From Cyathus striatus (taxonomy: Eukaryota; Basidiomycota; Agaricomycetes; Agaricales; Nidulariaceae), in NCBI GenBank assembly GCA_025738555.1, contig JAOVFP010000019.1, positions 1,426,001 through 1,490,000 on the forward strand: a stretch of DNA of 64,000 bases, given 5' to 3'. Positions within the stretch are counted from its first letter, which is position 1; each line of letters opens with the position of its first letter. Positions 1 to 64,000 of the stretch are shown here, piece after piece. The position numbers and the translations under genes are program-made. Under the pieces are notes generated by a model, which was given only the letters and a program-made list of their open reading frames with translations, had not been told where the DNA came from and made no database searches.

Positions 1-3000
1 CAGGGAGACTACTTCTGTGGGGTGATAACTATGTAAGTTTTTGTTTTATTACCTCGGATTGCTTCGTTTTCTCTGACCACTATGTTAAATTAGAGGATTG
101 ACCGTTGCCATTAGTCACTATGTGATCTTCCCAATGCTGTTCTTGATGCTGATCTGACAATATGTGGGCACTTCCGAAGTTTGCAGCAAGATTACTTTAC
201 TGTTTGTCTGTCTTCGCAATTATGGTCCAGGTAAGAGACAAGAATGAGCGTATATGGAGTAACGTACTTATTCACACTGCGCTAACAGGTAAATGTTGTT
301 GAAGTTGGAACTTGGAAATAGTATCTGTGTTGCTTTGTAGCAGTAGTGTATATTAGTATTTCATTAATTGTATGTAGCTATGTTGTAAATAGTATTAGGT
401 ACATGTTAATATTATTTTATTGTTATCCCACACCCACAGACAGAATGAGGCATTATATTTGAGAATATTGCATTATGTATTTCAATTGCAGGGTGTGCTG
501 GCGTGCTGTTTTAGGCAGGTTTGCGAACCGAGAAAGGGAAGCGATTACTTGCTCAGCACAAAATCATTCATTATTGATGGGCATATATGCGACGCTCTCG
601 TGCTCTTGGTATGCTTCAGCTTATGCGTGGCAATTAGGCTGCTAACTTATAATTAGGATGTGCGCTAAGGTTGCCCGTGTACCCATCCCAGCCACGCGTA
701 CATGGAACATTCACCCGATTTGAGGTCCGATCTGCCGATATTCCAAGATCACCGGACTCCGGAGCGAACATTTGTTTGGCAGCACAGGAGCAGACAAATA
801 GTCCCAAAAGGGTTGGTTAAGACATGCGAACAACGAAGACGGACCCTGAGTGATATTATTCCTTACAATATGTTTGCTGTGTACCTATGCCTCGGAAGTT
901 AATAACCCGTTTCAAAGGCGATTTGTGTATCTTCTGCTTCACCACTTCACAAGGATCTTTGACATAGTAGATATAGTACAGTATTCGTTTCAATTTACCA
1001 ACTGCTAACTCTGTACTAGGACTTAGTTCAAAAATAAAAATACGACATTTAAACAGAAAGATAAAAGGTGCTTGTCTCATTTCACAGGCAGAACGACTAA
1101 ACAACTGGACTGTCGGAGTCATCTTCCAGTGTATTTGTCCCTCTGCCAGTCTGAGCAAAAAAGATAGATCGCGACACCGCAGGACCCGCATTTCCATTTA
1201 CATCGTTGAAGTCGGTTAATTTTCTTAGGTTCAGTATTAATCGAGATCCCTAAATCAAGTTAAATAACGAAAATAAAATTATTGAGAGGTTTTATGTCGC
1301 ACCGAAAACGACAAGCTTGCAATATACCAACTGCCAGAATATATAAGAAAGATCAAAGGAGAATATAGATAATGGACACACGGAGTTATATAGCCTGATA
1401 TTCCGATTTTAACGTCTAGTGGAGGGTCCACTGCAGCTAGTGTTAGAGGAATCGTCGAAACTAAATATCCAATCAGTGACATGTATACCACAATAATACT
1501 GCTTACCAAAGAGCAAAAAAAAATACAGTGTTCCGTCGCGGAGCACTGAAGCAAGGAGTGGGAATTCCATTCTTCTATTACTCAATACATTAATGATTCC
1601 ACCAAGTTCTTTAGAAACGTTCCAAATTCTGGCTCTGATAATTGTAAGAATAAATAATATAACTATAGAGTAATCAGATCAGATGTATTAAGACATTAGT
1701 GCCGGTAATGAAACACTTACTATGGAGAGCCAGCGACATACTGAAAGCCGCAGTTTGCAATAACTGCCGGGATGCAATCACCATTGTTGTGCATCCAAAC
1801 CCTGGGACCACGAGTTGATTTTTGGATTGAGAAATCGTGACTATTAAAGTCACAGTGGAAGCAGTCTGATGATGATACTTAAGAATCGATTATGAATGTA
1901 GAAATTAAAGAAAGTCAACTTACAGCGAATTGGGCTGAGAAATTCATAAACTTCATAAGGACAAAGCTAAGTCAAAAAATTGGCAATCTCACTGAAGAAC
2001 AACACAGCTAAGAAAAATGTGACTTTACATGTTTCAGTTATCTTGCCATTCCGAAAATTTGAAAATATTCTCACCTTTCTTGCTATTTCCATATATAGCG
2101 CTTACACGAAGTATAAAAATGAGGTCGATTGTTGAAGTGATGATCACCAGACCAGCGCTATGTGTGAAACAGAACATAAGCACCATGGTCTTAAAGTCAT
2201 TAAATAAAAAACATTACCATCCGTGGAACCAAGCTGTACCTTTGCAGCTGTACGGAAATATAAGCTCAACACAATGCGTGATTACGCGAGAAAATTAATT
2301 ACAGCTAGCAATAAGTTTTAGTTTTTAAATATGGCAATATCAGCGAGAGCTTAAGCGCTTACTGCTAATGTTACTGGTCCTGTAGCAATGTTGAGTGGTA
2401 CTGCATGTATACTTTAGTCAGACTTTTGTCCACGTCCTAAGTGAAGGTGCTCACGAATAGTTTCCGCCCTAATCATTCATATGTTAGATAATAGCCCATC
2501 GGTAAAAACAGACGTACAATATATAGAGAGGGCAGTAGAATCTTGCGAATATGTATAGTATTTTTGGTAGTGACCAGCTCATCCCCCTGGTACTCGTTAA
2601 GGTCAGAAAGAAGTCGACTAGAAGTAGTACAATTCCCGTGTCACTGACCACCAAACATATTTTACCTGGAAGTCAATAGTTCAAGTAATGTGTAAGGATG
2701 GATATCTTCGTACTTGAATCATTGTCGCACCTCGTCAAAGAAAGAGATCGCAATATCATACGTCAGGGAGGTCGCGGCTGCAGCTAGACAAGATATTAAT
2801 TAAACAATCAGTACGGATTTCTTGTAAAGAAGACATACCGGCCACATAATTCAAAGTTACACCTTGGGGTATCAAATCTACTAGTCCACTATCTTCAGAC
2901 ATGGGATTCTATCGTGTATTTAGGAGTACTGAGTGGTCTTAAGTTCGATAAGTTTGGGACATAAACAATACCGGGAATTTATAAGTAATTGTGTGCACAG

Positions 3001-5400
3001 CATGAGTAGATAATGGCCACTTATCTTTGGAGTCATTCTAACTGATGGAGTTTTAAGATAACAGAACTGTAATGCATCAACGTCAGGCAATACCGTAGTA
3101 TTGATGCATCATTTGCAGTAATTACTGTAAGTGAGAGATGTATAAATGCAGCAATTACTGAGGGTTCCCGGGTAGGAAATAGACTCGATAGAAGCTAATG
3201 AAATGGTTACATACACACCATTTTAAAAGATCATAGTAATAGATTATACATCTTACACCTGCCCGCCAGCCCGCCCTCGCACACTTCCAACTTGACAGCG
3301 CTAAAATTAGCGCAAATCTAGTTCATTAATTTAAAGTGTTCCATAAATTGTGCTTCTTTAAAGCTTCGCATTGTGTCCACTTTGAAATGCAAAAATATAA
3401 TATTTCTACATTCATAAATTATGTATATTATTTTGTCTGTTTGTTTCACACTATGCATTACACCTAAATCCATTGATTACATGTAAGAAATGCTTGCTTC
3501 ATATTTTCACAGTGATACCAATTAAATTGCTTTCAAAATTCGTTACTGTAAATAAACAATGTGAAGTCATCCAGCCAGAAATTATCACACTTGTTAGTAT
3601 TTTTCTTAATGAAGAATGGATGATAAGGTTGACTAAATGTGTCATTTCTTTAACTTAAAATATAAATATGTTGTATGCTACATGCATCTGGCAATTAAAA
3701 TACAATGACTTCTCTGTGCTCCAAAGTACGAGTGTGTATGAGTTTAGAATTTTTGTCTGACCGAAACTAAAAAATAGCTTTGTGCATTATCTAGTACTCA
3801 AATACATAGATTAGAGTGTATGAATGAATATATTTCGCTTTTTTGAAGCAGTGGGAACTATAGAAGACAATATATTTGTATATTTTACTGCTACAAAAAC
3901 CTCCTTATAATACGGTTCTTCCGGCACGTAAATTCCGGCCAAAAAGGTATGTTCCATGTGATTAAAACAGACGCTTCTATTTACAGTTTAACGTAACATT
4001 AAGTTTTAGTGCCTTACCATTTGATGTTCGCTCGCCCCGCCCGCATCCCAGGGCCGTTTAACGTTGTGTCTGCAGCCTTCATTGAGCCTTCGTGCATCAC
4101 ACTTCTCAGCATTTTCCCCACTCTTCTTGACATCATATCTGGATAAGGGGAAATAACATACTAACATCATAAGGAAGCAACATACTTTGTCAAATTAATA
4201 TTACACGTAGATCTGGTGAAAGGAATCAAGGGTTGATCAATGTGGCTATGAAATTTAAGTTAATGAATTGATGCGCGCTGCGCACTGCGAGAAATTCCAA
4301 ATACTATATGCCAGTGGATTACATCAGGATGTTGCAACTTGCATATCTATTACTAAATCACGGGGTGTCTCAGTTTGGTCTTAGTGTGCACGGAGTGCCG
4401 CCTATAATTGCAGAAAATGACACATCAGTGCCTACTGTAATTGCTGTTAATTATACATCAAAGTCCCAGTATCTGGTGTCAACATCTTGTCTAGAACCGT
4501 GCATAATAGATTCTTACCGACTTTATGTTTAGAAACCGTGAGATTACAATGTTAGCTATGTGATGAAGAGAAAATTCCCAGAGGAATTCAAACTACAAAG
4601 CTGTGTTGGAGATTATTGGTGGTTAGTTCTGGTTGTCAGGGGGTGATTGGGTTTGCTATACTTATATCACAACACATGTCGATTATGGATGTGCCTTAAA
4701 CTACACAGCCTTATGCGGTGCTCGGGTTCCGTGAATAACTTGGGAGATTGAACAGTGAACAGTGGAGTCTTCCAAATGAAGCTTGTTGTTAATAGTTCTT
4801 GAGGTGACCGCATTTTATTTTTAGGTTTGTTTGTCATATAATCCCGAAGCTCAGATAGAGCGGTGCATTATTAATAACTGATTCATCTAACCGTACAACA
4901 ATGCTTTGCTTATTAGCGGTGGACTGTATCTGTAATTAAAAACAAGTGAAATGTCACGATAGGAAAGTGTGAGGGATGCGTCCAGCCTGCGCATGGAAAC
5001 CCCTATTCAGTAATCTAATAATAGCCCGAACCTATTAATACTGCAGGACAAGAATAACTCATATGACAAGCCAGTCGGCCTAGAGTTTAACTCCGGGAAT
5101 AACATCCAATCCTGCAATAGCCCTTCACTCCAGAACCTTCCCGAAGATGCCTGAACACCTGAGAGGCTTCGACGCACCAAGCATCCGACCAAATCATGGA
5201 AGACCATAAGCAAGTATTGCAGTTGATGGTGCTACTGTGTTTTAACTAGTAAACTACGAGACCGGAATCACTATTTAATGCAATAATACTATATTCCAAG
5301 CAATAGTACTTGTATTTTAACAATAGTCTTGTAAAGAGGTGTTAACGGCTCAAATGTAAAGGATATTTAAATAGTAGACTAATAAAACGAGATCGTCGTG
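1..5400. other. Gene-free AT-rich stretch with repeat relics
   Basis: No convincing gene is visible; open frames are short and without recognisable domains. Two stretches recur elsewhere in the window. About 828-928 resembles 28925-29020, and about 940-1040 resembles the sequence downstream of the terpene synthase copies (34138-34230 and 58415-58470). These look like debris of the same repeat family that makes up the 30-60 kb region. A minus-strand frame at 5007-5213 could be an old exon but I cannot place it. Confidence 0.5.
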
Positions 5401-5408
5401 ACTCTGTG

Positions 5409-7077
5409 TGGGGGTCACCAATCACGCATGTCACATCAGCGTGACAGCCGTCACACGCCCTTTTCCATTGACCCAGTTGAATATCTCAAGCTACAACTTA
5501 GTACAAGCCTTTGATCGCCTTAAAATAACTTGCATTATATACAGTTGAATATTATCCTTAATAAAACTGAACGGATATATGTGTATTTAGTTGTATCATT
5601 ATAAAATCATGAGTTAATGCAATCTCTCTGCCAAAAATAGGCATCAAATCAGTATTTCTATCCCCAGCTCTCAGAATTGCAATATTCCGACTTTCTTCAA
5701 TAACAAATATTATACAGTAAAGGTAATAAAACAATTTTGTTGAGCCAGAATTTTGAAAAATAATCTCTGACCATGATATCTGGTATATCATATGTCATTA
5801 TCTTGGGGTAACAATCACAAATTAAAAATTTGGGCTCAACAATTTTGTTCTCCTAATAGAACTGATCATATTTCGTCACTAACACGAGTTGTAAAATTGA
5901 GTTCCCATTGCACGGCCACAGTTTCAAGTGGGGGTCACTAATTTGACATGTCACACCAGTGTGACAGTGATGCATGCCCATTTTGCATGGACTCAGTGAA
6001 ATATCTTTTCCTACAGATACTCAATCACTTTAAAATAACTTGCATGATATGTAATTGAGTAGTATATTTAATCTGATATAATTATATTTTTAGTAGTCTA
6101 ATACATAAATTTAAATTTGCATAATAGTCCAACCTCTGCCAAAATATGCATCAAATCAGTAATATTGTGCCCAGTCTTCAGATTTTCACTTTATCCACTA
6201 ATCTTAATGACAAAAGTTATATAATTTAACATAAGGAACAAAAATGTTGAGCCAGAATTTTAAGAAACCTTCTTTAACCAGTCAATCATGCAAGGTAACA
6301 CACAAGATCTCCAGGTAAAAGTCAAAAAATAAAAATTCAGGCTCAACAGTTCTATTCTAATACTAAATCTGAGTACTTTTTGTCATTAAGGCTAGCTGTT
6401 AAAGTGAAATTCTGATGAGTGGCCATAGATACAAGTTTTGCCCTCCTAAATAGCATGAGAAACTAGTATAACATACACTCAAGTTGCAGTGTGGACCACC
6501 ATTAGACAGCTATTCTCTTCATAATAATTATTCTGACTCAATATTGTTGTTAATATGTTGTAGCTGAGCACTTTATATCACTATCACTAATTAAAATAAT
6601 ATGTTTCCATAAAGTAATTGAAGTTGCAATTTCGCTGTATCAAAGAGCATAGGAAATTAGCACAGTACACTCAGAAATACTGCACATACACCACTTAAAC
6701 ACTACCTCCTAGTGATAACTTAGCAGAAATTCATAAAATAAGCTTTATTATATTACATTTGAACTACTGTTTATGATTATAAAAATAATTTAACCAGATA
6801 TAGTAAAATATCTCTTTAATTCTTCAATTCAGCAACTGTGACAAAGTTGTGACAAGAAAGGAAGATGTATTTAAGCATTTATGTTTATAATTTCGACATC
6901 GTACATATATTTCAACATTTAGAATAGATAAAATATTATTATTATGCAGAAAGAATGAAGAGAAACACTCAGAATTTCACTTCCCTGCATCAGTTTTATT
7001 CTGGGTCAAGACTTTCATCACTTTTGGTCACACTGTATGACATCATGCTAAACACCATATAGGGATTAGTGACCCCC
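5409..7077. mobile_element. Non-autonomous TIR element with internal duplication
   Basis: The left end begins TGGGGGTCAC and the right end is GTGACCCCC, in inverted orientation, with a weaker inverted match continuing about 40 nt inward. An identical 8-bp ACTCTGTG flanks it at 5401-5408 and 7078-7085, consistent with a target-site duplication. A further copy of the terminal motif begins at about 5933, and the two 0.5-kb segments that follow each start resemble each other, so the left half is an old tandem duplication. No transposase is encoded. Superfamily is uncertain; an 8-bp TSD fits hAT or KDZ-type elements. Confidence 0.6.
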
Positions 7078-7224
7078 ACTCTGTGGGCTGTGGGCATGAT
7101 ATGTGCTTTAGAAAATCGAAATGTGCCAAAATTAAATATATTCCATCTGTATGCTACCCTGTCTGTGGGGAACAGAAGTATCACTAGTCAAGCAGTACTT
7201 GCTTTTCTGTTTTTTACAATGAGA

Positions 7225-7229
7225 CTTAT
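7225..7229. repeat. Target-site duplication CTTAT, left side of chromovirus
   Basis: CTTAT here is repeated immediately after the right LTR at 14822-14826. Five base pairs is the usual duplication made by Ty3/gypsy integrases, so both outer ends of the element are intact. Confidence 0.9.
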
Positions 7230-7992
7230 TGTTACGTACCGATTCTCTTCCTGCTTAGAAGTGGTTGCGAAGACACCCGGAGGGTGTGGGAGAACTATAA
7301 CGGAAACCCAAAGTGAGTACGGGTGCGGAAACGTAGAGCGGGAGTGCGGAAAGAACCGTGGCTTCAGCTTGTGTGCTGCGCCGCCTGGATATCCCCAGGG
7401 AATGGTTCGTATTTCGAGGAAGATGATATGTAACAAAGGAAGACGTTCTAGAGTATAAGAGAAGGCTTCGCCACTACACTAGGTAGCGGGAGAGAAACCC
7501 GAAGGAAAACCCGGAGCGGGTTTCGGAACTTAGAGTAGGAAGAAAGTGTACAGAGTTGATACGAATACTGAAGACTACCTATTACATCTGGAAGACTACT
7601 TATACTAAGTAGGAACCTGTAGATACGAATGTAGAAGTATTATACAAAGGACAAGTCAAAGGAGTAAGTAGGAAATGAAGTCTTGGCAAAGCGGAGTAGG
7701 GGCGCAAATGACGCGCTCAGAATGAAGAATAAGGAACTAATCTACAAAGGCCATAATGAAACGTATAAGTAGGAATGGAAGGAGGAGTAATAGAATGATG
7801 ACGCGGTGAGGCCGTCATAAGAGAAAGTACGTATCCGGGATACCCGATAGAAAACCCGACGGGTTCGGGTACGTTCCCGGGCGGGAACGTCGGGAAGTGT
7901 AAACCCGAAGCGGGTACGTTCGGGAACGGACCGGGTATGTTAGAAGGTCACGTGGGAACGTCGGCACGATGTATCCGGACATGGATATAACA
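7230..7992 (-). repeat. 3' LTR of chromovirus
   Basis: 763 bp, TGTTAC...TAACA, about 99% identical to the right LTR. Differences are one 4-nt indel near 7698 and three single-base indels, two of which are loss of one C from TTCCGGG (near 7866 and 7921). Contains perfect GC-rich inverted repeats such as ACGTTCCC/GGGAACGT around 7871-7890. Confidence 0.95.
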
Positions 7993-8004
7993 GTATCCCC
8001 TTTT
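7993..8004 (-). other. Polypurine tract of chromovirus
   Basis: In element orientation the sequence AAAAGGGGATAC abuts the 3' LTR. This is the expected place and composition for the plus-strand DNA primer. Confidence 0.75.
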
Positions 8005-8826
8005 AGGGCCGAGCCCACGAGGTCATACTGTGTGCGAGAAAATATAACTAAAAATAATACGAGAAATCCTATTGGTCAGTGAATGTTCAAATAACAGAAA
8101 GAGAGCGCATCTGATTCCTTTGGCAAGGGAAGTAGCAAAGGTGTGAACTACAAGTTCCTGAGTAAGTTCCAGCAAGTCGTAGCTGAACCCGAGACCTATT
8201 AACACTGCCCATGGATGTGGAAGGACATGTGCATCAATATTCCACTGGTAGCCATTCGTTCCGGATGTTCCGGTAATGCGGCAAGCTTAGTTGCACTGCT
8301 GATTGTATATCCGACTGAGATGAGTGTCGGAACTGGGTTGGAAGCATCGGAAGAGTTGGAAATGGATGGGGAAGTGATTGGAAGATATTGGATGAGGTCT
8401 GGGTTGGATGCGGAAGTAGCAGGAACTGCCGGGAAAATGCAGGAAGCATTGGAAGATAGCGTAGTCTATCAAGTTGAGTTACAGATGTCGTGATGCCAAT
8501 TTCCAGGTGGTAGGCAAACTCGATAAGTTGTCCTGAGATGTTTCCAAGGTATCTGGGCACATTGTCCATGTTTCCATATTGAAACCTTGCTCGTGGAATG
8601 CCTCCGGGATCCGGATGCATACGAGGAAGTTGTGACGGGTGCCGGAATTGCGTCGGAAGGTGTGGAAGTAGCTCGGGTCGAGTTGCAGACGCAGAGGGAG
8701 TGATGGAAATGGTCGTAACACGTTACCAAGAATTAATGTACTTGTATCTCGCTTTTTGGATGTTATTCGTTGTTTTTGGTTTTTGTATAAGGTGAAACTG
8801 CAAGCGGATAATAAGTAACGTGAAAT
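8005..8826 (-). other. 0.8-kb segment between pol stop and polypurine tract
   Basis: Lies between the chromodomain stop codon and the PPT. Purine-rich on the plus strand with degenerate TTGGAAG-type repetition at about 8330-8460. Minus-strand frames at 8234-8620 and 8469-8729 are open but have no recognisable domain. It is probably a long 3' untranslated segment. Confidence 0.45.
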
Positions 8827-11800
8827 TTAAGAAATAGGAGTAGGGCCGGGCTTATCCGGATAGCGGGAGTGGAACTCTTCAATGATATCCGTAGCGTGTT
8901 CCAGTTCCGTGGCCGGAAGCCATGAAAACTCTTCATCTGTCCCTTCATACCCTAGCCAGCGTACGTAGTACCTCAGTTTGCAACGCAAACGACGATCCAG
9001 TTTAGAGTCCAATATTTCCGAGACCTCGTATTCAATATCACCATCAACCTGGACAGGTGGTGGTGGAGGAATAATGCGATCTGGGATAGTATTTTCAGTA
9101 TTGGGTTCAAGCATGGATACATGGAATACTGGGTGGACTGCACGAAATTGTTCTGGAAGGCGCAAGGTACGCGAATGCGATCCGGCAAGTGCGATGACTT
9201 CAAAAGGTCCTAGGAACTTTTCTGCAAGTTTCCGGGATGGTCGGGTTGTCCGGAAGTACTCGGCTTTAACGTATACCTTTGTCCTGACAGGGAATGCGGG
9301 TGCGGGTTTGCGACGCGCATCGGCGGGTGTTTGATAACGTTTCTGCGCACTGAGTATTTCGGTCCGAAGCATCTCGTGAAGTTCCTCGAGGTTTACTGCG
9401 AAGTGCCGGGCACGAGCGGAAGTGAGATCACGTTCCGGATGTATCGCAAGGTTCGGGTGATAACCCTTGTTTGCGTAGAACGGTGAAATTCCTGTGGTTG
9501 CGCTCGGTGCATTATTGTAAGCAAATTCAGCAAGAGGTAAGAGATCACACCAGTTATCCTGCTGGTAGTTGCAGTAGGCCCGAAGGTATTGTTCCAGAGT
9601 TTGGTTTGTGCGTTCCGTTTGGCCGTCGCTTCGGGGTGATAACCCGAGGTGAAATGTAAAGTGATGTCGAGGGCTGTACCGAGGGAACGGAAGAAATGCG
9701 ACACAAACTCGGAACCACGATCGGAAGTGATGTGTTCCGGGACTCCGTGCTTGGAAAAGACATGAAGTACAAATAGAAGCGCAAGGTCGGAAGAAGAGCA
9801 AGTGGTATGAGTGGGAATGAAGATAGACTGCTTGGAGAAACGATCCACGATAACGAGTATAGAATCATACTTGGAAGCCGATGATTTTGGAAGTTGATCT
9901 ATGAAATCCATAGATATCGAATGCCATGGGCGTCCGGGAACCGGAAGTTGTTTCAGGGTTCCGTGATGGGCGGTGGCGCTGTGGTTTAGAACGCATGCAA
10001 GTATTACAAGACTTACAATAGTCCTTTACAAACGTCCGTATAAGCGGCCAAGTATATTCGCGTCGAATTAGCTCGAGGGTCTTGTTCTGTCCAAGGTGTC
10101 CTGAAAGCGGGTGGTCGTGTTTGTACTGTAAAACCCGAAGTCGAAGGGTTCCGAGTCCGGAACATAGATCCGGTTATCTAGACGGAGGAAACCGTCCGGG
10201 TTACAGTCCAACGATTCTCGGGAGTCCGCATTCGGATAACTGCGACCGGGTCATTAGGGAGAGCTGATAATATGTCAGTATGTAACTGTTCAATGTCCAT
10301 GATGATACTAGCGCCAAGAGCGGGTACAATAAGTGATGTTGCTCGGAGAGAAGTGATAAGCTGTTCCTGTGTGAACACTGGACGATAGTTATGCGGATTG
10401 ACCTTAGCGTAGTCGCTATCCCCCTCTTTAGGGTAGACGCCCCATCGCCTAGTCAGAGCATCCGGCTTCGCCCCGAGTTTTCCGGGTCGAAAGCGGATCA
10501 CTAGATTGAACTGGGAAAGATACTCGGACCATCGGGCTTGTCGTCGGGACAAGATCTTGGTTGTGGAAAAGTATTCCAAGTTCTTGTGGTCTGTGACGAC
10601 ATCGATGGGTGAACCGAACCTTCCAGGTAATGACGCCAGACTTGGAATGCTTCAAGATAGCAAGCAATTCCTTGTCGTGGGTGTCGTAGTTTAACTCGGG
10701 AGGTGTAAAGGTTCGTGGAGTGGAAAGCGATAGGGTGAATCTCGCCATCATCGGAAACTATAGACAGGATAGCAGCCAACGCGTAATCCGAAGCGTCGGT
10801 TTCCACGATGAGCTGCTTGTCGGGAACCCAATGGGTAAGAATGGGTGCCGACGTGAAAGCGTCCTTAAGTTCAGTGAAAGCGGAACGGCATTTTTCCGAG
10901 AAGTTCCACGGATTACCCTTCCGGGTAAGGTGGTGAGCGGAACAACTATGTCGGAATAGTTGTATATAAAACGCCGATAGAAATTAGCTTAACCCAAGGA
11001 AGGATTGAATGTCTTTTACTTTCCTTGGTTCCGCCATTCTTGAATAGTCTTCACCTTTGTTGGAGACATGGTGAGACCGTTGGGCGATAGTATATATCCG
11101 AGATATTCCACGGATTCCGAGTGGAACTCACACTTATCCGCGCGCGCGTACAACCCGTGCTTCCGGAGTCGACGCAAAACTTCCCTGACATGTTGGCGAT
11201 GTTGCGCAAGGTTATCAGAGTATATAAGGATGTCATCCAAATAAACTATGACGCACACATCAAGAAGGTCTTTGAAAACATCGTTCATGAAGCGTTGGAA
11301 ACCCGCGGTGCATTGGAAAGTCCGAAGGGCATGACTAGCCATTCAAAGGATCCATAGCGAGTCCGAAAGCGGTTTTCCATTCATCGTCCTCAGCAATGCG
11401 GACCAGGTGGTACGCATGACGCAGGTCGATCTTGGTGTAGATACGGGCGCGACGGGGACTGTCGAGCAAATCTGAAATGAGTGGCAAAGGATAACGATCC
11501 TTTTTAGAAATAGCGCTCAACCCGCGGAAATCCACACAAAGCCGAAGCGATCCGTCCTTCTTGCGGACAAAAAGGACGGAGCCCTCGCGGAGAGCGTGAA
11601 GGTTGAATAAATCCGATCCGGATATGTTCATCGATGAATTCCCGAAGAGCGGAAAGCTCGGATTGGGAAAGGGAATAGATCCGACCTACAGGAGGTGAAG
11701 CACCTTCTTCTAGGTTGATCTTTAAGTCGTAGGGACGGTGAGGGCAAGTGTATCTGCCCGGGACTTGCTAAATACATCAGCAAACTCGTGATACTCAGAC

Positions 11801-12756
11801 GGTATTGAAGAGAGATCCGGAGCTTCCTCTGGATTGAGGGCAGCGGCGGAAGCGACAGCACCAAGCTGGATACGGAAAGTCTGTGCTCCCTCTAAACGGC
11901 ATGCACGCGAGAAGGCGGCACCATTTATTAGCGAAATGCTAGGAGGAGGTGGCAGAGACTCATCAGAGGTGACCGGAGATGGATCCTCGGAAGCGGAACC
12001 TGGTTCCGAGATCCCGGATTTGAGCGGAAGTTGCTCGGAAGTGTCTGGAGTCCGGAATGTTAATGAGCCCGATACCCAGTCAATCAACGGATTGAAGCGG
12101 GTGAGCCAATTGTATCCTAGGACTGCAGAACACACGGAATCAAGAGGTGTCACATAGAGTTCGACTGTAATACATTCACCGGTAGGGAATAGTACAGGCA
12201 GTGTAACGAACTCGGTTATAACATGATTGGTGGTGCCATCGAAAAGTCTGAGAGCGATAGGTGGAGTAGGTGAGGTAGGAATAGCATGTGTCCGAACGAA
12301 AGATGAATCCATAAAACAATGGGTAGAACCCGAATCGACTAGAGCGCTATATGAAACTGTACAGGGTGTAGGGAGAGCATGGATGGTACTACAAAGTGGA
12401 ATATGAAGGGCATTGGGGTCGGAAAGAGCGGAAGCGTTGAGTCTTACCTGCATCGGCTGCGCACAAGGGGGAACAACGCGGTCCTCGGCTTGTGTGGTGT
12501 CCAGAGGACCGCTCCCTATTTTTCGAACCCGGCCGGGTTGGAAAGAGCGCGGACCTGCGGGTCGAGGGACCCGCAGAAGCCGACGTAGGAGCCGAAGCGG
12601 ATATTCCGGATGCCCGGGCTCTAGCCGCGGAAGAGGCAGAGCGGGGACATTCTTTGGCGCGATGCCCCGGATTACCGCAGAACAAGCATAGATTGTTGTC
12701 CATGCGACGCTGACGTTCTTGTGGCAAAAGTTTGCCATCTCGACCAACCTTGTCAT
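8827..12756 (-). pseudogene. pol: Pol of chromovirus: PR-RT-RNaseH-IN-chromodomain, frameshifted
   Basis: Minus-strand polyprotein in several frames. The aspartic protease has ALVDSGSTHC with its catalytic Asp near 12336. The reverse transcriptase palm has DLRHAY near 11430 and YLDD at about 11243-11232. RNase H begins TDASDYALAA near 10800. The integrase zinc finger (H..H..C..C) spans about 10120-10000, and its core has IVDRFSK near 9850 and SDRGSEF near 9725. A chromodomain (YEVSEILDSK ... YYVRWLGYEG) ends the protein at about 9020-8860. Single-base shifts are inferred near 11700, 11590, 11363, 10690, 10610, 10234, 10153, 9970 and 9627. The domain order is the Ty3/gypsy order. Product function: cDNA synthesis and integration, with the chromodomain probably directing integration to histone-marked chromatin. 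Confidence 0.9.
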
Positions 12757-14022
12757 TCAATTCCGGCCTCCGCTGTTGGGGAGGCTGCGAGGAACGAGGT
12801 GGGTGACTACCAGCACGGTGGGGATAACTCGGACGTGGCGCATATTGACCCGAAACGAGGCGGGAAGGCGCCGGGGTGACTGCGGAGCGGTTTGTAGTAG
12901 CTCTAACAGAGCTATCCGGAACCCGCGGACCCCGAGGCTGGTGGGATTCCCGCGTACGCTCGGACTGGCGTTCCCAGTACCGACTATCGATCCCTTGAGC
13001 TAGTTTAATCATCCCGCGCTTTGTGGTAGGTTTCCCAACATGAGAGATCTCATCCTTAATGCGACCCGGAAACCCGGAATAGAGTCGGTGGCATAAGGAC
13101 TTATCATCCCAGTCGGTGCGCTGTGCAAGCCTGTTGAACTGTACAAGATACTTGGACAGTTTCTGTGAATCCTTCATAACGAGGACATCCAGATCATTCT
13201 CGGCATCCCCTTCCGGGTTCGCTAACCCGAAGTTATCCTCTAGCATGACGACGAAAACCTCCCAAGAGTGAAGGAACTCATCATCAGCATAGGGATTGGA
13301 GAGGGTCGGCATAACGAGCTGAAGCGCGGTATCCCGAAGATATGCGAGAGCGAAGTTGACTTGGGAGTGTCCATCCGAGTATTGGGAAGGATTATTCGGA
13401 AGTAAATTTGGCATTGAGTAATGAACTGCTCCAACTTCTCAGCACTGGAACCGTCAAAAGTATCTGGCTTTTGAACGTTGCGTTCCCGACGTGTTCCTGA
13501 TGTACCCCGGGCGGATTCCGCAACTCTCAAAAGAGCTTCGGCAAGCCGGTCTTCCCGGGAGTGGCGCGCAAGAGGTGTGCGCCTGGGATTGTCGACATCA
13601 TCCTCATCACCATCATCCCCTGAGTCTGAGGATGGTGGAGACGGAGGATTGGGCTGAGAAGGAGGTGGAGGTGGCGGTCCAATGGTACCACCATCGGAGC
13701 CGTGACCCTCGGGAGTGTCCCGTTCCGCTGCGACTGTACCGTATGGCGGTGGAGTGCCATCCGGAGGAGCCTGAGCGGATCCGAGGTTCCCGGCTGCAGG
13801 AACAGAAAGTAGCTGAGCGGAAGTCGAGGGTGGACCCAGGAAAGTAGCACTAGGAGGTGGTGCTGGGCTGGGTGTAACCCGAGACGGTGTAGAAGGTAGA
13901 GAACCTGAAGTACTCCGTGGAGGCTGTTGCCTCGTAGCTGCACGGGTGGCACGAGCACCCACAGCATTGGTATGACTAGCGGTATGCGCTGTGCGAGTAA
14001 CCGAAGTCCCAGTTGGAGCCAT
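12389..14022 (-). pseudogene. gag: Gag of chromovirus with CCHC zinc knuckle, one frameshift
   Basis: The ATG is at 14022-14020, 38 nt inside the 5' LTR edge. The N-terminal 130 residues are rich in Pro, Ser and Thr, followed by an acidic stretch and then the capsid-like part (KPDTFDGSSAEKLEQFITQC). The frame shifts near 13397, where TTCCGAAT stands for an expected TTCCGGAAT, and continues to 12389. The C-terminal part is basic with a zinc knuckle CLFCGNPGHRAKEC (CX2CX4HX4C) near 12690-12650, just before protease sequences in an overlapping frame. Gag packages the element RNA into virus-like particles. Tf1-type relatives usually have Gag and Pol in one frame; whether this one did is hidden by the indels. 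Confidence 0.88.
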
Positions 14023-14045
14023 GATAGAAGAGATATCCAAGGTAT

Positions 14046-14057
14046 CAGTATTCGTAT
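14046..14057 (-). other. Primer-binding site predicted for self-priming
   Basis: In element orientation ATACGAATACTG begins 2 nt after the end of the 5' LTR. It matches no tRNA 3' end (no TGG at its start). It is exactly complementary to CAGTATTCGTAT inside the LTR (14400-14389). Tf1 of fission yeast uses the first nucleotides of its own transcript in this way. Confidence 0.8.
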
Positions 14058-14059
14058 AC

Positions 14060-14821
14060 TGTTACGTACCGATTCTCTTCCTGCTTAGAAGTGGTTGCGA
14101 AGACACCCGGAGGGTGTGGGAGAACTATAACGGAAACCCAAAGTGAGTACGGGTGCGGAAACGTAGAGCGGGAGTGCGGAAAGAACCGTGGCTTCAGCTT
14201 GTGTGCTGCGCCGCCTGGATATCCCCAGGGAATGGTTCGTATTTCGAGGAAGATGATATGTAACAAAGGAAGACGTTCTAGAGTATAAGAGAAGGCTTCG
14301 CCACTACACTAGGTAGCGGGAGAGAAACCCGAAGGAAAACCCGGAGCGGGTTTCGGAACTTAGAGTAGGAAGAAAGTGTACAGAGTTGATACGAATACTG
14401 AAGACTACCTATTACATCTGGAAGACTACTTATACTAAGTAGGAACCTGTAGATACGAATGTAGAAGTATTATACAAAGGACAAGTCAAAGGAGTAAGTA
14501 GGAAATGAAGTCTTGGCAAAGCGGAGTAAGCAAATGACGCGCTCAGAATGAAGAATAAGGAACTAATCTACAAAGGCCATAATGAAACGTATAAGTAGGA
14601 ATGGAAGGGAGGAGTAATAGAATGATGACGCGGTGAGGCCGTCATAAGAGAAAGTACGTATCCGGGATACCCGATAGAAAACCCGACGGGTTCCGGGTAC
14701 GTTCCCGGGCGGGAACGTCGGGAAGTGTAAACCCGAAGCGGGTACGTTCCGGGAACGGACCGGGTATGTTAGAAGGTCACGTGGGAACGTCGGCACGATG
14801 TATCCGGACATGGATATAACA
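14060..14821 (-). repeat. 5' LTR of chromovirus
   Basis: 762 bp, TGTTAC...TAACA, followed by the second CTTAT at 14822-14826. From the predicted transcription start at 14400, U3 covers 14821-14401 and R-U5 covers 14400-14060. Confidence 0.95.
14429..14434 (-). promoter_or_regulatory. TATA box of chromovirus LTR
   Basis: TATAAG on the minus strand lies 29-34 nt upstream of 14400, the position where the self-priming model independently puts the RNA 5' end. The agreement of the two supports both. Confidence 0.6.
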
Positions 14822-14928
14822 CTTATATAAATTACAACTATGCAAAACAATCAATCTGTACAGTACATATTTTATGTATTTTTAGAGAAACTACAAGCAC
14901 ATATGAGTCAACAATACTGATACATAGC

Positions 14929-15748
14929 AGGACCCTAGAAATCTCCTATGAAGGCCCCATCCCAGAACAGGGTGATTTGTCCCCATGGATTTTGGCCAGC
15001 TGAGGCCAAATTTGTCTGAACTGGATCAGGCCTCTAAAATTTCTGGAAATTTGTCTGAAATCCACCTCAGGCCTCTCCAGACCATCAAAAATGTCTGAAA
15101 ATGGGATCTGGCTAGCTTCTTGAAAGAGCTGTGCCCACATTTTTGAGTTCTTTTGAAAGATGAAATGATAGTTAGTAAATTATGTTCATGCTGTGGTATA
15201 AATTAAACACACTGTGGAAGCCATTTCCTTTGCTGCTAGTCATGCATTTACTGCATTCCAAGTTACTGCCTTTAATCCTCCCTTGCTACAGCCTACTGGT
15301 ATGTGCTTGGGTAATGGCAATACATATATTTGCATAGTCCTCAGATGTTGCTACCTCTTTGTCGTCAGAATCCATTTCAGGCAAACTGTGACTAATAAAA
15401 ACAATAAGGTTTGTATTTCCTAAATACAAAGACACACTTACATTGCTGAGAAGTCATCCATTGCTAGTGTAATCGCAGTGCAAGTCAGTGATGTCAAGCT
15501 GTCCTCATCCCTAGTGCTGAGATCTGCCATGATACTTTCTGCCACTTTGACTGCTAGTCCATGAAGGCATACTTTTTCTCATATCAGATCTGACTTTCAC
15601 CATTTGGCACAAAAATGTCCTCAAAGCTACTCAGCCATTTCATCAATTTTAGCTCCAAAATGTCTGTTTTGAATCCAGCCTGGCAGCCTGACAGCTGCAA
15701 ATTTGTCCAAAATGGGATTGGGCCTTTATAGGAGATTTTGGGGGTTCT
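14929..15748. mobile_element. MITE-like element with 36-nt TIRs and 8-bp TSD
   Basis: Ends are inverted repeats: left AGGACCCTAGAAATCTCC and right, reverse-complemented, AGAACCCCCAAAATCTCC. About 30 of the first 36 positions match. TACATAGC is duplicated exactly at 14921-14928 and 15749-15756. The 820-bp interior has no coding capacity but repeats short phrases such as TTTGTCTGAAA. An 8-bp TSD points to hAT or a KDZ-type helper. Confidence 0.75.
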
Positions 15749-15756
15749 TACATAGC

Positions 15757-16158
15757 CTGTGCCTGTCTGTATCCATTAGTCTATAACAGGCTGAGACACT
15801 AGCACACACAGATGCTAGGTCCTGCTGATGTGTTCCATGCACATAACCATTCCCAGAGAGCTTATCTCCATGTGCCTCCTCAACTGCACACTCCAGGACC
15901 CCTGATTATCCCACTAGAACTTACATCCTGAAAAAGGGTTTTGTCTGGACAGATTTTTCACCTAATTTTGCAAAATTTTTCCAGAGTGTGTCTAAGTTTG
16001 CCAGGATGCCCAGAGTTTGTTTGGATTCAGTGTTCTAAGTTCTAAAAATGTTTTTTTGTGATTTATGTTGTTTAAATGTAATTTTGGGGTGAAATAAGGT
16101 CATAGATATGATAGATCAATGATAAATGTACATGAATCAGTTGTATCAAGTGCTAAAT
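15757..16158. other. Intergenic, nothing recognised
   Basis: AT-rich sequence with no open frame of note, no repeats shared with the rest of the window, and no clear regulatory element. Confidence 0.4.
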
Positions 16159-17060
16159 CTAAACTTTGCCCTCTGAATCATCATTTCTTCCTCCCTTTGT
16201 ACTGTTGAAAGCATCTATTGCTGCAATGAGATGTGTATTTTGAGATTTGAGGTCCTGGAATATATCCATATACTCCTTGTTGATGACAAGACCAATGTTT
16301 GACTGAAGGGTGACAACAGAGGAAGGAATAGCCATGATGAATTGGATAGAAGGTATAAGCTGGAAATAGTAATTGCTGAGTATAACCCTTGGGGTAGTGT
16401 TAAAATAGTTTGCTGTATGATTCTCATAAATCTGCACACCAAGAGATGTAATGGCAGATATAGAAGAGGAGTCTGTAATAGTGGCATGTTTTCCATTCTT
16501 TCCTGCAGTTTTAGAGTACATGGTGCTGACTAAATGATTCATGATAAGTATAACATTGAAACACATATAATGTAGCCCACTCACTGTGCACAGTAAAAAC
16601 ACCACTGTCAATCAAAATAAAACTGAAATCTTCCAACTGAAGAGGCCATAATAAGGTAATGCATGCCTCACCAACAAGATTGAGTGTATCTGAGGTAACA
16701 TGGGCCTTTCTAAACATTTTCTTCCATTTTTTCAAAGCCTGAGCAGTGGTGAACATTGATATGAGTGCAATCATTACTAATTTAGTACATATACCTCACC
16801 TGCTGCCTTCTCCGCCACAACTGCCACATTAGCTGCATTTCCTACTGGAAGTATTGGTGCTGTTTGACCAGTGAAAACTCCATTGCATCCCCCTGCAGCT
16901 GACTCCCTCCAGTGGTGTTCACATTCAAGACCAGTGCCTACACTATGCTCTTCCCATTGTTCCTTTAAAACCTTCTGCATTTCATACTGTATTTCATCCT
17001 TTTCAGGACGAGTCCCACTTCAAGTTCAAACACCAAGGGCAGCATGTCACAATTGATTTT
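16159..17060 (-). CDS. Possible multi-exon hypothetical gene
   Basis: Three minus-strand open stretches could be exons of one gene. About 17010-16787 includes PEKDEIQYEMQKVLKEQWEE and APILPVGNAANVAVVAEKAA. About 16735-16640 is KKWKKMFRKAHVTSD followed by a hydrophobic part. About 16510-16159 is AGKNGKHATITDSSS through KGGRNDDSEGKV and a stop. Donor-like GTGAGG near 16800 and acceptor-like CTGCTCAG near 16738 fit an intron of normal size between the first two. Composition looks coding, but I do not recognise the family and the exon limits are guesses. It could equally be the remains of a transposon-borne gene. Confidence 0.3.
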
Positions 17061-17369
17061 GGCAGTGCAGAGGGACCAAAGAGTCAAGGTCTAGTCTGTT
17101 ATGAGTGTGATAGGTTGTCCACTCACATTGAGGCAACCTAACAGGAGCAAGTTGTAGCTGTCAAAACTCTTGAACATACCAAAACTCATCTGAAAGGATT
17201 TCACCCAGTTGTTCTTCACCTGTCTCAACAAATTTTGATCTAATAGAATCATTATAGTATACATATCATTTGTAGAAAAGGGAGACTCACACTTGCATAG
17301 TATCACCTGTAATTGATAAAACTATGGCAATGGGAGCTCTTTACACTTAGCCATGTGTTCAATACATAT

Positions 17370-17530
17370 CTGTATGGAATTTTTGGAATCTGTGTGGAAT
17401 CTGCACAGATTTTTTCTTTTTGGCAGAGGTTTTTTTGGATCTGTGCAGAATCTGCACAGAATCAGAAATTCCATGCAGATTATGCAGAATTCCACATTAC
17501 AGACCTGAAAATTCTGTACAGAATCTTATT
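17370..17530. repeat. Cluster of TCTGCACAG palindromes
   Basis: Contains the perfect 19-nt palindrome CTGTGCAGAATCTGCACAG at 17441-17459 and further partial copies on both sides (GGAATCTGCACAGA near 17396, AATTCTGTACAGAATC near 17511). The arrangement is of alternating inverted copies that could fold into a hairpin. No gene. Confidence 0.45.
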
Positions 17531-17627
17531 ATACTTATGTCCTTATGGAAAATTAGAATAGAAAATTGTAACCAATGCCATAGTTCTGTTGTGACTGTGA
17601 TGATCCAAGACATGTAACAATCATGTG

Positions 17628-18640
17628 ACAATGAAATATGATGATGTAATGGTGCAACAAGGTAATGTAATGATGAAATGAGAGGATGATGATGAAACAG
17701 GATGATGTAACAAGGGAGCAGGATGTTATAATGATGAAATGGGATGATGTAACAATGAAATGGGATAATGTAATAATGAAACAGGATGATGTACTGTACC
17801 ATTTCGACCAAGTGTTTGGACCTGTTGGAGCGTGATGGTCCAAACCTCTGTTCAATGGTTACTGAAATGTGTGACCAATAAGGTGTTCTGTTCGCAGTCA
17901 ATTTTGTTTATTGAATATACCTAATGTGAGATGCCACATCAGTAGTTAGGCAACCGACAACCGGTATAATTGGTAATAATCTGGGTGGCCTCCAGCTTGT
18001 AGCAGATGCTGAGAGCACACAAATTGAGGTGGTTAACAATAATATGGTTGATGCAACACCTGATTTGGGATGTGGGCAGAGGAAAAAAGAGAAAAACATG
18101 TTATATTTGACAAATATCTGCGAAGAGCATTAGAAATAGTAGTTGTATATACCTACATGTATTAATTTTGAAATTTCGACCACAATTTCATCAATTTCAA
18201 ACCCTATATTAGTTTCTCTGTACCTGTGTTCACGACCCCCTGTGACATGTGACCAAGCTGCTCAACTGTTTTGTTCATGGCCTAGTGTGATGCGTGACTG
18301 AACAGTTGGTTGAAATGGTACAGTAACAAGGGAATGGAATGATGTAATAATGAAACAGAATGATGTAACAAGGGAATGGAATGATGTAATAATGAAAAGG
18401 GATGATGTAATGATAAAATGGGATGATGTAACAAGGGAACAGGATGTTGTAACAAGGGAATGAGATGTTGTAATGATGAAATGAGATGATGTAACCAAGG
18501 AATGAGATGTTGTAATGATGAAATGAGATGATGTAACCAAGGAATGAGATGTTGTAATGATGAATGGGATAATGTAGTGATGAAATGGGATGATGTAATG
18601 AGGGAATGAGATAATGTAACAAGGGAACAGAAATAGTGAG
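17628..18640. repeat. Minisatellite (GATGATGTAA-type), interrupted
   Basis: Degenerate tandem copies of a roughly 19-20-bp unit such as GATGATGTAACAAGGGAAT occupy 17628-17793 and continue in the same direction at 18324-18640. The two parts are separated by the element at 17794-18323. Long His/Leu-rich reading frames across it are low-complexity artefacts. Confidence 0.75.
17794..18323. mobile_element. MITE with TA duplication (Tc1/mariner-like)
   Basis: Terminal inverted repeats CTGTACCATTTCGACCAA and (reverse-complemented right end) CTGTACCATTTCAACCAA, with about 21 of 24 positions matching. Both ends are flanked by TA (17792-17793 and 18324-18325). Removing the element plus one TA rejoins the surrounding minisatellite into a normal unit, GATGATGTAACAAGGG, so the boundaries are well supported. 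530 bp, non-coding. Confidence 0.75.
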
Positions 18641-19145
18641 ATGCCTGATGGGCATACACTACCTGTAGTTGTGGATTTTAGCTTTTCTAATCATGTAATT
18701 AGTACTCACCAAATGGTAACAAACACAGATTAGTTACAGAATTTGAGTGAATCTTTTATATATATACTGAATACTTTAAATAAATAGAAGATATTCTATA
18801 TATATTCTGCTGATAATAATATGCAAGAATTTTTTTAATTATTGACTGAAAATGTAAAATATTCTAGGATTATTTTGACAATACTCTCCCTCACAAAATT
18901 TAAAGTAGTTTTCTCTTGCATATACACTGAATATCCAAAATTTTATAAGGTATTCTAATAGAAATGTGGCTGTCAGAACATTTAAATAATTCATGTATTT
19001 TATGGCAGAGATTAGTGCTATAAGATTTAAAATTCTGTACAGTAAAAATTTGTTAAAATGTCTCCAAGATATTTATCATAATCACCCCTGGAATAAAACA
19101 GTCTTGCCTGCTGTGAGTAGTAGTTTATGAAATATTTTGAAATAA
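18641..19145. other. AT-rich intergenic, nothing recognised
   Basis: Very AT-rich, no open frame, no repeat shared with other parts of the window. It adjoins the 3' end of the CxC5/CxC6 gene and may hold its downstream region or a decayed last exon. Confidence 0.4.
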
Positions 19146-19751
19146 TTATAATATATAATTTACCTGTGTATTAAATGCTCTTTTCAAATATGGATTTCCA
19201 TTATTGTCAAAATCAGTTATAACCAGATATGGAGCAGATCCATCTAGTGGTGCTGGATTGCAAAATATTCTGCAGAGAAAGTCTTTAACTCTGTGATTTG
19301 TATAATAATAGCTATCTAAACTAAGTCTTGTAGTTTTTTCCAGGTTTCCCATTGCTCTCTTCTTGCATCATTAAGAAGATATCTTAGTACCAAACATGTT
19401 TTATCAATGCATACATAATCTTGCCTGGATTCTTCAGTAGGATATACTTCCTCTAAAAATTTTATAATATTATATGGTGATTCTGCCCCCTCAAATTTTG
19501 TCCAGGCAATAGCAATACCACAATGTGCACATATTGTTTCCACACAGTAGAATTTACCTGGAGTAAAGTAATTCTTTGTTTTATTATTAGTTGACTGTTG
19601 TTGATCATCATGTGGCTGAACATTTCTTGCTCTAACAGTATTCCATGGGAGTTGTTCTCCTGGATGCTGAAGCATTCTTCTTACACCTGCATGGTGAGAA
19701 GTGTTGCATGTGGATTGAAACCTCCTCCACTCTTCTTGGTGATTATTGCAA

Positions 19752-19756
19752 GCCTG
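19752..19756. repeat. Target-site duplication GCCTG of second LTR element
   Basis: GCCTG here and at 23143-23147 flank the two LTRs exactly. Confidence 0.9.
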
Positions 19757-20222
19757 TGTTACAATAAAGTTCTGATTGAGATGTTTATTGTACAAGTCTG
19801 ATAGTCACGTGATAAACAAGTTTGAGGAACAAGTTATATCAGTATCGAGTTTGAGTAGTCTCTATTCATGAGCTCTTAAGTTGTTTAGACTTAAGTATGA
19901 GTGAAGTGAATGAATCAAAGTAAAGCTAATTTGATTTAAGCTGAAGCTTGAGCTCTACAGCCCAAGTTCCTACTGTTTAAATACAAGCTAGTTTACACTA
20001 ATAATAAGTACCTATGAGTCATAATACTACACATCAACTGTGCATTGCTGCAGTGCAGTAAGAAGAAAGAAAAGTAGACTAAGTATGGTAAAATGACTTG
20101 AAATGAGTCAAGACCATGTAAGTAAGAAGTCATGTGTTTGGTATCAAGAGTGATACCAAACAAGTCAATGAAATGTAAAGAAAACATATGTAAATAGATG
20201 AAGTAAAAGAAAAAATGTAACA
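19757..20222 (-). repeat. 3' LTR of second retroelement
   Basis: 466 bp. In element orientation it is preceded by a purine tract (TTGGGGGGTAA, 20223-20233) that serves as PPT. Confidence 0.92.
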
Positions 20223-20527
20223 TTACCCCCCAATTAAAGGGTGAAGTTCACCATAACTTCACAAACATCAGTTGCCCAGATAGAAGTCCCCAAGGGCATT
20301 GTAGTCATCTGGATCCTCTATCTTGACAAGGTGTTCCTCCCATGCCTGTTGTCCTGATTTACTATTTGGCCGAACTCTGCAGAAGTAGAACTTCTCTGAT
20401 TTGACCCTTCTCCCTCTCTCTCTTCTGTTGTTCCTCCCTGTGGGAATGGAACCCCTGCCCATCTGTCAACTTCCCCTTCCTCTTGTCCTTTCCTGCCTCC
20501 TCTCCATGTTCAGTGTAGCAGAATCCC

Positions 20528-22035
20528 TTATAGTGTGTGACGCAGCCATCTCTTGTGCAGGGATTCAGGCTGTGGGACTGAGTATCTGTCTCCATGCACT
20601 CCTTTGTTTGGGAGTATACAGTGGTAAGGGGGTGTTGATTTGTGGGGGCATGTGGTCATTGTGGAGTGAAGTGATGGGGACAAGAAGGGGCAGTGTGCCT
20701 GGGGGCATTTCAATAACAATGGTTGCATCAATATTTTGGGCAGAGTGACCTTTTGAGACTCTTGGTAGTATTTCAGATTTTCATGGTCTGAGAATACAAT
20801 GATTTTGTTAGGGTGTCCTTCTAGTAAATGTTGCCAAGCTTTGAATCCATGAACAATAGCATAGAGTTCTTTATCGTATATCTGATAGTTCCTTTCAGTG
20901 GCAGTGAACATATGAGATATGTATCTGCATGGTTTCCAGAATCCATTTTTGTCTTCTTGTTTAAGGACTGCTCCTGTGGCATAATCTGAAGCATCAACTA
21001 ACATAGTGAAAGGTTTCTCAGGATCAGGTATCCTGAGAACTGGTTCCTTTAAGAATGCTTTTTTTAGGTCCCCAAAGGCTTTCTGTTGTTCTTCACCCCA
21101 GTTCCACAGTGTAGAATTTCTAGTTAGTCTGAGAATTGGTTCAATTTGTTTGCTGTAGCAAGGAATAAATTGTCAGTAAAAGTTACAGAATCCAGCGAAG
21201 GATTGGATTTCCTTAATTTTGGTAGGAGCAGGCCAATCGGCAATTCCAGCAACTTTCTTGGGGTCCATAGCAATTTCATTTGGTTGAATGAGCATGCCTA
21301 AGTATTCCACTTTGGTGACTTCAAAGGAACATTTCTCAGGTTTAGTGAATAGCCCATTATCTCAGAGTATTTGTAGAATTTCCCATGTCACTCGTCAGTG
21401 AAGTTCAAGGTTATTTTGGTAAAGATGAGTATATTATCTAAGTATACTTGAACAAGTCCTTGAGAAATGTAGTCTTCAAGAAGGTGGTTAATCATTTGCA
21501 TGAATGTTGCTGGTGAGTTGCATAACCCAAAGAACATTACTGTTGGCCGAAAGATGCCTCTTCATGTAACAAAGGCTGCTTTAGATTGATCTTCTGAGAC
21601 AATTTGTACTTTGTTGTATGCTCCTCTGAGGTCCATTTTTGTAAAAAGATTTGCACCCTTAAGATCTTCCATTAGTTGTTTGATATGGGGTAGGGGATAC
21701 CAGTCTTTAATGGTTCCATTGTTTAGATATCGATAATCCTGGCATGGTCACATGTCCTCAGTGTCCTTTTTCCCTATGAAGAAGAATCCAGCAGTATTTT
21801 CAGCATCAGTAGAGTCTGGTTGTACTTCCTCAATGTAGCCTTTTCGGAGGTTTTTGTCAATGAAATCATTCATTGTCTTGTCCTCTTTTATACTAAGTGG
21901 GTAAACTCTACTTTTCCATGGTTGGAAGTCTCCCTTCATTCTGATATGGTGGTCCCATGGTCTTGAAGGTAGAAACCCTTCTGAAGTGTCCTTGTCGAAT
22001 ATGTCCTTGTAATCCCTGAGATGTTTCAGTATCAT
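20528..22035 (-). pseudogene. pol: RT-RNase H remnant of second retroelement
   Basis: The RT starts DIFDKDTSEGFLPSRPWDHH and runs through AGFFFIGKKD to a broken palm (DLRGAY near 21640; VQVYLDNILIF near 21450). RNase H follows from 21004 (LVDASDYATG, YDKELYAIVHGFKAWQHLLE, SDHENLKYY). Several frame breaks and stops separate the pieces. It cannot make an active enzyme. Confidence 0.85.
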
Positions 22036-22662
22036 TTGTTCAAAGGTTTTCTTAACCTTTTTGGGTTCATAGGATAGTCATTGTGAGATTGTCTGTTTTA
22101 TGTGAATGGAGATTCCGAATTCTTCAAATAAGGGTTCCTTTGTTTCAAAAGATGTGCCTAAACCATGCTCTGTGAGAAAAGGGTCCTCAATTCCTGTCAG
22201 AAAAGCTCATAGGTGAATGCTTTCTTCTGATGTTTCTTTGATGTCCTCTTCTTTGGCATCATTTAAGTGCATCCAATATATTTCAATTGGATTCCAGTTG
22301 TCCTGTAATGGTGAGTCCAAAATTTTGATCATCTTCTCATTGGGGATTCTTGTATCCTCAAGAGAATACCTGCAATCTTGAGGGAGAGTTTCCATGCTCT
22401 CATTCTCCAATTCATTGGGTATTTCTTCAATTGAAGCTAGTTGTCCCAATCATTTTGTTTCCATGATGGGTTTTACCATTTTTATTCAAGCAATTGAGAT
22501 ATATTGTGTGAATCTTTGGTTGAATTGTCTATCCAATCACATCTGGTTCAGTTTCCTGTCATCTTCTTTGTCTGAACTTTCAGGTGCTTTAAACTTTCCA
22601 GGAGTTGTCATTGTGTAGGTTCAATGTGTCAGGGTGCTGCACTGAGTAGTGCGAGCAGTTGG

Positions 22663-22675
22663 CAAGCTTCAGCTT
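22663..22675 (-). other. Predicted self-priming site of second retroelement
   Basis: Element-sense AAGCTGAAGCTTG starts 1 nt after the 5' LTR. It is perfectly complementary over 13 nt to CAAGCTTCAGCTT inside the same LTR (22870-22858). No tRNA-like TGG start is present. Confidence 0.65.
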
Positions 22676-22676
22676 T

Positions 22677-23142
22677 TGTTATGATAAAGTTCTGATTGAG
22701 ACGTTTATCATACAAGTCTGATAGTCACATGATAAACAAGTTCAAGGAACAAGTTATATCAGTATCGAGTTTGAGTAGTCTCTATTCATGAGCTCTTAAG
22801 TTGTTTAGACTTAAGTATGAGTGAAGTGAATGAATCAAAGTAAAGCTAATTTGATTTAAGCTGAAGCTTGAGCTCTACAGCCCAAGTTCCTACTGTTTAA
22901 ATACAAGCTAGTTTACACTAATAATAAGTACCTACGAGTCATAATACTGCGCATCAACTGCGCATTGCTGCAGCACAGTAAGAAGAAAGAAAAGTAGACT
23001 AAGTATGGTAAAATGACTTGAAATGAGTCAAGACCATGTAAATAAGAAGTCATGTGTTTGGTATCAAGAGTGATACAAAACAAGTCAGTGAAATGTAAAG
23101 AAAACATATGTAAATAGACAAAGTAAAAGAAAAAACGTAACA
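22677..23142 (-). repeat. 5' LTR of second retroelement
   Basis: 466 bp. If RNA starts at 22870, U3 is 23142-22871 and R-U5 is 22870-22677. Confidence 0.92.
22896..22903 (-). promoter_or_regulatory. TATA-like box of second LTR
   Basis: TATTTAAA on the minus strand lies 26-33 nt upstream of the RNA 5' end predicted from the self-priming match. Confidence 0.5.
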
Positions 23143-23521
23143 GCCTGAGCACTCTGTTTTTTCACATTAATGCACCTTGAACATGACAACATGCACTATA
23201 AAAGGCTTCATGTACTTCACAGAAAACTCCTCCATGTGCATTATGTAATTCACTTTTACACCCTTCAAATACACAATGTGTTGGACCCATTATGATGCCA
23301 TCTAATACAACCATTTTTACAGGAGCATATTCATTATCATTTGTTGCTGTATTATTGCTTTCAATATCTGCTACTGCTCTTTGTACATTTACAGAATTCA
23401 TATCCTCCTGTGTACTTTCAGATTGTACAAGATCAGGAACTGCTCTATTTTTGTCAACTCCTACCACACCAGCAGAGTCAATATCTGATATTACATTAGA
23501 CCTACTTCTATAGGCATGTGT

Positions 23522-25390
23522 ATAGAAAGCCTAACAGCCATGCTCAATCCCATCAGATGAAATTGAGTTCTGACATGTTGGCTTCTTTGGATCTTCAGCT
23601 AACACTTATGTAACATACTGTGTAATCCCATACCTTATAGCTGCAGAGAATGTGCTGAGATTCGTGATCATTGAACATTGAACATTGAGTGCTTGAGCAA
23701 TTTTCTGCATAGTACATGTGCTAAACTTCATATTTATGTTTATTAATTATTTCCTACTGACAAAATCTACACAGTAGATGAGCATGAGTGTGATTTATAT
23801 ATTCATGCCATTGTGTGAGGGTGATAATATTTGGACAAAACAACTTTTGCACTTGCTTTTATAGATGCCCCTCAATTACTTACTAGAAATATTGTTTAAG
23901 TAATATGAAGCAAATATAAAATGTATTTATTTTCACACTCTTTCTCAAGTTTTCGCTCTGGCACTGCTTTCATTATGTGTACAACAATGCCAGATTATAT
24001 TCTCATAGTGAATGTAATGTGAGCAATAGTACTTAGCATAATATATTGTCATTTGAGTATGTAACAACAGCTCATGACAGTAGAATATGTGGAATAATAA
24101 GGACAATGATTTGTGAGTTAAAAGACAATAGGGTGAGATATTGAGATAGTAAGAGGCAAAATAATACATGCGAAAAGAGTGTGTTAGCAATGAATAAAAG
24201 AGATGTGATGATGCAATGAGAGACAGAACTTTAAGATGAAGTTCTGAAGTAATTTTAATGATTATAGCTTGATGAGAGCAGACAGAATGAGCCAAATGAT
24301 GACTGAGAATGAATACGAGATGTAAATAGAGCAGTAGAACTGTGGGGTGAAATATACTGAAGTACTCTAGACCTAAATACACAGTTTAAATAGTAGAGAT
24401 GGAGAAGAAAATACCTAAAAGAGTAAATAAAAAGTCAACTAAGCCCAAGGAGGCTACAGAGACTACACTATCATTTCAAGAGGTTTCAAATATGGAGGAT
24501 GAAAAATAATTGTGAAGAAATCTTGAAGTGACAGTGAGAGTAGAAGGGATGTAAGGTTGTTGGATAGGTAATGGTATGATGTAATCAATATGGACTGAAA
24601 TTTGTTGTCCTGTGCATGTGTATTGCAGTCTGTTGTGTCCCTGGCCATTAGTCAAGTCCCTGATATGTCTCTTATTATGTCATGCACTCAGGAGAATGTT
24701 GAATGGCAGATGCATTGACATGCTTGGGAGGAAAGTCATGTGACGATACATGAATGCATCAAATTGAAATTGAAATTGTCCATTCTACCATGCAGGCAGA
24801 AAACCTGCTCTACACTTGATAGAGACAAAGTGAGGCAAAAATAATGATTATTATCTGTTGGTGAGTGTGGTATAAATATACTGGCCATGTCTGTAAGCTA
24901 GAAACATGTTTTTATATGTAGAAAGCTCAGAGATAGTATAGTACATAGTACTATGCTACTTATCTTGGACTAGTTTTTAGATATAAATTAAACAATTCAG
25001 TACAGTAATTTAAATAAATGTAAACTGTTCAGTGTAAGAAAGCAGTGGTTCGATATGGAGAAAGATTAAAATGAAAGAGGAATTTCAGAATGAGCAGCCA
25101 GTAACTGCATCATTGTGGACTTAAAGAATAATAATTTTTGTAGTGCTGCACCACTTGTTGATTTGCAATTCTATATCAGAGTGTCAATTTCTATAGCTTG
25201 AAATGTGATATATTAGTTTGTATCTTGTAATTTATGATTCACAAAGCTGAAATATACTATGGGATTTATACAATTCACTGAGTGCAAGTGAATAACATAA
25301 TTTAAAGTCATAACTGAGGAGCCGACATTGCTGAATGTCGGATCTCAATTTTATTTGATGGATTTGAGTGTAGTTGTTAGACTTTCCATA
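23522..25390. mobile_element. 1.87-kb TIR element inside CxC5/CxC6 gene
   Basis: CATGTGT is duplicated at 23515-23521 and 25391-25397. The ends are long inverted repeats: left ATAGAAAGCCTAACAGCC; right, reverse-complemented, ATGGAAAGTCTAACAAC. Similarity continues about 60-80 nt (shared ATCAAATAAAATTGAG-type stretch). A subterminal hairpin CCGACATT/AATGTCGG sits at about 25320-25341. Removing element plus one TSD rejoins the host frame as SECTHAYRSRSNVISD. The interior is AT-rich with no transposase, so the element is non-autonomous. Confidence 0.8.
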
Positions 25391-26464
25391 CATGTGTGCA
25401 CTCAGAATATGTGTGCTTATCAGCAGATTGAATAATTCCATTGTCACCAAGTAAAGAAAATGCTTCACATGTAAGATTATCAATTGAAAGACCATCTTCA
25501 ACTTCCAAATTTATTTTCTTGAAGAGGTCAAGACTAACAGTTTCTTGAATAAATGCTTACAAAACATGTCTGCAGGTAATGCTGTGTTCATTAGAAAAGC
25601 TATTGTTCCAAAACTCTGTATAAGCAGCAGCTGATGCATGAAAGCTATGAATTGCATTTACAACTGCATTGGAAAATGTTCTGTCTACCCAAACTGACTT
25701 TCCTACTTTAACATACTTTGCAGAATTAAGGTATTCTTTTGATTTGGAATTGAAACTTTTTCTCTGTCAGCTGAGTATTGTGTTTTGCATCTGTTGCATA
25801 CTCCTGTGAGTACTTGAACATTTCTTATAGTTTCAGTACCCTGAAGTAAAGTAACATGAGGTATATCCTTTGCATATGTTGATAAGTGTAATGCCAATGA
25901 GGGGCATGTATTTGTTACACATACAGAAGTTACAGGACAAATAATAAATGCTAGTGAAATCTCTTTATGAGATGCTACTTTTAAATTTCCTTAAAATCTT
26001 CTGGGTGATCCAATTGGATTAAGCTTTAGAGTCTTCATCAATTGATTCAAGCTCAATGCCAAAATGGTATCCCCTTCATTATTAGGCCCATCTTTAAATA
26101 ATGTGTTACATCTCTCTCCAAGTTGATTCTGTAATGCTTGAGATAGGGCAAGCATCCAAGCAGCCATTTGTACATTATTCTCCTCTGGATATCTAGGATT
26201 ATGTTTCCTTGCATGAAGGCTTAATAGATCACTGTTGTGTGTAATTGTAAATAGTATTACCAATGCTGTTGACAGGGAAATTTCTGAACTATAATTACTA
26301 CTGATAAATCTGCTGAAAGTTTTAAATGAAATGTCAGGGAAGGGCTGCATGTTTGCTGAAACTCTTGGCAATATCATTAAAATAATTGTGGTTATGCTTC
26401 CATATTGTATCCAATCATTAAGTCTCAAAAGTGTGGTGGATATGAGAGTATATGAGGTCATGTC

Positions 26465-27330
26465 ACTGACCTACAGTCTCAGACTTCAGTAGAATCCAGT
26501 GAGATTCTCATAAGATTCTCTGATACTCCAGTGAGAATCCAGGTTAATTTTAGTGGTATTGCTGAGAGTGTGGAGAGATATTAGTGAGACATTGGTGAGA
26601 CTACACTGAGAAAATGAACAATTTTCATCTCACTAAAATCTCAGCAAATTCTCATTAGGTGAGAGTCTCATAGAGTCCAGTGATACTATAATGAGATGAA
26701 TCTCAGAGTCCAATGAGAATCTAGTGAGAATAAGTCACTGGACTCTCAGTACAGTCTCTGACATTTAACTCTGTTGTTACAAATTCCAACACAACATTTC
26801 ATAAGATCTCTCTGCACCAAAGTGGTCACATGACCATGTGAATGGTCTGTGTGCAATGATCATGTGACCTGGCACCTGGGCTCTACCTGAACTCCACTGA
26901 ACTCAAGTGCCTTAGTTGTACCTAGACTCTATTGTCACAGTTGTAACATGTTTCCCACAGTCATCACACTTGTCACACATGTATAGGGGTGTGGCATGTT
27001 GGAAGGGGCATGACATGTTGGAAAATGTTGGAAAATGCATGACATGTTGGATGAAAATGTGTGACATGTTTGACAGTACATGGAAAGTGTGACAAGCATG
27101 ATGGCTATGATATGTCACACATGTCACACTTATTCCAACATTTTCCAACATGTCACAACTGTGACAATAGAGTCTAGGTACAACTTAGGCACTTGAGTTC
27201 AGTGGAGTTCTAGTAGAGTCCAGGTGCCAGGTCAAGGTTGAAAAGCATTTAGAAACTGAAAGTACAGTGAGAGTACAGTGAGAGTAGTCTCACTGAGACT
27301 ACTGATAGTGTAGTGAGAGTCCAGTGATAA
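26465..27330. repeat. Repeat block built on GTGAGAATCCAGTGAG motifs
   Basis: 26465-26760 and 27265-27325 are made of degenerate GTGAGA/TCCAGTGAG phrases in both orientations, including the 21-nt palindrome AGTAGTCTCA-C-TGAGACTACT at 27283-27303. The block ends the recognisable CxC5/CxC6 gene on its 5' side. No coding capacity. Confidence 0.6.
26866..27233. mobile_element. Foldback/MITE with about 85-nt inverted ends
   Basis: The left end GACCTGGCACCTGGGCTC and the right end in reverse complement GACCTGGCACCTGGACTC continue as inverted repeats for about 85 nt with few mismatches. The interior carries short tandem GACATGTTGGAAAATG copies (about 26995-27070). No clear TSD is visible. 368 bp, nested in the GTGAGA repeat block. 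Confidence 0.65.
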
Positions 27331-27339
27331 CTGTGGGAG

Positions 27340-29383
27340 AGTGCAACATACTGCTCTTTAGCCCCCTTCTTAGTTGTCAACAGTCAAAATGTTCAGTCAA
27401 TATTTAAAGTTAGTGAGGTCAAATTTGGATGGATTTTGCGAATGGCAAAAAAGTCGGCAGCCAGGGGTGCCACAGCTTCAACATTGACAGCTCTGACTTA
27501 CTAAGCACCCAGGGACATGTGACATCAGGATAAGCACAGCATTGTAAATGGCACACCAACCTTGTTGTTTTGCCTGCCATTACTTCTCACATTCATCCTA
27601 CCACCTCTCAATATGGCTATGAGCTTGTGACCTGCAGATGTTCAACTTAGTTGTGGAAAGAAATTATATTGGTACAATAGACAGTATTTAAACACAGTGT
27701 AAATTACACTCTTTTCCCCAGTTAATACCTCCCACTTACACTCTGACTGCACATTCTCTGCCTGTTCCCTTGTTTCACTGTTGCTGAGACTTTCTGTCAG
27801 TTAAGTCTTAGCATTTTTTATTGTCTTACAACCTACTGTCAACAAACCTCCACCCATTTCAACCTCATGTCTCCTGGTTATGCCAGTAGACTGCTCTCAG
27901 ACCCTATCATTCCTATTCCGACAACTCATTAGAACAAAAGCAGTTAATAGACACTACTGCACTCCATATGTGTTATTGCACACCTTCAGAACACTAGTCA
28001 CACTCACAAAAGCTTGGTGATATCACTCCTACAAACTAATCTTAGTATATGATACTGAGTGTACTAACACCCAATCAATGATTGATTTGACACCTTCCAT
28101 GATAACATCGATTTGTGGAATATGTACACAATAGTATTGCATCAAAGTAGAAAGGATGATGAACTTGAGATTCGCCCCAACATTGTATGTCAGACATAAC
28201 ATCTTGTGCAACTAGCAGCAGTCTTTTGTACAGTGTAATGGTCCTACTGCCCAAGGAGGTTGCAGGTACAGCGAGTGATATGGAGAGAATCCATCATGGT
28301 GCCAAGGTCATTGCAGACAATCATAATGCTTTGAGTTTCAAGAAAGACATCAAGCAGGTGAAAAAATGAGAGTTCCTAATGGGTGAGTATCTGAAGGGAG
28401 AAGTAATAGATATTGAGAGATGATATCAGTGACCATTGAATGAAATTACTGAGGGGTTGTATGTACTTACCTGTGAGGGAAGAGGCCAATAATTGAAGGA
28501 AAATCCTTGGACCTTTGCTCATTGTGAGGCTGCGAAGATAAGTCTGAGATAAATCTACATGATGGTTCAGAATAATGGATGTTGGTGACCACTGGAACTA
28601 GAATGACATCAGGTAATTTGAGTCTGAACCAAATACAATGATCTCCTAACAAACAAGGGCATACATACATTGATTAACAAGCAGTGAATTACATAATGAA
28701 TGCTGAGCATTGATATTGAGAAACAATAAACATACTACATTACTCTTTCAGCAGCCATAACTTTACTTATAATCTAACAGATGGAAGTGACCTATACTTA
28801 TACTTGATGTATCCCAAAAATTAAATACTTATATCACATTACAATTATCAGCAGCATTGAATCACATCAATCGAGATCATTTCAGAGTCCAATGGCCAAC
28901 TTATCAGTGCTGGTTGTGATATGTGAACAATGAAGACAAACCCTGAGTGATGTTATTCCTTATAATATGTTTGCTATGTATATCTCAGAAGTTGATAACC
29001 CATTTCAAAGGCAGTTTGCATATGTTGTATAAGCACTCACCTTGGCACCTTCGACTGCAAGAAACACAGATGGGAATTTCTAAAAAAAACACATCATATC
29101 ATGATCTTGTTCACAATTACTTGAAAACTGATACTTATTGCTAAGAATAAGCCATATGAACATTACTCTTTGATTGGACTATATTACAAACTGCATTCAG
29201 TGAATAAGAAACCAGTGCTAATATATTTCAGGAATGAAAGTATATCATGATTCAGATTGCAGCACAGAAAAAATAATTTTCAGTGGTTAAAGATATGATC
29301 AAATTACTTCCACTGGCGTTTGTCCAGAATAATATAAATGAGATGACTCACACTAGGTTCGATTCCACCATTTTGGTACTGGT
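27340..29383. other. Gene-poor stretch with relics of the 30-60 kb repeats
   Basis: No gene recognised. 28467-28670 (minus) resembles an older copy of the conserved frame at 32830-32965 and 54880-55019 (shared TTGTATTTGGTTC context). 28925-29020 matches 828-928. A short plus-strand frame at 28187-28369 (EVAGTASDMERIHHGAKVIA) is unplaced. Confidence 0.4.
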
Positions 29384-30420
29384 ATGTTCTCATTACCTGC
29401 TTATCAACTAACAGCACTATTTCTTGAATCTTTCTTTTATGGACTTAATTCAACAAGTTTTGCTTTCTGCTTGTATTTCCTTTTAAGAACAAGTGGAAGG
29501 TGTAGACAATCTGATGAGATAAATATGATAATGCTTATAGTTGGATGCATTCTATTCTCTATTGCTTTACTGGTCATATTTTTCACCTTTACGAGGTGCT
29601 TGCAAGCCTTTATATTTTACAATGGCCCCAGTGGCCCAATGGCTGTGTTCTCTGATCTCGGTTACTGGATCACACTGGTGATGGTAAGAATATCATGTTT
29701 ATTACACAAAATTGATAGCTGATAAATTGTTACATTCACATAAAGTCCATTACAACGCTCCTCCAAACAGCCATAGGAGATGGGATCTTGGTATTGTGCA
29801 CCTCAGCTACTGCTCATCCCCATGACTAACTTTTGCACAGAAGATATATTGATGTTGGATTGTATACAGTCGTTCATGGAGAATTGTCACTGTGTCTATT
29901 TTATTATGGATAGGGGCAACAGTATCGATAATTTTCATCATTCAAATTCAAGCTACCCTTAACACATCTGGTGCTATTATAACTGGGAAACTTAAGCCCC
30001 CAAACCATGCACTCTGGATTCTATCCATCCTTCAAAACATTATAATGACAAGTTAGTAGCAGTCAAGTTACTGTACTCCTCCTTTCATCTAATTTTAATT
30101 ATTTAAGCTTTGATTGTACAATGTATTCGGCATGTTGATCTCGAAAGCTCTAGATTATCATCCTCTAATAACAGTACTGTGAAGACTTCAGATCTGAAGA
30201 AAGTTATGTGATGTGTTATTGAATCTGGACTGCTATACACAATGTCAGCAATCATAACATTTATAACCTATGCATGTGGAAGTAACTCTCTTTACTATGG
30301 ATGTGGTTGAAGTTAAATTAAATCATATACCATTGTCAATAACAATTCCGGAAACATACAATACAGCCACTGCCCCAGTACTATTGAATCAATCACTGGG
30401 AATCAGCAAAGAATGACAGG
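29384..30420 (+). pseudogene. Seven-TM membrane protein, decayed
   Basis: Plus-strand exons resemble an expanded Agaricomycete family of seven-TM proteins of unknown function. Exon 1 (to 29683) has FLESFFYGLNSTSFAFCLYF and FIFYNGPSGPMAVFSDLGYW. An intron follows at 29684-29745, then exon 2, 29746-29790 (LLQTAIGDGIL). After an intron to 29843, exon 3 has IVYSRSWRIVTVSILLW and IIQIQATLNTSG. The next exon from about 30107 has RHVDLESSRLSSSNNS, KTSDLKKVM and IESGLLYTMSAIITF. In-frame TGA stops stand at 29850-29852 and 30209-30211, where the family has Arg; both look like CGA-to-TGA changes. The C-terminus is lost after about 30300. No neighbour suggests a pathway. Confidence 0.75.
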
Positions 30421-31151
30421 AAAGCTGCACTTTATCACCCTTCCAGACTCTCATCATTTCTCCTCAAAACTTGGAAATAAACAAATAGTTTTCATATTTT
30501 CTCCAAATGTACATCAGTGGGGAATGTGTGTGGCGGGGTCCAGAATGAATGTATTAACTTGATACAAAGTGTATGAGCAAGTTGGGAGTTTGGTTTACGT
30601 TGTTGTAGTTAATACAGAAAGAGCTGAAAACAACTGAACGTGTTATATGGAATTTAATGAAACAATGGTGATGGGAAAATACGACATAAGGACTTGATGT
30701 TGTGACGAGGTGGTTGGGCATAAGTATGCTTAAGGTGATGTCAAGTAGTATCCAGTGGTATCAAAGACCGGATGTTACTGAACTCCCTACTGATACGAGT
30801 TTATGTATATTCTTTATTAACCCATTGAAATGAACACATTATAATGGTTGGAATATTGAATGACATACATTTGAAAGTGACAGCCCAGGATCCCTATCAT
30901 CTTCTCACATAAATCATAATTGATGTAGATAGTGGGGGTATTTGGAAAGGAAATGATGGGGTACTTGGTAGAATCGTGTGAATCACAGTAGGCACTTGAG
31001 GTGGGGTGGGTGACATGTGGCGTGGCATCAGCGATGATGGTCTGATAGAGGTGGAGAGTGTTGGCACCAATGACACCAATAAGAACCAGTGAGGGTGATC
31101 ATGGGGGAGAAGAGAGGAGTTAAAGATGGTGGCAGCAATCTGGGAGGCAAG

Positions 31152-31715
31152 TGTAGAGCAGGTGTTTCGCCTGCACTACAAAAATCGACATATTACAATT
31201 TCCATTATGTAATCAAGTGATGCATGCATTGACGTGTTTGTTTGTGTTCGCACACATTCTCTCTCTCTCATTTTCTCTCTCTCATTTCCTTTCAACACCG
31301 ACACTCCTGCATTGCCCACAATGCCGCAATTACTCAAGATCATCAGTACTGTGCACTACCAAGCTCCACTAAATACCACAGTTCACCTTACCAGTGTCCA
31401 TGTTGTCCCTCTCCTCAAGTTTCTATTTTATAAATTTTCTTTCAATTCATTGGTATGCTTTATGTTTCAAACTTTTTTTTTTTCTTTCAACAATCTATAA
31501 TCTCAACACTATTAATTTCTGCTTTATTCAACTATTCCTTATTAAGTACTCTCTTTATCTTAGCTTTCTTTAAATATCATGTAACTACTCCCTCCCAATC
31601 CAGTTGAATTTACCCTCCCTTCTCAACACCTTAGAACACCCAAGGTCAAACGGATGTTCACTGACTCGCTTACTAATTTCTTTGTTTAGGCATTAGCACA
31701 CCTTTTACCTCTACA
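31152..31715. mobile_element. 564-bp MITE with 4-bp TSD and terminal hairpin
   Basis: Ends TGTAGAG...CTCTACA, flanked by CAAG at 31148-31151 and 31716-31719. Arm B has the empty site (AGGTAAGGCT near 53921). Just inside the left end GCAGGTG-TTT-CGCCTGC forms a stem-loop. The interior, a CT-rich tract and GCACTACCAAGCTCC region, is shared with 43000-43442 in reverse orientation. Confidence 0.7.
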
Positions 31716-31899
31716 CAAGGTTGGGAGCAGGAGAAGCAGGTGGTGGTGGAGGAGATGGTTGTGGTTGTGGTGGACAATAGTCATGCCGTATATGTGCCGT
31801 TGACAGTGGAATGCTGTCTTCATTATCAGTGGGGATCACTACATGGCGTATACCGACGGGATGCGAGATGGATACGCTGTGAGGTGGTAGTGGTGGCGT

Positions 31900-32520
31900 G
31901 ATGGTGCAAGATGGCATTGATACGAAATGACGAGGTGGCGGTGCGAGATCAAAAGACAGAGTTAGGAGGCGATGTCAATGCCATGGTGAAAGGGCACCAG
32001 GTGGGAGGAGGTAGAAGGTGACAATGTGCCAGTTGTAGAAGGCAAGGTGGTGGTGGCACGGTGGTGCGAGACAGCATGGTGATGTTGGTAGTGGCAACAA
32101 GGCATCTAGGCAGCAGTTGGTATGATCGAGGCAGTGGTGGTGGTAGAAAGATGGTGGTGGTGGGCGAGATGATGTTGAGAGGGGGGAACAGAAAAGCGTG
32201 AGGTGGTGGGTTTCTGGTTGGGCTGGTAATGCAGTACTGTCTGTTGACCAGGTGAGCGGATGGAAGGATCAACATAGTCTGGTGGAGGAGCCTTGCATCC
32301 ATCAATTTAGCGTGAATCCACTGTCCAGCAACACCTAATACCGTGCACTATACCCCTGAAATGCTCAATATGGCAATCAGCGCCATTCTTTCAAGCAGGA
32401 CGAGAGGCTGGGTGGTGTCGATGTCATGACACAGCGAGGTGGATAGGAGGCTCGAGGAGAAGTCGTCAGCAAGATGACGTTATGGAGGAATTGACGGTGT
32501 GAGGCGTGATTAGCAGGCGG
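31900..32520. repeat. GGT/CCA-rich low-complexity tract (arm A)
   Basis: Long runs of GGTGGTGG-like trinucleotides; the minus strand gives Pro/Ser/Thr/His-rich frames that are not conserved in length with the copy at 53905-54640 in arm B. Best read as low-complexity DNA, not a gene. Confidence 0.5.
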
Positions 32521-32829
32521 TGTTGACTCGAGCTAGGGGAAGAAGCTTGAAGGTACGCATTGAGAGTGTCATGGCGTCGGTATCACATCCAAGGGGCGAG
32601 TTGAGAGAGGGACATTGCAGTGGGCTGGCCCGGCTGGGCGATGTAATGGATCTTACATGGTGTCGAAGACGCTGTGGGAATAATGGTGGTGGATGTTGGC
32701 GAGGATGGGGTGGAGCTAGGGGGCTTCTGGAATGGACAATGGGTGATAATGTTAGTAGATGCACTATCATACATTTATAATATGCTGATGTTCGCACCTG
32801 AGTTTCAGAGCGTTGGTTGAGAAGACCTT

Positions 32830-32965
32830 GTGGTGGATTGGAATCGCCAAGGAATAGCGGAAACCATCGGAATAGTACATTGAGTTTGCCATTGGATTCC
32901 GAACCAAATACAACGACGTCATAGCAAACATTTGAAGTGATAAGTTTGTAGTGCAGATGAAACAC
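32830..32965 (-). other. Conserved exon-like frame, unrecognised
   Basis: Minus-strand VVVFGSESNGKLNV then FRWFPLFLGDSNPPQ. The same frame is kept in arm B at about 55019-54880 with few changes, and a worn copy lies at 28670-28500. Conservation of the frame across copies suggests a former exon of an unidentified gene. Confidence 0.35.
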
Positions 32966-33382
32966 ATAAGCACACTAAGTATACTGTAACAACTTTTAAA
33001 AAGAGGTTGGCATGCTACTGTTACAATTGCATTTTAAGTGCACGGCCTCAACATTATGTGAATTCGAGCTTACCATGCGCCAACCACACGCCTCACTGCT
33101 AAGTTAAGTACTACTGGGTCAAGTACTATCCTTACACGTGAATACTTCAGCCACAAGAAATGCGGTGTTTCAACGTAAGAGTATGGAAATGCTTACCATA
33201 CCACGTTGTCTGCCATTTGGTAGACAAACTCACTTGGCCTGTTGGCACTTAGTGTGGAAATGCATCCGTAATCCCTACTCTCTTAACTTTTAAACAAACT
33301 ATCGAGATCAATGATCAAATATTTCAATAGATTGAGTCATATTTACCTATAATAGCAATTTTAAATAGAACTGCATTGTCGT

Positions 33383-33470
33383 CCGGGCGTAAAGTACATC
33401 AAACATATCGTCGCAGAGCTGACAGCCCTATGTGATACCAAGAAGGCCATGATTATCACATAAAAGGACA
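33383..33470 (+). pseudogene. C-terminal remnant of protein kinase (arm A)
   Basis: CGTCCGGGCGTAAAGTACAT encodes RPGVKYIKHIVAEL, matching RPGVKYIRHIISQ at the end of the kinase in arm B. Everything upstream is missing, so arm A lost about 2 kb. Confidence 0.7.
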
Positions 33471-34249
33471 AGCACTCGCACTGATGGGCCCCACGGCCCT
33501 CCATGATGAATAATTAAAGAATACCACTGGCGAATATACTTGTCATCGTACGGATACTATAAGCGACGAACGTAGAAGACATTACTGTATGTAAGCCTTC
33601 CAGGTTAAAGCTGGATATATACAATCGACCACTGTGTCAACGTAATCACAAGGACAGTTATCATTTGAGTTATAACAGTGGAGGAAATGGATGAAGACTT
33701 TTTCTCAGTTCAGGAATACATATCACGCTTATTTGCTCAACCTGATGTGTGGAATGAGACTTTCTTGGACTTAGCATGATATCACTATATCACGATTTTT
33801 ATTGGTTCCATAGATAAATGGAATACTAATATCTACATATAATATTTACTGTACTTGGCATATTTTTTGTAAGAAAATGTACGGTATTTGGATACTATAA
33901 TACAGACCACAGCAATCTTTCGAATATGTCGTAAACGCTTAATAAGATAAGCACCTGTCACTCATACTAGCTCCGATTTCTCAGGCACGTTGATATTCAT
34001 TGTTCCTGTGTTCCTTCAACACTGTCACGGTGTCGTCTGCACTCTACTCCATCTTCAAACCTTTCTATACACCATTCGCTGCCACGAGTCATTAACAGCG
34101 ATGTCATAGAACATTATTGTGTAAATCATTCTTCCCAACTTCACAAAGTTACATACTAGTAGTGCAGTATTTGGTTCAATTTATCAACTGCCACCTCTGT
34201 ACTACTAGGTAGTTATAAATAATTCTCAATCACGAGCAACTAGCAATTT

Positions 34250-35414
34250 TCAAAACTTCTTTGGAAGAAGCTCCACAAAACGGCTCTTCTTAATCTGTTG
34301 TCCGAGTTTTCCGAAGTAACGCTCTGAAACAAATGACCAATGAAGAGAGCCTATATATAGTTTTTGCCGTTAGCTATAAATATGTAGAAAGTGATTACAT
34401 GACGCACCGACGATCTAGTTTTGGAGCCCGTAGATGTAAAGTGTAACATCTTTGTCAGTTTTCTGACCCCACGAGGGCACCATTTCTCTTTCCGCTTCGA
34501 ATCAGTCGATGCTGGTTTGGCACCGCTCACCCACAATGTCGACGGCTTCTTGTAAGTCGACGCCCTTCTCATGCATGATAATATAAATCATATTGTGATT
34601 ATCAGAGCGTGCTTGTTCTACATTGTATGAGAATAGATCCTGCTGACAGTTAGAACTAAGCAATCCATAAATTTCAGTAATAACGTACATTAGTCCAGGT
34701 TATGAGGTCGTTTGTTGCGCCCTCAAGAGACTGGATTATGGGATGTTCGACGACTTCCTGGGGTAAGTCAATACGAGCAGCGAATTCAATAAGCTGAAAA
34801 CTGGGTTTTAGGCCGCTATTATCCCTTCGGGTAGCAATATAGGAGTCGAGATCTGGAATGATTCCATGTACTCGATCAGAAGTCTGCTGTGATATCCCTT
34901 TAAAGAAGAGATCCATGCTGTGGATGAATCTCTCTTGACACCCTGGACCTGCAGTTTGCACCAGCCTGGTGAAGAACCTGATTAATCAAAGACAACATGA
35001 ATCAGCATGAATGCGATATCCAATTCAATCAACTCACGATTTCATCATCTTGTCAGCTCTCTTATCAGTATGAAATCCAATAGGGTCATGCATAGCAGCA
35101 ATGCAACAGGCACGGATACTATCCGTTCCTTCCACATCGCATTCATCTAGCACATCATCAAGATTGAACAAATAGTTTGCGACATCATCACAAACTCTGA
35201 GATGAAACATGTCTGCATCTGGATAGCAGGATGCTATCATTTCTCCAACCTTGAGACCCATGAATGCGGTACGCCGTTTCGTATTGTGGTTAACGGCGTC
35301 CAGCAGCCATCGCTCTGATTCCCGCATAGCTACATTGCAATTAATGTTGGTGTGGAGTTGGTAAGAGCATTGAGAAACCAGGTCAGGCAGGACGAAAGAC
35401 ATTGGTGTGCTCAT
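34250..35414 (-). pseudogene. Sesquiterpene synthase copy 1 (arm A), two stops
   Basis: Class I terpene cyclase of the basidiomycete type. ATG at 35414. Exons 35414-35038 (phase 2 donor GTGAGT), 34977-34689, 34639 to about 34405, and a last exon ending at TGA 34250. Exon 1 has the metal-binding acidic motif NLDDVLDE. The NSE motif NDLFSYNVE spans the second splice junction when the acceptor is CAGCAG. The end has [14 protein letters not shown] with the conserved RY pair. Stops: TGA at 34504-34502 (Arg expected) and TAG at 34417-34415 (Trp expected). The enzyme would cyclise farnesyl diphosphate in the cytosol. The giant element sits only about 50 bp upstream of the ATG. Confidence 0.85.
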
Positions 35415-35461
35415 AGTAGTCGGAAGAATGGGAGCGAGAGTAAGTATTTCATCAAAGTGTT

Positions 35462-35469
35462 TCTTATTC
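35462..35469. repeat. Target-site duplication TCTTATTC of giant KDZ element
   Basis: TCTTATTC is repeated at 52826-52833. The single copy at 59738-59745 in arm B, in the same sequence context, is the empty site. Confidence 0.92.
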
Positions 35470-35589
35470 ATAAGTGTCAGCCAATTTGGATCATAAAAAG
35501 CCCAGGTTTTATGAAAAAGTGATCACAAAATCCCTGGCTTCCATGATCACCTCTAAAATCTAATGGTATTCATTATTATTAATGAATGT

Positions 35590-36824
35590 ATGAATTATCA
35601 AAGGTGATCATTGGATGTTATAATAGTGTATGATTGATATTAAAGGGCATATTGACTACTAATGAATACTAATGAATGTGGCAGTGATCATAAGTTATCA
35701 TGGTATGTTATCATAGTGTGTTATTGTGCATAATGACTACTAGTGAATACTAATGAATGTAGAACTGATCATGAGTGATCATGGTATGTTATAATAGTGT
35801 ATTATTGTGCATAATGACTACTAATGAATACTAATGAATGTAGAACTGATCATGAGTGATCATGGTATGTTATAATAGTGTAATATTGTGTGTAATGACT
35901 ATTATTGAATACTAATGAATGTGGAAGTGATCATGAGTGATCATGGTATGTTATAATAGTGTAATATTGTGTGTAATGACTACTAGTGAATACTAATGAA
36001 TGTGGAAGTGATCATGAGTGATCATGGTATGTTATAATAGTGTAATATTGTGTGTAATGACTACTAGTGAATACTAAGAATGTGGAAGTGATCATGAGTG
36101 ATCATGGTATGTTATAATAGTGTAATATTGTGTGTAATAACTACTTAGTGAATACTAATGAATGTGGAAGTGATCATGAGTGATCATGGTATGCTATAAT
36201 AGAGTATTATTGTTCATAACGACTACTAGTGAATGCTAATGAATGTGGAAGTGATCATGAGTGATCATGGTATGTTATAATAGTGTAATATTGTGTGTAA
36301 TGACTACTAGTGAATACTAATGAATGTGGCAGTGATCATGAGTGATCATGGTATGTTATAATAGTGTAATATTGTGCGTAATAACTACTAGTGAATAATA
36401 ATGAATGTGGAATTGATCATGAATGATCATGGTATGTTATAATAGTGTAATATTGTGCATAATGACTACTAGTGAATACTAATGAATGTGGAAGTGATCA
36501 TGAGTGATCATGGTATGTTATAATAGTGTAATATTGTGTGTAATGACTACTAGTGAATACTAAGAATGTGGAAGTGATCATGAGTGATCATGGTATGTTA
36601 TAATACTGTAATATTGTGCATAATAACTACTTAGTGAATACTAATGAATGTGGAAGTGATCATGAGTGATCATGGTATGTTATAATAGTGTATTATTGTT
36701 CATAATGACTACTAGTGAATGCTAATGAATGTGGAAGTGATCATGAGTGATCATGGTATGTTATAATGATGTAATATTGTGTGTAATGACTATTATTGAA
36801 TACTAATAAATGTGGAAGTGATCA
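35590..36824. repeat. Left 81-bp tandem array of the KDZ TIR
   Basis: About 15 copies of an 81-bp unit, measured between successive TCATGGTATGTTATAATAG anchors at 35941, 36022 and 36102. Each unit has two TGATCA palindromes a few bases apart (TGATCATGAGTGATCATGG) and an ACTAGTGAATACTAATGAA part. The array resumes at 37562-37900 after a nested insertion. Confidence 0.92.
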
Positions 36825-37561
36825 CTCACATGGTGGGCTTTTAGCTGTCCAGTTGCAGTTGTCCTTTGGCCTGTCATGCTACCTGTCATGTTCAGCCATC
36901 AGTCACAATGTCATGCATACTGAACCAGTTAGGAACATGTTGATCAAAGTCTCAGAAAAATCAAACTGACCCATGTGGTGTGCCGAGAATATATTCATAC
37001 AATAAAAGTTTGTTATGTACCATTGGAATATTATAAGCATTACTGTACACACATTTTAATGTTTTATATTCTTTATTATACCACTATTCTTCTTAAATGT
37101 AAAGATCTGTGCTACTTATTACTGCTGATTTGTGTAGTATATGCAAGAATTAATTAAAGTACCTTCTGTAGAACTCATCTTTCCCTTTGTGTCTTCACTT
37201 TGTTTAAAATTCATTCCCAATGAAGTCAATATAACTTAAAAGGCATGTCATATAAAATACTTCACAACTTCTCCTCAATAACACTGAAATGAAATTATTA
37301 CTAGATGATACTATACATAATTATAAATAAACTAGTAGGGATGAACACAGTGATGTCATTCTTTTCTAATAATAAACAGTTGCAGCATTGCATCATTTTT
37401 TAACAAGCCTACACAATTCAGCCTTTGTTCTAGATTAATTTGTAAGAAATCATGAGCCAGTTCAAAAGTTGTGACGAACACGTGTCTGATGCAGAACAGG
37501 ACATACAATAGGACAGGCCAAAAGACAACTCAAACAGGACAGCTAAAAGCCTGCCATGTCA
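36825..37561. mobile_element. MITE nested in left KDZ array
   Basis: Inverted ends CATGGTGGGCTTTTAGCTGTCC-like on the left, and ACATGGCAGGCTTTTAGCTG reverse-complemented on the right. TGATCA flanks it on both sides (36819-36824, 37562-37567), although TGATCA is also part of the array unit. 737 bp, AT-rich, no coding capacity. Confidence 0.65.
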
Positions 37562-37900
37562 TGATCATGGTATGTTATAATAGTATATTATTGTGCATAA
37601 TGACTGCTATTGAATACTAATGAATGTGAAAGTGATCATGAGTGATCATGATATGTTACAATAGTACATTATTGTGCATAATGACTACTAGTGAATATTT
37701 ATTAATGTGGAAGTGATCATGAGCAATCATGGTATGTTACAATAGTATATTCAGTTAAATGAAAGTATATAATGATTATTAATGAGTATGGGAGTGATTA
37801 TAAGTGATCATGATATATCTCAATGGTAACTTATAATGTGTAATGACTGATTATGGTATGTTTCAATGGTGTATTTATTGAAATGAAAAGGTGTAATTAC

Positions 37901-38435
37901 TATTAATAAATCACTATCACATCTTCTGACTCCTCTCAATATTCAGAACAATGTTTATCACATCTTCCAATGCCCCTGAGCATTGTTAACAGTGGTCTCA
38001 TACCACGTTCACATTTTCTGACTCCTTTTTGTATTCATAAATGTGGCTTCAGTTCTCTACCATGTCTTCTGACATCTCTTAGTGTTGACAACAGTGGTAT
38101 CAGTCCACCTTTACCTATCTAATCCCTTACTTGTGAAATCTTGGGTATTTTTAGCATGGGTACTATAGGTTGCAGGCAACCTGTGTGTTATTTTATATTT
38201 AAATGCAATGTGAATATAATTAACTTGAAGTATATGAATATAGGTCAAATATACTTTGTATTCAGAGATTCCAAGTCACACTTTTAATAACTATCTCATG
38301 GAGATAAAATTAATCAGTATGAACTAGTATGAAAACACAGTAATGAATGATAATGAAGTAGAATATATTGTTAGCTCAAGTTAAATGAATTATAATGAAA
38401 GTTTTAACAATGCAGATAGTATTATAATAATGCAG
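37901..38435. other. Spacer, nothing recognised
   Basis: AT-rich sequence between the end of the 81-bp array and the foldback block; no gene seen. Confidence 0.4.
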
Positions 38436-38439
38436 GATT

Positions 38440-39240
38440 TGTCAGAACAGATTTGATATTGTTCTAATAATGCTGAACACATTAGAATGAGGTGCGGTAA
38501 CTGGATGTGTTAAAATGAAGTCAGTGCCATTCTAACAATACTGAACTTGTCACAATGAAATTGTAGCAAGTTCAACATAATTAGAATGCTACTGACTTCG
38601 TTATAACGAACCCAATTCCGTTAGAACTATACTGACTTTGTTCTAAGGTGTTAAGCATCGTAAGCATGATTCTGAATTCATTAAACGAAGTCGGTATCGT
38701 TCCGATGACACTGTATTCGTTATAATAAGTTCAGCATCATTTAAACAATACTGATCCTACCAGAACGAAGTTGGAACGAAGTCAGTATCGTTCTGACGAC
38801 GCTGAATTTATTATAATAAGTTCGGCATCGTTTAATTCAAATTTATGAAAACGATACCAGCTTTGTTATAACGAGTTCAGCATTGTTAGAATTATAGCAA
38901 TGTCATTCTAATGAATTTAGAATTATTTTAACGATACAAACTTTTTTTAATGAGGTCAGTATCGTTTAAATGATGCTGAACTCGCTATAACGAATTCAGC
39001 ATCGTTAGAATGAAGCTGGTATCATTCTAACAAAGTCAGTATCGTTTAATTCAGCGTCATCAGAACGATGCTGAATTCGTTATAGCGAGTTCAGCATCAT
39101 TTAAACGATACTGACCTCATTAAAACAAAGCTTGTATCGTTAAAATAATTTTGAATTCATTAGAATGACATTGCTATAATTCTAACGATGCTGAACTCGT
39201 TATAACAAAGCTGGTATCGTTATCATAAATATGAATTCAC
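38440..39240. repeat. Foldback block of CAGTATCGTT / GTTATAACGA units
   Basis: Dozens of short units such as GTTCAGCATCGTT, GTCAGTATCGTT and GTTATAACGA occur in both orientations. The right part is a large inverted repeat with arms at about 38834-39014 and 39056-39237, nearly perfect over about 180 nt, around a 40-nt centre. No coding capacity. Confidence 0.8.
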
Positions 39241-39904
39241 TAGAATGAAGTTGCTATTATAACTAATGTATTGCTGAACCCCGAGGGCCCAACAAATTAC
39301 ATAACTTAAACCTCATCACAGTAGTTCAATACCACTTACATTGTATGCATTTATATATGTTGCTACCAAGTTTAGTGTCACACATTTTTGAACCCCCCGT
39401 TTGTGGGTTTGCATGGGTCACGGGTCGGCCACTGTTCCATCAATTATTAACCCATATGCAAAGTAACTGTTCATCAGAATACCTCATTATTGATTAATGT
39501 ATAGAACTCAATAATGGTACCGGTAAATATTATAACTAGGCAACAAATTCACGTTAAGAAGTATTTATGAATATAAACAAATAGAACCATAGGCATAAGG
39601 GGAATTAAAACGAACATACGTTCAGCGGTATAAATGTTTGAGCATAGCATCAAGGACTGATGGAACAATAATGAATTAAAATGACCATATCACAGGCCGT
39701 CTAAATGTAATGGAAGAAAATGATATAAGAGTGTAAAAAGCGAAATTAAAGAGATTAAATGCTGTATTGAGGCGATAAAGCAAGCAGAATGAATTTAAAA
39801 AATGTTAAAGAACATAGAATACCAATATATGTGCGTCAATCAGCATAAAGTTGCAGAGCGCTCTTATTTGCGCTTACTTCCTTCCACTAGTAGCAATTTA
39901 TAAG

Positions 39905-42560
39905 TTACAAACTGAAAGACAGTTATGTACAGTAATTTTTACGTACCGTTTCTTTGGCCTCGCTGAGTCACTGCTGCCATCTAAGCAATGCTTAGCCCCA
40001 ACAATAACAGGAACCAATTGAACCGAGTTGACTTGTTGAAAGACCCAGGTTACATCATCAACAGCATTCCAAAGGTTCGCCTCTGATGCATCCGGTTCAC
40101 GCTGAATTGCTTTAATCCACCAGGACAGCGACATGACGATACAGCATAGACCTAACGGACCCCACGGAACAATTGCTCCCATCCATTGTTGACTGATGGC
40201 AAAATCCTGGTAAGGTTACCGTCATCTGCAATACGCCATTGAGGTTGAATTGAAGACCACCATGTGGTCCAAGTGTTACCGAACATTGCTGCCGTCACAG
40301 GTGGTATCGCCTTCGTGCTTCGGTGATTCTTGATCCACCACCCAATCTCCTTTGGGCGATTTTTAGTGGGGAATGCCTGTCATATATTATTAAATTCAGT
40401 TCATAAATTATGTATCGCAGTTAAATGAAGACTTACACTTGTATCAGGGTTTTTCAGCTCAAACCTTTTCCATTCCGTAACAAGGGCCATCCAACGTGCA
40501 TCTGACGATACATTACACAGGTATTCCATATATTTATTTGCGTGGTCAGGCAAGGAACTATTGTCGACATTTCCAGCTGAGGTGTACATTAAGTTATACA
40601 ACCTAACACGTTATGAATAGACATGCTCACCCTGAGACGGCTCCATCCTCGCTTCAAGATCTGATACTTCTTTACTCTGAGTGGATGAACACGCCGTTGC
40701 ACTTGAGAATAGAGTTAGAACGAATATGATCAATGGAGCAGGATTGAATATTACTTACTTATGTACTTGACTTCCAAGCACCGGGCTTGATCTACATACA
40801 ACAAAGAAAAGCTTATGAGCACTTGGACTTAAAGTCAATGGAAGAAAACAAACTATACATACGTTTCAATGGACGCTCCTTCGTTATCAGAATTTCCTGT
40901 CATATGAAGTTGAATGTCACCATTCGTAATAGCACCATTCGAACCCCCACTGCCGGCATGACTTGTCGACACATCACTGATTCCTGTATTATTGTGTGCA
41001 GGGCTCGATGTCTGTGGGATGTTACTGGTAGATTATGCACAAAGTCAGGTAGTGTACAATAGCACGATAAATATTACACCTTACCTACACCCCCCAGTAG
41101 AATTGCTTCGCAGGCGTCCAGACTTACGTACTGTGGCAACAGATTTCGAAGTTTTTTTTGACTTCCTGGTTCGTGTATTCTTTCTGTTGAGACTTGGTGG
41201 TTGATTCGGGTCGTTAGCTATAGATTCCTTCAGCTGAGTGACGAAGTCAGCATGCCTGGCACGGCCTTCAGAAGGGGAAACATTGACTTTTTGAACCGGT
41301 GGCGGCGTGGGTTCCTGCTCTGGGGCTGGGCTCCCAGCGTGGGGCTCCTCGTTGTTCCCATCGTCGTGCACTCCTCCCCTGTTCTCCAATCCCTCGCCTT
41401 CGGCTCTACCAGTCTGTTTCTCAGAGCCTGGGGTAACCGAGCGCTTTGGATCCTCGGCAAGACTTCGTGAAATGCACTCATCTTCAGCTATAGTCTATTG
41501 ATCAGCTCATGCTACGACGACAAGACATAAAAGGGGAATTACACTTACAGAAACACCCGAAAAGAAAATCTTCAAACTTATTAGTGATACTTTCTTCAAA
41601 TTGCTTACCCCCATCCATGACTCCCAAGTGTCTCCGTTCTTATTCTTGCCATAGTGAACACTATCAAGTGAATGTTGACATGGTTGAGCGACTCGTAATA
41701 TTTGACCGAAATCGATATACTTACATTACACTTTCCATCTTCCCACCTCGACAAGGACGCGGTCCTCCTCCAAAGACAGTAAATTTCCAGCCAGTATATT
41801 CTGAAAGCCTGGAGAGCACTTTCCCAACTGTCGCAGAGAGCTTTGCAATTGAACTAAATAGTTAGTGTAAGTGCTACAGTTATATGACATATTTGATAGC
41901 GGATACAATTACTCACTTCTCGTAGCCTATGTTGCGATTCTCCTCAGTGTCTGTCTCAGGATTGAAACTACCTTTGCGCTGCTTAGCGTGAAGCTCCTGC
42001 ACCTCTTCCCTAATGTCCTCGTCTTCTTCATCGTATAGACTTTGTATGAGTTCGTTCTCAAGTTCAAATCGTGTTTTGTCCGCCTCAACGCCTGTGGGTA
42101 ATGACGATAGGTATGCTTCCCAATGAATTTCCAGGAGCGGCTCGAGATAATCATGGTACAAGCTATGATAAACCTGCCACTGTTGTAACGTCGGTTTCGC
42201 AGTAGTCCTAGGCCGGAGGTCAAGAATACCCCGCATTACAGTGTTGGATCTGCGGGTGTTGTTGCTGAACCACCTGTACAATTGCTACGGTAGCGTAAGT
42301 TGTAACTTGATATGTAGCGGAGATCCCCTAAAACATACCTTACATCGTTTCTTCCACTTCTCAGACTTCGCGTTCATACCCCACATGACCTTGTCCTTCT
42401 TGGTAGGTTTAGGAAGGCCCCAAACCTGCGCGTACTCGTTGTATAAGCTTGCGAGCCATGCTGTTATTTTCTGGCCCTTCCCGGTCTCCTTAGCATCGAG
42501 ATACTCTGGAATTTTCGCGCTGAGCCATTTCTTCTGCTCCTTCGTTGCCCATGAACGCAT
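39905..42560 (-). CDS. Carried multi-exon gene, uncharacterised Agaricomycete family
   Basis: Minus strand, ATG 42560, stop 39907-39905. Exon 1 (42560-42339) begins MRSWATKEQKKWLSAKIPEY. Exon 2 (42284-41917) has RWFSNNTRRSN, MRGILDLRPRT and YDEEDEDIREEVQELHAKQR. Exon 3 from 41853 has EYTGWKFTVFGGGPRP. An exon at 41494-41085 is low-complexity and basic (TRKSKKTSKSVATVRKSGR). Later exons have CNVSSDARWMALVTEWKRFE, WWIKNHRSTKAIPPV and NAVDDVTWVFQQV. It resembles, from memory, a large Agaricomycete family with an N-terminal WATKEQ...EYLDA start and a TGW..F..GGP core; its function is unknown to me. A one-base shift near 40222 breaks the last long exon, through decay or sequence error. It lies wholly inside the KDZ element, so it moves with it. 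Confidence 0.65.
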
Positions 42561-42599
42561 ATCAGTTGACAAGTTTGAAGTGTAGAGGTCCTAAATAAA

Positions 42600-45500
42600 G
42601 AAATTGAATGCGAGTCGTCAAACGTCCGTTCGACTGAGGAGTCCTAAGGTGTCCAAAAGGGGAATTAGTAATGATGGTATGTCGGCGGGAACGTAACAAG
42701 AGACACAAACTTCGAAATGAAGTTCAAGCGCAAAGACTTGACAAATTTTCAAAAACGAAACGGTGAAATGGAAGTTGAGAGCGCTGACAATACCCTGAAG
42801 ACAGAAATGGAGACTCAAAGCCTGAGTGCGAGAGGGGAAAATTAATTGGGTTGGGTGGAAGTAGATAATAGGTTTGTATAAAAATTGGAATAAAGAAGTT
42901 ACTTAACGAGGAATGGTCGAAACGGCGGGGGTTATTCGTGTTTGAGATCGTAGATTTTGAGGAGAATATGGTAAAGTACGAAACATAGAGCGTGGCGATG
43001 AATTAGGAGAAAATTTCAAGAATAAAACTTGGGGGAGGGACACTTGAGGCGATGACACGACCTCTGGTAAAGCTCATTGTGCATTCAGTAGCACTTGGTA
43101 GTGTGCAGTACCGACGATCTTGAGTTCTTGATGCATAATTACGACAAGCGTTGCGATGAATTAGGATAAAATTTGAAAAATGAAACTTGAGGGAGGGAAA
43201 CTTGAGGCAATGACGCGACCTCTGGTAAAGCTAATTGCACATTCAGTAGCACTTGGTAGTGTGCAATACTGACGATCTTGAGTTCTTGATGTGTAATTGC
43301 GGCGTTCGTGGCGATGTGGAAGTGTCGGCGTTGGAGGGAACTGGTGGGAGAGCTTGATTGAGAGGGGAAGAGCAAACACGAATAACGCGTTGATGTGTGC
43401 ACGGCTAGATTTGATAGCGCTATCTTTTGAGATAATGATCACGTAACTTCAACCACGGTGGATATGATTGCAGGAGGTACATACAAAACCAGACGAGCAC
43501 ACATGAAGCACAGTACTTATCACTACGAGGATGGGTCAAACACAAACCTTCATTGCAGAGAATGATATTTAATATACCTATAATTACCAATACAAATATA
43601 AATGTCAATCTGAATTAAGGCTCAAACCAATGGTCAGGTATTCAATAATACGGCACCATTCCACTGCGTATCACTATGGTAAATACATCAATTTCTCAAA
43701 GACAGCTGTATCTTAGTGTACATTTTAAGTATTCAAGAGCTGTGAAGAGGCTGGCTGGTTCGGATGCCAAGTTATCTTAATGACCGGAGATAACTACAAA
43801 TTACTAGTATTTCCTCAGTACATTTTACCATCGTAAGTTTCTCCTTAGTGCTTTTTCTATTTGCAATGTTTAATAACATGAGGACGAAGATGCCAGCCAC
43901 TGATACTGCGGACACGTCGATATCTGGTTTTCTGACAGCAGACATAAGAGGTGAGAATGCCGTGGTACTCAGTTCATCGTACGTATGTAGTACAACCCAC
44001 AAAAACCTTGTTGTCTACGAGAAATCTTTCATCACTGACGAAATGATCTGACTCAGTTCCAGTGTAACCCACAGATCAGGAGGTTTGAAGCCAAGTCTTC
44101 CGGGTACACTGACATAAACAACAGGAAAGTTGGATTGTATCTATATTTTTCGATATTAAGATCAACTGGGCCTACTAACAAAGTCAGACTTTTACCACCG
44201 ACGATAGGTTAAATCTTACCCATCAATAGCATATAACGTTGTCATGGAGTAGGAGAGAACTAACAGCCTCCTTATTGTTTGAGAAGATTATGTATACTTC
44301 TTGGTTTCACAGGGGTTTAATTAGAATCCGCTCAGCCATAGAGATAAAGAAGATGCATAATAGCATCTGAAACCCTAGCACCACTGTTGCAATTAGAATA
44401 TGAGAAAACTTCCATAGTTGAAGCCTCGAGGACAGGATCAAGAAGATCACCTCATCAGATTGTTGCTGTGAACCAAGCTATGAATTATGATAATATAAGT
44501 TCTGTAGAAATGAACCGCAAGGATAGGCGCTGAACCAGGCTTGAGCATGTAAGAGATCGTGAAGCAGTACATTGGTCGCGGTTATGACGGAGAAAAGGAA
44601 ATGAACGAAGCATTGCATGATGAATAGTTAATTATATAAACACGAGTGCCTTAACAGCGCTGAGCATTGAACAACAAGCCTCCATGGTAATTAATTAGCC
44701 TGTGGACATGGTAGAAAGGCGAGTGGAGGGCCTGCTTATGAGGGTTGCATATTGGGGAATGAAGAGCCCCTACAAGAAGAGTCCACAATTTTCAAAGTTG
44801 TTTATGGTCTCATGTTGCCGACTTAGGGGAAAAGAGTTAGAGACGCGACGATGTTTGAATGTCATACCATTTACTGAGTGGGAGGGACGAAATGCGACAC
44901 ATTACACATTGATAATTACACTTACACATTGATTTTTACACGTACACACAGATTTCCACACATACACATTGGCCCCACACATCACATTAGTTTCGGCACA
45001 TACACATCGTTGTTTTGGTGTCCAATCCGACACTCTTGCATGAGAAGAAAGGTAGGTATAGCTGTAGGGAGGCGCCTGCCTTGCGAAGGTTAGGCGTCTC
45101 AGCACCGCCAAGAGAGATGATGATATTGGCTAGGCACCGATTAACGATACAAATAAAAGTAAGGAAGGATGAAAGGTGAAAAAGAGAACAAAGGAATGAA
45201 TATAAGATAAGTAAAATAAAGAGACGGACTGCCAGGGTGCGTCAAAACCCTCATGTGAGAAAACCCTTTGGGAAAAAACTAACAATCATAGGGAAAAAGC
45301 TACCGGCAGTACGAAAGATATGATTTAGGGAAAGGGATGGGTGGGTAGCGAAAATTAGTTAAGTAATAATAGTGCTTGAAATACAGTAGATAGAGCTAGT
45401 GCTGGTGCAGGAGGGAGGAGGAATCAGTAACGACAGGGGGAAGCCATCGAGAATGTACCTGGTGCAGGAGGGGAGGAGGAATGCGGATTGTCATATTCCT

Positions 45501-46800
45501 TTGCTCTCCTTGTACCAATTTTTCAGCAGGCTCCAACGAAGCTACGCTTAGTCGTACGACTGAATAGAACGAGATCGAGTAGAGTCATTGTGAGTCATGA
45601 ACCTCGATGTAGAGGTCATAATGAGGAACTCACACATAATGATCCACATCTGTGCCGGCCACCTGTGAAGCAGCAGTGCTTCACGGCCCAAACACTACAG
45701 CGCTACTGATCCTAGTATTTGCATTGGTGTAATAACGAATAATAAATTGCACCTATATAATGGGCAGTGAGTGGGTATGAGGAAAGCAGGGTGTAGGAGG
45801 GACATGCAATGGCGCGAGTGAGGTGCGTAGAATAAAGGGCATGGATCCAGACAGCGCAGATGTTAGTGGTGCAGAGATGGGTGCAGACCTGGAGAATGAT
45901 AAGGTTAGCTAAGGTGTGAGACGGGAGTGTGTGTGGGACAGATAGACTCCCCTTCATCATTACGAGTTCTCACCAAAATCATACTCGCAGTTCACAGGGT
46001 CCAGCATTGAAACTGCACGCAGGAAGGGTTAGGGTGGATGTGTTTGAGGGTGGATCATTGATAAAAAGTGAGTGAATTGGGCAAATTGGGGTACTGGTAT
46101 GTCGATTCATGCGCCGTGATACCTGTGTGTTTTCGATAGTGAGGGTGTAAATACAGAGAAGAAGCATACCTTCGAATGCGTGGCATTGCAACTGCCTGAT
46201 CAAGAGCATAACAAGCGGCTATCGCATTGTGTCTAGTCTCATCGATTAGAGGAACTTCGAATGCTGTGTTTGAATGCATGGCTTGTGCATGGCGTTGATC
46301 CTCGTATGGGCATTGTGTCTGGTCATGCTGGTTGTAGAACCTTCAAATGGTACACAGCATTGAGAGATGGTGGAGACGATGGTGTGCCTTGGGATGTCGG
46401 AGATGTACAGGGATCATAAGCTTCAAGTAGTATGAGGGAGGAAGGAACATGTGTATGTGGCAGCAGGAATACAAGGGAGGAAGGGACACGACATGTGTAC
46501 ATGGCAGTGCATCAGCAGGTCTCGGTAGTGCGATCACCGATGACATCGATGACACGTACTGACAGGTTGTATGAACAGCAATATCACACCCTTCGCTTCT
46601 AACACAAATACTAGGGCTAAAGGGATATGACACACGTACATAGCAGTACAACCACAGGTCTCAGGTGGTGCAATTGCCGATGACATGTACTGACAGGTTG
46701 TACACACAGTAATACCGCACTCTTCCATTCTTCGATTAATTAGATCTAGCTTATCATTGATCGAGTTGAGATCAACTGCATGTCTTGCGCATGTGCGACA
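42600..46800. other. Gene-poor interior of KDZ element
   Basis: No gene recognised. Visible structure: a 158-bp tandem duplication (42995-43152 and 43153-43310), similarity of 43000-43442 (reverse) to the MITE at 31152-31715, CACATTACACATTG low-complexity at 44900-44990, a short duplicated GGTGCAGGAGGGAGGAGGA at about 45402 and 45460, and a roughly 140-bp imperfect tandem duplication at 46480-46730. Confidence 0.45.
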
Positions 46801-46812
46801 CTGACCATTAAA

Positions 46813-46821
46813 TATATAAAA
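46813..46821 (+). promoter_or_regulatory. TATA-like box upstream of KDZ transposase
   Basis: TATATAAAA lies about 95 bp before the ATG of the transposase, in a suitable place for a core promoter. The exact start of transcription cannot be seen. Confidence 0.35.
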
Positions 46822-46911
46822 ATGTGTATACATCTTCTCATATCATACACTTTTACACTCTTCAGCATTCATTCGTACCTCCTCACTTATCATCTACTCA
46901 GCAAAAGTCAA

Positions 46912-49900
46912 ATGGCTCGAAAGCGTCGAGGTTCATCTAGTAATGTTGATAAGTCTACTGCTTCTCAAAAGCGGATACGACATGCAACAAATGATGAAAA
47001 TATCTCTGTTCAGTTCCGCACTGGTATAAGATCTCGGGCCCAGGCTGAAAGTAGTACAAGTCAAGCTACAATGAGACAGTCCTCTGGTACAGTTCACAAT
47101 GTATCAAGCACATCTCTTTCAGTTGAAGACAGCAATGGAAAAATAAAACTAAAGAAAGAGTCACAGAGAAGACGTAAAATTGATCATACTAAAGTAAAAG
47201 AGGCAGAGAATGCAGAGCAAGACTCTCCAGAAGTACAATTATATGATGATGATGAACCAATATCAGCTGTGAATGATATTGATCAATCAATAAAATATAG
47301 ACGAGAATGTAATCAAAAATCAGCAGTAAGTATATAAATTCAATAATACTACATAATCTAATAAATTATACAGGAAAAGTTGAGAGAATGGGTAAAATTT
47401 CGCAATGAATTTCTTGATGAACTTCTTCGTCATGATGGAAAAGGAGATTATGCTAGTGAAGACAACTGCTCAGTATGTAAGAAAGAAATTGGTGTTTATA
47501 AGTGCAAAGATTGCTTTCATGGAGCACTACTACAATGTAAAGATTGCATGATAAAAGGACACACACATCTCCCACTACACAGAATTGAGGTAAGATATTG
47601 TACTTTTATTTGTCATGTACTTTATATTCAATTTAAATCACTTCAGAGCTGGAATGGGCTTTATTTTGAAAAGGATACTTTGCATAATTTAGGGCTTTGT
47701 ATACAACTTGGACATGGAGGAAGAGCTTGTTCAAGAGCAATTGACACTGCAGTTGATATGGTGGTTGTTGATATTACTGGCATTCATCATGTTTCAGTCA
47801 TATTCTGTGATTGCAGAACACAGGCTATTCCCGGTATACACAATTAATGAGAGTGGGCTGGTTTCCAGCAAGTTTTATTCGACCTCAAACTGTGTTTACA
47901 TTTGAATGTCTTGATACATTCCATGAACTTACACTACAAGGAAAGACTACATTATATGACTGGTATTATACTCTATGCCGAAAAACTGATAAGTGCAAGC
48001 TGGAAGATGAAGTGGTGAGTAGTAATTTGGATAAATTACAATAACTAACACTCTAAATTATAGAATCGTTACAATGAGTTTAGAATTGTTATGCGAATGT
48101 GGCGAATTCTTTTTATGTGTAAACGTGGTGGTAGAGGTCAATTCACTGAAGGTATAGATGGAACAAAAAAAGGAGAACTAACAGTTGAATGTCCTGCATG
48201 TCCTCATCCTGAGAAAAATCTTCCTGAAGACTGGAAAGATTCAGAACTATTGAAGTATGTATTATTTTATTTTATTTAATAATTGAATAAGTTTATTCAT
48301 TTAACTTGGAAGATTTCTATATATAATGTATTTGGCAGTTGATGCAAATTTCAAATTGAGCTGCAAGGAACGTGGTATCCAAGATATAGAGCTTATGCCT
48401 GGATGGGGTCCCTTTGTTGAAGAAACAAGCTACCAAACACATCTTGCAAATCATACTGAAAAATCTGAAGTATGTTGTTTATTTTACATTGATGCTATTC
48501 TCACAACTCCAGTAGATTAATACTTGTGATTCAGAACATGATGCAATACTTCAAGCTGGCATACGCTCAGCTCCAGGCCATTCTGTAACGGGTACAGCAG
48601 TTGTAATTTGTTCAAGACATACATTAATTCGTCCAAATGGAGCAGGTGACTTACAAAAAGGAGAACGGTAAGTCAATATTATCATTCATAGTGGCTACTA
48701 TGATATTAACAACTATTTTTATAGATACTGTAATATTGACTACATTGTACTCTCCACTCTTGCTGGTTTTCTTCTTCCATGGATAGTGATCACATATGAT
48801 ATTGGGTGCCAATGGTCAAAAAATCTGAGACAACGTATAAATTCATATCCTGATGAAATGAGAGTTTCTCCTGATACAAGAATAGACATTGGTGTTCCTT
48901 CCTGGCACATAAATAGCCATGGAAGCTCATGTCGTAGCAACTTTGCTTTGGCTTATTTTCCTGGAGTAGGTCGAACTTGTGGAGAAGAAGTTGAAACTAC
49001 CTGGTCTAGTAGCAACCATCTGCGCCCAAGTACACGTGAAATGGGTCCAGCTTCAAGGCATGAAGTACTAAATGATCAGTGGAGTGGGTGGAATTTTCAG
49101 AAGATTATTGGAATGAGTGTGTAATATTCACTTCATAGCTCTAACAAATTATTAAATTAATTACTACAGGACCACACTTTATAAGACATTATAATGAGGC
49201 AGTTATAATGAGCAAAAAACAGAAAGAAATTTTTGACAAATTTAATGCTACATTTCCACCTGATATAACAGCAAAATGGGAATCTCAAATTATAGCATGG
49301 AATATGAATCATACAAACCCAAATCCATATGATGAGCCAGAGTGCAGTAAGGTTTTTTCTTTTTGTTAAACCACAGCTAACATTTCCTAGCTACCACTTT
49401 ACAAGATGTTAGACTTGAGCTAACAAGTGAAGAAGCTGCTGCTGCTGAAAAAGGAATTATTCCAAAACATAAAGTAACTTTAACAAAATTTTTAATACTT
49501 GGATTTGAGTTAGAGGAACAACAGTATGTTAAAAATATCTGATTAACTATATATATACTTATACTGATATTATTTAGACATGCACTTAAACTTGAGGTAT
49601 CACAATTGAAAAAGAAATTGACATCTAAAGAACAAGCTGATCTTCAAGATAAACGGATTGCCCTCATGAGTCGAATTATAAAATGGCGTGAAATTCAAAT
49701 ACTACATATGCCAGAACTGAAAGATCTATTAAAGTCTCCAATGGAAAATAATTTGGGTATATCTAATACAGAGAAGGACTACATTCTAGCTGAATCAATT
49801 CCATTGCATCTTCCATCATCACTTTCAGAGGAACTGCAAGCTACATTGAACATTAAAAATATTTCCAAATCAGAACTAAGATTGAGATTAGCACAAGCTG

Positions 49901-50727
49901 ATGATGCATTGTCAACTATTCAAAGGCATTTACGTGTTATGTCATCATTACGAGAGTTCAAGCAACATAATGCATCAGGTACTGGCAATGAGCCAAATAC
50001 ACGTATAAGAAAAACACTTGAAAGTTATAAAAACAAAGCACAGCTATCAGCAAATATATATGGAACAGCACGAAAAGCAATAGGCACACTAGACCCTAAT
50101 GGAGATTGGAAGTCACAGTTACTTGAGCTTAAGCCAAAAGATATTACTGGACCTGGTAAAGACCCAGATAACACAACAAGTAGTGGTCGGTTTGAAATGT
50201 CTTGGATTTGGCTTGTACCACGTCCTTCATCAAACTCAGATCACAATAGTAATGAACTCAATGATAGCCTCAGAGTTGAATGGTCAAAATCAAGAGCAAG
50301 AAGAGATAGATGGTTTGAAGAAGTTCAAATTCTTAGAGAAGAAATGAGACGAGTTATTGCATACTTTGAATGGAAGAGTAATTGGTGGAGAAGTATAAGC
50401 AACATAAGATCTTATGAAGATAATATTAAACAGGATATAAAACAAGGTGTCCTAGCATATGCTTTAAAACAAGCATCACTGTGTGAAAGACTTGCAGAGA
50501 GTTGTGCACAGTGTTGGCTTCCATTACTTAAAAAAGATAATTATGAACCAGATTGGGCTGAAAAATATATAACAAAAATTGATAAATTGCCCATGGCTGG
50601 TCAGTCAGTATTGAATTCTGAAGATGATAAAAGTGGGGATAGTGATGATGAGTGGCAGGATGAAGATAATGAATATTTTGATGATGATTATGAAGAAGAT
50701 GAAGAAGAATATGCACTGATAGATTAA
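46912..50727 (+). CDS. KDZ transposase with CxC2 domain
   Basis: Ten exons: 46912-47325, 47374-47589, 47647-48014, 48064-48254, 48313-48469, 48516-48667, 48725-49116, 49170-49346, 49391-49523, 49578-50727; all introns are GT-AG of 43-61 nt. Exon 1 is a basic, disordered N-terminus (MARKRRGSSSNVDKS). Exon 2 carries the CxC2 cluster (CSVCKKEIGVYKCKDC, CKDCMIKGHTHLPLHRIE). The catalytic core has DDE candidates in AVDANFKL, VITYDIGCQWSK and RTCGEEVETTW. Also diagnostic are FHELTLQGKTTLYDWYY, ECPACPHPEKNLP and GAGDLQKGERYCN. A long C-terminal helical region ends in an acidic tail. Exon 3 is 368 nt, one base short of in-phase, with the shift near 47814-47820 (FCDCR/YTQLMRVGWFPA). Otherwise the gene is intact. 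It would cut and paste the element by its TIRs in the nucleus. Confidence 0.9.
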
Positions 50728-51230
50728 GTAGGTAATCATTAGTGAATGGATTTATAAATGTTAAAGTTTATCAGTACATATATATACATTTAAATTCTAT
50801 ATTCATAAGTTGCTTTAATGCTATGAATTAATTGGTATGTATAAATCATATCTTACAATCACTACTACATTCATTAGTGGTCATTATGTACAGTTATTAC
50901 ACCTTTTCATTTAGAATGCATGTTTGTAACATTCAATAATCACTTAAGATCATTCCAAAGCTATCTCACATCCAATAAATCATTTTGCTCCTGTATTGTA
51001 TTCTGTAGCAAGTAATCATTGCACACAAAACTAGATTATACAGGCTGTCAAATACTGTCATATATATTGCAGTTAATGTACTAGTATCTCTCATGAGCTC
51101 TTTCATTTGAATGAATATGCCATTGGAACATGCCATGATCACTTATAATTACTCCCATATTCATCAGTGGTCATTATGCACTTTCATTTGAATGAATATG
51201 CCATTGCAATATATGATAATTATTCATGAT
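50728..51230. other. 3' flank of transposase grading into right array
   Basis: No gene. From about 50860 increasingly clear, decayed copies of the 81-bp unit appear (ATTCATTAGTGGTCATTATG). Confidence 0.5.
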
Positions 51231-52690
51231 CACTTTCATATTCATTTAGTATTTACTAGTAGTTATTACATGCAATAATATGGTATTATAATATACCATG
51301 ATCACTCATGATCACTTCCATATTCATTAGTATTTGCTAGTAGTCAGTACATGCAATAATACACTATTATAACATATCATGATTACTCATGATCAGTTCC
51401 ACATTCATTAGTATTCACTAGTAGTCATTACACACAATAATATACTATTATAATATATCATGATCACTCATGATCAGTTCCACATTCATTAGTATTCACT
51501 AGTAGTCATTACACACAATAATATACTATTATAATATATCATGATCACTCATGATCAGTTCCACATTCATTAGTATTCACTAGTAGTCATTATGCACAAT
51601 ATTACACTATTATAACATACCATGATCACCCATGATCACTTCCACATTCATTAGTATTCACTGGTAGTCATTACACACAATAATACACTATTATAACATA
51701 CCATGATCACTCATGATCAGTTCTACATTCATTAGTATTCAATAATAGTCATTACACACAATATTACACTATTATAACATACCATGATCACCCATGATCA
51801 CTTCCACATTCATTAGTATTCACTGGTAGTCATTACACACAATAATACACTATTATAACATATCATGATCACTTATGATCACTTTCACATTCATTAGTAT
51901 TCACTTGTAGTCATTACATACAATAATACACTATTATAACATACCATGATCACTTATGATCACTCCCGCATTCATTAGTATTCACTAGTAGTCATTACAC
52001 ACAATAATACACTATTATAACATATCATGATCACTCATGATCACTTTCACATTCATTAGTATTCACTGGTAGTTATTATGTACAATAATACACTATTATA
52101 ACATACCATGATCACTCATGATCAGTTCCACATTCATTAGTATTCACTAGTAGTCATTACAGACAATAATACACTATTATAACATATTATGATCACTTAT
52201 GATCACTCTCACATTCATTAGTATTCACTAGTAGTCATTACAGACAATATTACACTATTATAACATATCATGATCACTCATGATCACTCCCACATTCATT
52301 AGTATTTACTAGTAGTCATTACAGACAATAATACACTATTATAACATACCATGATCACTCATGATCAGTTCCACATTCATTAGTATTCACTAGTAGTCAT
52401 TACAGACAATATTACACTATTATAACATATCATGATCACTCATGATCACTCCCACATTCATTAGTATTTACTAGTAGTCATTACAGACAATAATACACTA
52501 TTATAACATACCATGATCACTCATGATCAGTTCCACATTCATTAGTATTCACTAGTAGTCATTACAGACAATAATACACTATTATAACATACCATGATAA
52601 CTTATGATCACTTCCACATTCATTAGTATTCATTAGTAGTCAATATTCCATTTAATACAAATCATACACTATTATAACATCCAATGATCA
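51230..52690. repeat. Right 81-bp tandem array of the KDZ TIR
   Basis: About 18 copies of the reverse complement of the left unit (ACCATGATCACTCATGATCA, TTCATTAGTATTCACTAGTA). Individual copies differ by point changes; two longer segments near 51460-51600 and 52240-52560 repeat over two or more units, so amplification went on in blocks. Confidence 0.92.
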
Positions 52691-52833
52691 CCTTTGATTA
52701 CTCATACATTCATTAATAATAATGAATACCATTAGATTTTAGAGGTGATCATGGAAGCCAGGGATTTTGTGATCACTTTTTCATAAAACCTGGGCTTTTT
52801 ATGATCCAAATGGCTAACACCCCTCTCTTATTC

Positions 52834-53450
52834 CTGATTAAATACTGAAGCGTGTGCAAGGGAGCTAGCTTCCTACGGAATCGATTACGGTTGGTATATG
52901 TACGTTACTGGAGTTTTGAAGTAAGACACTGTCAGATGCACTTACAACGAATTGTTCAATAACACTCGATCCCATATTCGACCTGCATTCCAGTGGCACT
53001 CGTCACTTGTTAAAAATCGTTAGCAGAATGAACTTGTGTCACCTAATAATAGCAATATTCATTTATGATGTCGATAGTGACTAGATTTTTGAGATAAGCA
53101 TCATACGGGTTATGTCGGCGAGAAATTTGGAGTCGGAAGCACATTACAACGCTGCGTATGGACAGTGGCGGAGCATTGCATTAAGTTAGTAGTAGTTCTG
53201 AAGAGCGCAACACAAGCATTTGAATGCAAACCTCAATAGAGAGTCGGAGAGTCGGAATTGTACTGAATGAATCGGGAATGGGTTGCATACCTACTAGCTT
53301 AGCTGCTGGTTGAAAGTCAAACATATGAACAGTTACAATCTTTCCCTCAAGGCTCGGCAACTCGGAGCCACCAGAAAGGTTTTTTCTGACTCCGACAGTC
53401 TAAAGCCCATATACTATCATCCGATAAGACATCTGCCTAGAAACTGAAAC
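52834..53450. repeat. Arm A resumes: upstream region of terpene synthase copy 1
   Basis: CCTGATTAAATACTGAAGCG onward matches 59746-60300 upstream of copy 2. It is the original 5' flank of copy 1, displaced 17 kb by the KDZ element. No gene. Confidence 0.8.
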
Positions 53451-53505
53451 AGTTCTCATAACGTACTCACATACTTGACATTTTTTTTATTGCTTGTTGT
53501 ATTGG

Positions 53506-53545
53506 TGCCTTGCGTGACCCTATTGGATTTGACATTGACAAGCAA
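53506..53545 (+). pseudogene. Terpene synthase exon 1 relic
   Basis: The plus strand encodes RDPIGFDIDK, matching MRDPIGFDTDK near the end of exon 1 of copy 4. Only about 40 bp remain, in orientation opposite to the neighbouring copies. Confidence 0.5.
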
Positions 53546-55719
53546 CAAAGTCGTAAAACAGTGAGAGTGACGTGGAAACTCCTTATGATACGAGTTGGCC
53601 ACAAGTTTATTTGTATATTCTTCACTAATCCGTTGAAATGAGCACATTACACTATAGCGGTAGGGATATTGAACCACATACATTCGAAAGCGGCAGCCCA
53701 GTGTCGATAGGATCTTCTCACAGAAATAACAATTGAGGTATTCTAAAAGGAGACAATGAGGTGACTGGTGACGCATGGCGTGGAGTTGATGATGATGTTC
53801 AGAGAGGTGGAGAGTGTTTACAGCCACATCCGCCAATGACTCCGATGAGAACTAGTGAGTGTGGTGGTGGGGTGGAGAAGGGGAGAAGGGAGGAGTTAAC
53901 AATGTCAGCAGCGAGCTAGGAGGTAAGGCTGGGAGCAGGAGCAGGAGGAAAAGGTGGTGGTGGTGGTGATGGATGATAGACATGCCGCGTACGTGCCGTT
54001 GACAGTGGAGGTGGTGGTGAATGCCGTCATTGTTGTCAGTGGGGATCTATGAAATTGTGAGGTAGTGATGCGAGATGGTAAGGTGGAGGTAGGAGGCGAG
54101 GTCGATGCCGTGCTGAAAGGGTGGTGCTGGGAGGAGGTAGAAGGCAACAGCATGGTCGTAGAAGCAAGGTGGCGATTTTGGTGGTGGGGACAAAGCATCA
54201 AGGCGGCAGTTAGTATAGCCGAGGCATCAAAAGGACGAGGTGGTGGTGGTGGTAGAAGGGATGTGCAGGTGGTGCGCAAGATGATGTTGAGGGGAGAACA
54301 GAAATGCAGGAGGTGGTGGGTTTGTGGTGATGCGGTGCTGCCTGTTGACCAGGTGAGTGGATGGACGGATCAATGTGGTCTGGTGGAGGAACCTTGCATT
54401 CATCGATTTAGCACGAAACCACTGTCCGGAAACACCTAATACGGTTCATTATACCCTGCGACGTTCAATACGACAGTCAACACCATTCTTGCCAGCAGGA
54501 CGAGAGGCTGGGCAGTGTCAATATCGTGACACAGCGAGGTGGATAGGAGTTGACGTGGCCGTCTACGAAGCGTAGATGGCGGTGTGAGTAGTAGGCAGGT
54601 AGTAGGTGGCGTTGACTTGAGCTAGGGGAATGGGTTTACCTGGCTTCGAGGTATGCATTGACAGAGTCGTGATGTTGGTATCGCATCCAAGGGGCGAGTT
54701 GAGAATGAGGGACATTGCACTGGGCTACGTGGTGTCGAAGACGCTGTGGGAATAATGGTGGTGGTGGAGGTTGGCCAGGAGGGTTGGAGCTAGGGGGCTT
54801 CTGGAATGGGCAATGGGTAGTAACGTTGGTATATGCACTATCACTGCTGTTCCTGAGTAACAGAGCGTTCGTTGTGAGGGCTTGTAGTGGATTGGAATCA
54901 CCAAGGAATAGCGGAAACCATTGGAATGTGACATTAAGTTTGCCATTGGACTCCGAACCAAACACAACGCCTTTATAGCAAACTTTTGAAGTGACAAGTT
55001 TGTAGCGTAGACAAAACACATAAGCACACTAAGTATACTGTAACAACTTTTAGAAAGAGGTTCGTATACTACTATTACAATGCATGTTATGTGAATTCGA
55101 GTTTACCACACGCCAACCACACGCTTCACTAAGTTAAGTACTAATGAGTCGAATACTACTACATTTACATGTGAATACTTCAGCCACAAAAGTGGTGTTT
55201 CAATGTAAGAGTATGGAAAAACATTGTTGAAATGCAAATAGTAGATGGCAGTTTAACCAGTAGCTAGGTGGTAACGTCACGAGTGTGTGACTTTGTAATG
55301 AATTCAAATTGTTTCTTTGAAATCGTAATATGTAGAACACTTACCTTACAACGTTGTCTGCCATTTTGTAGATGAACTCATTTGGCTTTCAACCTGTTGG
55401 CACTTACATAGTGTGGAAATGCTTCCGTAATCCTTGCTCTCTTAACTTTTAAACAAACAATCGAGGTCAACAATCGAATATTTCAATAGATTGAGTAATA
55501 TTACATATAATAGCAAATTTAAATAGAATTGCATTGCATTGAATGTAAACTCCGCCATAAAAAGTGTAAATATGCGATGTTTTCTACGATTATTCAAACC
55601 TTATTATTATTTTTCAATTTTATCTGGGCCTTATTCAACATGTGTATCCCCTCTGACTTATGCGACCTTCTCCCAACACCTCAGTCCCCGCTATTCACTC
55701 TGATTCAAAAGTTGAAAAT

Positions 55720-57625
55720 TCACATTCCTCCGAGGCCCCGGCACCAGCGCAGTACACGGTCCAAGAGAACTCCTCGAAAACCTGCATGGACGCAAGATCC
55801 ACTCAAATAGATTTGAGCTAAGTAATCTTTTTGGTGTAGGTGGATTCAGCACAACATATACCGCAATCAACAAAAAACATGCAATCAATACGCTGTAAAA
55901 GTACAACAGAAAGGTATCTACACAACTTCGGAACAAAATAAAAAATTTAGGAATGAAATTAATATCCTGAAGGTGAAAGGACACCCAAATGCCGTGTCGT
56001 TTCACAGTGTTCACAATGATAGCTCATATAACTATCTCACCCTGGAATACTATAATGGGATTTCGCTTCAAGATGCTATTCAATGCGATTACATTGGCAA
56101 AGAAGATAACCTCACAAAAGAGGTCTTTCGCCAAATCCTTGATGGTGTTAAACATATCCACTCAAGGGGGGTGTTTCATTGCGACCTGAAGCCCCACAAT
56201 ATTATCTATGGTTCCAGCATTAAAATAATTGACCTTGGCTTGTCGACGAACAAACCGACAAGGTCAGGAATAGTCAGTACATATGTGTATATGGCTCCTG
56301 GTATGTTCTTTTCATATCACAGAGTTTTGACTTTATTCTTACTATTTTTTGTACAGAAATCTTTCAGTCATCAGAAGCATGGGACTGTGAAACAGCCAAT
56401 GTCTATGAAGCTCCAAGTGTTGAAAAAGTCGCACCCGCCGTAAATCGGTTGTGCCGTGTGCCGTATCCATACTGCATCGTTGGATTGCTGTTTTTTCTTA
56501 CTCATTTTGTATATTTATGATTAAAACATGTACTATATTATATTAAATGCATTTTGACACTGTTATAGGAGATGTATTCTGTCTTTTTGTTATGTTTTTA
56601 TCATCTGAAGGATAGTTCCCACGCTCCCCTGTGCACTGTTAAGCCTTCCGAAAAGGCACTGAATCTACCGGATAGCAGTTAATTCAAACATATTATATCT
56701 CGGTGTATAAAATGCAGTAGTATCATAAAATATATAATAATATAAAGAATAAACTGGGCACGTAAATGTGTTTAAGCTATAGTTCTAGTAGTTTATGCTA
56801 GGTCCCCTCGGTTGTAATATCACTCTTCCATGTGCTGTTGTAAGTATCCCAACACATTTATGCAACGATGAAGGATCATACTTACAATATCTAAAATTCA
56901 ATAAGATAGTATATCATTCAAATTCTTTACATTGAATTTATGATCTATTAACTTTTATCTCTCACTTAATCGCAGCTTTACTTGTAAATTATGACTTGTG
57001 TCCTATAACCCACAAAATCTTCATGGGAATACGAAGAATGTGAGATGCTATATATGAACACATAGCAAAGGAATTTGAATGTGCATTGAGTTTGACGGTG
57101 AGTAATGGTGAGTGGAGGAGCGTGGGAACTATTTACTTTCCGGTGCTAAAACATACAAAAAGATGGAAAATACTGTATAAAACAGAGTCAAATGCGCTTC
57201 ATATTATGTAGGAAATATTACATTCATATATAAACCGGATGAATTAAAAAAACCAGCAATTCCAATGATGCAGTATGGATACAGCACCAGCACAACCGAT
57301 TTATGGTGGGCGCAACTTTTTCAACACTTGGAACTTCATAGATGTCTGGAGTCTGGGAATGATCTTAATGATGATGGTGTCATATACCATGCCTTGGTTG
57401 CAAGCCACCTATGACGACGAAAGTTATGAATGGTATGCCGCGTTTTGGGATAGTGATCCCCATTGTCTTCGTGGCGCTATCCCATCGATTACGGAAGAAC
57501 TAGCTGTAGCCCTTTCATACATTTTAAATCCCACTCCCAACCACCGTCCAGGCGTGAAATATATAAGACATATCATTTCTCAAACAAAATCACTACGTGA
57601 TACCACACTCAAGATTACCACATAA
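55720..57625 (+). pseudogene. Protein kinase, frameshifted and split by an insertion
   Basis: Ser/Thr-type kinase fold on the plus strand. The Gly-rich loop GVGGFSTTYTA starts at about 55833. The Lys motif YAVKV follows after a frameshift near 55882. Then come LTLEYYNGISLQDAI, the catalytic loop HCDLKPHN near 56178, and DLGLS in place of DFG near 56231. An intron at 56301-56356 lies inside the APE motif (MAP-EIFQSS). After an interruption, the C-lobe resumes near 57262 with FNTWNFIDVWSLGMILMMMV and ILNPTPNHRPGVKYI, ending with a stop at 57623-57625. The gap contains an inverted-repeat element. Substrate unknown; no regulatory domain seen. Arm A keeps only the last segment. Confidence 0.75.
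56612..57132. mobile_element. Possible MITE inside kinase pseudogene
   Basis: ATAGTTCCCACGCTCC at the left and its near reverse complement GGAGCGTGGGAACTAT at the right bracket 521 bp of AT-rich DNA between the two parts of the kinase. A TSD is not evident, so the exact ends are uncertain. Confidence 0.45.
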
Positions 57626-58519
57626 AGGATAACTTGATGTGGGTCCTGGGTTGGCTTAGCACTCTAGCTCATGCTGATGAGCTAATTTGAAGAAGGGCAC
57701 TACAAGAGAATATGTACATTGTCATACGATGGATATTATAAGCGATGAATGTAGAAGATGACATTACCATATATCAGCCTTCCAGCTTGAGACTGGATAT
57801 ATTACAATCGACCACTGTTTCAACGTGCTCGCAAGGAAAGTTAGCAACTAAATTATGGCCAGTGGTGGAAAGGATGAAAACTTTAGCTTGGGTGAAGAAT
57901 ATATATCATGCTTATTTCTGGATATATTACAATCGACCACTGTTTCAACGTGCTCGCAAGGAAGGTTATCATTTGAATAGTAGCAGTGGTAGAAAGGATG
58001 AAGACTTCGGCTTGGGTGAAGAATAACATATCGTGCTTTTTTACACAAATGGGGAATGAGGAGACTGCTTGAACTTTACTTGATTTACTTTACCACGATT
58101 TTCATCGGTTCCATAGATAAATGGAGTAATATCTACGTAGAATATTTACTCAGTACCATACTTGGCATATTTTTTGCAAGAAAATGTACGGTACTTGGGT
58201 ACTATAATACAGACCACAGCAATATGTCAGAAAATTGTAAGTGCTTGACAAAGTAAGCGCCTGGCGCTCATACTCTCCGATTTCTCACACACGACGCTAT
58301 TTGTCGTTCCTCCATTCCTCAAACACAGTGTCGTGACTGGTCTCCACTCTATCTTACCATACACCATTCGGTGCTCGTCGTTAACACATTATTGTGTAAG
58401 TTATTCTTCCCAACTAACTTCACAAGGACAACTGACATTGTAGATATACAAGTATTCGGGGCATTAGCTATAAACAAGTCTCTAACATTCATAAGATTAT
58501 CAAGAGCAATTGGAAATTA

Positions 58520-59690
58520 TCAAATATTCTTTGGAAGGAGCTTCACTACACGGTTCTTCTTGATCTGTTGTCTGAGTTTTCCGAAGTAACGCTCTGACAC
58601 AAACAACCAATGGAGGGATCCTATATGTTACAAGACAGTCATGAGGTATCTTGTAAGATAAATAAGCCAAATATATTACACACCCACAATCCAGTTCTGG
58701 AGCCCGTAGATGTAAAGTGCGACATCTTTGTCAATGTCCTGACCCCACAAGGGCACCATTTCCCTGTCCGCTTTGAATCGGTCAATGCTGGCTTGGCACT
58801 GCTCACCCACAATGTCCACGGCTTCTTGTAAGTCGACACCAGTCTCATGCATGATAATATAAATCATGTTGTGAGTATTGGAGCGGGCTTGTTCGACATT
58901 GTATGAGAATAGATCCTGCTGAGAGTTAGAACCAAGTAATCCATAAATTTCAGTAAATAACATACATTAGTCCAGGTTATGAGGTCGTTTGTTGCACCCT
59001 CAAGAGACTGGATTATGAGATGTTTGACGACTTCCTGGGGTAAGTCAATACGAGCAGCGAATTCAATAAGCTGAAAACTGGGTTTTAGGCCGCTATTGTC
59101 CCTTCGGGTAGCAATATAAGAGTCAAGATCCGGAATGATTCCATGTACTCAATCAGAAGTTTGCTGTGATATCCCTTTAAAGAAGAGATCCATGCTGTGG
59201 ATGAATCTCTCTTGACACCCTGGACCTGCAGTTTGCACCAGCCTGGAGAAGAACCTAATTAATTGAAGACAAATAAATCAGCATGAATGTGATATCCAAT
59301 TCAATCAACTCACAACTTCGTCATTTTGCCAGCCTTCTTATCGGTATGAAATCCAACAGGGTCACGCATAGCAGCAATGCAACAGGTACAGATACTATTT
59401 GTTCCTTCCACATCGTATTCATCTAGCACATCATCAAGATTGAACAAATAGTTTGCGACATCATCACAAACTCTGAGATGAAACATGTCTGCATCTGGAT
59501 AGCAGGATGCTATCGTTTCTCCAACCTTGAGACCCATGAATGCGTTGCACCGCTTCGTATTGTGGTTAACGGCGTCCAGCAGCCATCACTCTGATTGCCG
59601 AGTAGCTTCTTTGCAATTAACATTTGTGCGGAGTTGGTAAGAGCATTGAGAAACCAGGTCAGGCAGGATGAAAGACGCTGGTGTGTTCAT
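58520..59690 (-). pseudogene. Sesquiterpene synthase copy 2 (arm B), two stops
   Basis: ATG 59690; exon 1 to 59314, exon 2 from about 59255, exon 3 from 58915, last exon ending at TGA 58520. The acidic motif NLDDVLDE, the split NSE motif (N / DLFSYNVE) and SERYFGKL are all present. TGA stops at 59588-59586 (QSE-stop-WLLD, Arg in copy 1) and 59151-59149 (QQTSD-stop-VHG, Arg in copy 1). Exon 3, damaged in copy 1, is intact here, so the two copies decayed independently after duplication. Confidence 0.85.
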
Positions 59691-60299
59691 AGTAGTCCGG
59701 AGAATGGGAGCGAGATTAAGTATTTCATCAAAGTGTTTCTTATTCCTGATTAAATATTGAAGTGTGTGCAAAGGAGCTAGCTTCCTACAGAATCGATTAT
59801 GATTGGTATACGTTACTGGAGTTTGCAGTAAGACACTGTCAGATGGACTGACAATGAATTGTTCAAAAACACACTTAGTCCCACATTCGACCTGCATTCC
59901 AGTGGCACCATTACAACCCGTTAGTAGCATGAACTTGTGTTATCTAATAATAGCAATATTCGTTTATGACGTCGATAGTGATCAGATTTTTGAGATAAGC
60001 ACCACGTGCGTCATATTGGCGAGAAATTTAGAGTCAGAAGCACATTACAATGCTGCGTATGGACAGTGGCAGAACATTGTATTAAGTTAGTAGTAATTCT
60101 GAAGAGCTCAACACAAGCATTTGAATGTAAACCGTCGGAGAGTCGGAATTGTATTGAATGAATCAGGAATGGTTTGCTTAGCTACCAGTTCATCTGCTTG
60201 ATGAAAGTCAAATATGTGAACAAAACCTTGACAAAACCTCAACAAAACATGATTTTTCCCTATGCACCAGTAAAGTTTTTTCCAATTCCGACTATCACG

Positions 60300-61510
60300 T
60301 GAACATGTGACATACTGTATCAATTCGAATAGTTCGGCAGTCACGCATCACAGACCCTCCTGATATGCCGAAATTTGGTGCTTTTCACACATCATGAAGG
60401 CAACTGACGAAAGGTTTAGCAGTCACAAATTTTAAAAATTCTTGAACCTGGGATCAATTCAGCGATTTCATGGGTTTTTCCTCTAAATTTTCGATTCTGA
60501 GCACGTTTAAGATGCATTTACAGCAAAGCTATTGCATAATTTAATGTATCTGTACTAAAATTCTATGAGATGTAACACACACATTGACATGTATGCCAAA
60601 ATTTTTCGTCCATCACGCCATATGTCCCAGGTTGACAAAATGTCCACTTGGTTGGGCCTGTTACGCTCTTTGAGGGGTGCCGAATCATTTGAATTGATAC
60701 AGTATATACAATTTCTAGCTACTCTACTTACAAATTGCGTAGTAATAAAAATCTAGTTGATCTCCGGTATTTCCCCGGTTCGTGTATAAGCAAACGCTGC
60801 GTCAGCGCCCAGATGGCGGTCAGCCAATCGTGCGCATAGCCCAACACGCCCCCTTTCTGCGATGCGTGCTCGTTTGAGCATCCCATCAGTTACCTTCCTA
60901 ATTGGGTAATCAGCCGATGTGGCAGCAGCAGCTGCTCGCATCAATTTCATTTACATCAGTCTAACAGGTCGGTTTTCCACTCCCACATGAACTCCTGACT
61001 GTTGGGGTACTCACTCACTGTCCATTCTTTCTTCCTTTCCCCCCTTCTCGTGCTCTCTCTCTATGTCTCACTGTTTCATTGTCTCTTTGTCTCGTCGCCT
61101 CGTTGTCTTGGTGTCAGCACCATCTCATGTCTCATGTCTCAGGGTCTGGGTTTGTTTATGGTCTCGGTAAGTCGGTTTTATCTTTATCTGTATTGTGTAT
61201 CTCGTGCTGACATTGTCATAGTCATATTGCTTGTTCTGGGTTTCTGTTACTCGTGCTTAGAATGTAATGTTGTTTTAAAAGGTAAAGTGTTTTTTATGTA
61301 TTGTATTGGTTTAAGAGCTTTAAAACCAGTACTGAGGTGACGGTTTATATGTTTTTAATAGGTTGTTTTATATCCCTTGTTTAATTATGGGAGGCGGTGC
61401 GGGAACTCAGCCCCTCCCCGCTGTTTCCTTGCTCGACGCACTTGGTACTGGCATCTCGAAACCAAGATATAAGGAATATTAAAATAGGGTATGTTGTTAT
61501 TCATTTACAT
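60300..61510. other. Unassigned stretch between terpene synthase copies 2 and 3
   Basis: No gene recognised. 60760-60960 is GC-richer with a minus-strand frame (MKLMRAAAAATSADYPIRKV) of unknown nature. 61010-61340 is pyrimidine-rich (TCTCTCTATGTCTC) and gives a hydrophobic plus-strand frame that I consider fortuitous. Confidence 0.35.
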
Positions 61511-61512
61511 GT

Positions 61513-62012
61513 GTATCACACCCTATCATCCAGTCACTTGAGGAAGCGACTAATGACCTTGTATTATGGTCAAATGTAAGGATTCTATTGAATGTTAACA
61601 ATTAGTTCTAACTCTCAGCAGGATCTCTTCTCGTACAATGTTGAACAAGCACGCTCCAATACTCACAACATGATCTCTGTTATTATGCATGAGAGCAGCA
61701 TCGATTTACAGGGTGCCGTCGACATTATTGGCCAGAAATGCAGGGATAGTATTGACTGATTCGAAGCAGACAGGAGACTGGTGCCCTCGTGGGGTCGAGA
61801 AATCGATAGAGATGTCGCACACTATATTGATGGGCTTCAAACTGGATCGTTGGTGCGTAATGCATTCATTTTGGTTATCTTTCAAGATAATGACAGTATG
61901 GAATTGAATAGGTTCTCTTCATTGGTCATTCCATTCTGAGCGTTACTTCGGAAAACATGGACAACAAATCAAGAAGCACTGTGTTGTAGAACTCCTTCCA
62001 AAGAAGGTTTAA
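61513..62012 (+). pseudogene. Sesquiterpene synthase copy 3, 5'-truncated
   Basis: Plus strand. It starts within exon 2 (SHPIIQSLEEATNDLVLWSN, to 61575). An intron runs to 61621, then exon 3 from 61622 (DLFSYNVEQARSNTHNMISV), with TGA at 61757-61759 at the same codon as in copy 1. A lost base follows near 61850 (LQTGS instead of LQNWIVG). The last exon has SLHWSFHSERYFGKHGQQIK and TAA at 62010-62012. Exon 1 with the acidic motif is absent, so it could not be active. It is closest to copy 4 at its end. Confidence 0.8.
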
Positions 62013-62050
62013 CAGTTGTTTTTTTTAATAACATTTCGAAAGTTGGCTTT

Positions 62051-62100
62051 GTAAAGCAAGCATTCTGCTTGCACCACAAAAATGTGGCTTTCATTCTTTT
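62051..62100. repeat. Hairpin end related to the 31152 MITE
   Basis: TGTAAAGCAAGCATTCTGCTTGC followed by ACCACAAAAAT aligns with the left end of the 31152-31715 element. The stem GCAAGCA/TGCTTGC replaces GCAGGTG/CGCCTGC with paired changes. The other end of this copy is not clear, possibly near 62424. Confidence 0.45.
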
Positions 62101-62529
62101 CATTTCCGTACCTCACTGTATCCTCATTGTCAATTACAGATACTTACCTCATTCATTACCGTCTTTGTATATCTGTCGTACGTACGCTCTGAGAAATCCA
62201 GCTTCGCATTCCACCCCTTTATCTCTCAAATATGTGCTCACTGGATCTGAAGGATGGATGGACATCCATCCACTCGCATCATTTCTTTGTCAAGAGGATA
62301 CCGCCGAGAAAATATCCTCCTCCGCAGCTTTCTAGTAGAATCCTTTTTATACCCAATGCCTACCTATCAAACTTATATATTATTTGATGTTCATTGTTTC
62401 TTTTATCTCAAAAATGAAATTGCTTTACTGCTGGATACGAAGTAATGATATATTATAGTTTCATATATATTAGGCATTAGTTATCTAATCTAATCTAATC
62501 TTCAAGATAATATGAAGGGAAAACAAATA

Positions 62530-63695
62530 TCAAACCTTCTTAGGAAGAAGTTCAACAACACGGTGCTTCTTGATTTGTTGTCCATGTTTTCCGAAATAAC
62601 GCTCAGAATGGAATGACCAATGAAGAGAACCTATATATAGTTTTTGCTGTTAGCTATAAATATGTAGAAAGTGATTACATGATGCACCGACAATCCAGTT
62701 TTGGAGCCCGTCAATGTAGAGTGCGACATCTCTGTCAATTTCCTGACCCCATGAGGGCACCATCTTCCTGTCTGCTTCGAATCGATCAATGCTGTCTTTG
62801 CATTGTTGACCAACAATATCAACAGCTCCTTGTAAATCGACTTTATTTTCGTGCATGATAACATAGATCATGTTGTGAGCATCGGAGCATGCTTGTTCAA
62901 CGTTGTACGAGAAGAGATCCTGCTGAGAATTAGAACTAATTGATCAAATCCAGTGAATACCTTACGTTAGACCACGTTACAAGGTCGTTTGTTGCTTCCT
63001 CAAGCGACTGGATGATAGGATGTTCGACGACTTCTTGGGGTAAGTCAATACCAGCAGCGAATTCTATGAGCTGAAAACTTGGTTTTAAGCTGCTATTATC
63101 CCTGCAAGTAGCAATATATGATTCGAGGTCCGGAATTATATCCTGAACTCTATTGGAAGCCTGCTGAGATACTGCTTTAAAGAAGAGGTCCATGGTATGA
63201 ATGAATCACTCTCGACACCCTGGGCCTGCGGATTGCATGAGCCTTGCAAAGAATCTGAATGATTTCAACGAAGATTAATTAGCATGAACACCAACCACTT
63301 CGTATTGCATGGATGTACGACTTCGTCATCAGACTGGCCTTCTTGTCGGTGTCAAATCCAATAGGGTCACGCATCACACTCATGCAACATGCATGTATGC
63401 TGATTGTTCCTTCTACGTCGAATTCATCCGACACGTCATCGAGGTTGAACAAGAGGTTCGTGAAGTCAACACAAACCCTAAGATGAAACATGTCTGCATC
63501 TGGGTAACATGATGCTGTCAATTCTCCAGCCTTCAGACCCATAAATGTGATTCGCTGTTTTTCATCGTGATTAATGGCATCCAGCAGCCATTGCTCTGAT
63601 TCACTGGCAGCTTCATTGCAATTAGCATTAGTGCGGAGTGGGTAAGAGCAATGAGAAACTAGGTTTGGAAGTACGAAAGAGAATGATGAACTCAT
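62530..63695 (-). pseudogene. Sesquiterpene synthase copy 4, single stop
   Basis: Best preserved copy. ATG 63695; exons 63695-63319, 63254-62966, 62919-62688 and 62630-62530, all introns GT-AG. MSSSFSFVLPNLVSHCSYPL starts it; the acidic motif is NLDDVSDE; NSE is formed across the splice as N / DLFSYNVE; the end is SERYFGKHGQQIKK. The only visible defect is TGA at 63208-63206 (GCRE-stop-FIHTMD, where other copies have AGA Arg). Length after splicing, about 330 residues, is normal for fungal sesquiterpene synthases. Product cannot be predicted from this. Arranged tail to tail with copy 3. Confidence 0.85.
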
Positions 63696-64000
63696 AGTAG
63701 AAGAAAGAATGAGAAAGACAGTATGTACATGGGTATTGTGTCGAAGATGTTTCGCATTCCGGTATATATACCAGTGAAAGTGTAAAGGAGCTCCATACAG
63801 ACACGAGTATGAGGTGTCGGATGCACTCACAATGATTTTTGTATAACAATCCCGATCCGATTTTTGATCTGCATTTCAGTGGCACTCGCTAAATACGTAG
63901 CAGTGTCATCTATTGGTTCCATGGAGGTCAGGTTTCTGCGTCATACACAATAACTCACACATCCATGTAAGGTGGGGAGTTGAAAGCCCAATGTCCTCAG
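63696..64000. other. 5' flank of terpene synthase copy 4
   Basis: Presumed promoter region. 63780-63900 retains weak similarity to the flanks of copies 1 and 2 (ATTTCAGTGGCACTCG). No further gene. Confidence 0.4.

What the first reader, a model, noticed from the sequence alone, without database searches (positions are those of the whole stretch)
35470..52825. 17.4-kb KDZ transposon with exact ends and a paralogous empty site
Seen in sequence: inverted ends, an 8-bp TSD (TCTTATTC) and, in the tandem duplicate arm, the uninterrupted target at 59738-59745. Inside is a ten-exon CxC2-KDZ transposase with all DDE candidates and only one apparent frameshift. Fungal KDZ genes are known, but complete elements with proven ends, of this size and with other genes inside, seem rarely described. 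This is the best candidate in the window for a little-known system.
Basis: partly seen in the sequence, partly recalled or inferred. Interest (0 to 1): 0.92.

Follow-up and report, generated by a model that had tools for sequence, protein, structure and literature searches.

The report
Two-gene KDZ jumping element in mushroom
A mushroom-type fungus carries a complete 17-kb jumping gene of the KDZ class with exact ends, and the transposase of this class regularly sits back to back with an undescribed second gene that has diversified in step with it, suggesting that these elements may need two proteins and long arrays of binding sites to move.

Summary
The element is real and complete. Its ends are 35469-52825 (17,357 bp); the empty target lies in the tandem paralogue at 59738-59744. 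The target duplication is 7 bp (TCTTATT), not 8: of 42 end pairs, 26 show it exactly, 6 with one mismatch, 10 do not. The eighth base is the element's own terminal C. 65 left tips with at most 2 mismatches exist; 30 paired copies that I sized are 1.1-8.2 kb. Only the window copy showed a full-length transposase gene of this family (40 of 104 candidates scored).

Head-to-head with the transposase lies a gene without Pfam match. 35 of 40 transposase loci, window included, carry it in the same arrangement. Both proteins diverged in step over 20 elements (r 0.92; best of 5000 permutations 0.37). Both ends are about 1.7 kb of 81-bp repeats with paired TGATCA sites; two other families have similar arrays. 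I read it as a two-protein transposon whose partner probably binds the arrays; binding is inferred. Both genes of this copy have a frame break. All literature searches failed, so novelty in print is unchecked.

The parts
35469..52825 (.). whole KDZ element, 17,357 bp
   Evidence: tips and target duplication
35462..35468 (.). left copy of 7-bp target duplication TCTTATT
52826..52832 (.). right copy of 7-bp target duplication TCTTATT
59738..59744 (.). uninterrupted target in the tandem paralogue
35469..36823 (+). left terminal repeat: tip CATAAGTGTCAGCC, then 81-bp repeats with paired TGATCA sites (14.5 copies)
36824..37561 (.). nested insertion with about 88-bp inverted ends (79.5% alike) inside the left array; absent from the C14 copy
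37562..37870 (+). inner part of the left 81-bp array
39900..42560 (-). second gene (partner), head-to-head with the transposase; conceptual ATG at 42560; first two exons within 41916-42560, with conserved exon boundary and LxxWFxN motif; frame break near 40.17-40.19 kb in this copy
   Evidence: exon limits and the gene's 3' limit read by eye
46912..50727 (+). KDZ transposase gene, about ten exons; ATG 46912, stop 50725-50727
   Evidence: exon limits read by eye
47648..48014 (+). CxC2 exon with the frame break near 47.83 kb
48326..49116 (+). KDZ catalytic domain exons
51100..52825 (-). right terminal repeat: tip GAGGGGTGTTAGCC, then 81-bp repeats (17.5 copies)
35037..35414 (-). start of a sesquiterpene synthase gene; the element lies 54 bp upstream of its ATG
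   Evidence: 7ofl, E 2.5e-39

Best explanation
It is a cut-and-paste DNA transposon of the KDZ superfamily that works with two proteins. SHOWN: exact ends, 7-bp target duplication, long terminal arrays of 70-81-bp units holding paired TGATCA sites, a KDZ transposase, and a second gene head-to-head with it that has been inherited together with it through many element families. INFERRED: the transposase cuts at the two tips and inserts with a 7-bp stagger; the second protein is an element-encoded DNA-binding partner that recognises the arrays at both ends, either to bring the ends together for cutting or to keep the element from being silenced. Short copies that keep tips and arrays are moved in trans. 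In the window copy both genes carry a frame break, so this copy is probably no longer a full source, unless the breaks are assembly errors.
For: Ends and 7-bp duplication: 26 exact, 6 one-mismatch, 10 without, of 42 pairs. Tip pattern 64 forward + 64 reverse in the genome, reversed-pattern control 0. Two full-length relatives of another family (73% nt transposase) show exact 7-bp duplications, GAATGAT on C8 (19,518 bp) and TATATTC on C3 (17,669 bp); I took the 7-mers from their right flanks before fetching the left ends. Unit moved as a whole: the C14 copy starts exactly at the left tip with unrelated flank and carries window 37562-46583, second gene included, at 96.5-97%. Deletion derivative: C6:3383158-3385152 keeps both ends and window 50193-51737 at 94%. 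Partner gene: 61 hand-merged loci; 47 have a KDZ match within 25 kb (random placement of 56 of them: mean 3.3, max 9); for 45 the nearest is head-to-head, and the other two have another KDZ locus head-to-head within 20 kb. 35 of 40 transposase loci have it. Mantel r 0.92, n 20, 0 of 5000 permutations as high. dN/dS in seven diverged pairs 0.14-0.48 (second gene) and 0.14-0.30 (KDZ). TGATCA 19.9-25.4 per kb in ends of three families, 0.1-1.1 per kb in interiors and flanks.
Against: No direct evidence that the second protein binds DNA: Pfam none, PDB sequence search none below E 0.65, model mean pLDDT 58.6 with no fold match at E <= 0.001. 14 of 61 second-gene loci have no KDZ match within 25 kb and 44 of 91 hand-merged KDZ loci have no partner found with this query; truncation or divergence may explain it, but this was not tested. 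10 of 42 end pairs show no duplication. On C2 a third member of the other family gave no left tip in the 7.2 kb fetched. In six pairs of close copies dN/dS of the second gene is 0.40-0.88, which looks like decay after insertion. The 20 elements include close copies and are not independent. Only one genome could be searched.
Confidence: 0.75

Rival explanations
1. One-protein KDZ transposon with a passenger: the transposase does all the work and the second gene is a long-lived hitchhiker with a role unrelated to transposition.
For: 14 of 61 second-gene loci have no KDZ match within 25 kb; no DNA-binding fold was found.
Against: 35 of 40 transposase loci keep it in one arrangement; it diverges in step with the transposase (r 0.92) and shows low dN/dS in diverged pairs; a passenger should be swapped or lost more often.
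Confidence: 0.2
2. The second protein acts against host silencing rather than in transposition: it binds the arrays and opens the element's chromatin, as recalled for VANC proteins of plant VANDAL elements.
For: Arrays of paired TGATCA sites in ends of three families; conserved head-to-head gene.
Against: Nothing here separates this from a role in bringing the ends together; no methylation or expression data were available.
Confidence: 0.3
3. The locus is a chance composite: a KDZ transposase flanked by unrelated repeats, or an assembly artefact.
For: Nested insertions and repeats inside.
Against: Exact duplication plus paralogous empty site, same tips elsewhere, a composite copy on C14, complete relatives on C3 and C8.
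Confidence: 0.02

Closest known systems
KDZ (Kyakuja-Dileera-Zisupton) superfamily in basidiomycetes (Iyer et al. 2014, recalled; not held)
   Same: CxC2 cysteine cluster and KDZ domain over the Pfam cut-offs; inverted ends; multiplied in the genome (159 KDZ exon matches counted)
   Different: second gene conserved head-to-head, long paired-site arrays, 7-bp duplication; no TET/JBP match in this genome (but no control genome rang either, so this does not show absence)
Zisupton of fish (Boehne et al. 2012, recalled; look-ups failed)
   Same: same transposase superfamily (by the Pfam family's name)
CACTA (En/Spm) elements of plants with TNPA and TNPD (recalled)
   Same: works like: two element proteins, arrays of short repeated sites near both ends, many short derivatives
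   Different: other transposase family, no CACTA tip, duplication 7 bp and not 3 bp
VANDAL elements with VANC anti-silencing proteins (recalled)
   Same: possible analogue: an extra element protein acting on motif arrays
   Different: Mutator-type transposase; no sequence link tested

Membership tests
KDZ superfamily | KDZ transposase domain PF18758 | tested here: met
   132.3 bits, cut-off 26.6
KDZ superfamily | N-terminal cysteine cluster (CxC) | tested here: met
   CxC2 49.1 bits, cut-off 27; exon broken by a shift in this copy
KDZ superfamily | acidic catalytic residues | tested here: inconclusive
   D/E positions at VDANFKL, TYDIGCQW and CGEEVE recur in homologues where the alignments cover them; that these are the catalytic ones is recalled
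KDZ superfamily | terminal inverted repeats and target duplication | tested here: met
Zisupton (fish type) | 8-bp target duplication (recalled) | tested here: not met
   7 bp exact in 26 of 42 pairs; 8-bp reading in 5 of 42
CACTA (En/Spm) | CACTA tips and 3-bp duplication (recalled) | tested here: not met
   tips CATAAGTGTCAGCC / GAGGGGTGTTAGCC, 7 bp
CACTA-like two-protein mechanism | second protein binds the subterminal sites | not testable with these tools
   needs a binding assay
Starship-type large fungal elements | tyrosine recombinase captain (recalled) | not tested
   only chosen open frames were scanned; the transposase found is KDZ

The most novel reading that the evidence does not exclude
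A whole clade of KDZ transposons is a two-component system: transposase plus a previously unrecognised, co-evolving protein that reads arrays of paired TGATCA sites at both ends, controlling movement or silencing of the element and of some 60 short derivatives.
Probability: 0.45. Interest if true: 0.78.

Novelty: new variant of a known kind. Interest (0 to 1): 0.62.

Why it matters
KDZ transposases are abundant in mushroom genomes, yet how they move is poorly known (both as recalled; not checked in print). Exact tips, a 7-bp duplication, dozens of short derivatives and a co-inherited second gene make the system testable: one can ask in an excision assay which parts are needed. If the partner proves to be needed, it would be a further case of a eukaryotic DNA transposon with a separate end-binding protein.

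Tried and rejected
8-bp duplication: rejected. Tandem-duplicate arm as an excision footprint: rejected, because the joined flanks align without a gap. Segmental duplication as the origin of the C14 copy: rejected, because homology begins exactly at the tip. TET/JBP cargo: no match, not conclusive. Homeodomain-like reading of the second protein (LxxWFxN): a lead by eye only; Pfam, PDB sequence and fold searches gave no support.

Paper searches and look-ups 42, 43, 62, 66, 83 all failed; look-up was not held. So nothing was read in print and every literature statement is recalled.
Full report
THE OBSERVATION. Among the 120 of 238 relatives listed for the transposase's C-terminal exon, those with an organism name are from mushroom-forming fungi (Amanita, Candolleomyces, Pholiota, Cyathus). 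Left and right junctions read as described. Joining 300 bases of flank on each side with one copy of the target gives an ungapped junction against 59738-59744 and 86.6% identity over 620 columns. The flanking repeats are a tandem duplication (57918-59745 against 33611-35469 at 82.8%; 59738-60222 against 52826-53331 at 84%).

ENDS. A 32-base tip pattern with up to 3 mismatches matches 64 + 64 times in the genome, its reversed control 0 times; only the first places are listed. There are two kinds of tip, usually one at each end. I read both junctions of 42 pairs, the window included: 32 and 10. At least three further pairs visible in the listing (near C10:1918k, C11:2584k and C11:3520k, which look nested or duplicated) were not fetched. 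26 of 42 have an exact 7-bp duplication (22 + 4), 6 have one mismatch (4 + 2), 10 have more (6 + 4). Two of those 10 have two alike ends: L091/L092, of a related subfamily, and L151/L152. Shuffled flanks of the 32 pairs reach a mean of 0.06 and a maximum of 1. So the element is 35469-52825 and its tips line up as CATAAGTGTCAGCC and GAGGGGTGTTAGCC.

TERMINAL ARRAYS. Each end is an array of 81-bp units (14.5 copies left plus two to three beyond the nested insertion, 17.5 right), with about two TGATCA sites per unit, 10 bp apart, i.e. about one helical turn (read). TGATCA stands at 21.0 and 21.4 per kb in the two ends against 0.6 in the interior and 0.4 and 0.1 in the flanks. The C13 relative (both arrays) and two members of family X (right ends), with units near 70 bp, show 19.9-25.4 per kb in the ends and 0.5-1.1 inside. 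A 738-bp nested insertion splits the left array.

COPIES. Thirty pairs, sized from tip positions, run from 1,146 to 8,168 bp, median 3,992. With 40 of 104 candidates scored, only the window copy has the full-length transposase at high identity; next come a 97% piece of 536 bp on C6 and relatives at 75% or less. The C6 element is an internal-deletion derivative. The interiors of the other short copies were not read. The C14 copy begins exactly at the left tip (left repeat 88.8%) and carries window 37562-46583 at 96.5-97% with extra segments, then matches end; no right tip or transposase was found in the 8 kb beyond.

THE TRANSPOSASE. CxC2 and KDZ hit over their cut-offs. Homologous exons align across 48326-50667. 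The frame break near 47.83 kb is in this copy only; 11 of 11 relatives looked at keep one frame there, though 4 of the 11 show in-frame stops.

THE SECOND GENE. On the minus strand, 39.9-42.56 kb, lies a multi-exon gene (model by eye). It has no Pfam match even at E 10. Its N-terminal part is found at 61 places, which I merged by hand from the listed matches (153 in all); in most of the 22 places aligned, the exon boundaries agree. 47 of 61 have a KDZ match within 25 kb among 91 KDZ loci that I merged by hand from the list, which is not complete. For 45 of the 47 the nearest one is head-to-head; the other two (C12:1711463, C23:1311206) have another KDZ locus head-to-head. Random placement gives a mean of 3.3, maximum 9, for the 56 places on contigs whose length I had entered. 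From the other side, 40 loci merged from the 46 matches were checked: 35 have the second gene head-to-head within 20 kb, including the window; those without are C4:2609k, C12:1719k, C5:849k, C12:2534k and the C6 deletion derivative. Of the 91 KDZ loci, which include weaker and more distant ones, 44 have no partner by this query. Over 20 elements with both pieces in hand, the amino-acid distances of the two proteins correlate at 0.92; the best of 5000 permutations is 0.37. The 20 include close copies, so they are fewer independent lineages. In 13 pairs chosen by me, dN/dS of the second gene is 0.14-0.48 in the seven diverged pairs (KDZ 0.14-0.30) and 0.40-0.88 in the six close ones (KDZ 0.21-0.63 in the four that could be computed). 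These are rough: one dS is near saturation and a few intron-edge codons may be included. In this copy the gene has a frame break near 40.17-40.19 kb; the C14 copy reads through in one frame.

TEST ON ANOTHER FAMILY. For family X (73% nt) I read the right tips of four copies, noted the 7 flanking bases of three, then fetched the regions of their left ends. On C8 and C3 the predicted 7-mers stand directly before a left tip GAGGGGTGTCAGCC, giving complete elements of 19,518 and 17,669 bp (tip positions); on C2 no such tip was found in the 7.2 kb fetched. So large size, two genes, arrays and 7-bp duplication recur.

HOW IT WORKS. Shown: the anatomy and the co-inheritance. Inferred: the partner reads the arrays. 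En/Spm (TNPA) and VANDAL (VANC) are recalled analogues for bringing ends together and for anti-silencing. The predicted structure of the N-terminal part, folded with a translated intron left in and 7 sequences, is helical but of low confidence (pLDDT 58.6) and has no fold match at E <= 0.001, so binding rests on the arrays and the co-evolution only.

NOVELTY. All eleven paper searches and five look-ups failed, one look-up was not held, and of three protein-database queries only the transposase query was answered. So I cannot say what is in print. As far as I recall, a conserved second gene in KDZ elements and a 7-bp duplication are not standard descriptions. I file it as a new variant of a known kind.

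Noticed in passing
window 33611-35414, 57918-59745, 62524-63727: Tandem copies of one region; the start of the first is a sesquiterpene synthase-like gene (7ofl match). The element sits 54 bp upstream of its ATG, so it may cut it from its promoter. The other copies were not tested for the domain.
   Followed up: partly
window 40170-40190: The partner gene of this copy has its own frame break; could be real or an assembly error.
   Followed up: partly
window 36824-37561: Nested 738-bp insertion with about 88-bp inverted ends inside the left array, absent from the C14 copy.
   Followed up: partly
window 42590-43160: Stretch upstream of the second gene recurs at 28 places at 72-80% identity (40 of 481 candidates scored); by eye only two of them lie near a second-gene locus. 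A 158-bp tandem unit lies at 42989-43316.
   Followed up: no
window 38834-39237: Self-complementary 404-bp stretch (89.9%), probably another nested element.
   Followed up: no
L013/L113 (C3:1987k-1996k) and L012/L112 (C3:2026k-2035k): Two very similar two-gene elements lie about 30 kb apart in mirrored orientation; another mirrored pair is on C9 near 3.01-3.06 Mb. Possible palindromic duplications.
   Followed up: no
window 7227-7992 / 14057-14821 and 19751-20222 / 22671-23142: Direct repeats of 98.8% and 95.3% identity, perhaps long terminal repeats of retroelements.
   Followed up: no
G000 C3:736988-740842 (L091, L092): Related subfamily with CATTAG tips and alike ends; flanking bases are inverted copies of each other, not a direct duplication.
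   Followed up: no
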